A DNA stretch of 64,000 nt, taken from NCBI GenBank assembly GCA_016194305.1, contig JACQBW010000035.1:1-64000 (forward strand), in the 5' to 3' direction. A program made the translations under genes and the position numbers. The notes under the pieces were generated by a model. It had not been told where the DNA came from. It saw only the letters and a list, made by a program, of their open reading frames with translations, and searched no databases. This DNA comes from Nitrospirota bacterium (lineage in GTDB: Bacteria > Nitrospirota > Nitrospiria > JACQBW01). This document shows, in pieces, positions 1 to 64,000 of the stretch; positions within the stretch are counted from its first letter, which is position 1, and each line of letters starts with the position of its first letter.

Positions 1-397
1 AATGTAAATCTATTCCGCAATATAATTTCATCGGATCCCTCCTTGGTTAAGTCATATTTGAAGAGGCTATTATAGCCCCTTTTGAATAACCTCCGAGGGA
101 TCTCTATTCTCCTCTCCGCTCTAATGCTATCAGGTCTATTTAGTTGACATCCTCAAGAAATCATTCAGGTTCAAGAAAGACGGAATCATCAGATTGTTGA
201 AGAGGTCGAGAAACATGGTCAAATGCAGAGAGACATCGCCGACTAATTGAGTTTACACTTTATCTCGATAAGCCGGTTGATGAACCAGAAATAAATCTAT
301 GACAAGACAATAGGCCTGACTCGATTTTAGTTAAGAAAATTGATAGTAACAAACCTGCGAAGACAAAATTCAAATATCCAATGAGAACTCCGTTAAA
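1..397. other. left-edge stretch without a recognisable gene
   Basis: No ORF with coding character was found here on either strand. It is richer in A and T than the neighbouring genes. In one plus-strand frame at about 150-244 a short stop-bounded run reads like charged helical protein (QEIIQVQERRNHQIVEEVEK and onward). It has no start or upstream continuation and could be a decayed gene remnant or chance. This is also the downstream side of the minus-strand pyrF-pabB-pabC group, but no clear hairpin-plus-U terminator was seen. Confidence 0.4.
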
Positions 398-1273
398 TTA
401 AGATTCAAGGGATCGAGAACGATAAGTTCTGAAAAGGGCCATCAATCTTTGGGTGGTTTTACCCGGTTTCCCTTTTCCAATGACTTTTCCATTTAATTTT
501 GTCGCAGGCATAATCTCATACCCGGTACTGGTGACAAAGCATTCTTCCGCATTTTTAAGTTCATCCGGTCTGATCAGCCTTTCAATGACCGGCATTCCGC
601 TTTGTTTCGCGATCTCGATGACGCAGTTTCGAGTGATCCCTTCGAGGATTCCGGATTTTAAGGAAGGCGTATACAGTTTGCCTTGTCGAACAAAGAAAAG
701 ATTGCTGATCGTCCCTTCGGATAAATATCCTCGATAATTTAACAGGATGCCTTCATCCGCGCCTGAGAGCGTGGCTTCTCTTTTTGCCAGGATGTTATTA
801 AGGAAATTCGCGGATTTAATTTCGTTCGGGATAGCTGCCGGATGATTTCGAATTGTTTTGACGAGGGCGAGAGAGATCCCTTTCCTGTAAAGAGAATCGG
901 CAGATGGAATGACCGGAAAAGCGGTGACAATCAAGGTAGGGGGGATAGATCGAACACGGTCCTTGCCTAAAGGAGTCACTCCGCGAGAACAAGTAATTCT
1001 GACGATGCCGTTTTTTAAGCTATTTTTTATCAATATGCTTCTGGCGATCGATCCAAATTTGTGAGCCGTCATTGGAAAGGACAGGGCAATCCGTTTCGCA
1101 GAACAAAAGAGTCTCTGAAGGTGCAATTCTAATTTGAAAATCTTTCCGTCATAGGCCCGAAGCGTTTCAAAAACGCCATCTCCATAGAGAAATCCCCGAT
1201 CAAGGGGAGAAATACGGGCCGATTTCAATCGGATCCATCGCCCATTGAAAAAAATAATCGGGTTATCTCTCAT
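398..1273 (-). CDS. pabC: class IV aminotransferase, probable aminodeoxychorismate lyase
   Basis: A 291-residue PLP enzyme of fold type IV (the family of branched-chain aminotransferase, D-amino acid transaminase and 4-amino-4-deoxychorismate lyase). Visible family marks are the N-terminal DRGFLYGDGVFET block (residues 25-37), the PLP lysine K153 in NEIKSANFLNN, and the cofactor-ring contact region SEGTISNLFF (185-194). A C-terminal FVTSTGYEIMPA-type loop follows. Its ATG overlaps the stop of pabB by four bases (ATGA), so the two are translationally coupled. That partner makes ADC lyase, which splits aminodeoxychorismate into p-aminobenzoate and pyruvate for folate, the most likely role. Sequence alone does not exclude a D-amino acid or branched-chain aminotransferase, and the block around K153 also resembles D-amino acid transaminases. 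Confidence 0.75.
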   Translation of the reverse strand: MRDNPIIFFNGRWIRLKSARISPLDRGFLYGDGVFETLRAYDGKIFKLELHLQRLFCSAKRIALSFPMTAHKFGSIARSILIKNSLKNGIVRITCSRGVTPLGKDRVRSIPPTLIVTAFPVIPSADSLYRKGISLALVKTIRNHPAAIPNEIKSANFLNNILAKREATLSGADEGILLNYRGYLSEGTISNLFFVRQGKLYTPSLKSGILEGITRNCVIEIAKQSGMPVIERLIRPDELKNAEECFVTSTGYEIMPATKLNGKVIGKGKPGKTTQRLMALFRTYRSRSLES

Positions 1274-2706
1274 CGATTCCCAAGAAGCGTCCGAATAAGT
1301 GCTTCGGCTTTGTGAAGGGTCTCCTCGTATTCCTTTCGAGGAATCGAGTCAGAGACGATGCCGGCGCCTGTTTGAATAAAACCCCGATCCTGATTCAAAA
1401 ATAAGCTCCGGATCAGAATATTCAGGTCAAGTTCTCCTGAAAAACTGATGTATCCAAGAGAACCGGTATAAGGTCCCCGTTTGACCGGTTCCAGTTCGTC
1501 AATAATTTCCATCGCCCTGATTTTCGGAACTCCCGAAATCGTCCCTCCCGGAAAGAGCGCTTTCAATATATCTTGCCAGTCCACTCCTGGCTTGATGTTC
1601 CCAATAATATTGGAAACGATATGAATGACATGAGAATAGCTTTCGATTCTCATGAATTCGTCCACTTTGACTGACCCAAAGCGGGTCACCTTCCCGAGAT
1701 CGTTCCGCTCAAGATCAATCATCATCAAATGTTCGGCGCGTTCTTTTGTGCTTGCAATCAGATCGGATCGCATCTGAATCTGTTCAGTCTCACTTGTACC
1801 GCGGGGACGGGTTCCTGCAATCGGCCGTGTTGAAAGTATGCCATGGGAGAGACTGACGAGTCTTTCAGGAGAGGACGAGACAATTTGAAAAGACCCGCCA
1901 TCCAGGAAAGAGGAAAACGGGGACGGATTAATCTTTTGCAGGCGTTCGTAAAGGACGAGAGGATGAACCCCAGGTCGATCAAATGAAAAGCGGAGTGAAA
2001 GGTTCGCCTGAAAAATATCGCCGCATCGAATATATTCCTGGCATTGAAGAACGATGTTTTCAAATTCATTCCGGGATAACGAGGATTCGAAGACGAGGTT
2101 CCGATCCCGGGAGGCCGATGACGAAGGGGAAGGAGCCGGAAAAGGTCCGTTCAAAATGTCCAGGTATGCGGCAATTTTTATCTCGCCCCGGGATTTCAGC
2201 GTTTCCCAATCGATTCCGTTGAGGTCTTCCGGCGAGGGGTGATAAATAATCTCCGCTCGCCGTTCCAAATGATCGAATGCGATCACCGTGTCGATAAAAA
2301 AAAGGTAGATTTCCGGAAAGGTCTCGGTTTTCTTTTTGCGACCGGGAAGTTTTTCAAAATAACGGACGACATCGTAGCCGAAAAAACCGGCAGCTCCGCC
2401 AAAAAATGGAGGCAGATCGGGTGCCCTATCCAATTGAAATCCCGCGAGGAGTTCTTGAAGAGTATGAAAGGGATCAGAACCGGTCCCTTCGGGCGGCTTG
2501 CCTTTCCGAGTGATCACTCCCTGAGTTCCGTCAAAGAGAAATGTCATGTAAGGGTCCGTCCCAATAAAAGAGTATCTTCCCGTTGCGCCACTCTCTCTGC
2601 TGCTTTCGAGCAGGAAAGCGGGAGGAGATTGATAGATTTTCTTGAATGTGATGAGGGGAGACTCGTAAGGAATGGATCTGACTAGAGGTTGAAAAACAGT
2701 TCCCAT
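1270..2706 (-). CDS. pabB: aminodeoxychorismate synthase component I (chorismate-binding enzyme)
   Basis: A 478-residue protein of the anthranilate synthase component I / PabB family, full length. The N-terminal half carries the SRESGATGRYSFIGTDP block. The C-terminal chorismate-binding half carries GDIFQANLS, the PIAGTRPRG motif, ERAEHLMMIDLERNDLG, SYSHVIHIVS, PGGTISGVPKIRAMEII and the terminal TGAGIVSDS. With a glutaminase partner (PabA, not in this window) it would convert chorismate to aminodeoxychorismate. It lies 8 bp after pyrF and overlaps pabC, and that pairing argues for folate rather than tryptophan synthesis. The motif PIAGT has alanine (A297) where E. coli PabB has the nucleophilic lysine of PIKGT. 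Alanine is typical of anthranilate synthases and also occurs in some PabB proteins, so function is assigned from context. No strong ribosome-binding site precedes the ATG. Confidence 0.8.
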   Translation of the reverse strand: MGTVFQPLVRSIPYESPLITFKKIYQSPPAFLLESSRESGATGRYSFIGTDPYMTFLFDGTQGVITRKGKPPEGTGSDPFHTLQELLAGFQLDRAPDLPPFFGGAAGFFGYDVVRYFEKLPGRKKKTETFPEIYLFFIDTVIAFDHLERRAEIIYHPSPEDLNGIDWETLKSRGEIKIAAYLDILNGPFPAPSPSSSASRDRNLVFESSLSRNEFENIVLQCQEYIRCGDIFQANLSLRFSFDRPGVHPLVLYERLQKINPSPFSSFLDGGSFQIVSSSPERLVSLSHGILSTRPIAGTRPRGTSETEQIQMRSDLIASTKERAEHLMMIDLERNDLGKVTRFGSVKVDEFMRIESYSHVIHIVSNIIGNIKPGVDWQDILKALFPGGTISGVPKIRAMEIIDELEPVKRGPYTGSLGYISFSGELDLNILIRSLFLNQDRGFIQTGAGIVSDSIPRKEYEETLHKAEALIRTLLGNR

Positions 2707-2714
2707 CGGTAAAC

Positions 2715-3440
2715 TTAGTTAACCAGAGACATTTCCTGAATGACTTTTTGTACGGCTTCTTCCGGATTTGCGGCCGCTAAAATCGGTCTCCCCATGACGA
2801 GAAACGTGGCGCCATGTTCAAGCGCCTCGGCAGGGGTTTCCACTCTTTTCTGGTCATCGTGTTGTGACCACGCGGGCCGGATTCCGGGAACGACATAAAT
2901 AAGTTCGCGACCCAGTTCTTTCCTTAAGACCGGCAGTTCCATCCCCGAAGAAATAATACCATCGAGTTTGGCTTCTCTGGCAAGTCGTCCAAGACGAATG
3001 GAGTGGGAGATCAAAGGACCCGGCAAGCCCACCTCCCTTTCAACCATGGTTTTGCTGTGACTGGTCAATAGCGTCACCGCCAGGATCTTGGGTCGAGTCA
3101 ATTGATGTTGTATTGCAAAATTTGCGGAAGCATCGATGCAGGATTTCATCATGTCGATTCCGCCTAATGCGTGGACGTTAAACATCCCCACCTGCAGCCG
3201 GGTAGCTTCTATGCCTGCTTTGGCGACCGTCGTCGGAATGTCATAAAATTTTAAATCAAGGAATACGCGACATCCCAGCTGATTGATCTTTTCCACGATT
3301 CGGCGTCCATCGGCCAGGAAAAGCTGGTTTCCGACTTTGAACCATTGAACGAAGGGCTTTAACCGAATGACCCATTCCGTGGCTTCTTCGGCAGTTTCGA
3401 CATCGAGGGCAATGATCAGGTTTTCATTCACGAGGGTCAT
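2715..3440 (-). CDS. pyrF: orotidine 5'-phosphate decarboxylase
   Basis: Catalyses the last step of UMP synthesis, decarboxylation of OMP. The TIM-barrel signatures are clear: IIALDV near the N terminus, WFKVG, the catalytic D-x-K-x-x-D array in FLDLKFYDIPTTV, and the phosphate-binding VVPGIRP near the C terminus. The ATG at 3440 was chosen because GGGAG lies about ten bases upstream. A further in-frame ATG at 3458 has no visible ribosome-binding site. From 3440 the product is 241 residues, the usual length for the short (group I) enzyme. It is first in a tight minus-strand group with pabB (8 bp gap) and pabC. Pyrimidine and folate genes sharing a transcript is not surprising, since both feed nucleotide synthesis. 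Confidence 0.93.
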   Translation of the reverse strand: MTLVNENLIIALDVETAEEATEWVIRLKPFVQWFKVGNQLFLADGRRIVEKINQLGCRVFLDLKFYDIPTTVAKAGIEATRLQVGMFNVHALGGIDMMKSCIDASANFAIQHQLTRPKILAVTLLTSHSKTMVEREVGLPGPLISHSIRLGRLAREAKLDGIISSGMELPVLRKELGRELIYVVPGIRPAWSQHDDQKRVETPAEALEHGATFLVMGRPILAAANPEEAVQKVIQEMSLVN

Positions 3441-3558
3441 TTCTGGAATCGCTCCCATAAGTCAATAAAATCGACGTAATCATACTATGTTTGAAAGTAA
3501 AGTCAACCCGTGTCAGGGACTTCTTAACTTTCTTTTGCGGCTATGATAGAATCCGGTC

Positions 3559-4860
3559 ATGGACTTTTCCATTATGAGCCAGTTCAAGTCCCATCTCTCC
3601 CTTCCTCTCCATATTCATCATGTCGCCTATTTAATGAAAGATCCCCCTCATGACGCTCCTCTCGCGAAAGCGGAGTTTCGGCAGCTCATTTCCTGGTTTC
3701 AGATCGAACCGGAGCACTGCTTTGAAGAAAAGAAGATGGGACTTGGCATTAAAAAATATCCCAATGGGGATCAGCTCCTCATTTTATGGAGGCTCCATAC
3801 GGAATATTACAGTTATCAAACATGGCATCTCCCATCCAATCCTTCCCGAGTCCTCACTTTTGGCCCGATTGATCTGCCGGGATATCTTTTCCAATCCTGT
3901 CCACTGGGTACCCGAATCTCCTGGATGGATATTCTGGTTCAATCAGGGAATGATCCGGTTTCAAAACAGGAACTGCAAGAGGTGTTCAGAGGTCCTGAGA
4001 TATTTGGAAGCCGCGTGATCGAGGCCATTTCACTTTATACCGATTTTGCTCCTGATGAGCATGAAAAGGTTCGGTTCCTCGTCCGTTCTGCCGATGTCCG
4101 GTCACTTAAAGAAAAGGCGCCGTTTATCCTGGAATCTCTCTCATTTCTCGAAAATTACAGGCACTTGATTCTTTTTCCGCTTGATGAATTTAACCAGCAT
4201 ATGGATCGCTTTTATCAACTCGAAAAAGACCAGGTGGTAAAAAGGGAAGAAATTTCCCGGGGTTTGGAAACCTCGAGTCCGAAGCAATTTAAGGAGTGGC
4301 TGATCCTGCTCACCCGGACGCTCTCGGAAGTCAACCGGATAGGAGACAATGTCCGATATCATCTCGCATCTGCTGTCCCTTATGACAGCATTCTCAATGC
4401 GACACTGGAAGAGCTGAAAGAGACCGGGGAGATCGGTTTTCAGCCGTTGGGCTATTTTATCAAACGAAAAGTCCGGGGAATCGCAGACGGTTATCTCCGA
4501 CTCATCGAAAGAATCGATGCGCTGAACAAGGCGTTGGAAGGGACCGTTGCCGTACTGAGAACGCGGGTCGATTTGGCGATGGAAGAGCAGAATCTCTCCC
4601 TGCTCAAGAGCGTCGACGAAACAACCAAGAATCAGGTCCATCTTCAGCAGACGGTGGAAGGACTCTCTGTCATCGTGCTCACCTATTATATTACCGGGAT
4701 CGCCAATTATTTTTTCAAAGGAGTCAGCGAGTGGGGGTTGATTCAATCTCCCGGTCTGGCCACAGCCGTTTGTCTTCCCATTTCATTTTTGATTGCTTTC
4801 GGACTCGTTTACCGGGTCAAGAGAGCTTTAACCCGCCGCGATCATCAAAACAACGAATAG
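3559..4860 (+). CDS. DUF3422 family membrane-anchored protein
   Basis: A 433-residue protein recognisable as the DUF3422 (COG4949, predicted membrane-anchored protein) family from the N-terminal region and the HTEYYSYQTWH segment followed by a hydrophobic GYLFQ stretch. Most of the chain is soluble and partly helical; residues around 310-370 look like coiled coil. Two hydrophobic segments near the C terminus (about 375-393 and 400-420) should anchor it in the inner membrane, followed by a basic tail. The biochemical function of the family is unknown. It is divergent from pyrF and lies 13 bp before the glutamine-synthetase-like gene, so it may be the first gene of that transcript. A second in-frame ATG at 3574 is a possible alternative start. 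Confidence 0.75.
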   Translation: MDFSIMSQFKSHLSLPLHIHHVAYLMKDPPHDAPLAKAEFRQLISWFQIEPEHCFEEKKMGLGIKKYPNGDQLLILWRLHTEYYSYQTWHLPSNPSRVLTFGPIDLPGYLFQSCPLGTRISWMDILVQSGNDPVSKQELQEVFRGPEIFGSRVIEAISLYTDFAPDEHEKVRFLVRSADVRSLKEKAPFILESLSFLENYRHLILFPLDEFNQHMDRFYQLEKDQVVKREEISRGLETSSPKQFKEWLILLTRTLSEVNRIGDNVRYHLASAVPYDSILNATLEELKETGEIGFQPLGYFIKRKVRGIADGYLRLIERIDALNKALEGTVAVLRTRVDLAMEEQNLSLLKSVDETTKNQVHLQQTVEGLSVIVLTYYITGIANYFFKGVSEWGLIQSPGLATAVCLPISFLIAFGLVYRVKRALTRRDHQNNE

Positions 4861-4873
4861 GAGAAGTGTCGGA

Positions 4874-6256
4874 ATGGACAAGGTGATGAGAGGAATGTTG
4901 ACTGTGGGAGAGCTCGCCAAAATGGTGAAGAAAGGGGAGATTGAAACCGTCATTCTTTCCTTTACCGACCACTACGGCAGGCTGATGGGGAAACGTCTTG
5001 ATGCGGAATTCTTTCTGGAAGTTGGAGTGAAGCAGGGTACTCACGCTTGCGATTATCTTTTGACTGTGGATATGGAAAACGAACCGGTTCGTGGCTATCG
5101 CTTTGCGAATTGGGAAAAAGGTTACGGAGATTTTCACATGGTCCCGGACCTTGCCACCTTAAGAATGGCAAGCTGGCTGGACAAGAGTGCGATCGTCATC
5201 TGCGATCTGGAAGATGAAAAGAGGGGGGGTGCTGTTCAACAGGCCCCCCGTACAATATTGAAGAAACAGGTTCAAAGGGCTTCAAAGCTGGGCTATACTG
5301 TCATGGCCGCATCGGAGTTGGAATATTACCTGTTCCGGACTTCCTATAAAGAGGCCTGGGAAAAACAGTATCAAAATCTTGAGTCCGTGGGATGGTATCT
5401 GGAAGACTATCATATTCTGCAAGGGACCCGCGAAGAGGAATTCCATAGCGCGGTACGCAAACATCTGAAGCAGTCCGGAATTCCGGTCGAAAACTCGAAA
5501 GGGGAATGGGGGCTGGGACAGCACGAGTTAAACGTCCGTTATGACAAGATCCTGGAAATGGCAGACCGTCATGTGATTTATAAAGAGTGCTTGAAAGAAG
5601 TTGCGGAGAAAATGGGAATCAGCGTGACATTCATGGCAAAATTTTCGTCCGTGCAGGCCGGATCAAGTTCCCATATTCATTTAAGCCTTCGAAAAAACGG
5701 TAAGAATGTATTTCCAGGAAAAAAACGATTGGGCCCTCTTCAATGTTCCGATGTTTTTCGCTGGTTTCTCGGGGGATGGATCGCCCACGTCCCTGATTTT
5801 ATGGTTTTTTATGCGCCGACCATTAATTCCTATAAGCGGTATCAGAGCGGCTCATGGGCTCCAACCCGGCTGGCCTGGAGCTACGACAACAGGACAGGTG
5901 GCTTCCGTGTTGTGGGCAAAGACGAGAGTCTCAGAATCGAGTGCCGGATTCCGGGAGCCGACTGCAATCCCTACCTTGCCTTTGCGGCGGCCCTTGCTTC
6001 AGGTCTAGATGGAATCGAAAAAAAAATGGAGCCGCCTCCGGTTTTTGAGGGGGATATCTATTCTGCCGAAGATCTACCCCGGGTTCCTTCCACGCTTCGC
6101 GAAGCGACAGAGATTTTCGGTCAAAGTGACGTGGTTAAACAAACGTTTGGGGACGAGGTGGCAGAACATTATCTCCATTTTTACCGTTCGGAACAGGAAG
6201 CGTTTGACAGGGCGGTGACGGATTGGGAAAGAATCAGATATTTCGAACGAATTTAA
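4874..6256 (+). CDS. glutamine synthetase family protein (probable gamma-glutamyl-amine ligase)
   Basis: A 460-residue member of the type I glutamine synthetase fold. The N-terminal beta-grasp part contains TDHYGRLMGKR. The catalytic domain contains ASELEYYLF (metal-binding glutamates), GQHELNVRY, MAKFSSVQAGSSSHIHLSL (nucleotide and glutamate loop), INSYKRYQSGSWAPTRLAWSYDNRT and RIECRIPGADCNPYLAFAAAL. It lacks the long C terminus with the adenylylation Tyr loop of canonical GlnA. It resembles the PuuA/gamma-glutamylputrescine synthetase or glutamate-amine ligase branch. An SDR dehydrogenase and an aldehyde dehydrogenase follow on the same strand, which fits a pathway where an amine is glutamylated and then oxidised. 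The ATG follows an AGGAGA ribosome-binding site. The true substrate is not visible from sequence; ordinary glutamine synthesis is less likely but not excluded. Confidence 0.78.
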   Translation: MDKVMRGMLTVGELAKMVKKGEIETVILSFTDHYGRLMGKRLDAEFFLEVGVKQGTHACDYLLTVDMENEPVRGYRFANWEKGYGDFHMVPDLATLRMASWLDKSAIVICDLEDEKRGGAVQQAPRTILKKQVQRASKLGYTVMAASELEYYLFRTSYKEAWEKQYQNLESVGWYLEDYHILQGTREEEFHSAVRKHLKQSGIPVENSKGEWGLGQHELNVRYDKILEMADRHVIYKECLKEVAEKMGISVTFMAKFSSVQAGSSSHIHLSLRKNGKNVFPGKKRLGPLQCSDVFRWFLGGWIAHVPDFMVFYAPTINSYKRYQSGSWAPTRLAWSYDNRTGGFRVVGKDESLRIECRIPGADCNPYLAFAAALASGLDGIEKKMEPPPVFEGDIYSAEDLPRVPSTLREATEIFGQSDVVKQTFGDEVAEHYLHFYRSEQEAFDRAVTDWERIRYFERI

Positions 6257-6383
6257 GGGCATGGAGTGATTGAATCAGCCAAATCCATGAACGGGATCTC
6301 CGGAACGCCGTTCCTGGAATTGGCAGACGATATGATTTTACAGGTCGTAATTTGAAATAGATCATCGGGAGGTTGAATTCAAT

Positions 6384-7157
6384 ATGAGATTGAAAGATAA
6401 AGTAGCTCTCATCACAGGAGGTGGAAGCGGGATCGGACGGGAGACAGCGCTTCTTTTTTCTGCCGAAGGGGCATCGGTTGTGGTGGTGGATAAAGATGCG
6501 CCCGGAGGAAATCAAACGGTGGCGTTGATTAAGTCTTCAGGAGGGAAAGCGATATTTGTTCAGGCGGATGTGTCCAAAAAGGCGGAGGCCGAAGAAATGG
6601 TTGCGAAGGCCGAAAAGGCGTATCAACATCTGAATATCCTGTTTAATAACGCGGGAATCATGCATGGAAACGACGACGACGCGATCAAGACCGAGGAAGA
6701 GGTTTGGGACCTGACGATGAACATTAATCTAAAAGGGGTGTTTCTCGGATGCAAATTTGGAATTCCGGCCCTTCGAAGATCCGGGGGCGGATCGATTATC
6801 AATACCGCTTCATTTGTGGCTCATTTGGGAGCGGCGACACCTCAGGTGGCCTATACGGCAAGCAAGGGAGGAGTCCTCTCTTTTACGCGAGAACTCGCGG
6901 TGATCCACGCACGAGAAAATATCCGGGTGAACGCGCTCTGTCCCGGTCCGCTGAGGACAGAGCTCTTGATGAAATTCCTCGATACGGAAGAGAAGAAGCA
7001 GAGACGCCTGGTCCACATTCCGATGGGCCGATTTGGGGAAGCAAGGGAAATTGCAAAAGCAGCCCTTTTTCTGGCATCGGACGAGTCGTCCTATATGACG
7101 GGAACGTCGTTCATGGTGGATGGCGGGATCACGGCCGCCTATGTCACACCTCAGTGA
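6384..7157 (+). CDS. short-chain dehydrogenase/reductase (SDR)
   Basis: A 257-residue classical SDR oxidoreductase. It has the Rossmann motif TGGGSGIG (residues 11-18), the NNAG motif, a catalytic Ser in SIINTASF, the YxxxK active site in YTASKGG, and the family's PGPLRTEL and FLASDESSYMTGTSFMVDGG C-terminal elements. The acidic residue after beta-strand 2 (VVVDKD) favours NAD over NADP. GGAGG stands ten bases before the ATG. It sits between a glutamine-synthetase-like ligase and an aldehyde dehydrogenase, so it probably oxidises an alcohol intermediate or reduces a carbonyl in the same pathway. The specific substrate cannot be read from the sequence. Confidence 0.85.
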   Translation: MRLKDKVALITGGGSGIGRETALLFSAEGASVVVVDKDAPGGNQTVALIKSSGGKAIFVQADVSKKAEAEEMVAKAEKAYQHLNILFNNAGIMHGNDDDAIKTEEEVWDLTMNINLKGVFLGCKFGIPALRRSGGGSIINTASFVAHLGAATPQVAYTASKGGVLSFTRELAVIHARENIRVNALCPGPLRTELLMKFLDTEEKKQRRLVHIPMGRFGEAREIAKAALFLASDESSYMTGTSFMVDGGITAAYVTPQ

Positions 7158-7193
7158 ATTTGAACCAGGTATAAGGCCAATTTGGAGAGTCGA

Positions 7194-8576
7194 ATGAAAT
7201 CATCCGTACTAAAAGTCATTAACCCTTTCGATCAGAAAATCGTCTGCGAACTTCCCTGGGAAGAGGAGACGACACTCAATAAAAAAATAGGAGAAGCCCA
7301 CCAGGCCTGGGGTCAATGGCGGCACCTCTCTCTGGATGAGCGGACAAAGCAGGTCAAAATCGGGCTGGAACGATTTCGTTCCCGGTCAGAGGCCATTGCC
7401 AGGGAGATTACCCTTCAGATGGGGAAACCGATCGCACAGTCCAAAAGAGAAATGGAAACGTTTTTTGACCGGGCGGACTATATGATTTCTATCGCAGGGA
7501 AGTCGCTCTCACCGATTGTCCTTCCCGAAAAGAAAGGATTCCATCGCCGCATCGAACATCTTCCTCTGGGGGTCGTTTTTAATATCGCCGCCTGGAATTA
7601 TCCATTGTTAATACCTGTCAATGTAATCGTTCCGGCGCTTCTCGCGGGTAATACCGTTGTCCTGAAACATAGCGCGAGGACGCCGCTATGCGGGAAAGCC
7701 TTCGAAACGGCGTTCGGAGAACTTGAAATACCCGGTCTGGTGACGAATCTGGTGTTGACACACCAGCAGACCCTGAGTGTTATCGAAGATTCGAGGATAC
7801 ATTACGTCGCTTTTACCGGATCGGTGCCGGGTGGAAGTCAAATTTACCGGCATTCGGCCAAACGATTTATCGACGTTGGTTTGGAACTGGGAGGGAAAGA
7901 CCCGGCCTATGTCGCTGAAGACACCGATCTCGACTTTGCAGTTGAAAATATCATCGATGGTGCCTGTTATAACGCGGGACAATCTTGTTGCGCAGTCGAG
8001 CGGGTATATGTCCATCATACACTTTACGAACCTTTTCTCATTAAGGCAAAAAAAGTCCTGGAGGCTTATCAGCTGGGTAACCCGTTGGAACCGGGAACGA
8101 CGATGGGCCCACTGGTCAGCCGATCCGCGCTTGAACTGCTGGAAAATCAGGTCAGGGACGGAATCACCCGGGGAGGAAGATTAATTATGGGAGGGAAGCG
8201 CCTTCCGGATTCGGAGGGAAATTTCTTTTTACCCACTCTGATTGCAGATCTGCCTAATCGTGCTGAATTGATGCAGGAAGAGAGTTTTGGTCCTATTGTC
8301 CCGGTCATGTCCGTTGCGGATGACGAGGAAGCATTGAAGTGCATGTCGGACTCAAGATACGGATTGACGGCGTCTGTCTGGACCAGGGACCGTGAAAGGG
8401 CGGAATATTTTGCCCAAAATCTGGAAACAGGCACCCTATACCAGAACCGCTGCGATTACCTCGACCCGGCTCTCCCCTGGACCGGAATGAAAGACAGCGG
8501 AATTGCCGCTACCCTCTCCGAATTTGGTTTCTATCACCTCACGAAACGAAAAAGCATTCACTTTAGGGAAAGGTAG
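7194..8576 (+). CDS. NAD(P)-dependent aldehyde dehydrogenase
   Basis: A 460-residue aldehyde dehydrogenase of the superfamily that oxidises aldehydes to carboxylates. The expected features are present: the AWNYPLLIPVN cofactor entry, AFTGSVPGG, the general base E231 in LELGGKDP, the nucleophile C265 in NAGQSCC, and the EESFGPIVPVM block. The ATG at 7194 is used because TTGGAGAG immediately upstream is a good ribosome-binding site; starting at that TTG would bury the site inside the gene. It follows the SDR by 36 bp and probably completes the ligase-SDR-aldehyde dehydrogenase cassette, oxidising a (glutamyl-)amino-aldehyde or related aldehyde. The substrate remains inferred. Confidence 0.88.
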   Translation: MKSSVLKVINPFDQKIVCELPWEEETTLNKKIGEAHQAWGQWRHLSLDERTKQVKIGLERFRSRSEAIAREITLQMGKPIAQSKREMETFFDRADYMISIAGKSLSPIVLPEKKGFHRRIEHLPLGVVFNIAAWNYPLLIPVNVIVPALLAGNTVVLKHSARTPLCGKAFETAFGELEIPGLVTNLVLTHQQTLSVIEDSRIHYVAFTGSVPGGSQIYRHSAKRFIDVGLELGGKDPAYVAEDTDLDFAVENIIDGACYNAGQSCCAVERVYVHHTLYEPFLIKAKKVLEAYQLGNPLEPGTTMGPLVSRSALELLENQVRDGITRGGRLIMGGKRLPDSEGNFFLPTLIADLPNRAELMQEESFGPIVPVMSVADDEEALKCMSDSRYGLTASVWTRDRERAEYFAQNLETGTLYQNRCDYLDPALPWTGMKDSGIAATLSEFGFYHLTKRKSIHFRER

Positions 8577-8619
8577 GGATACCCGGGGCTAAAAAGGGAA
8601 ACTCTGGTATAATTATGGG

Positions 8620-9021
8620 ATGGAAACAACGCAAGAACCGATTGAAACTAAAAGAAAATATCCGAGAGTCCGTCAGGAACTCCCGTTCTCTTTTCGCGTC
8701 GTCCATCCTGAATCAGAGGAAAATTGGGTATCTACAAAAACAAATATCCTGGGTGGAGGAGGTATATCGGTCATTTCGCCTGTTTTGCTTCCGGTTGGGG
8801 CCCTTCTTCACGCGAAAATAAACCATTATGCGCGGGTGATCGAATTCACTGCCGAAATTGTCTGGGCGGAGGAAGTGCTTATAGGCGAATCGATCCAGTC
8901 AAGATGCGGCCTTCGTTTTACCCAGATTTCTCAGGATAGTCTCCTGTCTATTCACGATATCATCAATAATTCCCAAAGCAGACCATTCCAGCAAATTCAT
9001 CAAAATCAGATAGACCAGTAG
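8620..9021 (+). CDS. PilZ domain protein (c-di-GMP receptor)
   Basis: A 133-residue single-domain PilZ protein. The c-di-GMP binding arginines appear in KRKYPRVRQE (RxxxR, residues 12-16). The second part of the binding site is the degenerate N-x-x-x-G stretch NILGGGGISV, where the usual serine of (D/N)xSxxG is replaced by leucine. The rest matches the beta-barrel pattern with LPVGALL, TAEIVWAEE and CGLRFTQIS. It probably senses c-di-GMP and controls motility or surface features; a GGDEF-EAL protein at 34.8 kb could set the level. It lies alone after the aldehyde dehydrogenase and converges with ogt. Confidence 0.8.
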   Translation: METTQEPIETKRKYPRVRQELPFSFRVVHPESEENWVSTKTNILGGGGISVISPVLLPVGALLHAKINHYARVIEFTAEIVWAEEVLIGESIQSRCGLRFTQISQDSLLSIHDIINNSQSRPFQQIHQNQIDQ

Positions 9022-9026
9022 CCAAT

Positions 9027-9590
9027 TCAGGATTTTATCGATCTGGATTCCAGAAAAAGAAGTTTTTTCTTCTGATCTTCGCCCCATCGGTACTTTCCAG
9101 GATCGCCCGATTTTCGAATCACGCGATGACAGGGAATGAGATAGGAAATCCGGTTTTGTCCGATCGCGTTGCCCACTGCGCGCGCGGCACGAGGGAATCC
9201 GACTCTCTTTGCGATCTCCTGATAGGAGGTTTGAGATCCATAAGGGATCCGAAGGAGCTCCTTCCAGACTTTGATCTGAAATGGGGTGCCCATCACTGTT
9301 AATTCGATGGGGGAGGGGTCGATATTCTTGCGGGAAGGGAAAATCCTGTTTTTAAATAGCCGCGTTTTTTCAGGTGATTCCAAAAACAGGGATCCGTCCA
9401 GGTCCTGCTTCATTTCCTCGATCGCATAATTTTCATCGCCTTTTCTTATGAAACTAAAAAAAGAAATCTTCCCATCAGAGAGAGCGATCAAACACTGGCC
9501 TAACGGGGTAGGGTGTATTCCATATTCAATGTTTAACGTTGTTTTTTTTCTCACGAATTCGACTCTACTCATGAAATGTGCCTTGATCAT
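9027..9590 (-). CDS. ogt: methylated-DNA--protein-cysteine S-methyltransferase
   Basis: Repairs O6-alkylguanine in DNA by suicidal transfer of the alkyl group to cysteine. The 187-residue protein has an N-terminal RNase-H-like domain (low conservation) and the C-terminal active domain. This carries the DNA-binding TSYQEIAKRVGFPRAARAVGNA stretch in parts, then GQNRISYLIPCHRVI with the acceptor C154, and a final GKYRWG element. The ATG is preceded by GGAGGGG. It is divergent from the TPR gene at 9779 and convergent with the PilZ gene. Its length and the absence of an AraC-type N-terminal domain make it Ogt/MGMT rather than Ada. Confidence 0.92.
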   Translation of the reverse strand: MIKAHFMSRVEFVRKKTTLNIEYGIHPTPLGQCLIALSDGKISFFSFIRKGDENYAIEEMKQDLDGSLFLESPEKTRLFKNRIFPSRKNIDPSPIELTVMGTPFQIKVWKELLRIPYGSQTSYQEIAKRVGFPRAARAVGNAIGQNRISYLIPCHRVIRKSGDPGKYRWGEDQKKKLLFLESRSIKS

Positions 9591-9778
9591 AGCCGCCCCT
9601 CCCCAAAAAGATCACTTGAATATTGGATCGCTCAATCGATTTTAAAATGAAAACAAGGGTTAATCAATCCCTTATTTATTCTTTTATCGCATCGAATGAC
9701 AGAGAACGATCGAATATCCTTGAATTGAAAAATGACTCGTTATTTGATACGCTAGCGGCGGTAACTGGAGCCGCATCA

Positions 9779-10525
9779 ATGTTCAAAAGTATTGCTTCAC
9801 CTGTTGTTTTAGGGTTAGGTATCTGCTTTTTGTTTTCCCAGATCGGATTGGGCGACGAGAGTGACCTTTCACTTCTCTTGCAAAGGATTGATCAGGCTTA
9901 TTTTGAAAGAAATCTGGGTAACCAGTTAGTCGATGGCGAGCAGATGTGCGAGGAAGCGCTTGCCAAAGTGACAGCTAAAGACGATATCTACTGGAGAATG
10001 GCCCGTTTTAAGGCGTGGGAAGGAGCCATTGCGAAAGAAGCGCCCGATAAACTGAAACTTTTTAATAATGCAAAAGGGTGGGCCGAAAAGGGGATTGAAG
10101 CCAATTCTGGAAATGCCGAAACCCATTTCTGGTTAGGAGTTGCTTATGGCAGAATCGGGGAAACTCAGGGAATCTTTAAATCATTTTCTCTGATCGAACC
10201 GATTCGTCATGAAATGGATGAAGTCTTGAAACTCAATCCAAATCATGCCGGAGCGCATCATCTTCTCGGCGTGATGTACAGAAAACTCCCCTGGTTTAAG
10301 GGAGGTTCCAACAAGAAATCGGTCGAGGAGCTTCAAAAATCGATTGATCTGAATAGCGCGAATACGCTTTATCATCTCGATCTGGCCAAGACTTACCTTG
10401 CCATGGACAAAACGAAAGAAGCACGGATAGAGCTTGAGAAAGTTAAGACCATTATGCCTCCGTTTGATCCGGTTGAGGCTGAGATAGACCGAAGGGCTGC
10501 TGAACAGCTCTTGGTAAACAGATGA
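9779..10525 (+). CDS. exported tetratricopeptide-repeat protein
   Basis: A 248-residue protein with an N-terminal hydrophobic segment (residues about 6-22) that looks like a signal peptide. It is followed by a helical body with TPR-like repeats such as AKGWAEKGIEANSGNAETHFWLGVAY in parts, VLKLNPNHAGAHHLLGVMYR and LNSANTLYHLDLAKTYLAM. The layout resembles the RMD1/PTP3-like TPR family found in secreted bacterial proteins. The ATG at 9779 was preferred because a signal peptide follows directly and CTGGAG precedes it; the frame stays open 52 codons upstream to 9623 but that part looks non-coding. It is 13 bp before a cupin gene. No enzymatic function is expected; it probably mediates protein contacts in the periplasm. 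Confidence 0.65.
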   Translation: MFKSIASPVVLGLGICFLFSQIGLGDESDLSLLLQRIDQAYFERNLGNQLVDGEQMCEEALAKVTAKDDIYWRMARFKAWEGAIAKEAPDKLKLFNNAKGWAEKGIEANSGNAETHFWLGVAYGRIGETQGIFKSFSLIEPIRHEMDEVLKLNPNHAGAHHLLGVMYRKLPWFKGGSNKKSVEELQKSIDLNSANTLYHLDLAKTYLAMDKTKEARIELEKVKTIMPPFDPVEAEIDRRAAEQLLVNR

Positions 10526-10538
10526 AAGGAGAATGAAA

Positions 10539-10967
10539 ATGACGAAACGGGATGGAGTCGCAATTTATCCTAACGGGGTGACGCTTGCGAAATGGCCGAG
10601 AAAAGAAGAACCGACTGCGGAGAATGTGGCACAGGAAATGAAAAAATACGGATACACGGTTTACGACCAGCAGACGGTGGCCCCCTGGTTTGAACGAAGC
10701 CGGCATGGACATGATGAGGCGGAGATTCGAGGAGCCATTTCGGGGGTCATTACCTTTCACTTTGATGAGTTTCCCGTTACCCTCGAAGCGGGAGATATTT
10801 TAATGATTCCGGGCGGGATTCCTCATGAGGTCATCAGCCACAACGGGAGCCCTTTCTCGGCATACAAAGGATCCAAAAGTGGTGAACGGAAGGTCACAGA
10901 GTATGCAAATGGAGTAGGAAGTGTCGAAGATCTCGCAGCTCGTCGCGCCTCTGCAAAAATGAAATGA
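10539..10967 (+). CDS. small cupin-domain protein
   Basis: A 142-residue single-domain cupin. The first cupin motif supplies metal-ligand candidates H56, H58 and E62 in RHGHDEAE, and the second supplies H96 in PGGIPHEV. The barrel strands between are recognisable (VTLEAGDILMIPGG). Cupins of this size may be dioxygenases, isomerases or binding proteins, and nothing here fixes the substrate. The ATG at 10539 has GGAG eight bases away; an ATG at 10533 would sit on top of that site. Its last codons overlap the start of the HAD phosphatase gene by four bases (ATGA), so the two are translationally coupled. Confidence 0.72.
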   Translation: MTKRDGVAIYPNGVTLAKWPRKEEPTAENVAQEMKKYGYTVYDQQTVAPWFERSRHGHDEAEIRGAISGVITFHFDEFPVTLEAGDILMIPGGIPHEVISHNGSPFSAYKGSKSGERKVTEYANGVGSVEDLAARRASAKMK

Positions 10968-11647
10968 ATCTTATTGCGATTGATCTCGATGGAACGCTTG
11001 AAGACAGCCGTCGGGATATGATTTCTTCCGTACATCGGGTGCGGGCCGGTTTTTCACTTTCCAGACGGTCAGATGACCGGATTGCTCCCTGGGTCAATCA
11101 GGGAATGGAACGACTTTACCTGAACTGTTTCGACGACTATCTCGAAAAGGGAATTTATCCCGAACGAATGAATATCGTTCGGAACGCGTATGAACTTGAT
11201 TATCTCGGCCAAGTTGCAACTGAAACCCGCCTGTATCCAGGCATCTCCGAAGCACTTTCAGGACTGTCGCTTGTCGGCCGTCTGGTTGTCGTCACAAACA
11301 AACCTGAAAAGATCTCGAAGCGATTACTGAAGGAGTTGAAAATAGACCATTGGATCTCCGGTCTTGTTGGAGGGGATACGATTGGAAAAATAAAACCTGA
11401 TCCAGCTCTTTTACAAGAGGCGGCCCGCCTGGCGGGTTATTCATCCGACTCAGGCATTTCCTTTATGATTGGAGATACGTCCGGGGATATTCAGATGGGG
11501 CGTGCCTTTGGCGCCGTCACGATCTGGTGCGCCTGGGGTTATTCAAAAAATCCGGGAGTCGCACCTCACGAAACTGCCACAGATCCGGAACAGCTCAAAG
11601 AGCTTGTGCAAAAGCGAACGCCAAAGCAAATTGAAGCCATTATTTAG
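10964..11647 (+). CDS. HAD-family phosphatase, phosphoglycolate phosphatase-like
   Basis: A 227-residue HAD hydrolase. Motif I is [10 protein letters not shown] with the nucleophile D7 and acid/base D9. Motif II is [10 protein letters not shown], the lysine motif is [10 protein letters not shown], and motif IV is [16 protein letters not shown]. The helical cap between motifs I and II is of the type seen in Gph/phosphoglycolate phosphatase, and the final AWGYSKN matches that group. It probably removes phosphate from a small metabolite; phosphoglycolate is the first guess. It is coupled to the upstream cupin (ATGA overlap) and its 3' end overlaps the convergent msrB by eight bases. Confidence 0.78.
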
Positions 11648-12047
11648 AATCGTTTCCAGTTGGAATAAATTTTAATGCCGCCGAGTTAATGCAGTACCTC
11701 AATCCTGTCGGTTCCGGTCCGTCCTTGAAAACGTGTCCCTGATGTCCGCCGCATCTTCGGCAGTGGACTTCCGATCGGGGATAAATTAATTTCCAGTCCG
11801 TTCTTGTCTCAATGGCTGATTCTTCCAGAGGTTGCCAGAAACTGGGCCAGCCGGTTCCGCTATCAAATTTGGTCTCGGATGAGAAAAGAGGCAGGTCGCA
11901 TCCGGCGCAGTGATAGTTTCCCTTTGCCTTGTTTTCATGAAAGCTGTTTTTAAAGGGAGGTTCCGTTCCCTCCTTCCTTAAGACCCGATACTGTTCCGGC
12001 GTGAGCATGGCTTTCCACTCTTCATCTGATTTCTGATAGTCACTCAT
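11640..12047 (-). CDS. msrB: peptide-methionine (R)-S-oxide reductase
   Basis: Reduces the R-epimer of methionine sulfoxide in oxidised proteins. The 135-residue protein is complete. Structural zinc cysteines are C47 and C50 (CAGC) and C96 and C99 ([12 protein letters not shown]), and the catalytic cysteine is C119 in [10 protein letters not shown]. Other family blocks are [10 protein letters not shown] and DGPEPTG. No resolving Cys is obvious in the usual C63-like place. A GGAGA ribosome-binding site precedes the ATG. There is no signal peptide, so it acts in the cytoplasm. It overlaps the convergent phosphatase gene by eight bases. Confidence 0.95.
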
Positions 12048-12211
12048 TTTCCTGATCTCCCGAACCGAATTAGAAGGTGACTGTTTTTATGAAATACTCT
12101 CTGGAAGTTTACCTAACTTCAAGTGCCAAGAGCAAGAGCCGAGCTCAAAGGCACCATCGCGAAGATTGAATGGTCAACTCAGGGAATCGAGGCGATCGCA
12201 GGTGGATAAGC

Positions 12212-13582
12212 CTATAAAGTCTGTGAGTAGAGGGCATTTCCGGATGGATGAGGTTCTAGATAGGCATCGAACGGCATGGCGATATTGCGAAGAAAAAGAT
12301 TTCCGGTTTCTGTCACCCTAATGTTTTCAGCAGAGACCTCAACCAAACCGTCTTCCTCCATCTTGCTTAATTCGGCGAGGGCATCGGCAAAGTAATCGTT
12401 GAAATCAATTTTCCATTTTTGCGAAAGCATCGGGAGGTCTATCTCCGAGCCGCACATAATCCGCATGATGACCTCGCGTCGGATCTTATCATCCAGGGAG
12501 ATGTTCATTCCGCGTTCGGTCGCCAGTCTGCCCTGCTGGATTCTTTTGCTGTACTCGTCAATCTCTTTGACATTTTGCGCGTAAATCTCCTCCGTCTGGC
12601 TGATACCGGAAACCCCGAAACCATATAGGTCGCTCTCTCCATGTGTCGAGTAACCTTGAAAATTCCTCCAGAGCGTTTGGTTCTCCCTGGCCTTCACCAG
12701 ATCGTCGTTGGGTTTCGAATAGTGATCCATTCCAATATTGACATAACCGGCTGAATTCAGCTTTTCAATGACCAGAAGGCGCAGCGCCAGACGAGTCTGA
12801 AAATCAGGGAGGTCTTTCACACGTATCAGCTTTTGGTGTTTCAGCAGGTTCGGAAGGTGGGCGTAACTGAAAATGGCCAGACGGTCGGGCGACCAGGAGA
12901 TAATTTTATCCAGGGTCCGGGAAAAGGTTTCTACACGCTGGTGCGGCAATCCGAGCATCAAATCGAAATTAATACTTTTAAACCCGGCATTCCGCATCCA
13001 GCCGTACACTTCGTAAACAATATTTTCAGGCTGGACGCGATTGACGCTTGTTTGAACCTGATTGTCAAGATCCTGAACGCCCAGGCTCATTCTGTTAAAG
13101 CCGCTCTCTTTTAACGCGGCAATATGATCCCGGGTTAATTCCCTGGGATCGACTTCACAGGCAATTTCCGCACCGGGAGCGATCAGGAACTCATTTTGTA
13201 TGGATGAGAACAGATTTCGGATATCGGATGGCTGAAGAAAAGTGGGCGTGCCGCCTCCCCAATGGATCTGTTGCACTCTTTTTTTGGAAGGGGCCAATCC
13301 CGCAATAAGGGAAATTTCCTTTCTTAATAACGCCACGTATTCTGCCGCGTGACTGTAGCGCTTTGTTGCGAACATGTGACAGCCGCAGTAATAGCATAAG
13401 GAATCGCAAAACGGAATATGGAAATAGAGTGAAAGGTCCCGGTCGCTGTTCTGGTTTCGGCAGAGCTCTTCCCTCCATTCTTTTTCACCGAATAGATTTG
13501 AAAAATGGGGTGCGGTCGGATAGGAGGTATAGCGCGGTCCGGGTCTGCTATATTTCTTGAGTAAAAGATTTGTCAAAGTCAT
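12212..13582 (-). CDS. hemN: oxygen-independent coproporphyrinogen III oxidase
   Basis: Radical SAM enzyme of haem synthesis that converts coproporphyrinogen III to protoporphyrinogen IX without oxygen. The 456-residue length matches true HemN rather than the shorter HemW. The cluster motif C59-x3-C63-x2-C66 followed by C68 lies in FHIPFCDSLCYYCGCHM, and RPGPRYTSYPTAPHF at the N terminus is the HemN-specific block. GGGTPTFL, SLGVQDLD, NFDLMLGLPHQ and the C-terminal HemN domain are present. No oxygen-dependent hemF is in the window. It stands alone on the minus strand and no FNR-like site was seen in the 80 bp upstream. Confidence 0.93.
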   Translation of the reverse strand: MTLTNLLLKKYSRPGPRYTSYPTAPHFSNLFGEKEWREELCRNQNSDRDLSLYFHIPFCDSLCYYCGCHMFATKRYSHAAEYVALLRKEISLIAGLAPSKKRVQQIHWGGGTPTFLQPSDIRNLFSSIQNEFLIAPGAEIACEVDPRELTRDHIAALKESGFNRMSLGVQDLDNQVQTSVNRVQPENIVYEVYGWMRNAGFKSINFDLMLGLPHQRVETFSRTLDKIISWSPDRLAIFSYAHLPNLLKHQKLIRVKDLPDFQTRLALRLLVIEKLNSAGYVNIGMDHYSKPNDDLVKARENQTLWRNFQGYSTHGESDLYGFGVSGISQTEEIYAQNVKEIDEYSKRIQQGRLATERGMNISLDDKIRREVIMRIMCGSEIDLPMLSQKWKIDFNDYFADALAELSKMEEDGLVEVSAENIRVTETGNLFLRNIAMPFDAYLEPHPSGNALYSQTL

Positions 13583-13661
13583 CGGATTGCAGGCGTAAGT
13601 CTGTCAAATAGTTTATCATGTCCTGTCCGAAAGATAAAAAGTTTTGTTAAAAATACAAAAC

Positions 13662-14660
13662 CTAGATCACATAACGATTGTTTTGAAATACAGTCATGCC
13701 GTCAACATCGACACGATCTGCGGCGGCAAAGACGTCAACATGGAATCGATTGCTCTTGGGAAAACCGGGTTTGGTATAAATCGAATGTTTTCCCCCGAGT
13801 GAAAGGTGAATGCCACACATCCTTTCGTAGGCAGAGATATCACTGACCCGTCTCTTACGGTTCATTGCCCGATTCAATCCGAATCCCAATTCCCTTAACC
13901 AGACCTTCGATTCGTCATTTCGAATTTCATCTAAAACCGCATGAAAGGCTGAAGGCGCGTCCGGCGCGTCGACCAGAACCCCGTTTTCAATCAGTGCTGA
14001 AAAAGGCTTTTCAACGAAAAAGACTGTAAAGTCGGTATTTCCAAAGGCAAACAGGGCGATCTTCCCATTGACGCGCGAGATTTCCTTGGGCTCCGAAAAA
14101 ACCTCTCCGATAGGAAATTGTCCCCCGACATTTCGCATTTTGGAATAATCTCCAATATTGAGTTTGGCATTTTCAAAGGGAGAAGAGTAGGTCAGGACAT
14201 TCTGGTCCGAGAAGATTTCAATTTTCTCGCAGGCATCGATCTTTTCTTTGAGCGCCGGACCGAACGTTCGATAATAGTCAGAATCGTACGCCAGGGCGTC
14301 AATATAGATTGACATTTCTTCGGGACGTATTCGGGAAAGATGCGGGTGTTCGATGACTTTAAGTTTTCGATTAAATAGCTCAAGCCGAATCCGAAACTGG
14401 TTCAACCTGAAGCTGGTGGACTGGATCAGGATTACCAGGTCACCGGCAGAAAGCCGGTCAATCGCTTCTAAAATCTCTTCGGGGGAAACCTGGTCGAAAT
14501 TGATCAGGACCGCGTCTGGAAGGGCCTGGGTATAAGCATGAGCAATCTGAATGGCAAGCGGGGACTGTTCGTCGAATACCAGAAGAGCCTGTTGTGCCGA
14601 GGTGTGCCCGATGGCCAGAGAGACCAGATCTCGAATATGATTGACAGCGCAGTCCGGCAA
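13662..14660 (-). CDS. aminopeptidase-like protein (M29 / leucyl aminopeptidase-related)
   Basis: A 332-residue protein resembling the family annotated as leucyl aminopeptidase or M29-like thermophilic metallopeptidase, also called the 2,5-dihydroxypyridine dioxygenase-like group. Supporting features are the Rossmann-like first half with DLVILIQSTS, GGQFPIGEVFSEP in the middle, and the C-terminal CGIHLSLGGKHSIYTKPGF and NRFHVDVFAAADRVDVDG. These contain His, Glu and Asp residues at positions expected for metal binding. The start is a TTG, eight bases after the fadE stop, with AAAAGG overlapping that stop; no better ATG is near. It is probably cotranscribed with fadE. Whether it is a peptidase or has another hydrolytic role is unknown. 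Confidence 0.6.
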   Translation of the reverse strand: MPDCAVNHIRDLVSLAIGHTSAQQALLVFDEQSPLAIQIAHAYTQALPDAVLINFDQVSPEEILEAIDRLSAGDLVILIQSTSFRLNQFRIRLELFNRKLKVIEHPHLSRIRPEEMSIYIDALAYDSDYYRTFGPALKEKIDACEKIEIFSDQNVLTYSSPFENAKLNIGDYSKMRNVGGQFPIGEVFSEPKEISRVNGKIALFAFGNTDFTVFFVEKPFSALIENGVLVDAPDAPSAFHAVLDEIRNDESKVWLRELGFGLNRAMNRKRRVSDISAYERMCGIHLSLGGKHSIYTKPGFPKSNRFHVDVFAAADRVDVDGMTVFQNNRYVI

Positions 14661-14668
14661 ATAACAGG

Positions 14669-17101
14669 TTACCTTTTCCAGAATTCGGGCGAGAAATTGT
14701 CGACTGTCACCGCATCCCGTCTCGCCGCCGCCGCAGACTTTAACAATTCCCCCTCTTCCCGCGAGAGGACACCCTTTTTGAGGCCTTCTTCAATGACCGA
14801 TTCTTCGGAACCCGGGTGGAGAAGCCGTTTATGAAGTGCCGAGGATATCTTTCGTTCAGGAACTTCGGCCGCCACGATCTTTTCAAGAGCAAATTCAAGT
14901 CGTCCGATGGAATCTTCCGGAGACTTCGGAATATAGATTCCCTGAGTCAGCCGGTCTCTCATCGAGCTCGGCCTCAGAAGAATTCTCGCGATTTGGTGGC
15001 CCAGTTCGTCTACGGGCATTTTAAAAGGCCTTCCGTCCGGAAAGAGGATCAGTTTTAAAAGAGAGGCGATCCAACGGCTCGGAAAATTCTTAATGACTTC
15101 AAAAAAGCGCTGTTGGATTTGATGGAGCGAATATTCGAGGCTCCAAAAGACCAAAGGGAGATCTTCTTCGCGGCGCCCGTCGTCCTCATATCGTTTTAGA
15201 ATGGCAGAAGCGATATAGAGGTAGCTTAATATATCCCCAAGCCGGGCTGACAGCTTTTCGCGAAATTTCAGTGATCCTCCCAAAATGAGCATGGAGAGGT
15301 CAGCGGTCAGGGCGAACCCCGCGCTGGTTCGAGTCAGCATCTGGTAATAACGGCTAACCGGTCCGCTGACCGGAACTTTCACGAATCGAGCGCCGGTTAA
15401 TCCCATGAATAAAGCCCGGGCAGCGTTTGAAAGTGTAAATCGAATATGACTGAAAAAAAGCCGGTCAAAATTGTTACAGGCCCGTTTTGGATCCGGATCC
15501 TGAGTCGACTCCAGTTCTTTCAAGATAAAAGGGTGGCAGCGGATTGCCCCTTGTCCGAAGATAATCAGGTTTCGGGTCAGAATATTGGCCCCCTCTACAG
15601 TAATGCTGATCGGTATCCCCTGGTAGACCCGCCCCATAAAATTGCGCGGCCCCAGACAAATTCCGCTTCCACCCTGTATATCCATCGCGTCATTGATGAC
15701 TCTTCGCATCAGCTCGGTGAGGTGGTATTTAATCATGGCAGAAATAACAGATGGTTTTTCTCCCGAATCAACCGCTCCAAGCGTCATGACGCGGGCCGCA
15801 TCCATGAGATAGGTCATACCGCCAATTCTTGCAAGGGGTTCTTCGATTCCTTCAAAGTGGCCGATGGGGGTCTTAAATTGCTTTCGAATTGCCGCATAAG
15901 CACCGGTCGCCCGGGAGGCCAGCTTGCCGGCGCCCGTTGAGAGAGCAGGAAGAGAAATAGCGCGTCCGGCAGCCAGGCACTCCATCAGCATTCGCCATCC
16001 CTGGCCTGCGCGTTGAATGCCTCCGACAATAAATTCAACCGGTATAAATACATCTTTTCCGAAATTTGGACCATTCTGAAATGTGAGATTCATGGGAACA
16101 TGACGGTTCCCGATCGTAATGCCCGGGAGTTGGGTCGGTATAAGGGCGACGGTAATGCCCAGTTCTTCTTTTTCACCGATAAGATGGTCGGGATCATAAA
16201 GTTTAAAGGCAAGTCCCAGGAGGGAAGCAATCGGTCCCAGCGTGATATATCTTTTTTCCCAGTTTAACCGGATTCCCAGGACATCTTTTTTTCCTTCGAA
16301 TTCTCCTCTGCAGAGAATGCCGGAATCGGTGATCGAAGCGGCATCGCTGCCTGCAGTGGTGCTGGTCAGTGCAAAACAGGGAATCTCCGAACCATTTGCG
16401 AGGCGCGGAAGGTAATAATTTTTCTGTTCTTCGGTTCCATAGTGGAGGAGTATCTCGGCAGGACCGAGAGAATTGGGAACCATTGTGGTTACACCGACAG
16501 ACAGACTCCGGCTTGAAATCTTCATGATCACCGAAGAGTGGGCTAATGCAGAGAATTCAAGCCCGCCATATTTCTTTGGAATAATCATTCCGAAGAAGCC
16601 CTTTTCTTTCAAAAATTTCCAGACTTCAGGCGGAAGGTCGTGGTACACCTCATTAATTTTCCAGTCGTCAACCAGCTGGCAGAGTTCTTCTACCGGACCA
16701 TTTAAAAAGGCCTCTTCTTCCGCTGTTAATTTCGGACGGGGAAATGAGAGGAGTTTCTTCCAGTCAGGGCGCCCGCTGAATAGATCAGCGTCCCACCAGA
16801 CGGTTCCGGCCTCGAGAGCCTCTTTTTCGGTTTGCGACATGTGAGGAACGATTCTTCGGAAGAGGTTCAGGAGAGGATTGCTGATCAATAGCTTCCGGAA
16901 AAATGGAACGTTTAACGGGATGAAAATAGCTGCAAAAAGTCCCCAGAAAATCATTTCAGCCGTCGAGGAAGGAGAACCAAAAATCGTCCAGAAAACGAAC
17001 GCGATCCCCAGGCAGATGGTCCAGACAAATCCCGAGACCCCGATGGCCGCAAGAATCCAGAATGCGAGAATTCCTGAAATTAGCGTTGCAAGTATGACCA
17101 T
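14669..17101 (-). CDS. fadE: acyl-CoA dehydrogenase, FadE type
   Basis: A large 810-residue acyl-CoA dehydrogenase of the FadE class, close to the 814 residues of E. coli FadE. It performs the first oxidation of fatty acyl-CoA. Two N-terminal hydrophobic segments (about 3-22 and 24-42) suggest inner-membrane association. The flavoprotein core follows, with GFFGMIIPKKYGGLEFS, PCFALTSTTAGSDAAS, ELMRRVINDAMDIQGGSGICLGPRN in parts and ITVEGANILTRNL. The extra C-terminal domain typical of FadE (DUF1974-like) makes up the last 250 residues. AGGAGCCAAGGA precedes the ATG. It should work with the fadD, thiolase, 3-hydroxyacyl-CoA dehydrogenase and enoyl-CoA hydratase genes at 39-44 kb. Confidence 0.92.
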   Translation of the reverse strand: MVILATLISGILAFWILAAIGVSGFVWTICLGIAFVFWTIFGSPSSTAEMIFWGLFAAIFIPLNVPFFRKLLISNPLLNLFRRIVPHMSQTEKEALEAGTVWWDADLFSGRPDWKKLLSFPRPKLTAEEEAFLNGPVEELCQLVDDWKINEVYHDLPPEVWKFLKEKGFFGMIIPKKYGGLEFSALAHSSVIMKISSRSLSVGVTTMVPNSLGPAEILLHYGTEEQKNYYLPRLANGSEIPCFALTSTTAGSDAASITDSGILCRGEFEGKKDVLGIRLNWEKRYITLGPIASLLGLAFKLYDPDHLIGEKEELGITVALIPTQLPGITIGNRHVPMNLTFQNGPNFGKDVFIPVEFIVGGIQRAGQGWRMLMECLAAGRAISLPALSTGAGKLASRATGAYAAIRKQFKTPIGHFEGIEEPLARIGGMTYLMDAARVMTLGAVDSGEKPSVISAMIKYHLTELMRRVINDAMDIQGGSGICLGPRNFMGRVYQGIPISITVEGANILTRNLIIFGQGAIRCHPFILKELESTQDPDPKRACNNFDRLFFSHIRFTLSNAARALFMGLTGARFVKVPVSGPVSRYYQMLTRTSAGFALTADLSMLILGGSLKFREKLSARLGDILSYLYIASAILKRYEDDGRREEDLPLVFWSLEYSLHQIQQRFFEVIKNFPSRWIASLLKLILFPDGRPFKMPVDELGHQIARILLRPSSMRDRLTQGIYIPKSPEDSIGRLEFALEKIVAAEVPERKISSALHKRLLHPGSEESVIEEGLKKGVLSREEGELLKSAAAARRDAVTVDNFSPEFWKR

Positions 17102-17241
17102 TCCTTGGCTCCTTTTTATCTCATTTTCTTAATTCTATCAATCTTTGGGGAAGAGTCAAATCATTCACTTCTACTCTGTTGACGCGCACTTTGTCAATCT
17201 CTTTGGCGTCAGGGGCAAATTGAAAGCAACTCTTTGAAATT

Positions 17242-18342
17242 TTAGGGGAGCGAGGGGAATGAAAACGGTGGTCCGGCAAAGGTGGAGATGACCTTTGAAA
17301 AGAGATTCAATTTGTTGATCGTGTTTGTTTTCTTGTCGGTAAAGTAGATGTCCTTCCCGGAAGGATCGAAAGTGACTCCCTGGGGAATCGGGGAAAGCAG
17401 GGAACCGGCAGAGGTGAGGGGATAAACCCGGAGTTCTCCCGTTGACAGTCCAAATTGGTTAAGGACATGATTTGCCGTATCTGCAATAAAGAGTAAGGTA
17501 TTGATCTGATTGACAGTGATTCCCAGCGGGAAAAACAGACTTTGACCCGAAGGAAACGTAATCGTCGTCACTTCCGCGGTTTCAACGATGACTTTCCGGA
17601 TCGCCTGATTCGAGCTATCGGTAACATAGAGAGAACGCCCTGAGGGATCGATTGTGATCCCGGCAGGATGATCAAAACGGGCTTTTTCTCCAATACCATT
17701 TTGAAATCCAAGATAACCGGGCCGTCCGGCAATCGTTGTCACCGAACCTGTTGATATTTCGATCTTTCTGATCATATGGTTTGCGGTATCGGCAATATAA
17801 AGCCAGACATCGGTGGGATCGATCGTAATTCCGGAAGGTTCATTGAATCTCGCGGAATGACCCGCGCCGTTTTCGAGGCCGAAATAACCTGGTTTTCCCG
17901 CGAGGGTGGAAACCCGCCGGTTTGCCAGGTCAATTTTCCGAATCGTGTGATTTCCGGAATCACAAAGATAAAGGGTTGTCCCTTGATGATCAATCGTCAG
18001 CCCATGAGGAGCCCGGAATCGGGCGTCCTGGCCTGTCTCGTCGATTGATCCAAAACTCCCTCCGGAGCCGACCAGCGTCGAGACGACACCGGAGGAGATG
18101 ACGATTTTCCTGATGACATGATTAAAGGCATCGGTAACATAGAGCGCCTTCCCGTCTGATACGATATCGAATGGATTACAAAATTTCGCCTGACGGGCCG
18201 GTCCATCCTGGTATCCGCATTCATAGGGGGAAGGGGGTTCCTCCCTGATCTGGAATGTTTTAGATTGAAGCGAGCTCGCATGCAGGAGCAAGAGGAAAAT
18301 CATTCCTGGCAAAATTAGGAAATTCGGTTTGATTTTTGGCAC
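17242..18342 (-). CDS. secreted NHL-repeat beta-propeller protein
   Basis: A 366-residue exported protein. The start codon is GTG, giving a signal peptide with a KIK n-region and a leucine-rich core (about residues 8-27). The mature part is a series of about six NHL repeats, for example GLTIDHQGTTLYLCDSGNHT, GITIDPTDVWLYIADTANHM and GITIDPSGRSLYVTDSSNQA, each followed by IRKI and an STLAG-like strand. These should fold as a six-bladed beta-propeller. No catalytic motif is seen. Proteins of this kind bind proteins or ligands outside the cytoplasm. The gene follows the 77-residue membrane protein by six bases and is probably cotranscribed with it. Confidence 0.8.
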   Translation of the reverse strand: MPKIKPNFLILPGMIFLLLLHASSLQSKTFQIREEPPSPYECGYQDGPARQAKFCNPFDIVSDGKALYVTDAFNHVIRKIVISSGVVSTLVGSGGSFGSIDETGQDARFRAPHGLTIDHQGTTLYLCDSGNHTIRKIDLANRRVSTLAGKPGYFGLENGAGHSARFNEPSGITIDPTDVWLYIADTANHMIRKIEISTGSVTTIAGRPGYLGFQNGIGEKARFDHPAGITIDPSGRSLYVTDSSNQAIRKVIVETAEVTTITFPSGQSLFFPLGITVNQINTLLFIADTANHVLNQFGLSTGELRVYPLTSAGSLLSPIPQGVTFDPSGKDIYFTDKKTNTINKLNLFSKVISTFAGPPFSFPSLP

Positions 18343-18348
18343 CGGAAG

Positions 18349-18582
18349 CTATTGTGGTTTAAATAATTCATACCTTTCGCCGAATATCGGATTTTCCGGC
18401 CATTTCGGAAAAACTGTCTCCGCAGGTGGTCTGAATTTTCGATAGACATACCAATATAACAAGATAACAATCATTTGAAAAATAAAAAATATTTTCCTGT
18501 AAATTCCCGGATCACGCCGTTTTGATTCAAAATTCAGTTGAACTTCCCGCATGAAGATTAACGGTTTGTTTGCTTCAACCAT
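18349..18582 (-). CDS. small single-pass membrane protein of unknown function
   Basis: A 77-residue protein not recognised. It has a charged N-terminal 28 residues, one hydrophobic segment (about 30-47, KIFFIFQMIVILLYWYVY), then a proline- and aromatic-rich tail. The topology is probably N-in, C-out. The ATG directly follows AAAAAAGGG, which is unusually close for a ribosome-binding site; an internal ATG at codon 11 is an alternative. The NHL-repeat gene begins six bases after its stop, so they probably form one unit. Confidence 0.5.
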   Translation of the reverse strand: MVEANKPLIFMREVQLNFESKRRDPGIYRKIFFIFQMIVILLYWYVYRKFRPPAETVFPKWPENPIFGERYELFKPQ

Positions 18583-18613
18583 CCCTTTTTTCTTGGAATA
18601 ACAGAACTGTTCG

Positions 18614-18642
18614 TTGACAACATGGTTTAACTGTAATATAAA
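18614..18642 (+). promoter_or_regulatory. sigma-70 type promoter for the PAS-LuxR gene
   Basis: TTGACA at 18614-18619 and TATAAA at 18637-18642 are separated by 17 bp, almost a consensus vegetative promoter. It points at the regulator gene starting at 18701, leaving a leader of about 50 bases. Confidence 0.7.
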
Positions 18643-18700
18643 TTAAGTAGAGTGATAATGTATGTTAAAATGCCTTGTCTTCTGATTTAAGGAAATGGAT

Positions 18701-19402
18701 ATGTTAAACGAAAATCGGGTGGGTCCTGCGGCGAGTTTTTCTTACAAAACGGCCGAAGGAGTCGTGGTGATGGACTCCTCAGGGAAAGTTTTGTTTGCCA
18801 ATTCCTACATCGAAGAGTTACTTGGGTTTTCCGACGGGGAGATGAAGGGAAAGTTCTGTTTTGAAACCTGCCCAGGGCACGATCTATCCGGAAACCGGTA
18901 TTGCTTTGCGAACTGCTCCGTACTCGAAATGGCCAGGAGAGACGAGCTCGTGCAGAATTTCGATATTCAGCTGGTCAATCGGAAGGGAAAGAAACTCTGG
19001 TTGAATGTCACGACCCTTCTGGAAAATGATTCTTCCTGTCCGGTCGGTTCCAACATCGTTCATATTTTCCGACAGACCGCTTCTCCAGTCGCTTTGGAGA
19101 ATTATTTTAAACAAAACATCAAAGATTGGGTGGATACGTCATTAAAAGATCAGGAAATGATTCAGTTAACCCAAAAGGGTAACAGATGGGTTGGGATAGC
19201 AAAAAAATTCTATCTGAGTCCTCGAGAAATCGAAGTTTTTCAAAATCTGGTCCAGGGCCACGGAACCCTGGAAATAGCAGAAATCCTCCACCTCAGTCCC
19301 ACGACGGTCAGGACTCATGTTCAGAGAATACTGAAAAAACTGCATGTCCACAGTATGCTGGAAGCGGTTGCCCTTGTTCTCGGAGAAAGACCCGCCGCAT
19401 AA
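18701..19402 (+). CDS. PAS-LuxR transcriptional regulator with a four-cysteine PAS
   Basis: A 233-residue one-component regulator. The N-terminal PAS domain spans about 15-130 (VVVMDSSGKVLFANSYIEEL). It is followed by a linker and a C-terminal LuxR/GerE helix-turn-helix, LSPREIEVFQNLVQG then TTVRTHVQRILKKL (about 168-225). There is no receiver domain. Inside the PAS loop is a C53-x3-C57-x10-C68-x3-C72 array (FCFETCPGHDL then YCFANC). This could bind a metal or Fe-S cluster or form redox disulfides. ATG 18701 is chosen because AAGGA lies seven bases upstream; an ATG at 18695 would be one base from it. A strong promoter stands at 18614. Its targets are unknown, though it is convergent with yceI and divergent from the NHL gene pair. 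Confidence 0.82.
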   Translation: MLNENRVGPAASFSYKTAEGVVVMDSSGKVLFANSYIEELLGFSDGEMKGKFCFETCPGHDLSGNRYCFANCSVLEMARRDELVQNFDIQLVNRKGKKLWLNVTTLLENDSSCPVGSNIVHIFRQTASPVALENYFKQNIKDWVDTSLKDQEMIQLTQKGNRWVGIAKKFYLSPREIEVFQNLVQGHGTLEIAEILHLSPTTVRTHVQRILKKLHVHSMLEAVALVLGERPAA

Positions 19403-19406
19403 GATT

Positions 19407-19427
19407 CCGGCGCAGGGGTCCCGCCGG
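19407..19427. terminator. intergenic hairpin between convergent genes
   Basis: CCGGCG and CGCCGG form a six-base-pair GC stem with a nine-base loop in the 34 bp between the convergent PAS-LuxR and YceI genes. There is no U-run directly after the stem on either strand, so it is only a possible weak bidirectional terminator. Confidence 0.3.
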
Positions 19428-19436
19428 TAAACGAAA

Positions 19437-20048
19437 TTACTTTTTGGCCTGTTTCTCGACCGCTTCCACTTGAATCAAAATATCCACATCCTCTCCAACC
19501 AGGAATCCCCCGCTATCGAGTACTTTGTTCCAGACGATGCCATAGTCTTTTCTGTTTATTTTACTGGTCGCCGAAAATCCGGCGCGGATGTCGCCCCAGG
19601 GTGATTTTGCGCTTCCGAGATATTCCACCTCAAAAGTGGCAGGACGGGTTACGCCATGAATGGTCAGATCCCCGGAGAGAAGGAATTTCTTGTCGCCGGA
19701 AGGAGTAACTTTTTTGCTTTCAAATATGAGAGAGGTAAATTTATCAACATCAAAGAAATCCGCAGATCTTAAATGAGTATCCCGTTTGACATGATTCGTA
19801 TTGATGCTCGAGGCAAGGATCGTGAACTTTCCGGCCGAGTGATCCGGGCTCTTTTCATCAAAACTAAACGATCCTTCGAAATCCTTGAACTCTCCCTGAA
19901 GTTTCGTCACCATATGTCTAACCTGAAATCCGGCATGGGAATGATCTTTGTCCACGGTATATTCCGCAGCGTTTCCCGGCATGGAAATAAGTCCAAGGGA
20001 TAGAAGTGTCATGAGAAAGGTGAATACAAATTGGTATGGATTGACCAT
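19437..20048 (-). CDS. yceI: YceI family periplasmic lipid-binding protein
   Basis: A 203-residue protein with a signal peptide (residues 1 to about 27, ending PGNAA) and a YceI lipocalin-like domain. Typical strands are YTVDKDHSHAGFQVRHM, LQGEFKDFEGSFSFDE, STSIN-like SSINTNHVKRDTHLRSADFFD in parts, LTIHGVTRPATFEVEY and SATSKINRKDYGI. Family members bind polyisoprenoids or amphiphiles in the periplasm and are often induced by stress. AGGAGG lies about twelve bases upstream of the ATG. It is convergent with the PAS-LuxR gene. Confidence 0.9.
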   Translation of the reverse strand: MVNPYQFVFTFLMTLLSLGLISMPGNAAEYTVDKDHSHAGFQVRHMVTKLQGEFKDFEGSFSFDEKSPDHSAGKFTILASSINTNHVKRDTHLRSADFFDVDKFTSLIFESKKVTPSGDKKFLLSGDLTIHGVTRPATFEVEYLGSAKSPWGDIRAGFSATSKINRKDYGIVWNKVLDSGGFLVGEDVDILIQVEAVEKQAKK

Positions 20049-20182
20049 CGTAGCTGATTCCTCCTGTGTGCGATGAGGGTTTTGAAAAGAAATGATGAAA
20101 TGTGAACGATTGTTTAGGAAAGTCTAACATCAAAAAAGAGAGTTCTGCAATTTAAATCTGTAAGCAGAACCTGGAGGTGACC

Positions 20183-20605
20183 ATGTTTCCCGTGTCAGAT
20201 CGAAAAGAGAAGGCATTGAAAGATAAAATGGAAAGATTAAATATTCGGGAAGAAGATTTAGAAGAAAGCTTCATCCGATCCTCGGGTGCCGGAGGGCAAA
20301 ATGTCAATAAAACGTCCTCCTGCGTTCTTCTGCACCACCTTCCGAGTGGTATCCGGGTCAAATGTCAGAAGGAACGGTCCCAGGCGCTCAACCGATATTT
20401 GGCTCGAAAAATTCTTCTGGATAAAATCGAAATAGAGTTGAAAGGAAGAGAGAGTTCTGAAAAAAAACGTATTGAAAAAATTCGACGGCAGAAAAGAAAA
20501 AGATCACGCCGGGCTCAGGAAAAAATTCTGGAAACAAAACATCGGATTTCGGCACAAAAATCAATGCGTGCGAAAGTCACCCGCGCGAATCAGGACGAGG
20601 AATAG
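20183..20605 (+). CDS. class I release-factor-like GGQ protein (putative ribosome rescue factor)
   Basis: A 140-residue protein consisting only of the peptidyl-tRNA hydrolysing domain of release factors, with no codon-recognition domain. The catalytic GGQ (G37-G38-Q39) is in SGAGGQNVNKTSSCV, followed by LPSGIRVKCQKERSQALNR. The C terminus is strongly basic (KRIEKIRRQKRKRSRRAQEK), as in ArfB and C12orf65/RF-H type proteins, where such a tail enters an empty mRNA channel. It probably releases peptides from stalled ribosomes. ATG 20183 has GGAGG a few bases before it; an upstream GTG at 20177 overlaps that site. The gene overlaps the convergent crcB by 16 bases. Confidence 0.8.
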   Translation: MFPVSDRKEKALKDKMERLNIREEDLEESFIRSSGAGGQNVNKTSSCVLLHHLPSGIRVKCQKERSQALNRYLARKILLDKIEIELKGRESSEKKRIEKIRRQKRKRSRRAQEKILETKHRISAQKSMRAKVTRANQDEE

Positions 20606-20988
20606 CTCGAAATCCATTTAACTGTCAAGATGCCCAGTGCAGTCATACTGAGAGATCCGATTAAGTGACTGAGAATCAATAGCCCTCCCCAAAAATATTC
20701 CGCTCGTGCCAAGAGGGAAACCGTTTCCCCTGAAAATGTTGAAAAAGTCGTCAAACCCCCCAGAAATCCCGTTACGATCGCGAGTCGGATTTCAGGAGGA
20801 AAAGAACCGTTCCGGTCAATGAGAACCATCACGATTCCCATGAAAAAGCCGCCGATTAAGTTGGAGGCCAGCGTTCCCATCGGGAGCGTTGGAAAAAGGG
20901 GATTTAGCCAGAGGCTCAATCCCCAACGAAGCCATGCACCGCTTGCTGCTCCGATTCCGACGATCAGCATCGATAGATAAAAACTCAT
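20590..20988 (-). CDS. crcB: fluoride ion channel/exporter
   Basis: A 132-residue Fluc/CrcB protein with four predicted membrane helices. It contains the family blocks GTLASNLIGGF and TGFLGGLTTFSTFSGE, the latter with the fluoride-pore phenylalanines and the central Na-site TTFSTF. It exports fluoride passively as an antiparallel dimer. ATG 20988 is chosen because GGAGA stands seven bases upstream and the predicted promoter at 21029-21057 would place the transcript start just ahead of it. The longer frame from 21057 adds 23 polar residues not typical of the family and would begin inside the promoter. No fluoride riboswitch was recognised in the leader. Confidence 0.9.
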   Translation of the reverse strand: MSFYLSMLIVGIGAASGAWLRWGLSLWLNPLFPTLPMGTLASNLIGGFFMGIVMVLIDRNGSFPPEIRLAIVTGFLGGLTTFSTFSGETVSLLARAEYFWGGLLILSHLIGSLSMTALGILTVKWISSYSSS

Positions 20989-21028
20989 TGACACGTCTCC
21001 TTTAAGATCTTTCCCGTTCCATTCAAAG

Positions 21029-21057
21029 GTTTTAAGAGATCGGATCTCTTCTGTCAA
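21029..21057 (-). promoter_or_regulatory. promoter with palindromic operator upstream of crcB
   Basis: On the minus strand TTGACA (21057-21052) and TAAAAC (21034-21029) are 17 bp apart. The spacer contains a perfect inverted repeat with eight-base arms, AAGAGATCGGATCTCTT at 21034-21050, a likely repressor operator. The predicted transcript start is about 30-40 bases before the crcB ATG. Confidence 0.5.
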
Positions 21058-21193
21058 GGAGTTTTAACAGAAATGGCAATTTTTGACCCTTCAATCCTTG
21101 ACAAGGAGCGAAAAATGGGTAGATTTAATAGAAGGGGAAAATTCTTCTTTTTTTCGCCCCACAGCCTTATTGGAATACAGGACCCGTCAAAAA

Positions 21194-22939
21194 ATGGATA
21201 TCAACGCCGAAGAGAGGCAGCTCGTATTAAAAACTTTCCTTATCGAATCGGGTGAACGATTATCTGAAATGGAAGAGGCTCTGGTTGAATTCGAAGCTTC
21301 GCCGGATAATTTGGAAATCCTGGATAAAATCTTTCGTTCCGCACATACCTTAAAAGGGAATTCCCTGAGTCTGGAGTTCGATGAAATTGGAAAATTTATT
21401 CATGGAACGGAGAACCTCCTTCAAAAGCTTCGCATTCGCGAAGTTGAAGTGACCGGTGAAATCGTGACGCTCCTGCTCCAGTCCATCGATATGCTGCGTC
21501 ATATGATCCCGGACGGAGTAGCCGGCGTCTTTGTGATGCAGCCGGCTCACCTGGAATTGATCAGGCAGATCGAAAGCGCGGCGAACGGATTGAAATCGGA
21601 AGAGACTTCCCAGCCTCAGACAGGAGGCTTGCCTCAGGGAGCGGAAAAACGACGAAGGCCCTGGGGAAGACGCCGGGAAGATATCCACGAACTGATCGAT
21701 AAAACCAGAAGTATCCGGGTGGGAAGTGAAAAACTCGATCGGCTTCTCAATTTGATGGGAGAAATTACCCTTTCTCAGGGGAGAATTAAAGAAGAGCTGA
21801 AAATAAGGAATGATTTAAAAAAAGATAGTTTCCTCCAGGATATTTATACCGATACCGATCCGCTTTTGACGGAATTGCAGGATCAGATCATGAAGTTGAG
21901 AATGGTTCCGGTCGGTCCATCGCTTCGGCATTTTATCAGAGTTGTGCGGGATATTGCGAAATCTCACGACAAGCTCGCGAAGCTGGTCATTGAGGGGGAA
22001 GAGGCGGAAATTGACTCGACCTTTATTGAAGCGCTGCGAGATCCCCTGACTCACATGATTCGAAATGCCGTCGACCATGGTATTGAGTCTCCCGAACTGA
22101 GACGTGGGGGAGGGAAAAACCCCTGCGGCTTGTTAACCTTGCGGGTATACCACGATTCGGGTTCAATTGTCATTCAGCTTCAGGATGACGGTGCAGGTCT
22201 CCGGAAAAAAGAGATTCTCCAAAAAGCCGTGGCACTGGGATTGGCAAAAGAGTCAAACAGATTATCCGATCAGGACATTTACAGATTTATTTTTGAGCCC
22301 GGCTTTTCTACCAGTGAAAAAATAACGGATATCTCCGGAAGAGGGGTCGGGATGGATGTTGTTCAAAAGGGGATTGATTCGCTCAGGGGAACGATCGAAA
22401 TCAGAAGCCAGGAGAAAAAAGGTACGATTTTTACGATCCGTCTGCCCCTGACCATGGCGATTATCAGTGGCTTTGTCGTGGGGGTCGGTGAAGAACGCTA
22501 TGTGATCCCTCTGGATTCGGTTGTTGAATGTCTCGATTTGAGCGAAGCTCGTGATTTCGGGAACAGAGTGGTTTCGTCGGTTCACAGGGCCGGTTCCGGC
22601 CGAAAGGATGAAAAGGAAAAGGGAAGCGGATTTATCGATCTGAGAGGAAAGGCGCTTCCCTATTGCCGGCTCAGGGAGCATTTTCAGTTAGGGGGCAAGG
22701 CCGGGACCAGAGAGAACGCGGTTGTCATCCAGCATCATGACATGAAGGCCGCATTGGTGGTCGACTCGATCTATGGGGAAATACAGGCCGTCGTAAAGCC
22801 ATTGGGTGAACTTTTTAAGGAATTGCCGGGCGTTACAGGTTCAACGATATTAGGCAACGGAAAGGTGGGATTGATTCTGGAAGTCGCCTCATTGATCAAG
22901 AACATTGAGGTTCAGAATCATTCTCTGTTAGTCAAATGA
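21194..22939 (+). CDS. cheA: chemotaxis histidine kinase CheA
   Basis: A 581-residue CheA-type kinase. P1/HPt carries the phosphorylated H51 in FRSAHTLKGNS. A dimerisation domain follows (GSEKLDRLLNLMGEITLSQGR in parts). The ATPase domain has DPLTHMIRNAVDHGIE (N box), DDGAGL (G1) and GRGVGMDVV (G2). The C-terminal CheW-like domain couples to receptors, and the separate P2 CheY-binding domain seems absent. It would phosphorylate a CheY not found in this window. The ATG at 21194 opens directly on the HPt helix; the frame is open to 21083 but that part lacks family similarity. Order cheA-mcp-cheW on one strand with short gaps indicates an operon; no cheR, cheB or cheY is present. Confidence 0.88.
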   Translation: MDINAEERQLVLKTFLIESGERLSEMEEALVEFEASPDNLEILDKIFRSAHTLKGNSLSLEFDEIGKFIHGTENLLQKLRIREVEVTGEIVTLLLQSIDMLRHMIPDGVAGVFVMQPAHLELIRQIESAANGLKSEETSQPQTGGLPQGAEKRRRPWGRRREDIHELIDKTRSIRVGSEKLDRLLNLMGEITLSQGRIKEELKIRNDLKKDSFLQDIYTDTDPLLTELQDQIMKLRMVPVGPSLRHFIRVVRDIAKSHDKLAKLVIEGEEAEIDSTFIEALRDPLTHMIRNAVDHGIESPELRRGGGKNPCGLLTLRVYHDSGSIVIQLQDDGAGLRKKEILQKAVALGLAKESNRLSDQDIYRFIFEPGFSTSEKITDISGRGVGMDVVQKGIDSLRGTIEIRSQEKKGTIFTIRLPLTMAIISGFVVGVGEERYVIPLDSVVECLDLSEARDFGNRVVSSVHRAGSGRKDEKEKGSGFIDLRGKALPYCRLREHFQLGGKAGTRENAVVIQHHDMKAALVVDSIYGEIQAVVKPLGELFKELPGVTGSTILGNGKVGLILEVASLIKNIEVQNHSLLVK

Positions 22940-22969
22940 GAAGAAAGAGAAGGACAGGGAGATCCGGAC

Positions 22970-24793
22970 ATGATGAAAGTGTTTCACTTCAGTAATTTTA
23001 AATTAAGAAAGAGATTTGGAATCGCCTATGGCCTGATTCTTTTTCTACTGATTAATTTCTTTATTTTTGGTTTCTGGGGCCTCAAATCGATATCAGAAAA
23101 TATCTACCGGAATTCAGAATTGAACGCCAGAGAAATAAAAGTCTCCGAACAGGTCAATGCCACGCTATCCAATGAGAGGCGCTTTGAAAAGGATGTATTT
23201 CTCAACATTTCCTCTCCGAAAGTCATGAAAGAGAATCTGGAGAAGTGGGAAGAACAGGAAAAATTATTAGGGACCCGTCTGACGGAGCTCGAAAGCCTTA
23301 CCCAAAAGAAAGACGAACTTGCCTTTTTAAACGAAGCGCGCCGGAATGACGCAGAGTACGAAAGGGGATTCCGTGAAATTGTCAGAAACATTTCGGAAGG
23401 CAAAATCAAGACACCTCAGCAGGCCAATGATGCGCTAAACCCGTTCAAGAGCAGGATTCAAGACGTTGAAAATGTGCTTGTGGATATTTCCAATAAGAAT
23501 CTGCAAAACATGGACAGGCTCAAAGTCACTTCCAATCAAAAAATCATGGAATATGGCTGGAAAGGACTTCTGATTACGCTGATGGTCATGCTGATTGGAA
23601 TCGGAATTAGTTTTAAAATGGCCGATGGCATCACAAAGCCGCTGGAAAAAGCAGTTGAAATAGCTGAAAGGACTGCTTCAGGAGATTTGAATATTCCCAT
23701 TAAAGTCAATACCCACGATGAAATCGGACAGCTCCTCACTTCCATGAAAAGAATTATTGCTTCCAATCGCGAACTGGCTTCAAAGGTGGTGGGTGTTGCC
23801 GGAGGAGATTTAACGACAAAAATCGTCCCCCGTTCGGATCAGGATGTACTGGGTATTGCGTTGAGAGATATGGTTCTCAAACTTTCAAAGATGATCGGCG
23901 ACGTTCGAACAGGAGCGTTGATGGTTTCTTCAGCGGCGACGCAACTTTCAATTTCATCGCAATCCCTGTCAGAAGGGACAAGCGAACAAGCCGCTTCCAT
24001 CGAAGAGACCAGCTCCAGTCTGGAACAGATGCATTCTACGATAACTCAGAATGCTGAAAACAGCCGCCAGATGGAGCAGATGGCACTAAACGGAGCTCGC
24101 GATGCCGAAGAAAACGGCAGAAAAGTCATGGAGACGGTGGAAGCGATGAAACTGATTTCCGAGAGGGTTTCCATCATTGAAGAAATTGCCTATCAGACCA
24201 ATCTTCTCGCATTAAATGCGACCATTGAGGCCGCACGGGCCGGGGCACACGGCAAAGGATTTTCCGTGGTAGCGACTGAAGTCAGAAAACTGGCTGAGAG
24301 AAGCCAGGCCGCGGCAAAGGAAATCAGGGATGTCGCCCGCTCAAGTGTTCGATTGGCAGAGGAAACAGGAACGCTCCTCATGGCTCTTGTTCCCTCAATT
24401 CAGAAGACGGCAAACATGGTTCAGGCGGTTGCAGTGGCGTCCCAGGAACAGTCTACGGGAGTGGCACAAATCAATAAAGCGATGAATCAGGTAGATCAGG
24501 TCACTCAACGCAATGCGACGGCGGCTGAGGAACTTTCCAGAACTGCGGAAGATATGACCGCCCAGGCCGTGAGTTTGAAAAATCTGGTATCCTATTTCAG
24601 AGTGGAAGACACTGCCGATCAGCCCGCTGTCGACGAAGACAGGGAGGTTAAAGCGTTTTCAAGTTCAATCTATTCGGGCCATGGAGAAAAACCTTTGGTG
24701 AAGGAGTTAAGCCGGGGAACAGGAACTCCTGAGAGTGCAAATGGCGTTTCTCGGGAGTCTTCGGATGTCGATCGTGAATTCAAAAAATTTTAA
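22970..24793 (+). CDS. methyl-accepting chemotaxis protein
   Basis: A 607-residue chemoreceptor. Membrane helices lie at about 16-37 and 198-218, flanking a periplasmic four-helix-bundle sensor of the 4HB_MCP type. A HAMP domain (about 218-270) follows, then the cytoplasmic signalling hairpin with the conserved tip [21 protein letters not shown]. Glutamine and glutamate pairs suited to methylation are visible (for example [20 protein letters not shown] in parts). The C terminus does not end in the NWxxF CheR-binding pentapeptide. The ligand is unknown. It sits between cheA and cheW and is presumably the dedicated receptor of this small signalling array. Confidence 0.92.
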
Positions 24794-24816
24794 ACACAGA
24801 AAGGCATAGAATTGAC

Positions 24817-25314
24817 ATGGAACCACTCGATGAGGCTTCTCCCGAAATCCAAATCCTGACTTTTTTCCTGTCGGAAGAAGAATATGGCGTAAATATTAAA
24901 GCGGTCAAGGAAATCATTGAATATGCCACGATGACCAAAATCCCCGCCTCTCCTCCGTTTATCCGGGGAGTGATTAATCTCAGAGGGAGCGTCGTTCCAG
25001 TCATTGATTTTGCCAAAAAGTTTGGTTTTCCTGAATCGCAGGTGACCAAAAGAACTTGTATTGTGATTGCCGAAGTCGAACATGATGGCAGAAAAAATCT
25101 CGTTGGAGTCATCGTGGATCGCGTAAATCAGGTCATGGATCTCCTGCCGTCGGAAATCGAACCCCCTCCCACATTTGGAACTCCCGTTCAGAACGACTAC
25201 ATTGGGGGCCTCATAAAAAGAGATAAAAATTTTATCCTTATTCTGGATTTTGACAAAGTCCTTTCGCTCGATGAACTAAAATCGGGTTTTACCCTTGTGT
25301 CTCCTGTACCCTAA
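24817..25314 (+). CDS. cheW: chemotaxis coupling protein CheW
   Basis: A 165-residue CheW that connects receptor and CheA. The SH3-like double barrel is evident: TFFLSEEEYGVNIKAVKEII, PASPPFIRGVINLRGSVVPVIDF, then GVIVDRVNQVMDL and ILILDFDKVLS. The start is an ATG 23 bp after the receptor gene. It is last of the cheA-mcp-cheW set. Its length is typical for the family. Confidence 0.93.
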   Translation: MEPLDEASPEIQILTFFLSEEEYGVNIKAVKEIIEYATMTKIPASPPFIRGVINLRGSVVPVIDFAKKFGFPESQVTKRTCIVIAEVEHDGRKNLVGVIVDRVNQVMDLLPSEIEPPPTFGTPVQNDYIGGLIKRDKNFILILDFDKVLSLDELKSGFTLVSPVP

Positions 25315-25359
25315 ACATGGTATAATCGATTGCCTGGTTACTGGAGTCCGCTTCTCATC

Positions 25360-26139
25360 ATGGATAGCCTCACCTACCTCAATCTTGGAAATAAGGCATT
25401 TTCGGAACGGAACTATCCGAAAGCCCTGGCTCATTACCAGAAAGCCCTGGAAGAAGGCCGCGGGGATCCCTTATGGGTAGCGGATTTATATGGCAATATC
25501 GGGAATGTCTATGCGGCGACAGGACAGGAAGGTCCGGCCATAAAGTGGTATCGTAAAAGTCTCCAGATCTTGCGGAGAGAAGAGGCCTACTCAAGACTCG
25601 GCGTGACATTCGTCAATATTGGAAATCTCTATGCCGATCAGGGTGAAAGCGCCAAGGCGGTCACACATTACAAACAGGGAGCGCTTCTTTTGGAACAGGA
25701 AGGGGATTTCGATGGGCTGAGCACCCTATACGGAAACCTTTCCCTGCTCTGTCTAAAGCAATCGGATCTTCAATCCGCTCTGGAATACGCACAAAAAGGA
25801 ATCACCTTTGCAAAACGGTTAAATCAACCGGTTCAGATTGCTCATGCCTCTCATCGGCTTGCCAAAGTTAAGCAGTCACTCGGAGATTTTCGCGAAGCGC
25901 TCTCATTGAGTCAATCCGCACTCGGAATCTTTGAGCACCTTCACGATGAAATGGGAATGGCTTCCACCCTGTTTCACCAGGCGGATCTTTTTGAGAAGCG
26001 TGGAGATGTGACCCATGCAATCCTTTGCCTTGAAAAAGTCGTCCGCATTGATGAAAAATATCAGCTTCCCAAACTTTCCGAGAACCGTTCTCGACTCTAC
26101 CATCTTCAGGCAGGGATGAAGGAAAGCAAAAAAACTTGA
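25360..26139 (+). CDS. tetratricopeptide-repeat protein
   Basis: About 259 residues made almost wholly of TPR helices (for example LNLGNKAFSERNYPKALAHY, YGNIGNVYAATGQEGPAIKW, VNIGNLYADQGESAKAVTHY and LYGNLSLLCLKQSDLQSALE). There is no signal peptide or membrane helix, so it is cytoplasmic. ATG 25360 follows CTGGAG; a TTG at 25330 is the only in-frame alternative upstream. It lies between cheW and the pentose phosphate operon and could belong to either. It probably acts as a protein-binding scaffold; no partner can be named. Confidence 0.72.
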   Translation: MDSLTYLNLGNKAFSERNYPKALAHYQKALEEGRGDPLWVADLYGNIGNVYAATGQEGPAIKWYRKSLQILRREEAYSRLGVTFVNIGNLYADQGESAKAVTHYKQGALLLEQEGDFDGLSTLYGNLSLLCLKQSDLQSALEYAQKGITFAKRLNQPVQIAHASHRLAKVKQSLGDFREALSLSQSALGIFEHLHDEMGMASTLFHQADLFEKRGDVTHAILCLEKVVRIDEKYQLPKLSENRSRLYHLQAGMKESKKT

Positions 26140-26205
26140 ACGATATTCTTTTTAAGAGCTAAGATAGTGTCGAGACAATCGATTTCGGGTATTACAGGAA
26201 CAAAA

Positions 26206-27924
26206 ATGAAATTCTCTGAAAGTTCATTATCTCTTCTTAGAAAAGAGTCTGGCGAAGTCAGAAAACTCCTGGCGAAATTCGAGGGGGAGAATGTCGCGTC
26301 CCGCCTCTGGAACAAAGATGCATCTCTCTGGAAAAGGGATTCGGCCATTCGTCGTAAAATTGTCGATCGTTTGGGCTGGTTGGACGTTCCTGAAAAGATG
26401 AAAAGCCGGATTCCCGAACTCATTGAATTCCGGAACGACATCATCCAGGCGGGTTATAAAAACATCGTCCTTCTTGGTATGGGAGGGAGCAGCCTCTGTC
26501 CGGAGGTCTGCAGAAAAATATTTGGAATTTCTTCCGGATCTCCGGGATTTTACGTTCTGGATACCACCAGTCCCGCGACCATACTCCGGACAGAAAAAAA
26601 ACTGCGTTCGGAGAAAACCCTTTATATTCTTGCCAGCAAATCGGGATCGACTCTGGAAGTCGACTCTCTCTATCGCTATTTCTTGGAAAAAGTGGAGATG
26701 TTACATCCCGGCGGAGCGGGAGAGTACTTCATGGCCATTACCGACCCTGGAACGTCACTGGAACGGTTGGCCCGTGACAAGATGTTTCGCAAGGTTTTTA
26801 CGAATCCCCCCGACATAGGAGGCCGATATTCAGCGCTTTCCTATTTTGGTCTGGTTCCTGCGCTTCTCATGGGTATCGATCTGAAACTGTTTCTTGGAAA
26901 GGCCCTTGAAATGTCTGGAAAATGCCGGTCTGAAATTTCAGCCGAGAGAAACCCGGGAGTCCTCCTCGGAGCGGTGCTGGCCACTTTTGGCAGGGCTGGA
27001 CGGAACAAAATTACTTTTGTGCTTCCTCCTCCTCTCTTGAGCTTTGGAATCTGGCTGGAACAGCTTATTGCCGAATCGACCGGGAAAGAGGGGAAGGGAC
27101 TGGTTCCCGTAGAAGGCGAGACGATTGGCAAACCGGAAAGCTACGGGACGGACCGCCTCTTTATCTTTTACACAATCCGTTCGGATCAGAATGCCCCGCT
27201 GGAACGTCAAATTGAGCGGTTGGTCGATGCGGGACAGCCCGTCGTCGTGATTGAAATTGAAGAAACCTATGATTTGGCAGGTGAGTTTTTCAGGTGGGAA
27301 ATGGCTACCGCGATAACGGGTATTCCGTGGGAGATCAATCCGTTTGACGAACCGAACGTCACGGAGAGCAAGGAAAACACCGCGAAAATTTTGGAGATAT
27401 ACAAGAATTCGGGGAGTCTTCCGGTTTCCGTTCCCTTATTGACGGAGCAGGGCGTGACGCTGTTCGGAGAATCGAAGTCGGGCGAAGCAGCCTCCCTGGT
27501 TCAAAATTTGATCCGGTTTTTTAGCGAGATTCCGGAAACACACTATCTGGTTCTTATGGCCTACCTGGATTCTTCCGATGAAAATGAGATGTTGTTGCAG
27601 GAACTGAGACTTCTCATCCGCGATCATTTTCGTATTGCCACAACGGTAGGATATGGTCCCCGATTTCTGCACTCAACCGGCCAGCTTCATAAGGGGGGAC
27701 CAAAGGAGGGAGCGTATGTTCAGATCACCACTGAACCTTCGGAGGATATTGCGGTGCCGGGAAAAGGCTATACTTTTAACACCCTGAACAGATCGCAGGC
27801 GCTTGGTGATCTGGACTCTTTGAAGAAGAGAGGGTTACCCGTTCTGCAGCTTCATTTGACCCGGTCTCCCGGTGAAGGATTGAAATACGTTATGGATATT
27901 CTGGAAAAGGCATTTCGACAATGA
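26206..27924 (+). CDS. pgi: glucose-6-phosphate isomerase (type found fused to transaldolase)
   Basis: A 572-residue isomerase interconverting glucose 6-phosphate and fructose 6-phosphate. Sugar-isomerase (SIS) features are GMGGSSLCPEV (around 90-100), SKSGSTLEVDS (from about 144), DPGTSLE, GGRYSALSYFGLVPA and the active-site FLHSTGQLHKGGP near the C terminus. The sequence resembles the isomerase half of bifunctional transaldolase/isomerase proteins more than E. coli Pgi. Here the transaldolase half is missing and the neighbour upstream is a TPR gene. The ATG at 26206 has AGGA seven bases before it; a GTG at 26167 is a weaker option. It heads a pgi-gnd-zwf-pgl operon. Confidence 0.82.
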   Translation: MKFSESSLSLLRKESGEVRKLLAKFEGENVASRLWNKDASLWKRDSAIRRKIVDRLGWLDVPEKMKSRIPELIEFRNDIIQAGYKNIVLLGMGGSSLCPEVCRKIFGISSGSPGFYVLDTTSPATILRTEKKLRSEKTLYILASKSGSTLEVDSLYRYFLEKVEMLHPGGAGEYFMAITDPGTSLERLARDKMFRKVFTNPPDIGGRYSALSYFGLVPALLMGIDLKLFLGKALEMSGKCRSEISAERNPGVLLGAVLATFGRAGRNKITFVLPPPLLSFGIWLEQLIAESTGKEGKGLVPVEGETIGKPESYGTDRLFIFYTIRSDQNAPLERQIERLVDAGQPVVVIEIEETYDLAGEFFRWEMATAITGIPWEINPFDEPNVTESKENTAKILEIYKNSGSLPVSVPLLTEQGVTLFGESKSGEAASLVQNLIRFFSEIPETHYLVLMAYLDSSDENEMLLQELRLLIRDHFRIATTVGYGPRFLHSTGQLHKGGPKEGAYVQITTEPSEDIAVPGKGYTFNTLNRSQALGDLDSLKKRGLPVLQLHLTRSPGEGLKYVMDILEKAFRQ

Positions 27925-27944
27925 TGAGAAGGAGCTTGTGACGG

Positions 27945-28847
27945 ATGCAGATGGGAATGATAGGTCTGGGCCGGATGGGGGCCAATATGTCTCAACGGTT
28001 GCTGAAAAGCGGGCATCAGGTGATCGGTTATGATCGGTCCAGTTCCGTCGGAAAGGAACTGATCCCTCTGGGTGGCGCCCGGGTTTATTCCACGAAAGAA
28101 TTGGTTGAAAAATTAACCCCTCCCCGAGTTATCTGGATGATGGTTCCCGCCGGTTCTCCGGTGGATCAGACGGTCGAAGAACTCCTTCCGCACCTTTCTT
28201 CAGGCGACACGCTGATCGACGGGGGAAATTCATATTACCAGGATGCATTGAGGCGTTCCAAAGCGTTGGAAAGTCGGGAGATCCACTGGCTTGATGTGGG
28301 AACCAGCGGAGGCATTTGGGGGTTGAAAGAGGGATATTGTCTGATGGTGGGCGGACGGGAAGAAAGTTTTGTTCGGTGCGAACCTTTATTTAAGTCCCTG
28401 GCGCCAGAGGGAGGATACCTCTATTCAGGATCCAGCGGAGCAGGACACTTTACTAAAATGGTTCATAATGGCATTGAATATGGCATGCTTCAAGCCTATG
28501 CGGAAGGATTCGAGCTTTTAAAGAGATCTTCCTTCAAATTTGATCTTGAATCGATTGCCCGACTTTGGCAGAAAGGAAGCGTGGTCAGATCGTGGCTTTT
28601 GGAACTGACGGCAAGTGCATTGAAGAAGGACTCTGATCTGTCGAAGGTGAAAGGGTTCGTTGAAGACTCGGGTGAAGGGAGATGGATTGTCAAGGAAGGC
28701 GTCGATTGCGGCGTGCCGCTTCCGGTCATCACGCAATCCCTGTTTGCCCGGTTCCAGTCGCGGCAAGAAGAATCCTTCAGCGCGAAAATGATTGCCGCCC
28801 TGAGAAAAGAATTCGGGGGACATGAGGTAAAGAAAACAGATGAGTGA
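27945..28847 (+). CDS. gnd: 6-phosphogluconate dehydrogenase, decarboxylating (short type)
   Basis: A 300-residue enzyme of the short, GndA/YqeC-like class that oxidises 6-phosphogluconate to ribulose 5-phosphate and CO2. The Rossmann motif GLGRMGANM lies at residues 7-15. The substrate region has [12 protein letters not shown] and the catalytic lysine is in [14 protein letters not shown]. Short-type enzymes are commonly NAD-preferring. GGAGC precedes the ATG. Its 3' end overlaps zwf by eight bases, and the four genes form the oxidative pentose phosphate pathway. Confidence 0.92.
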
Positions 28848-30345
28848 ACGAGAGGGTTCAAAAGGATATCGGGGAGACGCCTGTGGCATTGTTATTTTTG
28901 GAGCGTCCGGGGACTTGACCCACCGGAAGTTGATCCCCGCGCTTTATTCGCTTTCATTGCAGGGCCTCCTCCCCAATCAATTCGCGGTTGTTGGATTTGC
29001 CAGAACCCCGATGGAGGAATCGGAATTCCGTCAGAAATCGTATGATGCCATTCGTCCGGAATCGGAAAAGGAGTGGGAGAGTTTTTCCCAACACCTCCAC
29101 TATTTCCCCGGAGATTTTAGAAAGAAGGAAGATTATCAACAATTAGGCGAGTTTCTGCTTGCAAAAGGAAGTGGCCATTCCTGGTGTGACAATATTCTTT
29201 TTTACCTTGCCACGCCCCCTTCCGCTTATCCGACCATTATTGAAAACCTCAAGGATTCAGGACTTTCAGGGAGGATGAGAGAGACCAGGGGCTGGACCCG
29301 GATTATCATCGAGAAACCATTTGGCAGGGATCTGAATACAGCCTCCGCCCTCAACTATCTTGCGGACCAAGCGTTTGAGGAAAAGCAAATATTTCGAATT
29401 GACCATTATCTCGGGAAAGAGACGGTCCAGAACATCCTAGCATTCCGGTTTGCCAACGGGATTTTTGAACCGCTCTGGAACAGGCAATTTATCGATCATG
29501 TCCAGATTACGGTCGCGGAAGGGATCGGGATTGAAGGACGAGGGGCCTATTATGAAGAGGCGGGTGCGCTTCGGGACATGGTTCAGAATCATCTCCTCCA
29601 GCTTTTGGCGCTGGTCGCAATGGAGCCGCCGATCGCGCTAGATGCGGACGCTATTCGGGACGAGAAGATCCGGGTTTGGAAGTCGATTCGACCGATTGCT
29701 CCGGACCAGGTCAACCAGTTTACGGTTCGGGGACAATATCGGCGGAGTTTCTTCAAAGGGAACGAGGTCAAAGGTTACCGCGAGGAAGAGAAGGTTGATC
29801 CGCATTCCGTCATCGAAACCTATGTCGCGGTCAAGTTTTTTATCGACAATTGGCGTTGGGAAGGGCTTCCCTTTTACCTTCGAACGGGAAAGCGGCTCCC
29901 CAAAAGAGTTTCGGAAATTGCGATTCAGTTCAAAAGGGTGCCGCATCTCCTTTTCAGAAGAGTGTCGGATCATCGTCAGGAACCGAACCTGCTTGTACTT
30001 CGGATTCAACCCGATGAAGGAATCTCCCTGAAGTTCGAGGCGAAACGTCCCGGGCCCGGAATAGAATTGAAATCCGAAACACTCAATGTGCATTTTGACG
30101 GCGCGTCAGGTGTCCGCAAGGATTCGGCCTATGAAAGGCTTCTTCTCGATGCGATGAGGGGAGACCAGACGCTCTTTACCCGAAGAGACGGAATCGAGGC
30201 CGCATGGGGATTGATCGATCCGATCATTGAAGGTTGGAAAAAAGAGCCTGCAAATGATTTTCCAAATTACAAGGCCGAAAGCTGGGGTCCCTCCTTGGCG
30301 GACGACCTCATGAAAAGAGATGATCGTCATTGGCGAGTTTTATGA
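28840..30345 (+). CDS. zwf: glucose-6-phosphate 1-dehydrogenase
   Basis: The 501-residue entry enzyme of the oxidative pentose phosphate pathway, reducing NADP with glucose 6-phosphate. The coenzyme motif [18 protein letters not shown] lies near the N terminus. The active-site peptide RIDHYLGKE with catalytic His and Lys is in mid-chain, and [11 protein letters not shown] occurs later. The length is standard. It overlaps gnd by eight bases upstream and pgl by four downstream (ATGA), so expression is tightly coupled. Confidence 0.96.
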
Positions 30346-31085
30346 CTTTAGCCGGACCGAAGTGGATCGTTTGTCAGGATGTCGCTTCACTCAGTCAGAC
30401 CGCCGTAACAATATTTCTTGACCTCTATCGCAAAACCCTTTTGCGGGAACCCATTTTTACCGTACTCCTTTCCGGAGGGAAAACGCCTGATACCATTTAT
30501 TCACTTCTTGCCGAATCTTCGAATCAGGGAGGAGTGGATTGGAATAAGATTCATTTGTTCTGGGGTGATGAACGATTTGTACCTTCAAACCATCCGGAAA
30601 GCAATTTCGGTACATTGAAGGTGAGTTTGATTTCCAGGATCAATATCCCTCCGGAAAATGTTCACCCGATTCCGACAGATGGGGTCACGCCCCAGGAAGC
30701 GGCAATAAGATATGAGAATCATTTGAAAGCGTTTTTCAATTTGGACGAGAATGCGTTTCCCCGATTTAGTCTTATCTTGCTTGGAGTCGGGGAAGATGGG
30801 CATACCGCTTCGCTCTTTCCCGGTTCACCCGAGCTGGACGAAAAGAAGAGATGGGTCGTCTCAAGTCATGTAAAAAGCCTTAAAAATCAGCGCATTACAG
30901 TCACATTACCGGTGTTAAACGAGGGGCATTCGATACTGGTTCTGGCTTCGGGCGAGAAAAAGGCGGAAGTCATGAAAAGAGCTATCGAGTCCAACAGCGA
31001 GCCCTTCCTGCCCATTCAACGGATCCATCCATCCACAGGAGAAATCACCTTCTTGATGGATGCCGCCGCGGCTTCAAGACTGTAG
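30342..31085 (+). CDS. pgl: 6-phosphogluconolactonase
   Basis: A 247-residue lactonase of the SOL/DevB family that hydrolyses 6-phosphogluconolactone. Family blocks are [53 protein letters not shown] and a terminal [10 protein letters not shown]. The ATG at 30342 gives an ATGA overlap with the zwf stop; an upstream TTG at 30330 is less likely. It is last in the pgi-gnd-zwf-pgl operon, which lacks a visible terminator after it. Confidence 0.94.
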
Positions 31086-31117
31086 CTGAGCCATTGATTC
31101 CTGAGCTTTTGTTTGAG

Positions 31118-31146
31118 TTGAACCCAGGTTGAAGGCTGTGTTAATA
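31118..31146 (+). promoter_or_regulatory. possible promoter upstream of iscA-like gene
   Basis: TTGAAC at 31118-31123 and TTAATA at 31141-31146 are 17 bp apart, 45 bp before the iscA start. Both boxes deviate from consensus. Confidence 0.35.
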
Positions 31147-31190
31147 TAACAGTGTAAAGGTATTGTTTTACTGAAGAAAGGGATGCTCAG

Positions 31191-31514
31191 ATGATTCATT
31201 TAACTGAAACTGCCGCTCAAGAAGTGAAGAAGATTATGTCAAAAGAAAATAATCCGGATCTTGCCCTTCGAGTGGGAGTAAAAGGGGGAGGTTGTTCGGG
31301 ACTCGAATACAATCTTTCCTTTGATTCCAATCGAGAAGAATGGGATGAACTTTTTGAAGAGCACGGAGTCAAAATGCTCGTGGACGCCAAGAGTTATATC
31401 TATCTGGATGGCATTACCATTGATTTTTCAAGGGCTTTGACAGGAGGAGGGTTCAAATTTAACAACCCGAATGCCACAGGCTCTTGTGGATGCGGCACTT
31501 CTTTTGCCGTCTAA
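31191..31514 (+). CDS. iscA: A-type iron-sulfur cluster carrier protein (IscA/ErpA)
   Basis: A 107-residue HesB/IscA/ErpA protein that carries and hands over Fe-S clusters. The three cluster cysteines are C35 in GGGCSGLEY and C99 and C101 in GSCGCGTSFAV. SAMxxL-like surroundings are conserved (LDGITIDFSRALTGGGFKFNNPNA in parts). A good terminator follows, so it is monocistronic although the next gene is an HscA/DnaK chaperone. IscS, IscU and HscB are not in the window, so it could equally be named erpA. Confidence 0.92.
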   Translation: MIHLTETAAQEVKKIMSKENNPDLALRVGVKGGGCSGLEYNLSFDSNREEWDELFEEHGVKMLVDAKSYIYLDGITIDFSRALTGGGFKFNNPNATGSCGCGTSFAV

Positions 31515-31540
31515 CAGACTCGAAACTTAAAACCTATACG

Positions 31541-31580
31541 GAGGTGGGCTTTCTCACGAAGGCCGCCTCTTTTTTATTTT
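31541..31580 (+). terminator. rho-independent terminator after iscA
   Basis: GAGGTGG and CCGCCTC form a stem with one G-T pair, followed directly by a run of T. Confidence 0.75.
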
Positions 31581-31593
31581 GGAATCATGACAT

Positions 31594-33420
31594 ATGAGCA
31601 ATAGAATTGTCGGAATTGATCTGGGAACGACCAACAGTCTCGTCGCCTATGTTGACGGGAAGGTGCCTAAAATAATTCCTGATCAGGAAGGTAACAGGAT
31701 GGTCCCTTCAATCGTCTCGTTTGAAGGGAACCAGTTACGGGTTGGAGAAAAGGCCAAAAAAAGAAGAAAAGAAGATATCGAAAACACCCTTTATTCGATC
31801 AAACGGTTGATGGGAAAAGGGTTAGCTGAGGTGCAATCAGAACTTGCTTATATTCCCTTTAAACTTTCAGGAGACTCCGGAGGGGTCATCAAGATTCACG
31901 TCGGAGACAGAACTTTTACACCTCCAGAAATCTCGGCAATGGTATTAAGACAGCTCAAGGAACAGGCGGAATCCTATTTTAAAGAAGAGATCAACCGGGC
32001 TGTGATAACGGTCCCCGCCTATTTTAACGACAGTCAACGGCAAGCGACGAAAGATGCCGGAAGAATTGCCGGCCTGGAGGTCGTTCGGATCATCAACGAA
32101 CCGACCGCCGCCTCTTTAGCGTATGGCCTCGACATGCGGAAACAGGGGATCATCGCGGTTTATGATCTGGGAGGGGGCACTTTTGACATTTCTATCCTGA
32201 AATTGAAGGAAGGGATTTTTGAGGTCCTTTCGACGAACGGGAATAATCATCTCGGGGGGGACGACTTCGACCATGCCATGATTTCAGTCATCCTGCAGGA
32301 AGTTCGCGAAAAGGGTGGAATGGACGGTGAAAAAGATCCGGAGCTATTTGAAAAAATCAGAGCGGCTTCCGAATTGGCCAAATGCCGGCTTTCAACAGAA
32401 AATTCGACATTCATGGAAATTGAATTGGGCGCAGGGAAGAAATATGAAAGACCATGGACCCGCGCCGAATTTGAAAATGTAATTTCTTCATTGGTCACAT
32501 CCACGGCAGAACCCTGCCGCCAGGCCCTTTCCGATGCCGGGCTCACTCCGGAAGCAATTGATGAAGTCGTTCTGGTGGGAGGTTCAACCCGGGTTCCGAT
32601 GGTTCGGAAACTGGTGGAAGATCTCTTTCGCAAAAAAGCCCATTCCGAATTAAACCCGGATGAAGTCGTGGCACTTGGAGCAGCAATTCAGGGCCACATT
32701 CTGGGAGGACATATCAAGGATATGCTTTTGCTGGATGTGACCCCGCTTTCGTTGGGAATTGAAACGATGGGAGGAGTCGTAAGCAGAATTATTGAGAGGA
32801 ATACGACCATTCCCACTTCTGCGGTTGATCAATTTACCACGTCCGTTGATAACCAGACCGGTGTTCAGGTCCATGTCGTCCAGGGAGAAAGAGAGCTGGT
32901 CAAGGATGTCCGGAGTCTCGCCCGCTTCACTTTGAAAGGAATCCCTCCGATGAAGGCGGGGCTTCCAAAGATTGAAGTGAGATTTCAAATCGATGCCAAC
33001 GGAATCTTGAGTGTGAGTGCGAAAGAGGTCAGGACGGGAATCGAACAGACGATTGAAGTGAAGGCCACTTATGGCCTTGAGGAGGAAGAGGTCAAGCGGA
33101 TGATCAAAGATTCCATGGTTCACGCCGCTGAGGATCTAAAATCCCGTCAGGTGATTGAGTCGAGAAACGAAGCCGAGTCTGTACTTCGCCATACCGACCG
33201 CGCGATGGACCTTCATCGTGCCAGTTTGAGTTCTGCCGAAATGGAAAAAATTTCGAAGGCCGTGTCCCGATTGAAGGGAGTCATTCAAGGAGAGGATCAT
33301 CGCCTGATTCGAAACGAATTGAAAGCGCTCGAAGAGGCCACCCAGCCTCTCGCCGAAAAGATCATGAATCAGGCCCTCAAAGCGGAAGTGGAAGGCAAGA
33401 AGATCTCCGACGTTGTGTAA
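31594..33420 (+). CDS. hscA: Hsp70 chaperone, HscA/DnaK type
   Basis: A 608-residue Hsp70. ATPase domain signatures are [16 protein letters not shown] (7-22), [20 protein letters not shown] in parts, [29 protein letters not shown] and [14 protein letters not shown]. The substrate domain includes [16 protein letters not shown] and VVQGERE, and the C-terminal lid is short with no EEVD. The length (E. coli HscA 616, DnaK 638) and the position after iscA favour an Fe-S-assembly chaperone; it may also be a second DnaK. No J-protein or GrpE gene is nearby. The start is an ATG after the iscA terminator, so it probably needs its own promoter or readthrough. Confidence 0.88.
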
Positions 33421-33538
33421 CAAGAACCCTTTGATTTTATTTGTTTCCAGTTAATTTTCCTGTTATATATATCTCTGATTCTGATCGGTCGTTAACCCAA
33501 ATCATTCGTAGCCATGTCATGAGTAGAAAGGAGAAATA

Positions 33539-33631
33539 ATGAAAAATCCGCTCGATACCATATCAGGCACCATCATCTCTGGTTTTATTTTAACTGCGAT
33601 CCTTTTTGTGATCGTCAAAGCTTTAATTTAA
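33539..33631 (+). CDS. 30-residue single-helix membrane miniprotein
   Basis: A short frame reading MKNPLDTISGTIISGFILTA then ILFVIVKALI, preceded by AGAAAGGAGAAATA, an excellent ribosome-binding site at ideal spacing. One transmembrane helix covers residues about 11-29. It lies between the chaperone and the PuuD-like membrane protein. The strong Shine-Dalgarno sequence and clean amphipathic-then-hydrophobic design support it being real; small subunits of membrane complexes look like this. Function unknown. Confidence 0.5.
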   Translation: MKNPLDTISGTIISGFILTAILFVIVKALI

Positions 33632-33674
33632 GGATACCGGGACAAACCTAATTTATTATTTGAAAGGAAGCGCA

Positions 33675-34166
33675 ATGACATCAATTGAATTATTTTTCAG
33701 ATGGGGACATTTTTTGACAGGCATTACCTGGATCGGATTGTTGTACTATTTTAATTTTGTTCAGGTTCCCTTTATCAAGGCGACCACTCCGGAAACAAAA
33801 GCGGAAGCTTTCAAACATCTTGTTCCCAGAGCGCTTTTCTGGTTCCGTCATGCCGCACTCTGGACCTGGATATTCGGACTGTTGATCCTGGGAGGAAGAG
33901 GCATGTTGCTGGATGCCTTTATGTTAAAAGGGGGTGCCGCAATTATCGGGATGGGTGCCTGGCTCGGAACGATCATGTTCCTCAACGTTTGGCTGATTAT
34001 TTGGCCGAACCAGCAAAAGGTTCTCGGACTTGTTAGCGCAACGCCTGAGCAAAAGACCAAAGCGGCTCGAATGGCTTTTCTTGCGTCAAGGACCAATACC
34101 ATGCTTTCGGTTCCGATGCTCTTTTTCATGGCAAGTTCTAGCCATGGTGCCGGACTCTTTTCTTAA
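33675..34166 (+). CDS. PuuD-like integral membrane protein
   Basis: A 163-residue polytopic membrane protein with about four hydrophobic helices. WGHFLTGITWIGLLYYFNFVQ, FRHAALWTWIFGLLIL and MFLNVWLIIWPNQQKVLG resemble the membrane domain of the urate hydroxylase PuuD family. The cytochrome c domain present in true PuuD is missing, and family members of this size are mostly uncharacterised. The histidines in the membrane segments (H11 in RWGHF and the FRHAA histidine) could bind haem. ATG 33675 has AAGGAAG just upstream. A strong terminator follows, so with the 30-residue protein it makes a small unit. Confidence 0.6.
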   Translation: MTSIELFFRWGHFLTGITWIGLLYYFNFVQVPFIKATTPETKAEAFKHLVPRALFWFRHAALWTWIFGLLILGGRGMLLDAFMLKGGAAIIGMGAWLGTIMFLNVWLIIWPNQQKVLGLVSATPEQKTKAARMAFLASRTNTMLSVPMLFFMASSSHGAGLFS

Positions 34167-34192
34167 ACCAGGGAATATGGATAGAGAGATCA

Positions 34193-34218
34193 GGGCGACC
34201 TTTGGGTCGCCCTTTTTT
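34193..34218 (+). terminator. rho-independent terminator after the PuuD-like gene
   Basis: GGGCGACC and GGGTCGCCC form a perfect GC-rich stem with a TTT loop, followed by six T. Confidence 0.88.
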
Positions 34219-34254
34219 ATTTAATATGGAAAACAAATGGAGTGAGGCAAGGTT

Positions 34255-34824
34255 TTGACGCCAAAGCGGTGTGAATGGGCCGGATCCGATTTTGAAATGG
34301 TCCGCTATCACGATACCGAATGGGGCGTTTCTGTATACGATGACAGGCGCCTCTTCGAATTTCTGATTTTGGAGGGTGCCCAGGCGGGACTCAGCTGGAT
34401 GACGATCTTGAAGCGCCGTGAAGGCTACCGGGAGGCATTTGATCAATTTAATGCCAAAAAGGTCTCTTCTTTTGATTCGAAAAAGATTGAAGATTTACTG
34501 AATAATCCGAAAATCATCCGGAATCGGCTTAAAATAAGTTCTGCCGTGAACAATGCCAGATGTTTTCTGGAAATAATCGAGGAGTTCGGAAGCTTTAGCC
34601 GGTACCAATGGGAGTTTGTTGGGGGAAAGCCGATTCAAAACAGACGAAAATCCACCCAGGATTTTCCGGTCACCACGAGGGAATCAGATGCCTTCAGTGG
34701 AGATCTTAAAAAGAGAGGGTTTAAGTTTGTCGGCTCGACGATTATTTATGCCCATATGCAGGCCGTAGGGATGGTCAACGACCATACGATTTCCTGCTTC
34801 AGACATCAGGAAGTGCAGGATTGA
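34255..34824 (+). CDS. tag: DNA-3-methyladenine glycosylase I
   Basis: A 189-residue base-excision repair enzyme removing 3-methyladenine. Zinc ligands are C6 (RCEW), H19 (RYHDTEWG), H177 and C181 (NDHTISCF), matching the CHHC zinc snap of E. coli Tag. The active-site E40 and W48 are in LEGAQAGLSW. The start is a TTG at the position where the family normally begins, with no alternative ATG nearby. It stands between two terminator-separated units and is convergent with the GGDEF-EAL gene. Confidence 0.93.
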   Translation: MTPKRCEWAGSDFEMVRYHDTEWGVSVYDDRRLFEFLILEGAQAGLSWMTILKRREGYREAFDQFNAKKVSSFDSKKIEDLLNNPKIIRNRLKISSAVNNARCFLEIIEEFGSFSRYQWEFVGGKPIQNRRKSTQDFPVTTRESDAFSGDLKKRGFKFVGSTIIYAHMQAVGMVNDHTISCFRHQEVQD

Positions 34825-34831
34825 TCAGGAA

Positions 34832-36706
34832 TCAGGTTTTGACCCCGTTCCATTTATGAGTGAGGAGATTTTTGAATTCTTCATGAGGCAGCGGCTTGCT
34901 GAAATAGAATCCCTGCGCTTCGTCACATTCAAGTGACCGGAGAAGGTTAAGTTGGTCCAACGTTTCTACCCCTTCTGCCACCGCCCGGAGTCCAAGACTG
35001 TGCGCCATTCGAATAATGGTCTGTGCAATGACCGCGTCATTGGTATCCGTTGTAATATTACGGACAAAGGATTGATCAATCTTGAGCTTGTGAATGGGAA
35101 ATCGTTTCAAATAACTCAGCGATGAGTAGCCCGTACCAAAATCATCAATTGAAAGTTGAATGCCCATGTCGCTTAACTGGTGAAGAAGCCTGATAATGGC
35201 GTCTGTGTTTTTCATAAGCAAGCTCTCGGTCAGTTCCAGTTCAAGATAGCGAGGAGAAAGTCCTGTCGTATTGAGCACCCGTGTAACCTCCTCCAGGAGA
35301 TCCCCCTGATGAATCTGTCTGGCTGACAGGTTGACGGCGACTGAAAGGGGTTCGACCCCGGTGGCTTGCCATGATTTGAGCTGTTGACAAGCGGCATTCA
35401 GCACCCACTTTCCAATTGGAAGAATCAGGCCGGACTCCTCTGCAATCGGAATGAATGCGCCTGGAGAAACGGTTCCCACATGCGGACGGTTCCACCGGAC
35501 AAGTGCCTCCATGCCGGTGAGCGCTCCGGTCAGCAAATGAAAAGTGGGCTGATAATTTAATATGAGTTCATCCCGGGTAATGGCCTGTCGGAGCGCGCTT
35601 TCCAGGGAAAGGCGCTCAACGCTCGAATGATCCATCGTTGAGGAATAGACCTGAGAATTATTGTCGCCTCCCTGATCTTTGACTTGATAGAGGGCGATGT
35701 CGGCATTTTTCAAGAGTGTTTGCGGATCGTCGCCGCACTCGGGGTAAATGGCAATGCCGATGCTTCCGGAGATGTACAATTCGTGATTTTCGAGATTGAA
35801 CACAGGTCTGAGGACATTGAATATTCGTTCGGCAGCCCTGATCGCATCATACTTTGATTCGATGACAGGCAATAAGACGGTAAACTCATCACCGCCCATC
35901 CGTGCAACGGTATCACCGTCCCGCATGCAATGAGTCAATCTTTCTCCCAGCACTTTTAATAACTGATCTCCGATATTATGGCCCAGTGTGTCGTTAATCA
36001 CTTTAAAACGATCCAGATCAATAAAGAGGATGGCCAGCATGGCTTCGGTCCGCCGGGCCTGCGAAATCGCCATGGAGAGCCGGTCTTCAAAAAGCAGGCG
36101 GTTAGGGAGTCCCGTCAGGGAGTCATGATAAGCCTGGTATTTTATCATCTCCTCGGCCTGCATTCGGCTTGTCACATCACGAATGATCGCAAATCCGCCG
36201 ATTGCCTGGCGGGATTCGTTATACAGCGGAGAAAACTGGGCTTCGTAATGTCTTTTTCTCCCGTCTCTTGAAATGGTGAATGACTTCTCTATGGTCACTG
36301 TGGTCTTGCCTTCGATGATATCAGAAAAAATCCTCGGCCCGGCGATTTCCTGAAACGGATGCAGGAGGTCATAAATCAGCCTGTTACTGGCCTCGTCTTT
36401 GCCGATACCGGTGATCGCTTCCATGCCGGGATTCCAGACGGTGCAATGGCATTCGTGGTCAAAGGCAAAGATGCCATCACCACTGCTATTGATAATCCTT
36501 TCAAAAAGCGCGCGAATGTCAGAATTGGCCTGAATAAGCTCCTGCGAACTGAGTTCAAGCGATCGTTCAAGCATTTCTCTGTCGATATCGAACTGGGAAT
36601 AGGCGCTGTTGACCGCTTCAATCAATTCTCCGCATCCTTTTGGAACGGATTCTATCCCGTTAAAAAAACGTTTGAGCTGGCGATTGAGCAGACTATGCAA
36701 TTTCAC
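34832..36706 (-). CDS. PAS-GGDEF-EAL protein (c-di-GMP turnover)
   Basis: A 624-residue signalling protein. The first 65 residues are helical. A PAS/PAC sensor covers about 60-185 (FAFDHECHCTVWNPGMEAITG). The GGDEF domain covers about 190-355 with the intact motif GGDEF near 270 in ARMGGDEFTVLLP, and the EAL domain covers about 370-620 with EAL near 400 in GMEALVRWN. DDFGTGYSSLSYLK and FPIHKLKIDQSFV follow. Both catalytic motifs look intact, so it may make and degrade c-di-GMP. The start is GTG. It begins six bases after the FIST-domain gene, so the FIST protein is its likely sensory partner. No membrane helices are seen. Confidence 0.9.
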   Translation of the reverse strand: MKLHSLLNRQLKRFFNGIESVPKGCGELIEAVNSAYSQFDIDREMLERSLELSSQELIQANSDIRALFERIINSSGDGIFAFDHECHCTVWNPGMEAITGIGKDEASNRLIYDLLHPFQEIAGPRIFSDIIEGKTTVTIEKSFTISRDGRKRHYEAQFSPLYNESRQAIGGFAIIRDVTSRMQAEEMIKYQAYHDSLTGLPNRLLFEDRLSMAISQARRTEAMLAILFIDLDRFKVINDTLGHNIGDQLLKVLGERLTHCMRDGDTVARMGGDEFTVLLPVIESKYDAIRAAERIFNVLRPVFNLENHELYISGSIGIAIYPECGDDPQTLLKNADIALYQVKDQGGDNNSQVYSSTMDHSSVERLSLESALRQAITRDELILNYQPTFHLLTGALTGMEALVRWNRPHVGTVSPGAFIPIAEESGLILPIGKWVLNAACQQLKSWQATGVEPLSVAVNLSARQIHQGDLLEEVTRVLNTTGLSPRYLELELTESLLMKNTDAIIRLLHQLSDMGIQLSIDDFGTGYSSLSYLKRFPIHKLKIDQSFVRNITTDTNDAVIAQTIIRMAHSLGLRAVAEGVETLDQLNLLRSLECDEAQGFYFSKPLPHEEFKNLLTHKWNGVKT

Positions 36707-36712
36707 CGAAAA

Positions 36713-37852
36713 TTACCTCTCCGAAAAGGTGGTGATGGTCATGGTCTGATTGTGAAGCTCGCATTTGGCATTGGGCGTAAAAGGAGAAATTTCTCCATAG
36801 GAATAGAAACCGGTCAGAATGGTCTTGTCGCCTGTGATTTCTCTAACCCCCTCGACTTCTTCCTCAATTCGCTGTTTGAGGACGAGTTTTCTGCCGACAC
36901 AGCTAATCAGGATCGCCAGATCTGGAGCGTTCGGACCGATCGTCCCGCAACTGATCTTGGCGGCTTCTAAAGAGCCGTCAATCAATCGGTCAAAGTTGGC
37001 TTTCATCAGTCGAACATAGGCGCCCTGCGGAAGATCCCCGGCGAAGGTCATACTCTGGTCCTTTTCATTGACAGACAAAATGGTTCGAACCACGCCGACA
37101 TTTTCATTCTCTGTCCGAAGACAGAGTGGAAAAAGGAGACCTGAGGCGGGAAGTCCTTTTGCATGTTCTCCCAGATATTTCTTATACAATTCCAGCGCAG
37201 ACTTTCCGTCCAATTGGTACAAAATATTTCCATGGGACGAGGTAATCCGTCTTTCCGGACCAAATGGATCCCACCCACCCAAAGAGCCGCAGCCGACTTT
37301 TAGCCGGTCGCCGTAAAATCCGACAACCCCCACGCGATCTTTTTCTGCAGGAGAATCCATCAGGACCAGGGTTTCTTCAAAAAGTTCGCCATCGCCGGAG
37401 AGGCCTCCGGTCAGCGTGGTATGCGAGGGGAGATATCTCGTCAGTCCCTCAACGAGTTGACTTCCGTTTACGGTAAGGCCATCAGAAAGGACGAAGACAT
37501 ATGAGAGACCTTTCGTCGGGAGACTTTCCGCAAGTTTCTTGCCGGCATCAAAACTACTTTCCCCCTGCCGGACATGGATCGATGCCGTTTTGACTTCGGT
37601 GTAGTCAAACCGCATTGCGGTCAGAATAATGGAGCCGTCAGAGACATGCGTGTCATGAATTTCACCGGCGGTAGAACATCCAAATAGATGGGCGTTAGGG
37701 TAAAACCTTCTGATTTCGTCAAATACCTTGTCCCCTTTCAGACTGGATTTGGAACCAAAAACGAGAACAAGCTGAGCGGACTCGTTGAGATTACTTCTAC
37801 TCTGCGGTTCCCATCCCTTTTCCTTCACCCACCTTTTTTGTTCAATTTCCAT
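36713..37852 (-). CDS. FIST N/FIST C domain sensory protein
   Basis: A 379-residue protein of the FIST family (F-box and intracellular signal transduction proteins), proposed to sense small ligands such as amino acids. The FIST_N part contains LVLVFGSKSSL, AHLFGCSTAGEIHD, SYVFVLSDGLTVNGSQL and TTLTGGLSGDGE. The FIST_C part contains SALELYKKYLGEHA and the terminal TGFYSYGEISPF. It is directly upstream of, and probably cotranscribed with, the PAS-GGDEF-EAL gene, a common pairing. ATG 37852 has AAAGGA eight bases upstream; a GTG at 37909 with GGGG before it is a fair alternative that would add 19 residues. Confidence 0.87.
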   Translation of the reverse strand: MEIEQKRWVKEKGWEPQSRSNLNESAQLVLVFGSKSSLKGDKVFDEIRRFYPNAHLFGCSTAGEIHDTHVSDGSIILTAMRFDYTEVKTASIHVRQGESSFDAGKKLAESLPTKGLSYVFVLSDGLTVNGSQLVEGLTRYLPSHTTLTGGLSGDGELFEETLVLMDSPAEKDRVGVVGFYGDRLKVGCGSLGGWDPFGPERRITSSHGNILYQLDGKSALELYKKYLGEHAKGLPASGLLFPLCLRTENENVGVVRTILSVNEKDQSMTFAGDLPQGAYVRLMKANFDRLIDGSLEAAKISCGTIGPNAPDLAILISCVGRKLVLKQRIEEEVEGVREITGDKTILTGFYSYGEISPFTPNAKCELHNQTMTITTFSER

Positions 37853-38035
37853 GTCGGCATTCCTTTCGAATAACAATGAGAAATCCCGGTCCAAAAAATG
37901 AAGCGACACCAGACCCCTTTCAATCGGTTTTTAGAAAGAGATCTCTCATTTTTTAAAGCACGATAATTGGATAGATACTATTTTAATTTACCATTTAATT
38001 GGGGTGTGTCAAGACGGACGGAGAGAGCTGGAGCA

Positions 38036-38066
38036 GAAAGAAAAGGGGGTCAGCCAAAGACCCCCT
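38036..38066 (-). terminator. rho-independent terminator of the small secreted protein gene
   Basis: Read on the minus strand, GGGGGTC and GACCCCC make a seven-base stem with a seven-base loop followed by TTTTCTTT, a few bases after the stop of the gene at 38073. Confidence 0.7.
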
Positions 38067-38072
38067 GGAAAC

Positions 38073-38357
38073 CTACACCTTTATTTTTGTGGCGATCATT
38101 CCCTTGTCTGTTGTTTCATAGGTAATGACCGCTTCCTGATTTGGATGAACCGTTTTGATAAGTTGTTCGGCCGCCTTAAAAGTCATCTCTTCACCGGTTT
38201 CAGCATCTTTCAGGACCAGGATGCGTTCTAGGACGTTTATCGATACAATGACCCCGACATGTTTGTTCGGACCGGCCGATTTGCATGCCAGGACAGGTGT
38301 AGAAAATGCCAACCCGGCGAAAATCAAGGTCGTTAAGATGGTTATTTTATTTTTCAT
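38073..38357 (-). CDS. small secreted protein of unknown family
   Basis: A 94-residue protein with a clear signal peptide (residues 1-24, ending VLA) and a mature domain of about 70 residues predicted as beta-rich (GVIVSINVLERILVLKDAET then AVITYETTDKGMIATKIKV). This looks like a small barrel resembling copper-binding CopK/CusF-like or DUF-type periplasmic domains, but metal-ligand residues are few (one Cys, one Met and two His). Its terminator lies just downstream. It follows the Cys-rich protein gene by 28 bp on the same strand. Confidence 0.6.
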   Translation of the reverse strand: MKNKITILTTLIFAGLAFSTPVLACKSAGPNKHVGVIVSINVLERILVLKDAETGEEMTFKAAEQLIKTVHPNQEAVITYETTDKGMIATKIKV

Positions 38358-38385
38358 TTAACAGTTCCTTTCTAATTTAAATCGA

Positions 38386-38856
38386 TTATTCTTTTTCCTG
38401 GCGTTCTTTCATTTCTTTCATGTCATGCATTTTGTCCTGATGTTCCTGCAGAGCATTTTGACATTTCTTGGAAATATGTTCCTCATGTTTCTTCAGACAT
38501 TGCATCATTCTTCCTTCGCCTGGCTGGACCTCTTTGCAAAACTCCTCAATATCTTCTTTACAGGTTTCTCGTGCTTCTTTCATCTTGTCAACCATTTTTT
38601 CCTTCATCTTCTCCATACCCGCGGCCATCTGCTGCTTGCATTCGCCGGACAGGTTCTCGTGATTTTCCTTCAAACAACGAAGTATTCTCCCTTCACCCGG
38701 TTTGACTTCTTTGCAAAACTTCTCCACGTCCGGCTTGCATGATTTCCACATGCCCCCCTCATTTTCATTTGCATAAACCGAAAAGGGGATAACTAAAATG
38801 ATTAAAAACGAAGGGATGCGTCGCAATGCGAAAGTGATTTTTGAAACAAATGACAT
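38386..38856 (-). CDS. secreted cysteine-rich repeat protein (Cys_rich_FGFR-like)
   Basis: A 156-residue exported protein with a signal peptide (about 1-29). The mature part has two clear copies of a roughly 40-residue helical repeat with four cysteines each. The first runs from SCKPDVEKFCKEVKPGEGR to a later CKQQM, the second from TCKEDIEEFCKEVQPGEGR to KKCQNAL. This is the cysteine-rich GLG1/FGFR-type repeat (PF00839-like), common in bacterial periplasmic proteins of unknown role. A lysine/glutamate-rich helix joins and ends the repeats. ATG 38856 has AAGGAG seven bases upstream; an ORF start 13 codons earlier lacks this. Confidence 0.75.
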   Translation of the reverse strand: MSFVSKITFALRRIPSFLIILVIPFSVYANENEGGMWKSCKPDVEKFCKEVKPGEGRILRCLKENHENLSGECKQQMAAGMEKMKEKMVDKMKEARETCKEDIEEFCKEVQPGEGRMMQCLKKHEEHISKKCQNALQEHQDKMHDMKEMKERQEKE

Positions 38857-38994
38857 GGATGACTCCTTGGAAAGAAGGGATATTTTTTTTCGCACTGATT
38901 ATAACATTCGGTAATTCTATTGTAAAATTTTAATTAGTTCAGTTAATATAGTAACACTATTCAAGGTAAAGCGACCGCGTATCCTTCCCGGGAT

Positions 38995-39022
38995 TTGACA
39001 AGTTGGCATTCTCTGCTAAATT
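38995..39022 (+). promoter_or_regulatory. possible promoter upstream of fadD
   Basis: Perfect TTGACA at 38995-39000 with TAAATT at 39017-39022, spacing 16 bp, about 45 bases before the fadD start. Confidence 0.4.
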
Positions 39023-39067
39023 ATAAAAACAGTTAAAGATCAACCTTTTACAGGTTCTGAAGGGTAA

Positions 39068-40762
39068 ATGATGAATGAAAGATGGCTTAAACGCTATGAT
39101 CCGGATGTTTCCCCTGATCTCAAAATTCCTTCCATTCCTCTCCATGAGATTCTTCGGGAAAGTGCCAAGCGGTTTCCGAACCACCAGGCGATGTACTTCT
39201 ACGGAAAGTCTGTCACCTATGCGGAACTCGACGAGCAATCCAATCGCTTTGGCAATGTCCTCAAAAGTTTTGGAGTCAAACGGGGAGATCGGGTCACGAT
39301 CATGCTCCCCAACACGCCCCACTGTGTGATCGCCTACTACGCCATACTCAAAATAGGTGCTGTGGTCGTTCAGACGAATCCCCTTTACGTGGAGCGGGAG
39401 CTCGAACATCAACTCAAAGATAGCGGTTCAGAAATCATCGTAGCCCTTGATCTCTTCTATCCCAGAATAAAAGGGGTGATGGAGAGGACCCGTCTCAAAA
39501 AAATAATCATTTGTCGCGTCACCGATTTTCTACCCCCGCTTTTGAAACTACTTTATCCGCTCAAGGCATTGAAAGAAGGTCAGCGGGTTAAGGTGGACAA
39601 GGAGTCCTTTATCGGCGATTTTATTCCTTTAAGCAGGGGAGCCTCTCATCTGCTGGATCACCAGGTGATTCCCCCTGATGAGATAGCACTGCTCCAATAT
39701 ACAGGCGGAACCACCGGCACGGCCAAAGGCGTCATGTTGACCCATTCGAACCTCGTGACCAATACGCTCCAATGCAGAAGCTGGATGCCGGATCTCAAAC
39801 CCGGGGAAGAGACCTTTCTGGCCGTCATTCCGTTTTTTCATGTATTCGGAATGACCGCATGTATGAATCTGGCCATTGTTCTCGGTGCTAAAATGATATT
39901 GATTCCGAAGTTTAAAACGGAAGAGGTGATCAAGAATATCGAAAAAAGCAGGGCAACGGTCTTTCTCGGTGTCCAGGCGATGTATGTCGCCATCAACCAT
40001 TTTGAAGGAATTGAGAAACGTGATATCTCTTCCATTAAAGTCTGCATCAGCGGAGGCGGACCGCTCCATGTTGAAGTCCAGGAACAGTTTGAGTCACTGA
40101 CCGGGGGGAAATTGGTGGAAGGTTTCGGTTTAACGGAGGCTTCGCCGGTCACCCATTGCAATCCAATCAACGGAATCCGCAAGAAGGGAGCAATCGGACT
40201 TCCGCTTCCGTTAACCGAAGCCCGGATCGTCGACCTGGAAACAGGTGAAAAAGAGATGCCGGTTGGCGAGGCTGGAGAATTGATTGTGAAAGGGCCCCAG
40301 GTTATGAAAGGGTACTGGAATCATCCGGAAGAAACCCGCCAGACCCTTCGAAATGGCTGGCTCTTCACCGGAGATATGGCCAGGATGGATGAGGAAGGCT
40401 TCTTTTTCATCGTCGACCGGAAAAAAGATATGATTAAAACAGTTGGCGAAAACGTCTATCCCAGGGAAGTGGAAGAGATCCTCTTTCAGTTTCCCAAGGT
40501 GAAGGAGGCGGTTGTTGTGGGTCTCCCGGACTCGTTCAGTGTCGAAATTATCAAGGCCTATCTCGTGCTGAATGAAGGAACAACTGCGACAGAAGACGAA
40601 ATCATCACATTTTGCCGGACACACCTCGCCAAATTTAAGGTACCAAAAATGGTAGAATTCAGAAAGGAACTCCCCAAGACCATCGTGGGTAAAGTCCTGC
40701 GTCGGGTTTTACTGGAAGAAGAGCTTATGAAAACAAAATTAAATCAGGGGAAATCTTTATGA
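39068..40762 (+). CDS. fadD: long-chain fatty acid--CoA ligase
   Basis: A 564-residue acyl-adenylate enzyme that activates fatty acids with ATP and CoA. The nucleotide motif is YTGGTTGTAKGVMLTHSNL, followed by GFGLTEASPV, the GWLFTGDMARMDEEGFFFIV hinge region, DRKKDMIKTVGENVYPREVE, and the C-terminal catalytic lysine in LPKTIVGKVLRR. The length and motif set match FadD-type ligases. Two adjacent ATGs (39068, 39071) follow GAAGGG. It overlaps the thiolase gene by four bases (ATGA). It starts the beta-oxidation cluster. Confidence 0.93.
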   Translation: MMNERWLKRYDPDVSPDLKIPSIPLHEILRESAKRFPNHQAMYFYGKSVTYAELDEQSNRFGNVLKSFGVKRGDRVTIMLPNTPHCVIAYYAILKIGAVVVQTNPLYVERELEHQLKDSGSEIIVALDLFYPRIKGVMERTRLKKIIICRVTDFLPPLLKLLYPLKALKEGQRVKVDKESFIGDFIPLSRGASHLLDHQVIPPDEIALLQYTGGTTGTAKGVMLTHSNLVTNTLQCRSWMPDLKPGEETFLAVIPFFHVFGMTACMNLAIVLGAKMILIPKFKTEEVIKNIEKSRATVFLGVQAMYVAINHFEGIEKRDISSIKVCISGGGPLHVEVQEQFESLTGGKLVEGFGLTEASPVTHCNPINGIRKKGAIGLPLPLTEARIVDLETGEKEMPVGEAGELIVKGPQVMKGYWNHPEETRQTLRNGWLFTGDMARMDEEGFFFIVDRKKDMIKTVGENVYPREVEEILFQFPKVKEAVVVGLPDSFSVEIIKAYLVLNEGTTATEDEIITFCRTHLAKFKVPKMVEFRKELPKTIVGKVLRRVLLEEELMKTKLNQGKSL

Positions 40763-41949
40763 AAGAGGTAGCGATTGTTGACGGAGTGCGAACGCCCGTG
40801 GGCCTTTTTGGAGGCGCATTAAGGGATGTCACCGCCCAGAAACTGGGAGAAATTGCTGTTCGGGAATTGATGAACAGAACAAAAATAGATCCGAAATCGA
40901 TTGAGGAGGTTATTTTTGGTTGTGTCGGGCAGTACAGTGATGCGACAAACATTGGAAGGGTCATTGGTCTGATGGCCGGGATTCCCATTACCGTACCCGG
41001 GTATACGGTTGCCCGTAACTGCGCCTCGGGTCTTCAGGCGTTTTCGAATGGCTACCAGAATGTCCGATCAGGCGATGCGGACATTCAAATTATCGGCGGT
41101 ACCGAGAGCATGAGCAATTCACCCTATGTTTCGCGCGAAATGAGATGGGGAAAAAGAATGAAGGCCGGTGTATTTATTGATGCGCTCTGGGAAGGTTTGA
41201 CCGATTCTTTTTGCGGCCAGATGATGGGGCAGACCGCTGAAAATCTGGCGGAGGAATTTAAAATTACGAGGGAAGAACAGGATAAGTATGCAATCGAAAG
41301 CCATAAAAAGGCATTTCGGGCAATTCGTGAAGGAAAATTCAAGGATGAGATCGTGCCGGTTTCGATTCCCAAGAAGGCGGCGGGGAGAGATGTGACGGCG
41401 GAACTTTTTGCCCAGGATGAAGGACCCAATGTCGCATTGACCGCGGCCCAACTCGCGCTCTATCCCCCGATTTTCAAGGAAGGGGGAACCGTCACGGCGG
41501 GTAATGCCTGCCCGTTAAATGACGGCGCTGCAGCCGCGCTGGTCATGTCAGGTGAAAAAGCCAAATCGTTAGGTTACGAACCTCTCGGGTATATTCGCTC
41601 TTTTGCATTTTCAGGGGTGGAGCCGGAGCGAATGGGGATCGGACCTGTATTTGCCATTCCACTCGCCTTAAAGAAAGCAGGATTGTCGCTAAAAGATGCC
41701 CAACTGATTGAAGTGAACGAGGCATTTGCCGCGCAATACCTAGCCGTGGAAAGGGAATTGAAGCTGAATCGGGAAATCGTGAATGTGAATGGAGGCGCGA
41801 TTGCATTGGGCCATCCGGTTGGCACAAGCGGTGCCCGCTTGATTATCAATCTCTTAAGAGAGATGAAAAGAAGAAATCTCACGATAGGCGTTGCGTCGTT
41901 GTGTGTGGGCGGTGGCCAAGGCGCCGCCATGGTTTTGGAACGGAAGTGA
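40759..41949 (+). CDS. acetyl-CoA acyltransferase / thiolase
   Basis: A 396-residue thiolase. The acyl-accepting nucleophile is C88 in ARNCASGLQAF, and the base pair is H352 in GGAIALGHPVGTSGAR with C382 in LCVGGGQG. NEAFAAQYLAVE is also present. It should cleave 3-ketoacyl-CoA in beta-oxidation (FadA role), although acetoacetyl-CoA synthesis uses the same fold. The ATGA overlap with fadD couples their translation. A palindromic repeat occupies the space before the next gene. Confidence 0.93.
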   Translation: MKEVAIVDGVRTPVGLFGGALRDVTAQKLGEIAVRELMNRTKIDPKSIEEVIFGCVGQYSDATNIGRVIGLMAGIPITVPGYTVARNCASGLQAFSNGYQNVRSGDADIQIIGGTESMSNSPYVSREMRWGKRMKAGVFIDALWEGLTDSFCGQMMGQTAENLAEEFKITREEQDKYAIESHKKAFRAIREGKFKDEIVPVSIPKKAAGRDVTAELFAQDEGPNVALTAAQLALYPPIFKEGGTVTAGNACPLNDGAAAALVMSGEKAKSLGYEPLGYIRSFAFSGVEPERMGIGPVFAIPLALKKAGLSLKDAQLIEVNEAFAAQYLAVERELKLNREIVNVNGGAIALGHPVGTSGARLIINLLREMKRRNLTIGVASLCVGGGQGAAMVLERK

Positions 41950-41987
41950 CCCTTTGAAAAGGGCTCAATAAAATCTAATTTCTAATT

Positions 41988-42109
41988 CTGGCGAGTGAGA
42001 AGGGGTAAGTGGCTAGGCCGCAGAATCGAGACGACGGAGGCGTATGTGGGTATACGTTGACGAAGTCGAGATTCGAGAACGAAGCCAATTGCCCCTTATC
42101 GATAGCCAG
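41988..42109. repeat. family 1 palindromic repeat, copy A
   Basis: An imperfect inverted repeat of about 122 bp, from CTGGCGAGTG on the left to GATAGCCAG on the right, centred near CGTAT-gtggg-TATACG. Inner arms AAGGGGTAAGTGGCT and AGCCAATTGCCCCTT are nearly complementary. It shares GGCCGCAGAATCGAG and TTCGAGAACG-like blocks with the copies at 43344 and 47923 but has diverged at the ends. It fills almost the whole space between the thiolase and the 3-hydroxyacyl-CoA dehydrogenase gene. Confidence 0.65.
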
Positions 42110-42120
42110 CGGAGGTCTCT

Positions 42121-43341
42121 ATGTATATTTATAAGGCGGCGGTGATCGGGGCAGGCACCATGGGCGCGCAAATCGCCCAGGTCATTTCCTATTCGGGCCT
42201 TCCTGTTATCCTGAAAGATGTCAATCAGGAGGCGGTCGACAAAGGGATTGCCACGATCCGGAAAATCTACCAGGGAAGAGTGGAAAAAGGAAAAATGACG
42301 TCGGGCGAAATGGAACAAAAGATGGCTCTGGTCAGCGGCGCGACGGGTTATGATGATTTTGCCGATGTCGATATCGTGATTGAAGCGATCTTTGAAGACG
42401 TGAAAGTCAAACAGAAACTTTTTCAGGAGTTGGAAAAAATCTGTCCCGCAGGGACGATATTTGCCACGAACACCTCTTCTCTCTCAATTTCCGCCATCGC
42501 GTCTGCGGTAAAAAAAGAAGATAAAGTGATCGGCATGCATTTTTTTAATCCCGCGCATGTGATGAAGCTGGTCGAGGTGATTCCAGGTTTAGCCACGTCT
42601 AATGAAACCGTAGACGACGTTGTGGCACTCTCTGAGAGCCTTCGCAAAATTCCGATTAAAGTGCAGGAATGCCCCGGATTTTTGGTCAACCGTCTTTTGA
42701 TGCCCTATCTCAACGAAGCCGCAATTGCTCTTCGGGAAAGTGCCCAGCCGATTCAGGCGATGAAACAGGCAGATGAAATGATTATGAAGATTGGAATGCC
42801 GATGGGTCCCTATACTCTTTCGGATATGATCGGTATTGACATTTCTGAAAAGGTTTCGGATATTCTTTATGATGCCTATGGCCCCAGAATGTTGCCTGCC
42901 CCGCTGATTCATGAAATGGTTTCGGGTAAACGACTCGGTCAGAAAAATGGCGTCGGTTTTTACAGCGCGGATTCGGCGAAAGAAAAGGAACTGGAAGATT
43001 TGATCAAGAAGGCCCAGGCGGGTACAGGTTCAAAAGCAACATCGATTACGATGGAGCGGTTGATCTTTCCTATGATCAACGAAGCGGTACTGACCCTGCA
43101 GGAGGGAATCGCAACGGCCACAGATATTGATATTGCGATGCTGGCAGGAGTAGGATTTCCGCAGGACAAGGGGGGACCGCTCCACTATGCCGATCAGATC
43201 GGAATCGATGTCGTCCTGTCAAAATTAGTCGAATTTTCCAAAACATTGGGAAGCCGCTTCTGGCCCGCTTATCGATTGAAGAAGATGGTGGGTGCGGGGT
43301 ATCTGGGCGTCAAATCCGGAAAGGGATTTTTCAATTATTAG
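42121..43341 (+). CDS. 3-hydroxyacyl-CoA dehydrogenase (single-function)
   Basis: A 406-residue NAD-dependent 3-hydroxyacyl-CoA dehydrogenase. The N-terminal Rossmann domain has GAGTMGAQIAQVISYSGLPV and EAIFEDVKVKQ, ATNTSSLSI and the active-site MHFFNPAHVMKLVEVI. Two tandem C-terminal 3HCDH domains follow (VNRLLMPYLNEA and RLIFPMINEAVLTLQEGI), which is the arrangement found in the back half of FadB. The enoyl-CoA hydratase half is absent and is supplied by a separate gene downstream. GGAGG precedes the ATG, just after repeat copy A. Confidence 0.92.
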   Translation: MYIYKAAVIGAGTMGAQIAQVISYSGLPVILKDVNQEAVDKGIATIRKIYQGRVEKGKMTSGEMEQKMALVSGATGYDDFADVDIVIEAIFEDVKVKQKLFQELEKICPAGTIFATNTSSLSISAIASAVKKEDKVIGMHFFNPAHVMKLVEVIPGLATSNETVDDVVALSESLRKIPIKVQECPGFLVNRLLMPYLNEAAIALRESAQPIQAMKQADEMIMKIGMPMGPYTLSDMIGIDISEKVSDILYDAYGPRMLPAPLIHEMVSGKRLGQKNGVGFYSADSAKEKELEDLIKKAQAGTGSKATSITMERLIFPMINEAVLTLQEGIATATDIDIAMLAGVGFPQDKGGPLHYADQIGIDVVLSKLVEFSKTLGSRFWPAYRLKKMVGAGYLGVKSGKGFFNY

Positions 43342-43343
43342 GT

Positions 43344-43464
43344 GATTGCTGAAATGGGTCATCTGCGGCGTTCTCGCTTCTTCGGAGATCCTCATGTACT
43401 GCATAATGTACACTGCGGTCTCCTCAGTCGCTGCGGCCTGGCATATGAGCCCATTTGAGCAATC
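43344..43464. repeat. family 1 palindromic repeat, copy B
   Basis: A 121 bp long inverted repeat starting GATTGCTGAAATGGG and ending CCCATTTGAGCAATC. The arms pair along most of their length and the centre is GTAC-tgcataat-GTAC. It shares the GATTGCT ends, GGCCGCAG block and GTAC centre with copy C at 47923. It begins two bases after the stop of the dehydrogenase gene and might also act as a terminator or mRNA-stabilising structure. Confidence 0.8.
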
Positions 43465-43510
43465 ATAAAAAAGGATTTTAGAAAAAGAAGGTGGAGGCGG
43501 GAGGTGACAC

Positions 43511-43579
43511 GGACCTCTTTTGGTCGCCGCATCGATGGATTTAATGTCGCGGCGAACCAAAAGTGGAGGGCGGTCGAGC
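43511..43579. repeat. family 2 repeat, copy A
   Basis: A 69 bp element from GGACCTCTTTTGG to GGCGGTCGAGC. An internal hairpin pairs CTTTTGGTCGCCGC with GCGGCGAACCAAAAG around ATCGATGGATTTAATGTC. By eye about 60 of 69 positions match the reverse complement of 47199-47266. Together with family 1 copy B it accounts for most of the 378 bp gene-free gap before the enoyl-CoA hydratase; nothing else is evident in that gap. Confidence 0.8.
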
Positions 43580-43719
43580 CTCCGAGCTAACTTTGGGAGC
43601 GTTTCCACAGCGGACATAAGGCATTTTAATCTTCAATGATGCAGCCGCGCGTTCCGGGGAACTCTCCCGACTCTACCTTCAATCAACATATTATCTTTCC
43701 AAACATAGAGGAGTAAAAA

Positions 43720-44490
43720 ATGGCGCAATTCATAACGAGCAAAGTCGAAGATCATGTCGCGGTGGTTACCATTAACAATCCTCCGGCGAATGTTCTGGGA
43801 TCGAAAGTCATGGAGGAAATCGATCAGCTCTTTTCGGAAATGTCAAAAGATCCGAATGTGAAGGTGATCGTCTTTACTGGCGCGGGCGCGGCATTTATTT
43901 CCGGAGCGGATATCCGGGAAATCGGAACATTAAGCAGCGCTCAGAAGGGGGAGGAGGTTACCACCCGGGGCCAGGCCATTTTAAATAAAATTGAAAACAT
44001 GACCAAACCGGTGATTGCGGCGATTAACGGATTCTGTCTGGGCGGTGGGTTGGAACTTGCAATGGCCTGCCATATCCGGATCGCCTCGGAGAGAGCCCGG
44101 TTCGGCCAGCCCGAGATCAACCTCGGAATTATTCCCGGTTTCGGCGGAACGCAGAGACTGATGAAAATTGTCGGAAAAGCTCTGGCGATCGAGCTCATCC
44201 TGACGGGAGATATGATCAATGCCGCAGAAGCCAAGGGAATTGGACTGGTGAATAAAGTCGTTCCTGAAGGGGACCTCTTAAAGCAGTCGATAGGGTTGGC
44301 AAAAAAGCTGTCACTCAAGGGACAAATTGCAGTTCAAAAGGCGATGGAAGCGATTCAGGCGGGTGAAGAGAAATCGATGGAGGAGGGACTTCGCCTGGAA
44401 TCAAAACACTTTGGTCTCCTCTGCGAAACTGCCGATATGAAAGAAGGCGTAAAAGCCTTCGTTGAAAAAAGGCAGCCAAAGTTCCAATAA
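43720..44490 (+). CDS. enoyl-CoA hydratase
   Basis: A 256-residue crotonase-fold hydratase that adds water to 2-enoyl-CoA. The oxyanion-hole blocks are GAAFISGADIREIG and NGFCLGGGLELAMACHIRIA, and the catalytic glutamates lie in ELAMACH and QPEINLGIIPGFGGTQRL. The length is standard for a monofunctional hydratase. GAGGAG precedes the ATG. With the separate dehydrogenase, thiolase, fadD and fadE it completes the beta-oxidation cycle. The next gene's ATG begins one base after its stop. Confidence 0.93.
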   Translation: MAQFITSKVEDHVAVVTINNPPANVLGSKVMEEIDQLFSEMSKDPNVKVIVFTGAGAAFISGADIREIGTLSSAQKGEEVTTRGQAILNKIENMTKPVIAAINGFCLGGGLELAMACHIRIASERARFGQPEINLGIIPGFGGTQRLMKIVGKALAIELILTGDMINAAEAKGIGLVNKVVPEGDLLKQSIGLAKKLSLKGQIAVQKAMEAIQAGEEKSMEEGLRLESKHFGLLCETADMKEGVKAFVEKRQPKFQ

Positions 44491-44862
44491 ATGAAGAAAA
44501 AGATCGGATTACTGTTATCCATTTTGATTGTGGTGGTCGCTTCGTATTCCTACAGCGACCTGTTTGCCAAGCAAAAAGCGATCCACTCGGTTCAGAATTA
44601 CCGTGCAGGTAAAAATCGGGACAATTTCAAGTCATGGCTTGAAGAGAAAAGAGATGCCCATATCAAAACGGATATAACCTGGGACGCCGGGAGGCTCAAA
44701 AAAGGACTATGGGTAGTACAAGTCACCTTCCTTTCCGAGTTGAACGAAGAGCGCTTTTTCTATCTGATCGACCTTTCATCAGGTAATATACGGGGTGCCG
44801 ACAGTGGTTTCAGTGAACAGACATTAAAGGAATTTGAGGAGTCCTCCCCTGAATATATTTAA
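44491..44862 (+). CDS. exported or membrane-anchored protein of unknown function
   Basis: A 123-residue protein not recognised. It has a hydrophobic N-terminal segment (about 4-20) after KKK, a signal peptide or anchor. The mature part alternates charged helix (NFKSWLEEKRDAHIKTDITW) with beta-strands (GLWVVQVTFLSELNEERFFY then LIDLSSGNIRGAD). It starts immediately at the stop of the hydratase gene and overlaps the next secreted protein gene by 29 bases in another frame, so all three are probably cotranscribed. Confidence 0.55.
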   Translation: MKKKIGLLLSILIVVVASYSYSDLFAKQKAIHSVQNYRAGKNRDNFKSWLEEKRDAHIKTDITWDAGRLKKGLWVVQVTFLSELNEERFFYLIDLSSGNIRGADSGFSEQTLKEFEESSPEYI

Positions 44863-45292
44863 TAAAACCGCGATGCTCGTCATTCTGGTCATTCTCATGG
44901 CAGGAGAAGGCTGGGGTGCCCCTGCGGTCGAATCCAATAGTCTGAAACAATTGTGCGAGGATGACGCGAAGGAACTTTTCAAAAAAGAGACCGGCAAAAT
45001 GAAACTCGATAAACGGGAACTGACCTATTCCAGTCACTACAATCTGAGTTTAAAAAACTGTTTTATGATGATTAAAATATCGACCGATTTAACGATCCCG
45101 GAACCCCCCCCAACTGAAAACCTCTCCTATGATTTTTATGACGTGACCGCAAGCTCCAAAATTGGTTCTTTTTTATTACAACTCGATCGAAAAAGCAAGG
45201 TCGAGATCGTCCTCTATTGTCATGTCTCGAAGCAAGAGTGCCATTCTCTGGCTGAATGGAAAAATCTTGTAAAATCCTTTATGGAAGAATAG
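44834..45292 (+). CDS. secreted protein of unknown function
   Basis: A 152-residue protein, not recognised, with a signal peptide ending about GWGAPA. The mature part has four cysteines (C41 in QLCEDD, C63-like in LKNCFMM, and the YCHVSKQEC pair), suggesting disulfides in the periplasm. The start shown is TTG, giving a basic n-region; ATG 44873 is an alternative with a shorter signal sequence. It overlaps the preceding gene by 29 bases and the convergent rsmA by 14. Confidence 0.5.
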   Translation: MRSPPLNIFNKTAMLVILVILMAGEGWGAPAVESNSLKQLCEDDAKELFKKETGKMKLDKRELTYSSHYNLSLKNCFMMIKISTDLTIPEPPPTENLSYDFYDVTASSKIGSFLLQLDRKSKVEIVLYCHVSKQECHSLAEWKNLVKSFMEE

Positions 45293-46088
45293 ACCCCTTC
45301 GAAGCCATTTCAAAGAACCGGTTCGACAATTGGCTGAATTCTACCAGAGAAAATGTCTCCCCCCTTCGCTTTGAATCAAGCGATAATTCCCTAAAGACCT
45401 CATCCAGATCATTCTGATGAAATCCTTCGTCTTTTAATGAGTTTCGAATCGATTTCCTGCGGTGTGCAAATGCGCCCTTTACCACCTTGAAGAAATAGGC
45501 GTCGTTCAATGTTTCCAAATTCGATTCGGACAGGGGAGTGATTTTGACGACAGTCGAATCAACACGGGGTGGCGGTGTAAAGGAACTGTTTTTGATATGA
45601 AATGCCGGGGTGGCGGTGGCGTAGTATTGAATGAAGACAGACAAGGGACTATATTCTTTCGTGTCAGGGCCGGCAATCATCCTCATGGCGACCTCTTTCT
45701 GAACCATTAAAGTCATGGATGAAATTCTTTTTCTCTCTTGTAATAGAAGGCCGAGGAGGGGCGATGAAATCTGATAGGGAATATTGGCCACCACTTTAAA
45801 TCGGGCAGGAAGAAGATTCCAATCGATTCTTAAAATATCCCCTTGAATGATTTCCAGATTGGGAAAAGAGAGAAACTCTTTCTTTAAGTAGGCGACGAGT
45901 TGACGGTCGATTTCAACGGCAAAGACTTTTCTGGAACAATTCAAAAGCTGCCGGGTCAGGATCCCTTTTCCCGGCCCAATTTCAACGATGTCCTCTTCGG
46001 GGACGATCCCGGCCGTTTGAATGATTTTTTTGACAATGTTGGAATCGTTCAGGAAATGCTGACCAAGGGATTTTTTAGGAATAATCAT
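45279..46088 (-). CDS. rsmA: 16S rRNA (adenine1518/1519-N6)-dimethyltransferase
   Basis: KsgA/RsmA dimethylates two adenines near the 3' end of 16S rRNA. The 269-residue protein has the N-terminal KKSLGQHFLND, the SAM motif EIGPGKG (36-42), the acidic FAVEIDR, and the catalytic N102-I-P-Y105 in VVANIPYQISSPLL. The C-terminal FAHRRKSIRNSL is also typical. It overlaps pdxA by 14 bases, a well-known pairing in many bacteria. Confidence 0.95.
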   Translation of the reverse strand: MIIPKKSLGQHFLNDSNIVKKIIQTAGIVPEEDIVEIGPGKGILTRQLLNCSRKVFAVEIDRQLVAYLKKEFLSFPNLEIIQGDILRIDWNLLPARFKVVANIPYQISSPLLGLLLQERKRISSMTLMVQKEVAMRMIAGPDTKEYSPLSVFIQYYATATPAFHIKNSSFTPPPRVDSTVVKITPLSESNLETLNDAYFFKVVKGAFAHRRKSIRNSLKDEGFHQNDLDEVFRELSLDSKRRGETFSLVEFSQLSNRFFEMASKGSILP

Positions 46089-47103
46089 GTTTGATTTTCT
46101 TCTGAGCGAGGTCAGAGGCGAGAAAGAGCGCCTCCTTAAGACTGGAAGGGTCGGCGATCCCTTTTCCGGCTATATCGTAGGCGGTGCCATGGTCCACAGA
46201 GGTCCGAATGAAGGGGAGACCCAGCGTCAAATTGACTGATTTTTTAAACGCGATCATTTTTAAGGGAATGAGGCCCTGATCATGATACATCACGACAACA
46301 GCGTCGTATTTGCCTTGATAGGCCTTGTAGAAGAGGGCATCCGGAGAATTCAGATCGTCAATGGTAATTCCCTCGCGTTTCGCCATTTGGATGGCGGGTA
46401 GAATTTCATTTTGTTCTTCTTTTCCAAACAGACCGTTTTCACCCCCATGGGGGTTTAATGATGCAATGCCAAGACGGGGTGAATCGATTCCAAACAGCTG
46501 TTTCATTTCCCGGGAAAGAAGACGAATACAGCTGAGCACTTTCTCTTTTTTGATTAATCCGGGCACATTCGCAATCGGTTCATGAATCGTTACGAAAATG
46601 ATTCTTAACGGTCCCCCCACCAGCATCATGGCAAACTCCCTGGTTTTGGAAAGCGAAGCAAGAAATTCAGTATGTCCGGGAAAGGAGTAACCCGCGCTTT
46701 TCAAGTTTTCTTTATTGATCGGAGCCGTTGTGATAGCGTCAATGTCTCCCCGAAGTGCCATTTTAGCCGCTTCTTCAATATACCGGCCGACAGATTTCCC
46801 GCCGGTAATGGTCGGAACACCCGGCGAGAACTCAAGCGTCGAAGAATCCGGATCGATAAGCGCGATACGATCTTTGTCAGGCGAAAATTGTTTCAGGTCC
46901 GGATTTTTTGCAATATCAATGTCGATCCCAAGGGAACCGGCGGTCTTTCGCAGGATGAGTTCGTTTCCAATGACAAAAGGCCGGCATTTTTTATAAACAG
47001 CCGGATCGCCTAGAGCCTTGATGATGATTTCAGGGCCGATGCCGGAGGGATCACCCATCGTGATCCCAATAATCGGTTTTAACCTGTTTTGTTTCTTAGT
47101 CAT
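46075..47103 (-). CDS. pdxA: 4-hydroxythreonine-4-phosphate dehydrogenase
   Basis: Acts in pyridoxal phosphate synthesis, oxidising 4-phosphohydroxy-threonine. From the ATG at 47103 the product is 342 residues, the normal PdxA length. Signatures are GITMGDPSGIGPEII at the N terminus, FPGHTEFLA with a zinc His, SLNPHGGENGLFG, VMYHDQGLIPLK with another zinc His, and RTSVDHGTAYDIAGKG. An in-frame ATG at 47145 would add 14 residues unlike the family. It overlaps rsmA by 14 bases. The 200 bp upstream contains family 2 repeat copy B. Confidence 0.94.
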   Translation of the reverse strand: MTKKQNRLKPIIGITMGDPSGIGPEIIIKALGDPAVYKKCRPFVIGNELILRKTAGSLGIDIDIAKNPDLKQFSPDKDRIALIDPDSSTLEFSPGVPTITGGKSVGRYIEEAAKMALRGDIDAITTAPINKENLKSAGYSFPGHTEFLASLSKTREFAMMLVGGPLRIIFVTIHEPIANVPGLIKKEKVLSCIRLLSREMKQLFGIDSPRLGIASLNPHGGENGLFGKEEQNEILPAIQMAKREGITIDDLNSPDALFYKAYQGKYDAVVVMYHDQGLIPLKMIAFKKSVNLTLGLPFIRTSVDHGTAYDIAGKGIADPSSLKEALFLASDLAQKKIKHDYS

Positions 47104-47198
47104 TGAATGGTTTAAATTATTTCCCGCTCGAGATTTCGACATCACGTCGTTGGCCTCACCGGGAAGGGTTCTTCGGAACGCGCGTCTGCGCTTACGGT

Positions 47199-47266
47199 GC
47201 TCGACGCCCTCCGCTTTTGTCTCGCCGCGGCATTAAATCCATAGGTGCGGCGGCCAAAAGAGGTCC
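47199..47266. repeat. family 2 repeat, copy B (inverted relative to copy A)
   Basis: The reverse complement of this segment runs GGACCTCTTTTGG...GGATTTAATG...GGAGGGCGTCGAGC and matches 43511-43579 with about seven mismatches and one gap. The hairpin arms are kept (GCCGCCGC against GCGGCG). It lies between lemA and pdxA, in a GC-rich intergenic stretch (about 47130-47300) that also has a GGGTTC-ttc-GGAAC-like hairpin. Confidence 0.78.
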
Positions 47267-47303
47267 GATTCACCCCTCCCGGTCTGGGGCCAACGCCTTA
47301 TCG

Positions 47304-47876
47304 TTATGGTTTCGAAAAATCCACCTTGGGCACGGATTTGGCCTCTTCCTGAATCTTAAAATAGGGCGCCTCTTTAAAATTAAAGAAGGATGCAACAATG
47401 CTGGATGGAAACATCTTGATTTCCTGATTGAAGGTCTGAACGTTATCGTTATACCGTTTTCTTTCGACAGAAATCCGGTTCTCCGTCCCTGCCAGTTCGT
47501 CCATTAGCCTCTGAAAAGTCAGGTCAGCTTTTAGATTGGGATAGTTTTCAACAACGACCAGAAGTCTGGAGAGCGCCGAAGTCATCTCCTGGTTGGCGTT
47601 GATCTTCTGTTCCGTCGTCTGAGCGCTTCCTATCCTTGCCCTGGCGTTGGCAACCGCTTCCAGGATCTCCTTTTCGTGGGCCGCATATCCCTTGACCGTG
47701 TTGACCAGGTTGGGAATCAGGTCAAATCGGCGTTGAAGCTGATTGTCGACCTGAGCCCAGGAGCCTTTGATCGACTCGTTCATCTGGACCAGACGGTTAT
47801 AGGTGGAAAATATGGACGAAAGAAAAATCAGCCCGATTAGAAGAATTGCGCCCAGAACGATCACTAACTTTTTCAT
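47304..47876 (-). CDS. lemA: LemA family membrane protein
   Basis: A 190-residue LemA protein. A transmembrane helix lies at residues about 3-22 (MKKLVIVLGAILLIGLIFLS). A long helical periplasmic or cytoplasmic domain follows with the family blocks TYNRLVQMNESIKGSWAQVD, QLQRRFDLIPNLVNTVKGYA and ENYPNLKADLTFQRLMDELA in parts, plus GTENRISVERKRYND. ATG 47876 has GAGGAG six bases before it. It is adjacent to a TPM-domain protein gene, the usual lemA neighbour, with a palindromic repeat in between. The molecular role is not known. Confidence 0.93.
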   Translation of the reverse strand: MKKLVIVLGAILLIGLIFLSSIFSTYNRLVQMNESIKGSWAQVDNQLQRRFDLIPNLVNTVKGYAAHEKEILEAVANARARIGSAQTTEQKINANQEMTSALSRLLVVVENYPNLKADLTFQRLMDELAGTENRISVERKRYNDNVQTFNQEIKMFPSSIVASFFNFKEAPYFKIQEEAKSVPKVDFSKP

Positions 47877-47922
47877 ATTTCTCCTCTTTTCAATTTGTGA
47901 TTGAGCACCGAGCGAAATTTCG

Positions 47923-48041
47923 GATTGCTCAAAAAGCTTCAGTTGCAAGGCCGCAGAAGCGAGGCACCCGGAGTGTACATGATCAGTACATGAGGAGTGC
48001 CGAGCTTCGAGAACGCAGCAAATGAGGCTTTTTCAGCAATC
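47923..48041. repeat. family 1 palindromic repeat, copy C
   Basis: A 119 bp inverted repeat starting GATTGCTCAAAAAGC and ending GCTTTTTCAGCAATC, with the centre GTACatgatcaGTAC. Internal AGGCCGCAGAAGCGAGGCAC is complementary in large part to GTGCCGAGCTTCGAGAACG. It fits exactly between the stop of the TPM-domain gene (48049) and the lemA start (47876). Confidence 0.8.
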
Positions 48042-48048
48042 GGCACGT

Positions 48049-48804
48049 TTACCAGTCGCCGGATGCGCCTCCTCCCCCACTCCCCCCCCCTCCAAATCCT
48101 CCAAAACCACCCCCACCCGAGCCACCAAATCCACCGAATCCACCGCCAAATCCTCCTCCTCCGCTTCCCCAGAAACCACCCGGTCCGTTTCGTCTTGAAA
48201 AGGGAGAAAAGAGGAGTCGGCTCAGCAAGAACAGGATGACCAGCACCAAAACCACCCCGTTAAAAAAAAGAGGGTGATCGAGAATCGATTTCTTACCTAT
48301 TTGTCTTTTCCCGTCAAGTGGAATTCCTTTCTTGCTGGCGACGATCTGAATGATCGAATTGACGCCAAGCATCATTCCGGCACCATATTTCCCCTCTTTA
48401 AACTGAGGACGAATCTGACTCCGGATGACCTCTCCGGCGAGACCGTCAGGGATGATTTCTTCCATTCCGTAACCCACTTCGATCCGAATCCGTTTTTCCT
48501 TTTGGGCGGCAATCAGGAGAATTCCATTATCCTCCTTCTCCTTTCCGATTTTCCAGCTCTTGAATAACTCGTTGGCGTATTCATCGAGCGTGGCAAACGG
48601 TTCAAAAGTCGAAATGGTCACGACCGAAATTTCAATCCGCGTCTTCTTTTCAAAATCGGAAATCAATCTTTCCATTTCGGAGGTGGAAGCGGGGTCGAGC
48701 ATGCCGGCAAAATCGTTGACATATCCGATTGGGGCAGGAAAGGACTGTTTGAGTTCCGCATGGGCCGGTAGAACGGAGAAAATAAAGAGCAGCAGGAAAA
48801 ACAT
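48049..48804 (-). CDS. TPM domain protein, YgcG family
   Basis: A 251-residue protein with signal peptide (1-16, ending AHA) and a TPM domain (about 25-150: VNDFAGMLDPASTSEMERLI, DNGILLIAAQKEKRIRIEVG, GYGMEEIIPDGLAGEVI). A transmembrane helix lies around 185-203. A C-terminal glycine-rich tail of about 45 residues follows, made of GGFGG and GGSGGGG runs, as in YgcG/Psb32-related proteins. TPM proteins of this kind occur next to LemA and are thought to work with it at the membrane; some have phosphatase activity. The gene follows the nucleotidyltransferase-like gene by five bases. Confidence 0.88.
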   Translation of the reverse strand: MFFLLLFIFSVLPAHAELKQSFPAPIGYVNDFAGMLDPASTSEMERLISDFEKKTRIEISVVTISTFEPFATLDEYANELFKSWKIGKEKEDNGILLIAAQKEKRIRIEVGYGMEEIIPDGLAGEVIRSQIRPQFKEGKYGAGMMLGVNSIIQIVASKKGIPLDGKRQIGKKSILDHPLFFNGVVLVLVILFLLSRLLFSPFSRRNGPGGFWGSGGGGFGGGFGGFGGSGGGGFGGFGGGGSGGGGASGDW

Positions 48805-48809
48805 CCGAT

Positions 48810-49550
48810 TTAAGTGAGGCGAATTTGATCGATAAGTTTGGATAATTCCTCCAGCTGATTCAGATAATCCTCAAACCAGCCGAGGTATTCTTCTTTGGAA
48901 ATGAGCTTTCCCTTTTTGATCGCCCAGATTTTCAGGAAAGGCGCGGGTGACAGGTGATGTTTCCTGAAAAAGAGTTCAATAAGCTTTTCCCGTTCGATGG
49001 GCGGAGATTCATGTTGAATCAACAAAAGAGAGCGGAGGACAGGAAAAACAGAATTGAGCGAGGTCATGGCGAGATGTTCTATCTCCGCAGGCTTCTTCTC
49101 CGTTTCGAGAAATGCCTGCCGCAACCGGACCTGGATCTTCCTGACTTCGCGTTCACATTCCCTCCGGAGGTCCTGACGGTCAATGGAAAATGTGAAAGGA
49201 TTCTGGCCATAGAGCAGGATATGATGGGAAATAATCTCCTGCCATTCGATGGGGAAAACGTCCCGGGATTGTTCGAGAAAATCGAGGGAGGTGAAGAGTG
49301 GAGGCGTGATCCCGCGCTCTTTCCAATAGTGGGCCCGCTTCTGATATTTTAGAAGATCAAAAAACTTGAGCTCTTTCATGACCATCAGAAGATTCACATT
49401 GGATTTTCCCGGTATATAGTTGACCCCTGCGCCGCTGCCATAAAGAATCAGAGAGGAAAGGGATTCCCTGAAGAGCGGAATCATCTCTTCAGAAAAGGCG
49501 GTCAGAAGGGGATAGAGGTCCGGGTGGACCGAATCAAGCGGGTTCGTCAT
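48810..49550 (-). CDS. nucleotidyltransferase-fold protein, probably degenerate
   Basis: A 246-residue protein. Residues about 33-57 (SSLILYGSGAGVNYIPGKSN followed by VNLLMVM) match the GS...SDxDL signature of minimal nucleotidyltransferases. The acidic metal ligands are replaced by Asn (SNVNLL instead of SDIDLL). The rest is helical, with a segment resembling a substrate-binding helical domain. It may have become a binding or structural protein. The gene sits between the dCache-HAMP-GAF sensor and the TPM gene on the same strand, with very short gaps. Confidence 0.55.
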   Translation of the reverse strand: MTNPLDSVHPDLYPLLTAFSEEMIPLFRESLSSLILYGSGAGVNYIPGKSNVNLLMVMKELKFFDLLKYQKRAHYWKERGITPPLFTSLDFLEQSRDVFPIEWQEIISHHILLYGQNPFTFSIDRQDLRRECEREVRKIQVRLRQAFLETEKKPAEIEHLAMTSLNSVFPVLRSLLLIQHESPPIEREKLIELFFRKHHLSPAPFLKIWAIKKGKLISKEEYLGWFEDYLNQLEELSKLIDQIRLT

Positions 49551-49571
49551 GCCGGGTTCAGCGTAGACAAT

Positions 49572-51356
49572 TTAAAGTTTCTTAACCGGTGGAATTTTGC
49601 GTACATTCTCAATGGCGTTACCCACCTGATGCCCGATCGCGGTTAACAACTCTTCTTCCTGTCCCGAAAGGGGATGAGGCCTTTTGAAGAGAAGTGTAAG
49701 GCCGCCGGTGACCTCTTTCTTAGAAAAGAGCGGAACAGAAGCCGTGGTGGAGAAATCAAATGAATCGGGTATCGCAACTTCGTTGGACCCGTTTTCAACT
49801 CCTGCATTCAGGCAGATAAAAAAATCTTTCTTATTAAGAAAGACATGCATGATTTTTTCAAAAAAGACCTTGCTTTCGGGCTGTTTCAAGAGCGAAGAAG
49901 GAATCCCTTTCAGAAAAATATCAGCGGAGGAATCCATAAGAGAAATAATGACGCCATCGGCTTTCATCATCCCCATGACTTTTCCCGGGGTCACCGATAA
50001 GATCTCTTCCCGGGTCTCACATTCGTTCAACGTGGCGCCCATGGAAAAGAGGGTATACATTTCATTGTTTCTAAGCTCCAGTTCACGGGTCCGAATTTCC
50101 AGCTCCTTGGTGCGCTCTGAAACCTTTTGCTCAAGACCGAAATAGAAGGTCTGCATCTTTTTCGCCATCTCGTTGAATTCATTCCCGACATCTTCGATTT
50201 CATCCCCGGTCTTGAGGTTGATGCGATGATCCAGTTGGCCGTCTCCGATCAATTGAATGCCAGTTTGCAGATCTCGAATCGGTTTGACCAGATTCTTGGA
50301 GACGATCCATCCCAAAAAGGTCAGAACGCCAAAACCGAGAACACCCGCTGAAAGAATCCATTTTAGCAAAGTGTAGATTGGCGCAAATGTTTCTAGCGGA
50401 TCCTGACTCGTAAAGACATACCAGGACTTCCCGCCAAAATTATCCGGTCCGGAATGAAAGGTAATATCGAGAGGCGCAAATCCGTTCAAGGCTTCTCTGC
50501 CGGGATAGTGGACATCCGCGTTGCTGACACTCCATCCTGCCTCGGACTTAAAAATATTTTTTTGCAATTCAGCGGTGAGCTGATGTGTTTTGGTCGGAAA
50601 GATGGGACAAAAAAGAAGCGTGCCGTCCGAACTGGCCAGCATCGTATGGTCTCTCTTTCCGGATTTAATGTAAGTTACCCATTTAAAGAAGATGTCGGCA
50701 TTATGAACCATATTCAATATGCCGATGATCGAGCCGTTCCTGTAAATCGGGGATGCGATATTAAAGGTGTAGTCATTCACCGCCGGGTCGAAGACGATGT
50801 CGCTGATAAAGACTTTCCCTTTCCCTTCCGCATAGGCTGTCTGCCACCATTTCTCCTTTTTGTAATTATAAAGAGGGGTCTTCTTGTCTGACGCGATGAC
50901 ATTTCCTTCAATATTGGTCGCGTAGATAAATCGATGAATTCCGGAATTCTCTTTCTCTTTGTTTTCGAAAGCCTCATACCCTCTGAAATAGAGGGAGGCT
51001 TCGTTTTGAATGATCGTTCGGATTACAGGATCTGTCTCGGTATATTTTGCCCAATTTGCCTCAATCTGTTTCTGATTGCGGACAGGTCCGGACAGATTGG
51101 ATTTTTCAACGATATTCGTAATGTCGAGGGTCGATGAGAGAAAATGCGCCTCTTCAAGGTGATGATCGATCATCGTTTCAAGCCGGTTGCTGGTGACTTC
51201 GGCCAATTCAGCATAGCCTCTTCCAATGGTCTGTTTAAGCGTGGATTTCCCAAAAGTGTAGACAAGCGCAAGACCGAGGACGGTTGAGATAAAGCCGACT
51301 GTCAAAATGGAGAGGGTAATCTTGTTCTGCAGGTTGGTTCTAAAGATTCGAAACAT
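49572..51356 (-). CDS. dCache-HAMP-GAF membrane sensor without output domain
   Basis: A 594-residue membrane sensor. TM1 lies at about 12-33, then a large extracytoplasmic double-Cache region to about 325 (FIYATNIEGNVIASDKKTPL, WWQTAYAEGKGKVFISDIVF, ASPIYRNGSIIGILNMVHNA). TM2 lies around 328-352. HAMP follows with KNLVKPIRDLQTGIQLIGDG, then a coiled coil (KVSERTKELEIRTRELELRN) and a GAF domain to the end. No histidine kinase, GGDEF, EAL or MCP domain follows the GAF, so the output must be a partner protein or direct contact. Its start overlaps the stop of the DUF2231 gene by one base (TAATG). Confidence 0.75.
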   Translation of the reverse strand: MFRIFRTNLQNKITLSILTVGFISTVLGLALVYTFGKSTLKQTIGRGYAELAEVTSNRLETMIDHHLEEAHFLSSTLDITNIVEKSNLSGPVRNQKQIEANWAKYTETDPVIRTIIQNEASLYFRGYEAFENKEKENSGIHRFIYATNIEGNVIASDKKTPLYNYKKEKWWQTAYAEGKGKVFISDIVFDPAVNDYTFNIASPIYRNGSIIGILNMVHNADIFFKWVTYIKSGKRDHTMLASSDGTLLFCPIFPTKTHQLTAELQKNIFKSEAGWSVSNADVHYPGREALNGFAPLDITFHSGPDNFGGKSWYVFTSQDPLETFAPIYTLLKWILSAGVLGFGVLTFLGWIVSKNLVKPIRDLQTGIQLIGDGQLDHRINLKTGDEIEDVGNEFNEMAKKMQTFYFGLEQKVSERTKELEIRTRELELRNNEMYTLFSMGATLNECETREEILSVTPGKVMGMMKADGVIISLMDSSADIFLKGIPSSLLKQPESKVFFEKIMHVFLNKKDFFICLNAGVENGSNEVAIPDSFDFSTTASVPLFSKKEVTGGLTLLFKRPHPLSGQEEELLTAIGHQVGNAIENVRKIPPVKKL

Positions 51357-51811
51357 TATTTCGTCTGCGACGGGACGGGGAGTTGTTGAACCGCCGCGCC
51401 ATATTCGTATACCAGTTTTCCCCCTTTAAACGCGGCATAGCTTAAGAGGAGAATGGCGACGAAACTAAGGAGGATATAGAGGTTAAAAACCTGACCCGAA
51501 AGATCGCCTTTTTTGAAGAATCGGAAGACGAGAAGGACGACAAAAATGACGAGTGCGACCATGGCAAATCCCTTATGGTCATCGATTTGCCGTTCGCTAA
51601 TGCCGGACGACTCGATTTTATCTTCGATCAGGATGCCCGCGCCAGCGGCTAAAGCACCCGTGATGACCGCGAGGATCAGGATATAATAGCCCATTTTTTG
51701 AAACTCCTTTTTCCGGGTAAACCGAAAAAGAATATCAAAGAAGAACGAGGTGAAAAATAACGCAATAGGAAAATGAACCAACATCGGATGGAGATGAAGA
51801 ATATTAAACAT
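51356..51811 (-). CDS. DUF2231 family membrane protein
   Basis: A 151-residue protein with four membrane helices. The N-terminal LHPMLVHFPIALFF matches the DUF2231 signature, whose histidines may bind haem. Helices lie at about 10-30, 40-60, 78-98 and 110-130. The family is widespread and its role is not established, though links to respiration have been suggested. ATG 51811 is chosen; a GTG at 51829 is an alternative. It is the first gene of the minus-strand run down to rsmA, with a perfect palindrome at 51854-51869 ahead of it. It overlaps the sensor gene by one base. Confidence 0.72.
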   Translation of the reverse strand: MFNILHLHPMLVHFPIALFFTSFFFDILFRFTRKKEFQKMGYYILILAVITGALAAGAGILIEDKIESSGISERQIDDHKGFAMVALVIFVVLLVFRFFKKGDLSGQVFNLYILLSFVAILLLSYAAFKGGKLVYEYGAAVQQLPVPSQTK

Positions 51812-51853
51812 GATGAGAATGCCCCACAAATTTATAAAATATTGAAAACAAAA

Positions 51854-51869
51854 GTAATATTTATATTAC
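51854..51869. promoter_or_regulatory. perfect palindrome, candidate operator
   Basis: GTAATATTTATATTAC has seven-base perfect arms and lies 43 bp upstream of the DUF2231 start. Its size and symmetry suit a dimeric regulator, but in AT-rich DNA chance is possible. Confidence 0.3.
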
Positions 51870-51905
51870 AAGATTCAGCGACAAGCGTTGCGGGTAAAGT
51901 TTCAA

Positions 51906-51935
51906 TTGACATATCTTACACCTCCTTGTTAGAAT
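51906..51935 (+). promoter_or_regulatory. promoter of the tRNA-Cys gene
   Basis: TTGACA at 51906-51911 and TAGAAT at 51930-51935 are 18 bp apart, with the tRNA beginning 35 bases further on. Confidence 0.65.
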
Positions 51936-51969
51936 GTTCAACTTCTATTCGCTCAATTTCGTGCATTTG

Positions 51970-52042
51970 GGCGGCGTACCCAAGTGGCTAAGGGAGCAGT
52001 CTGCAAAACTGCGATTCATCGGTTCGATTCCGATCGCCGCCT
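51970..52042 (+). tRNA. tRNA-Cys (GCA)
   Basis: A complete cloverleaf of 73 bases. The acceptor stem is GGCGGCG with CGCCGCC, the anticodon stem GCAGT with ACTGC and loop CTGCAAA gives anticodon GCA (Cys), and the T arm is ATCGG-TTCGATT-CCGAT. CCA is not encoded. It has its own upstream promoter and stands at the edge of the AT-rich gap before the multicopper oxidase operon. Confidence 0.95.
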
Positions 52043-52095
52043 TCCCCAAAATCTCCTTTACGAACCCCTTTTCCACACTCCTGGCAAGCTTCATC

Positions 52096-52121
52096 TGATA
52101 CAAATTCGTGATACAAATTCG
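52096..52121. repeat. 13 bp tandem duplication
   Basis: TGATACAAATTCG occurs twice in direct succession, shortly downstream of the tRNA-Cys gene. It is probably a slippage product; an attachment-site role is not supported. Confidence 0.6.
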
Positions 52122-52612
52122 TTCAATACCTGTCACAAAATTCATTTTTGTCTTTTCCATAGGACATACAGTGAATTTCTTCCCATAAATACGACAACAT
52201 CTTTTCGACTCTCACCTTATTCGGAACGACGATATTGTAGGAAACAGCCGATTATCACCTTCATCTGGCCTATGTTGTCCTATAAAGTCATTAAGTATCT
52301 GATTATGGTAATATTTTACAGTGGAATATAAGTATAAAATAAAGTAACTAAAATAACTTTTAATATCCTAAAAAGATAATATTTTATATTTTTAGGTAAA
52401 TATATTTTCATTAAAAATATTTAAATATGTTTTAAAATTAAATAAATATTAATAATATGAAAATTAAAAATATTTATTCATTATTTATTATTAATATATT
52501 TCATTATTATTATTTTAATTACAATTAGTTACAAATACGACATCAGATAAATTCGATATCTAAGTCTAATTATTTAGACAATTACATAATAATTTGGCAT
52601 TTTGATTGAATT
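52122..52612. other. gene-free, extremely AT-rich regulatory region
   Basis: No credible ORF exists between the tRNA and the first multicopper oxidase gene. From about 52300 to 52610 the sequence is almost entirely A and T with many A- and T-tracts and short palindromes, in sharp contrast to its surroundings. Such DNA is intrinsically bent, easily melted and a usual target of H-NS-like proteins. It directly precedes a sigma-54 promoter, where activator binding sites and bending would be expected. Confidence 0.7.
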
Positions 52613-52630
52613 TTGGCAGTTTTATTGCAT
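52613..52630 (+). promoter_or_regulatory. sigma-54 (-24/-12) promoter of the multicopper oxidase operon
   Basis: TTGGCAGTTTTATTGCAT has the GG (52615-52616) and GC (52627-52628) dinucleotides exactly ten bases apart, matching TGGCA-N-TTGC. The expected transcript start is near 52640, 75 bases before the ATG at 52716. A degenerate second copy, TTGGCAT...TTGA, lies 19 bp upstream at 52594-52609. A sigma-54 promoter needs an AAA+ enhancer-binding activator, which is not in the window. Confidence 0.7.
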
Positions 52631-52715
52631 TTAAGCCTAGGAAAGAAATTATGAGGTCATTAGTTTTAGCGTCGTGAGGTTTAAATTCTTGAAATTGAAA
52701 CAAGGAGAAACGGAT

Positions 52716-53966
52716 ATGCGGAATAGATTGAAAAACATTTTCCTGGCCCTGTTAGGGATATTATCGATTTTTATCGTTTATAATATACCTGTTGCGCAAG
52801 CGATTGTGCAATGCCCTGCCAATGATCCTTTGGCGGTCTGTATTCGGTTGGGTGCGACCGATGGTTATACCAAAGGGGCCGATGGGGAAGATCTCTATAT
52901 TTTCGGTTTTGTCGATCTGACCGGCGTTCCCGAAAATGAAATCGTGAATTATAAGGGCCAGGCCCATCTTCCAGGTCCGATGATTGAAGTTTGGGAAGGC
53001 CAACATCTCTATATTACAGAGACAAACCTTGGCTTCAGTAACCGAATCGATCTGTTTGATCCGCATACGCTTCATTTTCACGGTTTCCCTCATGCGATGG
53101 CGATTTTCGACGGGGTTCCGGATAATTCGATTGCCGTGAACGACGGGCAGGATTTTACCTATTTTTATCAACTCAACGACCCGGGGACCTATCCCTATCA
53201 TTGTCATCAGGAACCGGTTGAGCATATCCAGATGGGCATGGTCGCGTTGATCAATGTTCATCCGTTACAGGACGTTAGCCTCTACCCGGATCAGACGACC
53301 GCACTCGCCGCGCTCAAAGCAAAAGCAGGAATTGGCGACTTCAAATTCGCATCAAACGGATATGCCTATAACGACGGCGGAACGACTCCCGGTACCTCCA
53401 CGACCTATTTTGATCGAGCCTTTAACTTCCTCATCGATGATATCGATGCCCGGAAACACCACAATGATGAAACAATTCAGGAAAGCAAGAATGAATGGCA
53501 CGACTACCATCCCAATCAATATATTTTAAACGGCAGGGTCTATCCGGACACACTCCTCGCTCCGAATGATTCTACGATGACAAGCGGCCACGATTATATC
53601 GGAAGTACCTCCGCGCTTGTCACGGCAAATCAGGGAGAAAAAGTTCTTCTGCGGATGGTCAATCTTGGTTATAAAACCCATACCTTGACGATTCCCGGAA
53701 TCACAATGCGTGTTATCGGTGAAGACGCGAAAATTCTTCGGGGTCCGACCGGCCTTGATCTTTCCTATTCAAGAACCGGGATCGAACTTGCCGGAGGCAA
53801 AACAGCTGATATACTTCTGGATACGGCTGGGGTTGCAAAGGGGACCTATTTCATGTACGCGAGAGAACTTAACCAGGAAGGCTATTTAAGTCTGACCGAT
53901 ATTTTGACGAACGCCCCGCAGAGTGAAAACAACGGCGGGATGATGACTCAGATTATCATTAATTAA
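52716..53966 (+). CDS. two-domain multicopper oxidase-like protein A (domain 1 copper ligands only)
   Basis: A 416-residue exported protein (signal peptide about 1-29, ending AQA) with two cupredoxin domains. Domain 1 has the full set HTLHFHG (H117, H120, H122) and YHCHQEPVEHIQMGM (H162, C163, H164, H170, M175). That gives type 1 copper ligands H117, C163, H170 and M175, plus four trinuclear-site His. In domain 2 the matching motifs are THTLTIPG and YFMYARELNQ, with the trinuclear His gone. Alone it cannot form a trinuclear cluster in the usual interdomain way. The ATG at 52716 has AAGGAGA upstream and begins a signal peptide; a GTG at 52674 is not used. It is first of a three-gene operon behind a sigma-54 promoter. 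It could also be read as an atypical type C two-domain oxidase or a nitrite-reductase relative. Confidence 0.8.
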   Translation: MRNRLKNIFLALLGILSIFIVYNIPVAQAIVQCPANDPLAVCIRLGATDGYTKGADGEDLYIFGFVDLTGVPENEIVNYKGQAHLPGPMIEVWEGQHLYITETNLGFSNRIDLFDPHTLHFHGFPHAMAIFDGVPDNSIAVNDGQDFTYFYQLNDPGTYPYHCHQEPVEHIQMGMVALINVHPLQDVSLYPDQTTALAALKAKAGIGDFKFASNGYAYNDGGTTPGTSTTYFDRAFNFLIDDIDARKHHNDETIQESKNEWHDYHPNQYILNGRVYPDTLLAPNDSTMTSGHDYIGSTSALVTANQGEKVLLRMVNLGYKTHTLTIPGITMRVIGEDAKILRGPTGLDLSYSRTGIELAGGKTADILLDTAGVAKGTYFMYARELNQEGYLSLTDILTNAPQSENNGGMMTQIIIN

Positions 53967-53987
53967 ATTAAGGTGATGGAGAGACCC

Positions 53988-55307
53988 ATGGATTTTTCGA
54001 AGACAAAAAGAATCGTACTTGCCGCTTTCTTAACCTGCTTGATCGTAGGGGGGGCGCAGTCCCTTTCGATGGCTCAGGACATTCATCTCAAGGCTAAAAA
54101 GGGGTTCATTACCGAGCCGGATGGAAACGGGGTTCCCATGTGGGGATTTACCCAGGATGGGAATTTTCGCTACCCGGGTCCGACCATCGAGGTCAACCAA
54201 AATGAAGTCGTCAATGTCTATCTGCAGAACATTGATGTTCCTGAACCTGTTTCGATTGTCTTTTTTGGACAGGAAGGCGTTTCCAATCAGGATCCTGTCT
54301 ATGTGACCAACGACGGTTTAACCACAACGTTACCTGGCGATAAGCGGACGTTAAGGTCGATGGCGGCGGAAGCGCTCCCGGGTGGAGCTGAAATCCTCTA
54401 TACTTTTACGGCAAGCAAAGCGGGTACCTACTACTATCAGAGCGGGACTCATGCGGACGAACAGATTGATATGGGCCTTTTCGGCGGAATCATTGTCCGA
54501 CCCACAGGGTACAATGCCGCCACGAACAAGATTGCCTATGCCAATTGTTCAAATTGCGGATACGACCGGGAATTTCTCTTTCTTTTGAGTGCCGTCGATT
54601 CCATCCAGCATAACCGGGTTGAAGCAGGCCTTCCATACGAGAGCACCTCTTATATGCCCTCATATTGGTTTATCAACGGGCGTTCATTTCCCGATACACT
54701 TGAAGAGACCTATCCGGAATCAGCCCAATTTCAAAGTCAACCGATGAATGCGCTGGTAAAAAGCTATCCCGGAGAAAAACTATTGTTCAGAACAATTACG
54801 CTGGATCGTGACATTCACCCCTTTCATCATCACGGCGTCCATGCGCTGGTTCTGGCAAAGAACGGCAAACTCCTGCAGAGCGCTTCTTCGGCACCCTTGG
54901 CCGACCTCGCGGTCCTTCAATTTTCACAATCTGTTCCGGTCGGTGAAACCGCCGATTCGATCTGGTCCTGGGATGCCAATGATCCGAGTGCCCCTCAAAT
55001 GGGTGGAAGTCATGAAACGATGCTGGGATATGATATCTATGGTAACGATCAAAATAACCTCATTCCGGTTGCCATTCCGCAAGACCTTGCTTTAGTGCAT
55101 GGTCCATTTTACAGCGGCAGCCCGTATCTTGGGAAAACCGGTGACCTTCCAGTCGCAGAAACGGCGGTGAGTCTGAACCATGGCGGAGAGCATTATATGA
55201 TTTTTCATAGCCACCATGAAATAGAACTAACCAATTTCGATGAAACTCCGGGTGGGATGATGACCCAGATTATGATCTGCGCTCCCGGTGCTCAAGCTTG
55301 TCAATAA
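53988..55307 (+). CDS. two-domain multicopper oxidase-like protein B (domain 2 copper ligands only)
   Basis: A 439-residue exported paralogue of the preceding protein (signal peptide about 1-29, ending MAQ). In domain 1 the copper motifs are replaced without gaps: EPVSIVFFG where protein A has DPHTLHFHG, and YQSGTHADEQIDMGL where A has YHCHQEPVEHIQMGM. Domain 2 keeps HPFHHHG (H277, H280, H282) and FHSHHE (H407, H409). Ser408 stands where a type 1 Cys would be, so it has a trinuclear half-site but no type 1 copper. A long insertion (about 290-400) separates the two domain 2 motifs. Like A it ends in GGMMTQI. ATG 53988 has GGAGAG upstream; it lies 21 bp after gene A. It probably pairs with protein A. 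Confidence 0.8.
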   Translation: MDFSKTKRIVLAAFLTCLIVGGAQSLSMAQDIHLKAKKGFITEPDGNGVPMWGFTQDGNFRYPGPTIEVNQNEVVNVYLQNIDVPEPVSIVFFGQEGVSNQDPVYVTNDGLTTTLPGDKRTLRSMAAEALPGGAEILYTFTASKAGTYYYQSGTHADEQIDMGLFGGIIVRPTGYNAATNKIAYANCSNCGYDREFLFLLSAVDSIQHNRVEAGLPYESTSYMPSYWFINGRSFPDTLEETYPESAQFQSQPMNALVKSYPGEKLLFRTITLDRDIHPFHHHGVHALVLAKNGKLLQSASSAPLADLAVLQFSQSVPVGETADSIWSWDANDPSAPQMGGSHETMLGYDIYGNDQNNLIPVAIPQDLALVHGPFYSGSPYLGKTGDLPVAETAVSLNHGGEHYMIFHSHHEIELTNFDETPGGMMTQIMICAPGAQACQ

Positions 55308-55349
55308 AAGGATCGGCGCTATAATTAAAAACAGTCTTGGAAATGAAAC

Positions 55350-58300
55350 ATGAAAACGGAATTAGGAATTAACCGAAAAAAAGGGATGGAAACCATGGCT
55401 AAGAGAAGTGGATTGAGACGATCAATGATGTTCTGCGGGCTTCTGTTATTAAGCCTCGTGCTTCTGAATTCTGGGAAAGGATGGGCGGCGGCCTACAATC
55501 TTAAGGCCACGACCGGAACGGCAACCATGCCGGACGGTGCCGTGATCCCGATCTGGGGATATGCGGCTTGTACGGATGAGACCTTTACATCGTGCGGGCC
55601 GGCCACTCTACCTGGACCTCAGTTAGAGGTGACAGATGGATCATTGACGATCAACCTGTCCAATGACCTGCCAGAGCCGGTTTCAATCATGATTCCGGGT
55701 CAAACCATTCAGCCGACTCCGACAGGAAAATCCTTTACGGTTGAAGCGGCATCTGGCGGGGGAACAGCCTCCTATACCTTTAGTAATGTCCGTCCCGGAA
55801 CCCATCTTTACGAAAGCGGATCGAATCATGCGAAACAGGTTCAAATGGGACTTTACGGCGCATTGATTGTCCGCCCGGCGGGATTTTCTTCTTCGAATTT
55901 AATTGATTTCGATTCAAACAGCACTTTCAATCAGGAAAGAGTCCTTCTTCTTAGTGAAATCGACCCGGACTGGCATGCTGCGGTTTCCGGTGGTCAGCAG
56001 TATAATGGAATCTATTTTAATCCCAAATATTGGTTAATGAATGGCAAGGCCTATCCTGAAACCCAGGATCTCATTACCAAAAGCGGCAACAAAATGTTAC
56101 TCCGTTATCTCAATGCCGGTGCTCAGGATCATGTCATCGTCATACAGGGTATTTCTCAGCATGAAGTGGCTAATGACGGATATCCTGTAAATTACCCCCA
56201 GGATACTTACACGGCGTTGGTGAATCCAGGGGAGACCCGGGATCTGATGATCACCCCTTCTGCTATGGGGACGTTCTCATTGTTTGACCGAAGACTCGAT
56301 ATTACCAATAAAGATAAATTTCCGGGTGGAATGATCTCAATGCTCCGGGTCATTGATTCGACCCTGACAGGTCTTCAGATTTTATCGACGGCACCTGGCA
56401 TGGTCACTGTGGAAAATCTCTATTCCTATGATACGGTGGCGATTGACGCCGACCATCTTGATGCAACATTGATTTATACCATTGTGCCGGGACCCAGTAC
56501 AGTCTCTTCTCTGACGCCCGCGACAGTGAGCGTGGACCCGTCGACAGGAAGAATAACCTGGCCGACCATCCTTGCGGATAATTCTGCGACAAACGGATCT
56601 TATCCGATGACGCTTTCGGTTTCAGATAGTTATGGTGGTCCGGTTAGCCAGACCTTTAATGTTTATGTGAACAGTAATCCCGCATTTGGTGGCGCGCTCG
56701 GTAGCGTTTCTATTGCGGCAGGGTCTACCTATTCGGGCAATGCGTCGGCAACAGACGCAGACGCAAGCGATGTGGTCTCCTATGCGCTCTCTTCCACCAT
56801 GGGCATGTCAGGATTGAGCATTAATCCATCGACAGGAGCATTAACGTGGAATACCAGCACCTCTTCAGCCGGGCTTTACAATTTTAATATTGTGGCGACC
56901 GATGGAAAAGGGGGTATCGCTTCTCAGGTCGTCGCCGCAACCATAACCTCCTCATCTCCTCCGGCGGTTGTGCAGAGCGGGATCTGCGACAACAGAACCG
57001 ATTGCCAGAATGTGACTTTATCGGCGGTTGAGTTTGGGAATACAGCCACGTCCCTGACCACTTTTCAATTTGTCATCAATGTCGATAACACGTCTAAAGT
57101 CGATCCCGATACCGGCGCGTGCGATCCTTGTCCTTCAACCCATCTTTGGGAAAGTAATTCTCCTGTCGCCGCAGTGGGAATGGTCACTGCTGCAACTTTT
57201 GGAGTCAGCAATGTGGTTCAGCTTCCTCCGGGAAACTATTTTGTCACAATCCATGCCGGTGAAGGTGATCCGAGCAGCCCTTATTTCAGACAACAGGTTC
57301 GAAATGGTGGAACTTATAAATTGGATGGTACTCGTTTTAATGTCAGCGGATCGCCCGTTCCGGTACAGCTACAACTTCATAAGAATCCTCTCCCATTAGG
57401 TCAGATCACCGTTCAGGTCTTCTGGGACAATCGGGCACTCAACGCCGAATGGGACGTTGCGACGGAAGGGGTTCCTTTCCGGACACTCGACAATTTGGGA
57501 AATCCAATTCCAGATCATTTTAAAGTTCTTGTTCATGACTCTCTTGGTCAGGTGACGACCGATGCTTACGCGAATCCGCTCTGTACCGAATATACAAAGG
57601 ATGCCAACGGCCAATATATCTATGATCCCGCTACCGGCGCCCCGATTGCCATCAACTCAGATCCAAATAACGGGGGGGCGAAAGGGGGAGCGGTCTGTAT
57701 GACCGACGATAACGGATTTCTCCGTATTCCCAATATTGCTCCCGGTCTTTATGGTGTTGTGGCGTTTCCACCGGAAGATTCCGATTGGGTTCAGACCACG
57801 ACCATTGAAGGAACCAAATCGATTGACGCCTGGGTTCGTGAAGCCGACAACGGAATTCTTCCCGAAGGTTTGTCTGCCCAATCTTATGCAATTCTGCAGG
57901 GATTTGTCCGCCCCTGTAAATTCAGCACGGTGATTCCATCGGGTGCCGACCCCTGCCCGACCTCCCATAATCCGGGAACCGGAATAATTCATGGTCAGGT
58001 GAAAGCCGTTGCACCGTCAAGACCTCCTTACCTCTATGCCGATGGCCTTGGTAAACCTGTGGTTCATCCCTGGGTCGCCCTGTCCAATACAGGTGGAAAC
58101 CTCGAACAGGTTGCTTTGATACAGGGGGATGATCAAGGAAACTTCTCAATCGACCATGTTCCGGCAGGTGCGTATAATGTGGTCATCTGGGACGATCCGA
58201 AAGATTTTATTCTGGCGATCTTTGCGGTCACGATCGCAGACGGCCAAAATCTTGAACTTTTTGATCCTTTGATTTCGACTGACGGCAACAGGGGCATAGG

Positions 58301-61300
58301 CCTCTTTGACTGGTGGGGCCGATTTGTCGGAAATGTCTTCTACGACGCGAATGAAAACGGAATTAAAGACGAAGGAGAGAAAGGTCTTGTTGGCGAGTAT
58401 GTGGAACTCCGTAAGCGGGATGGGAGTCTGATTCAGTCGACCACCACCGATGCCAACGGATATTATAACTTTAGAGAACATTTCCCCTGGTATGGCTGGG
58501 ATATAGCCGGAATTGGTTACTCACGCTTTGGAGACACCGGGCTCACTTATTGGGCGGGGCTAGAGCAGGCAAAGATGGGGCAACCGATCACAGAAGGACC
58601 GGTCACCATCAAAGGGCCCCAGCTTGTGATGGGGGTTCTCCCGATTGCCGGTGAAACCAATCAGATCGATTGGGGGAAAAAGCCTTATCCATTGAATGAT
58701 CCCGACACCATCACTCCATTTACAGGTGGAATTTCGGGGGTCGTCTGGTATGCGTCAACCCGCAATGAGAATGATATTGCTTATGCCGCGGCAGACAACT
58801 GGGAAACGGGTATTCCTGATTTATGGTTAAACTTATACGAACGGCTCGTCGATCCCAAAACGGGCAAAACCGTCATGGATCCTGTCACAGGTGCTGCGGT
58901 AAAAGGGAGGCTTCTTGGAAGGGCAATTACCGACCATTTTAATCGGCCCGAACAGATTCCAACCCATTGCCCGATCATCGATTTCACCACGGGCACGCCG
59001 GGGTTTGATGAGAATTGCACCGAAACCTATATTACCTGGGCTCAGGTCAAGCCGGGTGTCTATGATGGCGCCTATCAATTCTTCTTCGACCAGAGTAATC
59101 CGGCCGATCGTGCAAACCTTTTAAATTGCGACGACGTGGGAGTGGACGTCACCGGACTTGATCCAAATAAATGCCGCCCTCTTCGGGCAGGAACTTATCT
59201 GGTTGAACTTGAGGTCCCGAATAATTATTCACCGTTGACTGAGAATGACCGAAACGTGATCGATCAAGGGGATGTTTTCAAACCGACCCCTCTTAGAGCG
59301 CCCCCCTCTTGCGTCGGCCCTCTTTATTCGGTCATTTATCCGGATGATACGAATAGTAATTATGTCAATGGAACGAAGGCAAACCTCTGCACTTTGAAAG
59401 AAGTGACCGTGGATCCCAATGCGAATGCGGCAAACGATTTCCATCTTTTTACCGACGTTCAGATTCCTGGGCATATGGTCGGATTTGTCAACGACAATAA
59501 CAATTTCGCCGCCAAAACAACCTCTCCCTGGTTTGGCGATAAAGAGGGTATTCCCTTTCTTCCGATTTCAATCCGCGATTGGGCGGGAAAAGAGATCGAC
59601 CGGGTTTATACCGATCAGAACGGGATGTTTGACCTGCTGGTCCCTTCGACCGCACGTCCTAATGCGCCGAAACCGACCGGGTATTCTGAAAATGTCGTTC
59701 TGGTGACCGCAAATGATCCGGGTACGGCCCAAAATCCTGACCCTCATTTTAACCCGAATTATGACTCACTTCTGGTTCAGTTTGAAGTGATGCCGGGACG
59801 ACCAGTCTTCCCCGATATGGCGTTGACACCGGTAAACGGACTTCTGGCCCAGATGAAAGTCGACTGCGGACCGGATGCCACAACGCCTCAGGTATCTTAT
59901 GTCGATGACCCGATCAAGCCTAGAGGACAAACGCTGACCGTAACCGGGACAGGTTTTGGATCCACCGCTGGAAGACTGTTAATCGATTCCACTGTGATTA
60001 CGGCCACTAGCTGGAGTCCAACCGTCATTACCTGGACCATTCCAAGCACATTTGCAACGGGTGCTCACCAGTTGACGGTTCAGGGAAGTAATTTGAAAGT
60101 CAGCCCGGCCGGAATAACCGTTCATATCACCGGTACCGGCTATAACCCTCACATTGTTGACGTCAGTCCAGGTGGCACAAGCCTCCATCCGATCCAGGAC
60201 GCAATCGATGCGGCAGGAACCGTTTCCGGAAGCGTGATTCGAATTCACCCCGGCACCTATCGGGAGAACCCGATTGTTTATAAAAATATCTCCCTTCAGG
60301 GTTATGGCACCGCGGGAGTCAATGCGACCATTATCGACGGCGGATATCTGACCATGGGAACCTCTCTGGCGCTTCAGAACGACTGGACCAATAAAATGAC
60401 CGCCGTGATTGCCAGCACCGATGTGACGGTGGTGGATCAACAGCCGATTTCAGAGACGATGAGCACCATTACCGTTTTTGGACGTGACGGATCAACCCGT
60501 CGTATTCGAATTGACGGATTAAAAATTCAAGGTGCGCGTGGCGGAAGCGGTGTCCATGTGAATGCTTACGCCAGCAATACGATTGTCAGCAACAATCTGA
60601 TTCAAAATAATATGGGATCCCTCCTCACTTCTGGCGGGGGAGTCTCTCTCGGATTTCCGAACTTCGGTAGTAACGTCATCAGCAATCCCCGCATCCACCA
60701 TAACAAGATTATCAGTAACGGTGGAACGCAGGACGGGAGCGGTGTTGCGGTCTACGATGGTGTCGGTCCTTACCAGGTCGACCATAATCTGATCTGCGAC
60801 AACGGATCGATGGTCAATGGAGGAGGTATTGCGCACTTCGGGACCAATCCTTCGACGTCTGCCGGATCGATCGACCACAACGACATTCTCTTCAACTGGG
60901 ACAATCTCGCAGGGGCTGGAATTGCGTTGGAAGGTCCGCCCAATGCGAATGTGACCCTGCCGTCTGTCGGAACCGGTCCGGTCTTGATTGATACCAACCG
61001 GATCTACGGGAACTTTGCCACACAGGATGGCGGTGGTATATCCGTTCGATATGTCAATAACAGCAGTATTCGAATTCAGAATAATATGATTACCAATAAC
61101 ATGACCTCAGACGCGGCGGGAGCCTTGTCGGTGCGTGACGCGGCCAATCTCGTGGTGATCAACAACACGATTGCCAATAACAATGCCACGGCATCCACCA
61201 ATATCCTGATCCCCGGCAAGCAGGCGGGTGGTATCACGATCTATCCCAATACCCTGCCGTTCCAGAATAATGTGATCAGGGCCAATTCGCCCACGGTGAG

Positions 61301-62564
61301 CGATATCCATCTTTACAACAATATCATGTGGGGTAATGATGCCTATCAGTGGAATGTGGCGGGGAGAGTGCTGGCAGATGTCGGACCAATCGATCTTGAC
61401 GTCTACGGGGTTCCCGGTGCGACATTAACCCATGTCGAGGACAACCTCTTTACAGCAAGTGCTGTGACCGCAACCATCTCTAATACGAGCAACCAGTTTG
61501 GGGCGAATCCGGCATTTGTTTCGTCCGTTGCGAATGCGGTGACCGGTCAATATGTCCCTGCGCAAGGGGATGTGATCAGTCAGGTGATTGTCCATTACCT
61601 TCCGCTTACGGTCTCAGGGGATTATCATGTTCAGACGACTTCGCCGGCACTTGAATATGGCGGCAGAACGTTTGAAGCGGGAAGAATCTCCGCGCCGACC
61701 ACTGATTTTGACGGTCAGGCCCGTCCGATCGATAACTGCATTGATTCCGGCGCCGACGAGACCCAGGCTGTAACGGTATGCGTCGTACATCCAGATCTTG
61801 TTGTGAGTGCCTTATCAGCGGTGATTGGAATCGTTCAGCCAGGCGGAACATTGCTGGTGACCAATTCCGTGACGAATCAGGGCAATGGAAGTGCGGGGGC
61901 TTCGACACTGGCCTTTCATCTCTCGAAGAACAGCATTTATGGGGATGTGGACGATGTGACTTCTCCGACGACAAGGGCGATTGCCGCTCTGTTAGCCGGA
62001 GCGTCAAATAACGCCTTGGCCACAGCGGTGACCATTCCAGCCAATACACCCCTTGGAACCTATTACCTCTGTGCGATGGCAGATAGTACCCTGGCGGTTG
62101 CCGAATCGGACGAGGGTAACAACTCATTCTGCACAACCTCTACGATAGAGGTGGTCCAGGCCGATCTGATCGTGAGTACGATGGGCACCCTCTCGAAGAC
62201 ATCAATCTCCCGTGCGGGTAGCAGTACTGTCCGGACCTTTACGGTGCAAAATGCCGTCCAGAATGCTGGAAATCTGCTGGCCGGACCAAACGTTCTAGGG
62301 TTCGTCTTGTCGACTAACCCGAACTATACCGGGACCGGAAGCAGTGTTGCCCTCTCGGGAACCCGGACGATTTTCTTGCTTGGCGCAGGGGCCTCGAGTC
62401 CTGGGACCGGAACGACGACCTCCCCGAATCTTACGGTGGGGACGACCACGCCAACCGGTACTTACTATGTCTGCGGAAAGGCGGATATTAACAATAACGT
62501 GAGTGAATCGAATGAAGGCAATAACTGGAAATGCACAGCGTCTACGTTAACGATCACGCCATAA
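55350..62564 (+). CDS. giant multidomain surface or secreted protein with a copper-less double-cupredoxin N terminus
   Basis: A 2404-residue exported protein. Rough domain order: signal peptide to about 47; two cupredoxin domains 48-335 homologous to proteins A and B but without copper ligands (EPVSIMIPG, YESGSNHAKQVQMGL, DHVIVIQG, FSLFDRRLDI); cadherin/He_PIG-like Ig domains 340-550; SdrD/CnaB-like domains, the best at about 989-1060 (NVFYDANENGIKDEGEKGLV) and another around 1374-1435; an IPT/TIG domain 1512-1596; a right-handed beta-helix about 1601-2141; and two CARDB domains 2147-2404 ending in SDEGNNSFC and SNEGNNWKC. No LPxTG, sorting signal or autotransporter barrel is seen. It resembles a surface scaffold or adhesin. 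An ATG at 55395 is a plausible alternative start with a compact signal peptide. A terminator follows. Confidence 0.82.
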   Translation: MKTELGINRKKGMETMAKRSGLRRSMMFCGLLLLSLVLLNSGKGWAAAYNLKATTGTATMPDGAVIPIWGYAACTDETFTSCGPATLPGPQLEVTDGSLTINLSNDLPEPVSIMIPGQTIQPTPTGKSFTVEAASGGGTASYTFSNVRPGTHLYESGSNHAKQVQMGLYGALIVRPAGFSSSNLIDFDSNSTFNQERVLLLSEIDPDWHAAVSGGQQYNGIYFNPKYWLMNGKAYPETQDLITKSGNKMLLRYLNAGAQDHVIVIQGISQHEVANDGYPVNYPQDTYTALVNPGETRDLMITPSAMGTFSLFDRRLDITNKDKFPGGMISMLRVIDSTLTGLQILSTAPGMVTVENLYSYDTVAIDADHLDATLIYTIVPGPSTVSSLTPATVSVDPSTGRITWPTILADNSATNGSYPMTLSVSDSYGGPVSQTFNVYVNSNPAFGGALGSVSIAAGSTYSGNASATDADASDVVSYALSSTMGMSGLSINPSTGALTWNTSTSSAGLYNFNIVATDGKGGIASQVVAATITSSSPPAVVQSGICDNRTDCQNVTLSAVEFGNTATSLTTFQFVINVDNTSKVDPDTGACDPCPSTHLWESNSPVAAVGMVTAATFGVSNVVQLPPGNYFVTIHAGEGDPSSPYFRQQVRNGGTYKLDGTRFNVSGSPVPVQLQLHKNPLPLGQITVQVFWDNRALNAEWDVATEGVPFRTLDNLGNPIPDHFKVLVHDSLGQVTTDAYANPLCTEYTKDANGQYIYDPATGAPIAINSDPNNGGAKGGAVCMTDDNGFLRIPNIAPGLYGVVAFPPEDSDWVQTTTIEGTKSIDAWVREADNGILPEGLSAQSYAILQGFVRPCKFSTVIPSGADPCPTSHNPGTGIIHGQVKAVAPSRPPYLYADGLGKPVVHPWVALSNTGGNLEQVALIQGDDQGNFSIDHVPAGAYNVVIWDDPKDFILAIFAVTIADGQNLELFDPLISTDGNRGIGLFDWWGRFVGNVFYDANENGIKDEGEKGLVGEYVELRKRDGSLIQSTTTDANGYYNFREHFPWYGWDIAGIGYSRFGDTGLTYWAGLEQAKMGQPITEGPVTIKGPQLVMGVLPIAGETNQIDWGKKPYPLNDPDTITPFTGGISGVVWYASTRNENDIAYAAADNWETGIPDLWLNLYERLVDPKTGKTVMDPVTGAAVKGRLLGRAITDHFNRPEQIPTHCPIIDFTTGTPGFDENCTETYITWAQVKPGVYDGAYQFFFDQSNPADRANLLNCDDVGVDVTGLDPNKCRPLRAGTYLVELEVPNNYSPLTENDRNVIDQGDVFKPTPLRAPPSCVGPLYSVIYPDDTNSNYVNGTKANLCTLKEVTVDPNANAANDFHLFTDVQIPGHMVGFVNDNNNFAAKTTSPWFGDKEGIPFLPISIRDWAGKEIDRVYTDQNGMFDLLVPSTARPNAPKPTGYSENVVLVTANDPGTAQNPDPHFNPNYDSLLVQFEVMPGRPVFPDMALTPVNGLLAQMKVDCGPDATTPQVSYVDDPIKPRGQTLTVTGTGFGSTAGRLLIDSTVITATSWSPTVITWTIPSTFATGAHQLTVQGSNLKVSPAGITVHITGTGYNPHIVDVSPGGTSLHPIQDAIDAAGTVSGSVIRIHPGTYRENPIVYKNISLQGYGTAGVNATIIDGGYLTMGTSLALQNDWTNKMTAVIASTDVTVVDQQPISETMSTITVFGRDGSTRRIRIDGLKIQGARGGSGVHVNAYASNTIVSNNLIQNNMGSLLTSGGGVSLGFPNFGSNVISNPRIHHNKIISNGGTQDGSGVAVYDGVGPYQVDHNLICDNGSMVNGGGIAHFGTNPSTSAGSIDHNDILFNWDNLAGAGIALEGPPNANVTLPSVGTGPVLIDTNRIYGNFATQDGGGISVRYVNNSSIRIQNNMITNNMTSDAAGALSVRDAANLVVINNTIANNNATASTNILIPGKQAGGITIYPNTLPFQNNVIRANSPTVSDIHLYNNIMWGNDAYQWNVAGRVLADVGPIDLDVYGVPGATLTHVEDNLFTASAVTATISNTSNQFGANPAFVSSVANAVTGQYVPAQGDVISQVIVHYLPLTVSGDYHVQTTSPALEYGGRTFEAGRISAPTTDFDGQARPIDNCIDSGADETQAVTVCVVHPDLVVSALSAVIGIVQPGGTLLVTNSVTNQGNGSAGASTLAFHLSKNSIYGDVDDVTSPTTRAIAALLAGASNNALATAVTIPANTPLGTYYLCAMADSTLAVAESDEGNNSFCTTSTIEVVQADLIVSTMGTLSKTSISRAGSSTVRTFTVQNAVQNAGNLLAGPNVLGFVLSTNPNYTGTGSSVALSGTRTIFLLGAGASSPGTGTTTSPNLTVGTTTPTGTYYVCGKADINNNVSESNEGNNWKCTASTLTITP

Positions 62565-62599
62565 CAGATCGGTAAAGTAGCAACAGCTGAATACTTGAG

Positions 62600-62636
62600 G
62601 GGGTGGCGCACAAAGGTGCGCCGCCCCTTTTCTTTG
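62600..62636 (+). terminator. rho-independent terminator of the multicopper oxidase operon
   Basis: GGGGTGGCGCAC and GTGCGCCGCCCC form a twelve-base-pair stem with one G-T pair and an AAAG loop, followed by TTTTCTTT. Confidence 0.88.
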
Positions 62637-62673
62637 GTTGACAACCTGGAAAGAAAAAGTACACTTAAAGACA

Positions 62674-63192
62674 ATGAAAAGAAATATTTTAGGATTCTTA
62701 CTATACGGTATCTTCGTCATTTCCTGCTCTTCCTTGCAAGCGCCGCATGATTTGGTAGAAGATCAACCTGCCGGTCACATCGGTCATCAGTCTCATTCTG
62801 ACGCCCGCACTCCGGTAAAGCAGGGTGACTTGTCCGTCGTTACGGGCCAGGAAGATTTGATAAAAACTTATGGCATAAAAGTTGAAACGCTTCGGTTGAC
62901 TTCGGCCGGCATGATGCTCGACCTTCGATACCGGGTGGTCAATCCAAAACTGGCGACGGCGGTGACTCAAACCTCTTCGCCGGTTGAAATCAAAGTCATA
63001 GACCAGGCGACCGGCCATGCACTGGGCGTCGACAAAACCAACGCAGGATGGTATCGATCGAGATCAAAGAGAATTCAACCCAACCGGATTTTCTTTGTCA
63101 TTCTCGACAATACGCATCAGGCGGTCAAGCAGGGTTCCGTTGTGGCCATTACTTTTGGTTCGATTAAAGTTCAGGGATGGAGGGTGGAATGA
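62674..63192 (+). CDS. lipoprotein of unknown function
   Basis: A 172-residue lipoprotein. The signal peptide ends in the lipobox VISC (Cys20). A His-rich segment follows (HIGHQSHSDAR), then a beta-rich domain (GIKVETLRLTSAGMMLDLRY, RVVNPKL, EIKVIDQATGHALGV, VAITFGSIKVQGWRVE). The family was not recognised. The ATG at 62674 starts a clean signal peptide; the frame is open upstream to 62638, inside the region after the terminator. It overlaps the next lipoprotein gene by four bases (ATGA). The His-rich stretch next to a copper-enzyme operon may mean metal binding, which is inference. Confidence 0.7.
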   Translation: MKRNILGFLLYGIFVISCSSLQAPHDLVEDQPAGHIGHQSHSDARTPVKQGDLSVVTGQEDLIKTYGIKVETLRLTSAGMMLDLRYRVVNPKLATAVTQTSSPVEIKVIDQATGHALGVDKTNAGWYRSRSKRIQPNRIFFVILDNTHQAVKQGSVVAITFGSIKVQGWRVE

Positions 63193-63662
63193 ACAGATTA
63201 TCTTGCCGGGCACTTTTTGTTTTTTTGACTGTCATTTGTCTTTCCGGATCAGGCTGTGCCGCGCCGTTGCACAATGTTCTATCGAAAGACTTGCAAAACG
63301 AGATCAATTTAAAGCCTTCCGGTCAGAAAATACCGGTCATTCTGATTTTTGACACCGCGAAAACGAGCCCCTATTTGTCGCGCGACGAGATGAACCGGAA
63401 TTTAAAGGAACATGCTCGTGTATCGCAAAAGGAGACGATTGACCTTTTGATTCAAAAAAAGAAAAATGGAGAGGCGGAGTCGGTTCGCTCTTACTGGATT
63501 GACAATTCCATTTCTCTGAAGGCCACGCCCGCCTTGATTCGGGAACTGGCACAAAAAAAAGAGATTGTCAGCATTGTTCGTGATCAACCCGCATCACTCT
63601 CGAAAAAAGAAGTAAAATCTGTTCCCGTTAAAAAAACCCGAGAGGAGAGTCATGAAAAATAA
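63189..63662 (+). CDS. stand-alone I9-propeptide-like lipoprotein
   Basis: A 157-residue lipoprotein (lipobox GSGC at residues 17-20). The domain from KIPVILIFDTAK to EIVSIVRDQPAS has the order of a subtilisin propeptide/inhibitor I9 domain: a beta-strand, a long helix with LIQKKKNGEAESVRSYWIDN, the SISLKATPALIRELAQKK block and a final strand. No protease domain follows; the gene ends soon after in a basic tail. It is coupled to the gene upstream (ATGA) and overlaps the next gene by 11 bases, whose N terminus looks homologous. It could act as an inhibitor or chaperone in trans. Confidence 0.65.
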   Translation: MNRLSCRALFVFLTVICLSGSGCAAPLHNVLSKDLQNEINLKPSGQKIPVILIFDTAKTSPYLSRDEMNRNLKEHARVSQKETIDLLIQKKKNGEAESVRSYWIDNSISLKATPALIRELAQKKEIVSIVRDQPASLSKKEVKSVPVKKTREESHEK

Positions 63663-64000
63663 AATCCTTTTCAGCTTCATGGTTGCAGTTTTCGTTTTCT
63701 TGTTTTTATTTGTAAACTCTTCACAAATCTTGGCCGCCAAGGACCCATCTGAAAAGAGCGAAAAGAAAGAAATGGAGGAAAGCCATCTGACTCCTCTGCT
63801 CAAAGAGCTCGTCAAAAAAACGAAAGAAAAGGATAAAAAGATTCCGATCATCATCACCTTCAAAAGCGATCCGATCAGGACGCACGGTTTTGGACAGCGG
63901 TTGAACCGGCAAGAGATTGAAAACGAGCTTAAGAAACAGGCGAATGACTCTCAGTCCGTGGTGTTGAAATATTTAAAGGGGAAGGAGCAGGCGAAAAGAG
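63652..64000 (+). CDS. partial exported protein with I9-like N terminus, possible subtilisin-family protease
   Basis: The open frame runs off the right edge; 116 residues are visible. A signal peptide covers about 1-29 (hydrophobic run VAVFVFLFLFVNSS, ending LAA). A charged linker is followed by KKIPIIITFKSDPIRTHGFG, then LNRQEIENELKKQANDSQSV and VLKYLKGKEQAKR. This parallels KIPVILIFD and LSRDEMNRNLKEHARVSQKE in the preceding lipoprotein, so both share a propeptide-like domain. In S8 proteases such a domain precedes the catalytic part, which would lie beyond the window. GAGGAG precedes the ATG. Confidence 0.6.
   Translation, partial: MKNKILFSFMVAVFVFLFLFVNSSQILAAKDPSEKSEKKEMEESHLTPLLKELVKKTKEKDKKIPIIITFKSDPIRTHGFGQRLNRQEIENELKKQANDSQSVVLKYLKGKEQAKR

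Follow-up and report, generated by a model that had tools for sequence, protein, structure and literature searches.

Complementary multicopper oxidase ligand sets on neighboring genes suggest a heteromeric enzyme completed by a ligand-free third paralogue

Can two neighboring genes, neither of which encodes a complete set of multicopper oxidase ligands, together provide one active site? The question is raised by genes A and B (Table 1) in the window analyzed here, a 64,000-nucleotide stretch of a Nitrospirota contig. Each gene product consists of two cupredoxin domains. Domain 1 of A contains a full set of type 1 copper ligands (His117, Cys163, His170 and Met175) as well as half of a trinuclear site (His120, His122, His162 and His164), and domain 2 of A is ligand-free. 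In B, domain 1 is ligand-free, and the ligands of domain 2 are limited to the second half of this site (His285, His287, His412 and His414), with Ser413 occupying the place of the type 1 cysteine. Residues of A are counted from the ATG at 52716 and those of B from the GTG at 53973; when the ATG at 53988 is taken as the start, the four histidines of B become residues 280, 282, 407 and 409. The eight trinuclear-site histidines, arranged in four HxH-type motifs, are complete only across A and B, with four on each chain. A first-pass annotation had interpreted this pattern as a heteromeric oxidase, split between A and B, whose trinuclear site lies at their interface. The hydrophobic N terminus of A in the window is read as a Sec signal, and B likewise begins with a signal-like segment, as judged by eye.

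Table 1. Features of the oxidase locus, in window coordinates
Feature	Position	Strand	Description
A	52716..53966	+	Two-domain multicopper oxidase subunit; Pfam Cu-oxidase_3/2
Ligand codons, A domain 1	53064..53240	+	From sequence and conservation
Type 1 copper codons of A	H117 53064, C163 53202, H170 53223, M175 53238		
Trinuclear-cluster histidine codons of A	H120 53073, H122 53079, H162 53199, H164 53205		
B	53973..55307	+	Two-domain paralogue of A; Pfam multicopper oxidase domains
Ligand codons, B domain 2	54825..55214	+	H285 54825, H287 54831, H412 55206, H414 55212
C	55350..56375	+	N-terminal two-domain unit of giant gene; Pfam Cu-oxidase_3
Linker, C to D	56382..56954	+	Ig-like (He_PIG); Pfam
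D	56988..61769	+	SdrD_B/carboxypeptidase-regulatory-like/TIG/right-handed beta-helix scaffold, fused here to C
CARDB domains	61791..62564	+	C-terminal in giant C–D protein; Pfam
E	62638..63192	+	Small lipoprotein-like protein

Directly 3' of B on the + strand lies a giant gene (55350–62564; 2404 aa), which begins with a third two-domain unit, C. This unit has a signal-like N terminus and no copper ligand in either domain, and is homologous to stand-alone C genes of other loci. Beyond the multicopper oxidase unit, Pfam recognizes He_PIG, SdrD_B, fn3_3, TIG and CARDB domains. Residues ~547–2140 of the giant protein match protein D of Bacillota loci over its full length at ~33–35% identity, showing that C and D are fused in the window; at most loci D is a separate gene of ~1500–2100 aa beside A, B and C. 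A small gene, E, comes after C or C–D in the window and in nine related loci. A search for a Pfam match to E gave none, and E is possibly an accessory of the set.

To compare ligand positions, we aligned 43 A (42 of them complete), 42 B and 41 C sequences from several phyla with one another. Domain 1 of every complete A sequence shows H, H, H, H, C, H, H and M at the ligand columns, where V, V, P, E/Q/H, S, G, Q and L predominate in B and C. All four histidines of B domain 2 are kept in 42 of 42 B sequences, and are replaced mainly by Q/T, L/P, Y and R in A and by V/R/T, Q/G, Y and R in C. From all 41 C sequences the ligand set is absent as a set, in either domain. The ligands that the first-pass annotation had named for A and B are all present and conserved. 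Because the pattern spans three separately clustering groups of paralogues, it amounts to more than chance.

Two other sources of the split were considered and rejected: an artefact or chance, given the 42/42 conservation, and a frameshift in the window, since A and B each possess two domains and fall into separate groups of the tree.

The nearest solved structures are 3g5w and 2zwn, both type C two-domain multicopper oxidases, and both domains of A and of B align to 3g5w. In HMMER alignments, the HTxHxHG and HCHxExxEHxxMGM motifs of A fall on domain 1 in both structures, and the HPLHPHG and HSH motifs of B coincide with the HxHG (HTH in 3g5w) and HDH motifs of domain 2, which places the histidines of B at positions homologous to trinuclear ligands, as had been supposed. 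Type 1 ligands occur in domain 1 of A only, as in type C enzymes, where the type 1 copper resides in the N-terminal domain (PMC13151041). Two-domain oxidases are trimers in which the trinuclear cluster is coordinated from two protomers (PMC13151041). The trio thus resembles the type C enzymes in its two cupredoxin domains, in the presence of the type 1 copper site in domain 1 and in its homologous motifs, and its trinuclear site is likewise predicted to lie between domain 1 and domain 2 of the next protomer. The type C enzymes, however, are products of one gene and form homotrimers with three sites, whereas the trio has the two halves on separate genes, a blank third subunit and one predicted site. 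The trio is predicted to work like a type C two-domain oxidase, yet no chain of it fits the family definition. When window A was compared with the NCBIfam oxidase families (CopA-type, NirK and laccase), it reached none of their curated cut-offs, the best score being 51.6 bits against a cut-off of 478.95.

To which organisms does the set belong, and do its members travel together? We searched a collection of bacterial and archaeal genomes and obtained 26 loci, mostly from Bacillota (Moorella, Thermincola, Desulfallas, Desulfoscipio, Tepidibacillus and other MAGs), with two labelled actinobacteria. Wherever the contig is long enough, the Bacillota loci show the order A-B-C on one strand, with D (~1500 aa or more) just upstream of A. 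Among 296 sampled Nitrospirota genomes, 18 gave a high-scoring match to A, and B, searched for independently, was found in the identical 18, which bears out the co-occurrence of A and B that the split site would entail. All 18 carriers contain C and 16 contain D, the two exceptions lying at contig ends; the C–D fusion is seen in the window and four relatives, and D is separate in the other loci of the phylum. The only other genome sampled from the window's family has neither A nor B, which makes the distribution patchy. The Bacillota sample gave A in about 19 of 349 genomes, one of these without B, and the actinobacterial sample gave A in 2 of 347. In genome G020 (L055/L056), A-B lies ~8 kb from C-D on one contig and is not adjacent to it. 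A conserved haem-protein partner was sought at the loci and none was found. In one actinobacterial genome (G297; L030, L076) the set is present twice, and its D proteins are very large.

A homologue of A without B was encountered only once, in G346, where A directly adjoins C with no room for B between them; B and D were sought elsewhere in this genome (one assembly) and not found. Here A still has His117, His162, Cys163, His170 and Met175, and hence all type 1 ligands, and three of its four trinuclear histidines are gone (H120Y, H122E and H164Y). Loss of B and loss of the half-site in A go together, as a shared site predicts; the coupled loss is a single case, and the absence of B rests on one assembly.

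Phylogenetic analysis placed A, B and C in three groups with support values of 100, 99 and 63, respectively. The groups mirror each other internally, each being divided between Nitrospirota and Bacillota, and these matching divisions suggest that the triplication most likely predates the split between the two phyla. A, B and C have most likely been passed on together, by inheritance or transfer. Outside the three groups, the closest relatives found are Bacillota proteins of ~510–560 aa encoded by single genes (L070, L071, L073, L077 and L078), mostly from genomes without the trio. These share the domain 1 pattern of A (HHHHCHHM) and, unlike any chain of the trio, combine it with the four domain 2 histidines on one polypeptide; they show the form of the unsplit counterpart. 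In a further single-gene relative (L072, 3816–5237) the trinuclear ligands are degenerate.

For structure prediction we made use of the fact that A, B and C of the window share one reading frame, so that reading through the stops yields a tethered chain. A first modelling alignment, in which B and C were collapsed onto A, was discarded; different sets of rows followed until the rows of all three proteins were in the right register, the choice being made on register alone and before inspection of any model. With the register-checked alignment, AlphaFold reached a pTM of 0.39 for the window trio, which is not usable, and Foldseek on this model was uninformative. The genes of a Peptococcaceae locus (L019) also lie in one frame, and the tethered trio from this locus, modelled with 22 alignment rows, gave a pTM of 0.73 and a pLDDT of 75. 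Foldseek matched the latter model to several three-domain laccases (target TM 0.56–0.79 over ~740–800 columns), and only poorly (0.23) to the sequential six-domain ceruloplasmin. A good laccase fit together with a poor ceruloplasmin fit leads us to expect packing of one subunit's domain 1 against domain 2 of the product of the following gene (A1–B2 or B1–C2), an arrangement that would provide the geometry needed for a trinuclear site, with the caveat that the tether may favor neighbors and that an alignment of few, mostly unpaired rows may skew the model.

We propose that A, B and C are the subunits of a single two-domain multicopper oxidase that is obligately heteromeric and most likely forms a 1:1:1 ring with one active interface, and assign this reading a probability of roughly three in four. 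The fuller account, in which an obligate, asymmetric A:B:C ring with exactly one trinuclear cluster among three pseudo-equivalent interfaces arose by triplication and complementary ligand loss and is held on D via C, also appears rather likely to us. The ring would be built like the type C homotrimers already known. For its copper loading and catalysis we infer that domain 1 of A, with the type 1 copper and four histidines, would face domain 2 of B, with the other four, to form the trinuclear cluster, and that the remaining two interfaces would be blank. Electrons from the putative substrate would enter at the type 1 copper in A and cross the His162-Cys163-His164 bridge to the cluster common to A and B, which would reduce O2 to water. 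C would close the ring and link it to D, the giant beta-helix protein with which C is fused in the window; D may in turn anchor the ring to the surface of the cell or, in spore-forming bacteria, to the spore.

The stoichiometry is the point at which this proposal departs from the first-pass annotation, which had missed the third subunit C and had envisaged an A–B ring (A3B3) with half of its interfaces active. The scaffold D is likewise part of the system. Its split A–B site, as the annotation had it, is well supported, and the two-component ring is probably wrong, given that the ligand-free paralogue C accompanies A and B: a 1:1:1 A-B-C trimer fits this better than an A–B ring. A ring of A and B alone (e.g. 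A3B3), with C as a separate structural protein, would account for the restriction of ligands to A and B and for C being a minor part of the giant protein in the window. It is nonetheless unlikely, for C is homologous over both domains and present with A and B at the loci read, two-domain oxidases are trimeric, so that three paralogues fill one ring, and the tethered A-B-C model, of moderate confidence, points the same way. Counting against the A-B-C ring are the retention of C with A in G346 in spite of the missing B, the separation of A-B from C-D in G020, the tree support of only 63 for the C group, and the low pTM of the tethered window proteins.

The shared site may also be questioned altogether. 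A could act, alone or as A3, as a type 1 (cupredoxin-like) electron carrier, and the histidines of B could bind another metal or be relics; many hosts are anaerobic, so that an O2-reducing oxidase is unexpected there, and A of G346 keeps its type 1 site without the trinuclear half-site. Against this stand the four trinuclear histidines of A, present in 42/42 complete sequences and, for three of the four, lost in the one genome where B is missing, and the location of the B histidines in homologous trinuclear columns, and we consider such a carrier improbable. A further alternative is that A, B and C are largely structural proteins of a coat or matrix, with conserved histidines that serve copper storage rather than catalysis; in its favor, the proteins without a leader in endospore formers and the giant protein D are reminiscent of coat or adhesin material. 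Storage would hardly explain why type 1 and trinuclear ligands, including the cysteine and the axial methionine, are invariant and confined to one domain, and we regard this as the least credible of the explanations.

The proposed A-B-C ring may be compared with other interfacial copper enzymes. Ceruloplasmin and Bacillus MnxG are rings of six cupredoxin domains with the trinuclear site at one interface, as we propose for the trio; in ceruloplasmin, this site lies between domains 1 and 6, and there are further type 1 sites. Six-domain oxidases were found by Foldseek, and differ from the trio in being one polypeptide instead of separate genes, and apparently also in the order of units around the ring, which seems to be opposite. 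If the proposal is correct, the separate genes of the trio reach what ceruloplasmin reaches by fusion. The copper nitrite reductase NirK is a trimer of two-domain subunits that bind copper where they meet, but it is a homotrimer with a type 2 site and no trinuclear cluster, and its similarity to the trio is only weak.

A literature search covering mainly open-licence papers revealed no split, heteromeric or heterotrimeric multicopper oxidase of such a kind, and this division of labor appears to be undescribed for the enzyme family. The trio would clearly exemplify, in nature, a multicopper site at an interface whose two halves come from different genes, next to a third paralogue retained without catalytic residues, and would offer an oxidase that could be switched by omitting one subunit. 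It makes testable how symmetric homomers turn into asymmetric heteromers. The set occurs in at least three groups (Nitrospirota, Bacillota and actinobacteria), and its carriers include spore-forming anaerobes (Moorella, Thermincola and Desulfotomaculum-like bacteria), in which an oxygen-using copper enzyme calls for explanation.

At most Bacillota loci, well-placed ribosome sites indicate that translation of A, B, C and D starts with the mature domain, with no signal peptide; the Nitrospirota proteins have hydrophobic, signal-like N termini, and at two actinobacterial loci A begins with a twin-arginine-like leader (both by eye). A role of the set at the spore surface is plausible. SpoIVA is present in 292 of 349 sampled genomes, and its occurrence in carriers is therefore not distinctive. 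Sigma-K-like promoters upstream of D number 5, versus 1.4 expected from a simple shuffle, which is not decisive.

Some features of the surroundings were also recorded. In the window, a tRNA-Cys (51969–52045) and a very AT-rich stretch (52100–52699; 18–29% GC) immediately precede A. At L031, a subtilase with a C-terminal dockerin type I domain (2433–4903 of its own contig) is followed by a lipoprotein-like protein that appears cohesin-like by eye, and subtilases are found near the set in L054 and L057 as well. L031 also contains, as judged by eye only, bacterial-proteasome-like genes (a subunit and Pup ligase/deamidase-type proteins) at 7963–12967.

Follow-up and report, generated by a model that had tools for sequence, protein, structure and literature searches.

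The window analysed here is a stretch of 64,000 nucleotides from a Nitrospirota bacterium (contig JACQBW010000035.1, positions 1 to 64,000 of the forward strand). Towards its end, a tRNA-Cys gene is followed by three co-directional genes: A (52674-53966), B (53973-55307) and a gene encoding a 2404-residue protein (55350-62564), whose N-terminal module is referred to as C. The features of the region were the following:

52674-53966, + strand: A, secreted two-domain cupredoxin, candidate subunit, with domain 1 alive and domain 2 dead (Pfam Cu-oxidase_3, E 1e-12; ligand table)
53064-53081, + strand: HxxHxH of A domain 1, type-1 His and two cluster His (alignment to 3g5w)
53199-53240, + strand: HCH(x5)H(x4)M of A domain 1, type-1 Cys, His and Met and two cluster His (alignment to 3g5w; kept in 69/69 readable relatives)
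53676-53873, + strand: dead half-site region of A domain 2, THTLTIPG ... MYARELN (alignment to 3g5w)
53973-55307, + strand: B, secreted two-domain cupredoxin, candidate subunit, with domain 1 dead and domain 2 carrying the other half of the cluster (Pfam; ligand table)
54243-54479, + strand: dead site of B domain 1, EPVSIVFFG ... YYQSGTHADEQIDMGL (alignment to 3g5w)
54816-54836, + strand: HPFHHHG of B domain 2, two cluster His and a non-conserved His at the type-1-equivalent position (ligand tables)
55203-55226, + strand: HSH of B domain 2, two cluster His, with Ser in place of Cys and hence no type-1 site (ligand tables)
55350-62564, + strand: C fused to a scaffold, 2404 residues (list of open reading frames; Pfam)
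55488-56357, + strand: C module with two cupredoxin domains, both dead, the predicted third wall in a ring (PDB matches, ligand table, model superposition)
56700-56948, + strand: He_PIG Ig-like domain of the C scaffold (Pfam, E 1e-9)
58335-58478, + strand: SdrD B-like domain of the scaffold (Pfam, E 4e-16), also present in separate scaffold genes
59925-60092, + strand: IPT/TIG domain of the scaffold (Pfam, E 8e-5)
60147-61769, + strand: beta-helix-like stretch with a choice-of-anchor Q match at its end (NCBIfam, E 6e-4 for the end; extent judged by eye)
61791-62561, + strand: two CARDB domains at the scaffold end (Pfam, E 1e-14)
62638-63192, + strand: conserved lipoprotein-like gene 3′ of C, with relatives in 57/80 loci and no Pfam match

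The roles given to the individual histidines of HxxHxH in A are those that we take to apply from two-domain multicopper oxidases (2dMCOs) and NirK. A, B and the C module share one reading frame (52674-56357), which we regard as a coincidence. Adjoining the lipoprotein gene, two small secreted proteins are encoded at 63177-63662 and from 63652 onward; the second matched the subtilase propeptide/inhibitor family I9 (E 2.5e-4) and the first looked similar by eye.

According to the original prediction, the N-terminal part of the 2404-residue protein is a double cupredoxin resembling A and B that has lost every copper ligand. The open reading frame is real and the resemblance was confirmed for residues 47-336. 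The C module showed 32% identity to B over 269 residues (E 1e-34) and 23% identity to A over 342 residues (E 4e-13), and it scored 179.9 bits against the B profile and 62.5 bits against the A profile, compared with maxima of 3.8 and 8.2 bits, respectively, in 500 shuffles. Outside the operon, its best solved relatives were two-domain multicopper oxidases, matched over both domains (3g5w, E 1e-18; 2zwn, E 5e-15). Consistently, the modelled C module superposed on 2zwn with a Z score of 31.3 (267 residues, 1.8 Å) and on 3g5w with a Z score of 31, a value that the modelled B module also reached against two-domain multicopper oxidases. When aligned to 3g5w, C retained neither a type-1 nor a cluster set, as anticipated: the ligand positions read V-M-P / E-S-G / Q / L in domain 1 and Q-H-V-Q / F-x-R in domain 2, and the lone remaining histidine, residue 261, does not occupy a cluster ligand position. 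The domain 1 substitutions said to be common to B and C (EPVSI and SG...QxxMGL) were present in the sequence, and substitutions of the same kind were found in B and C of all 20 Nitrospirota genomes carrying these genes.

These 20 genomes emerged from a search of 395 Nitrospirota genomes with C and with profiles of A and B. C gave 20 close-matching genomes (best E 3e-29 or lower), followed at E 2e-19 by other copper proteins, with 40 genomes in all passing E 1e-12. The B profile found 20 genomes at E 1e-40 and the A profile also 20, and the three sets were identical, spanning 16 genera. The proposal that A, B and C are three components belonging together thus stood, and the possibility that the giant gene occurs mostly without A and B was contradicted by the survey. 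The three genes were consecutive in 19 of the 20 genomes, some of the clusters being interrupted by a contig edge and A of G083 being divided between two contigs. The exception is G075, where about 7 kb separate A-B from C on its upstream side, a point against the heterotrimer proposed below. A GTDB-wide scan seeded with C yielded 227 confirmed relatives, of which the best 80 were analysed; such a scan is blind to A and B occurring without C beyond the phylum, while for Nitrospirota the phylum searches cover that case. The order A-B-C on one strand was found in 73 of these best 80 loci, that is, in all 73 with A on the examined stretch. As for the other seven, the contig ended inside the cluster in six, and in G075 A-B fell outside the examined stretch. 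The 80 loci belonged to ten phyla (Nitrospirota, Pseudomonadota, Myxococcota, Thermodesulfobacteriota, Bacillota, Chloroflexota, Acidobacteriota, Planctomycetota, Bdellovibrionota and Lentisphaerota), and several of the carriers (Moorella, Desulforudis and Desulfoferrobacter) are presumably anaerobes.

The ligand tables revealed that the first domain of A combines a complete type-1 site with one half of a trinuclear cluster and that the second domain of B contains exactly the other half. Summed over both domains, this gives a single type-1 site and exactly eight cluster histidines. The motif of A domain 1 (HxxHxH and HCH...H...M, comprising three His, HCH, a further His and the axial Met) was intact in the 19 readable genomes out of 20 examined in the phylum, in all 69 readable A frames (74 examined) from the GTDB loci and in 4/4 Gallionellaceae loci. 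Similarly, the cluster histidines of B domain 2 were kept in 20/20 phylum genomes and 4/4 Gallionellaceae loci, and its two His pairs in 76/76 and 78/78 readable frames (79 examined) from the GTDB loci. The type-1-equivalent position of this domain drifts (Y, F or T in five Chloroflexota) while the cluster histidines remain constant. In contrast, a live ligand set in A domain 2, B domain 1 or either C domain was found in none of the 20 phylum genomes and in none of the 74, 79 and 80 frames of A, B and C, respectively, from the GTDB loci. NirK is marked by a domain 1 HxxDxH and a Gly following HC; two NirK-like sequences, L035 and L036, have HxxDxH and HCG, whereas A has HxxHxH and HCH. According to the available text of a study of 2dMCOs, these enzymes are trimers in which residues from two protomers make up the trinuclear cluster, and in type C enzymes it is the N-terminal domain that holds type-1 copper (PMC13151041). 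Type-1 ligands were located in the N-terminal domain in A and were absent from B and C. Instead of a homotrimer of one chain, as in type C 2dMCOs, there are here three different chains, none of which carries both halves. A divergent two-gene version that follows the same half-site rule was observed in G072 (L073:4959-7305), where one chain has a live domain 1 and the other a live domain 2; a search of this genome for the third chain did not find it.

Trees were built from 17 of the 80 loci, the window and other copper proteins, 10 for full modules and 8 for single domains, the two G072 chains (L073a and L073b) being left out of the single-domain trees as long branches. The A, B and C modules each formed one clade, and Bacillota, Chloroflexota and the Nitrospirota pair split alike in all three. 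As claimed, the module of the giant protein grouped with B: the two were sisters to the exclusion of A with an SH-aLRT support of 99, and of 97 on domain 1 alone with the ligand columns removed, while the tree of domain 2 alone did not resolve this pair. L031, a single-gene, fully liganded oxidase, adjoined the A clade (support 93).

We next consider the scaffold, defined as the homologue of residues 541-2404 of the window protein and called S. It was present in 68 of the best 80 loci, and the other 12 end at contig edges near or inside the cluster. S was mostly a separate gene of 1500-2300 residues located directly before A. It was fused to C in the window, G058, G067, G075, G083 and four Gallionellaceae loci, and apparently in G007, at a contig end; in L128 it was fused to A. 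The S-C fusion is therefore a lineage variant, the scaffold being a separate gene in most genomes, and the fusion of S to C in some loci and to A in another argues for a joint assembly of S, A and C. The SdrD B domain recurs in S proteins encoded by genes of their own, with a Beta_helix match in two of three (L152 and L134). In seven Bacillota loci (L099, L114, L122, L130, L138, L144 and L152), S, A, B and C all lacked a signal-peptide-like leader (hydropathy peaks of at most 1.6). In the other phyla nearly all of these proteins had one, apart from a few low-scoring S frames that may reflect a wrong start codon. This joint change of compartment is further evidence that the four proteins act together. 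We take the leaderless carriers to be spore formers, and a location in the spore coat would be our guess for this form. Among the best 80 loci, the most constant neighbour after C was the lipoprotein-like gene without a Pfam family (57 loci), and other neighbours were an S8 subtilase (49/80), a cytochrome c with a periplasmic-binding domain (19/80) and SCO1 (15/80). In the window, neither SCO1 nor a cytochrome adjoins the cluster, and I9-like, ankyrin and subtilase genes are found instead. Multihaem cytochromes were considered as a general partner and rejected, as they adjoin the cluster in only 3/80 loci (L104, L110 and L114).

Because neither A nor B holds more than half of an active site, C is most simply understood as the third member of a single ring. 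We propose, with a probability of about 0.6, that A, B and C each contribute one subunit to a heterotrimeric two-domain multicopper oxidase with a type C layout and a single active site. An ancestral homotrimer whose three sites were identical would have been duplicated, after which two of the three inter-subunit sites would have decayed and one would have been left. A domain 1 would supply the type-1 copper and four cluster histidines and B domain 2 the other four, the eight probably meeting in space where these domains touch. In a ring of the order A-C-B, with each domain 1 set against domain 2 of the preceding chain, a live domain would face a live one once and a dead domain a dead one twice (B domain 1 with C domain 2, and C domain 1 with A domain 2), and C would close the ring. 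C may also tie the ring to the long secreted scaffold, by fusion here and through the separate neighbouring gene elsewhere. The oxidase would then be extracellular, acting on a surface or mineral, with electrons entering at the type-1 copper of A and passing to the cluster between A and B. An extracellular metal oxidase is our best guess for the function, and solid Fe(II) or Mn(II) for the substrate. Two observations qualify the heterotrimer. The two-chain version of G072 indicates that the third chain can be dispensable, and carriers that are presumably anaerobic are hard to reconcile with an oxidase reducing O2, suggesting that electron acceptors besides O2 are perhaps used or that the enzyme serves to remove O2.

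Structure models were used to examine these contacts. AlphaFold was run on the in-frame A-B-C read-through, with stops replaced by Gly and the natural leaders acting as linkers. In-frame stretches from other genomes served as the alignment: 44 were found (3 ABC, 22 AB and 19 BC), of which 41 entered the ABC alignment (3/3, 20/22 and 18/19, respectively), and for A-B alone the alignment comprised 21/22 AB stretches and the 3 ABC stretches trimmed to A-B. A fused-chain alignment with single A, B and C rows was dropped because nearly all rows stacked on A. The ABC chain gave a pTM of 0.84 and a pLDDT of 79.8, with about 90 linker residues disordered, and A-B alone gave 0.71 and 74.4, the pTM of an artificial in-frame chain being no measure of affinity. 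Adding C raised the mean pLDDT of A domain 2 by 9.1 and changed that of A domain 1 by -1.3 (rank test p 7e-5; 24 versus 25 A rows), as would be expected from a contact between C and A domain 2. Foldseek aligned the ABC model to the three-domain laccase 2xu9 with a TM score of 0.68 over 784 columns and to a second entry with 0.66 over 777; two further entries of the same laccase gave shorter alignments (0.46-0.51) and laccases of like size 0.46-0.53. The long match exceeds one unit, which suggests that domain 1 of one chain lies on domain 2 of the chain from the next gene, in sequence order. Against ceruloplasmin in gene order, the ABC model gave a TM score of 0.21 and an rmsd of 34, which fits the ring order A-C-B and equally the lack of a proper ring; the direction of the ring is tentatively assigned. 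The A-B-only model superposed on ceruloplasmin and factor VIII in gene order (TM 0.45-0.51), placing A domain 2 beside B domain 1, the opposite of the contact between A domain 1 and B domain 2. That contact would at best appear in AlphaFold only with C present. VIA structure alignments gave single-unit matches only, nearly all on module C for the ABC model and on module B for the AB model; these lists confirm the fold and not the arrangement, and the absence of ceruloplasmin from them carries no meaning.

The original prediction took the giant protein for a docking subunit that recruits A and B to a surface scaffold. Of this, the scaffold as a constant partner (68/80 loci) and the three components occurring together held up, but C does not appear to be primarily a recruiter, since A and B each hold a half-site, and most genomes encode the scaffold separately. 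The corresponding alternative, that A and B form copper oligomers without C and that C is an adaptor bringing them to the scaffold, is the strongest competitor, although we consider it unlikely. Dead paralogues often become adaptors, C is dead and in the window is fused to the scaffold, and G072 offers a two-chain version without a third chain. However, C was never missing where A and B were found (20/20 phylum genomes), an adaptor unfused to S, as in most loci, would need to bind both partners, and the addition of C sharpened A domain 2 in the model.

Two further explanations appear improbable to a similar degree. A and B could build a hetero-oligomer (A3B3 or A2B, for example) with several sites between A domain 1 and B domain 2, with C belonging to the scaffold and forming a homotrimer of its own; the half-sites require only A and B, and the variant of G072 fits this arrangement. 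Yet a three-membered ring of A and B must hold a like-like interface with an unpaired half, and conservation and gene order bind C as tightly as A and B. Alternatively, there may be no multicopper enzyme at all, A being a blue-copper electron carrier and B domain 2 binding another metal in an electron conduit or copper store. The occurrence in presumed anaerobes and the nearby SCO1 (15/80) and cytochrome c/periplasmic-binding protein (19/80), which fits electron transfer, speak for this option. A carrier, however, needs one His, Cys, His and Met, while the extra histidines of A (HxH and HCH) and the four of B domain 2, eight cluster histidines in total, are invariant. A copper-free adhesion complex with relic metal motifs would suit the adhesin-like scaffold domains, but it is very improbable, as the motifs show no variation over ten phyla whereas four sister domains of the same complex have lost theirs.

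The one-site heterotrimer can be compared with several known systems. Type C 2dMCOs (3g5w from Nitrosomonas europaea and 2zwn) resemble the modules described here in fold, in the type-1 site in domain 1 and in the distribution of cluster halves over domains 1 and 2; they are encoded by one gene with all sites intact, whereas A, B and C are three genes with one site between them. Judging from the ligand patterns, the complex would work like, and probably descends from, this class rather than being a member of it. Ceruloplasmin, factor V/VIII and MnxG have six cupredoxin domains, only some of which carry copper, as in A, B and C together, and such six-domain oxidases were the best full-length Foldseek matches of the ABC model by E-value. 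They are, however, one polypeptide instead of three genes, and the ABC model departs from ceruloplasmin in gene order. The OmpB/MofA surface oxidases, likened here through the accessible part of their published description only, are extracellular multicopper oxidases with MofC-like and SCO1 neighbours, as in some A-B-C loci.

The same gene set is present in G461, which we take to be Sideroxydans lithotrophicus ES-1, in the order A, B, a 2879-residue C plus scaffold, the lipoprotein, SCO1 and a MofC-like cytochrome, with an identical half-site pattern; where ES-1 has SCO1 and the cytochrome, the window has the I9-like, ankyrin and subtilase genes. The three tandem multicopper oxidase genes of ES-1 were described by He et al. 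2017 (PMC5566968), and the set corresponds to Slit_1812-1818 (Keffer et al. 2025, PMC12016527). As far as the available text of the latter goes, two of the three proteins have multicopper oxidase motifs and the third has none, bearing adhesin and polysaccharide-lyase-like domains, and levels of Slit_1816-1818 on late magnetite exceeded those on Fe(II)-citrate, from which a role in solid Fe(II) oxidation was suggested (PMC12016527). The accessible parts of both papers treat the products as separate cupredoxin proteins and contain no subunit, half-site or ring model (PMC12016527, PMC5566968), and a search of open PMC papers for a heterotrimeric or split two-domain multicopper oxidase, or for the half-site or ring reading, found none. 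Within the scope of this search, what appears new is the reading as a one-site heterotrimer, the gene cluster having already been published for ES-1. This reading recasts the puzzling 'dead' protein of a magnetite-induced cluster as part of a testable enzyme, names the chains to co-express and the residues of the single site, and would explain why views of single proteins count two multicopper oxidases and one other protein. If true, it would display, in separate genes, the loss of sites from a homotrimeric copper oxidase towards a ceruloplasmin-like asymmetric ring. On balance, we lean slightly towards a widespread and so far unrecognised class of extracellular oxidases: an obligate heterotrimer with one site across two chains and a dead third chain mounting the ring on a giant scaffold, which would correspond to a ceruloplasmin divided into separate subunits, act on solid minerals and be leaderless, perhaps in the spore coat, in Bacillota.

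Additional genes were noted during the analysis. In L034, which lies on a contig outside the window, a subtilase with a terminal dockerin domain identified by Pfam (4933-6861) lies beside a small lipoprotein (6858-7403) that looks cohesin-like by eye and has no Pfam match, and the two could be a surface anchoring pair. The genome of the window also encodes two related giant multi-cupredoxin proteins (open frames of 1376 and 1662 residues) and a 1557-residue frame joining repeats to a multicopper oxidase (loci L007, L008 and L002; contigs C7, C5 and C6).
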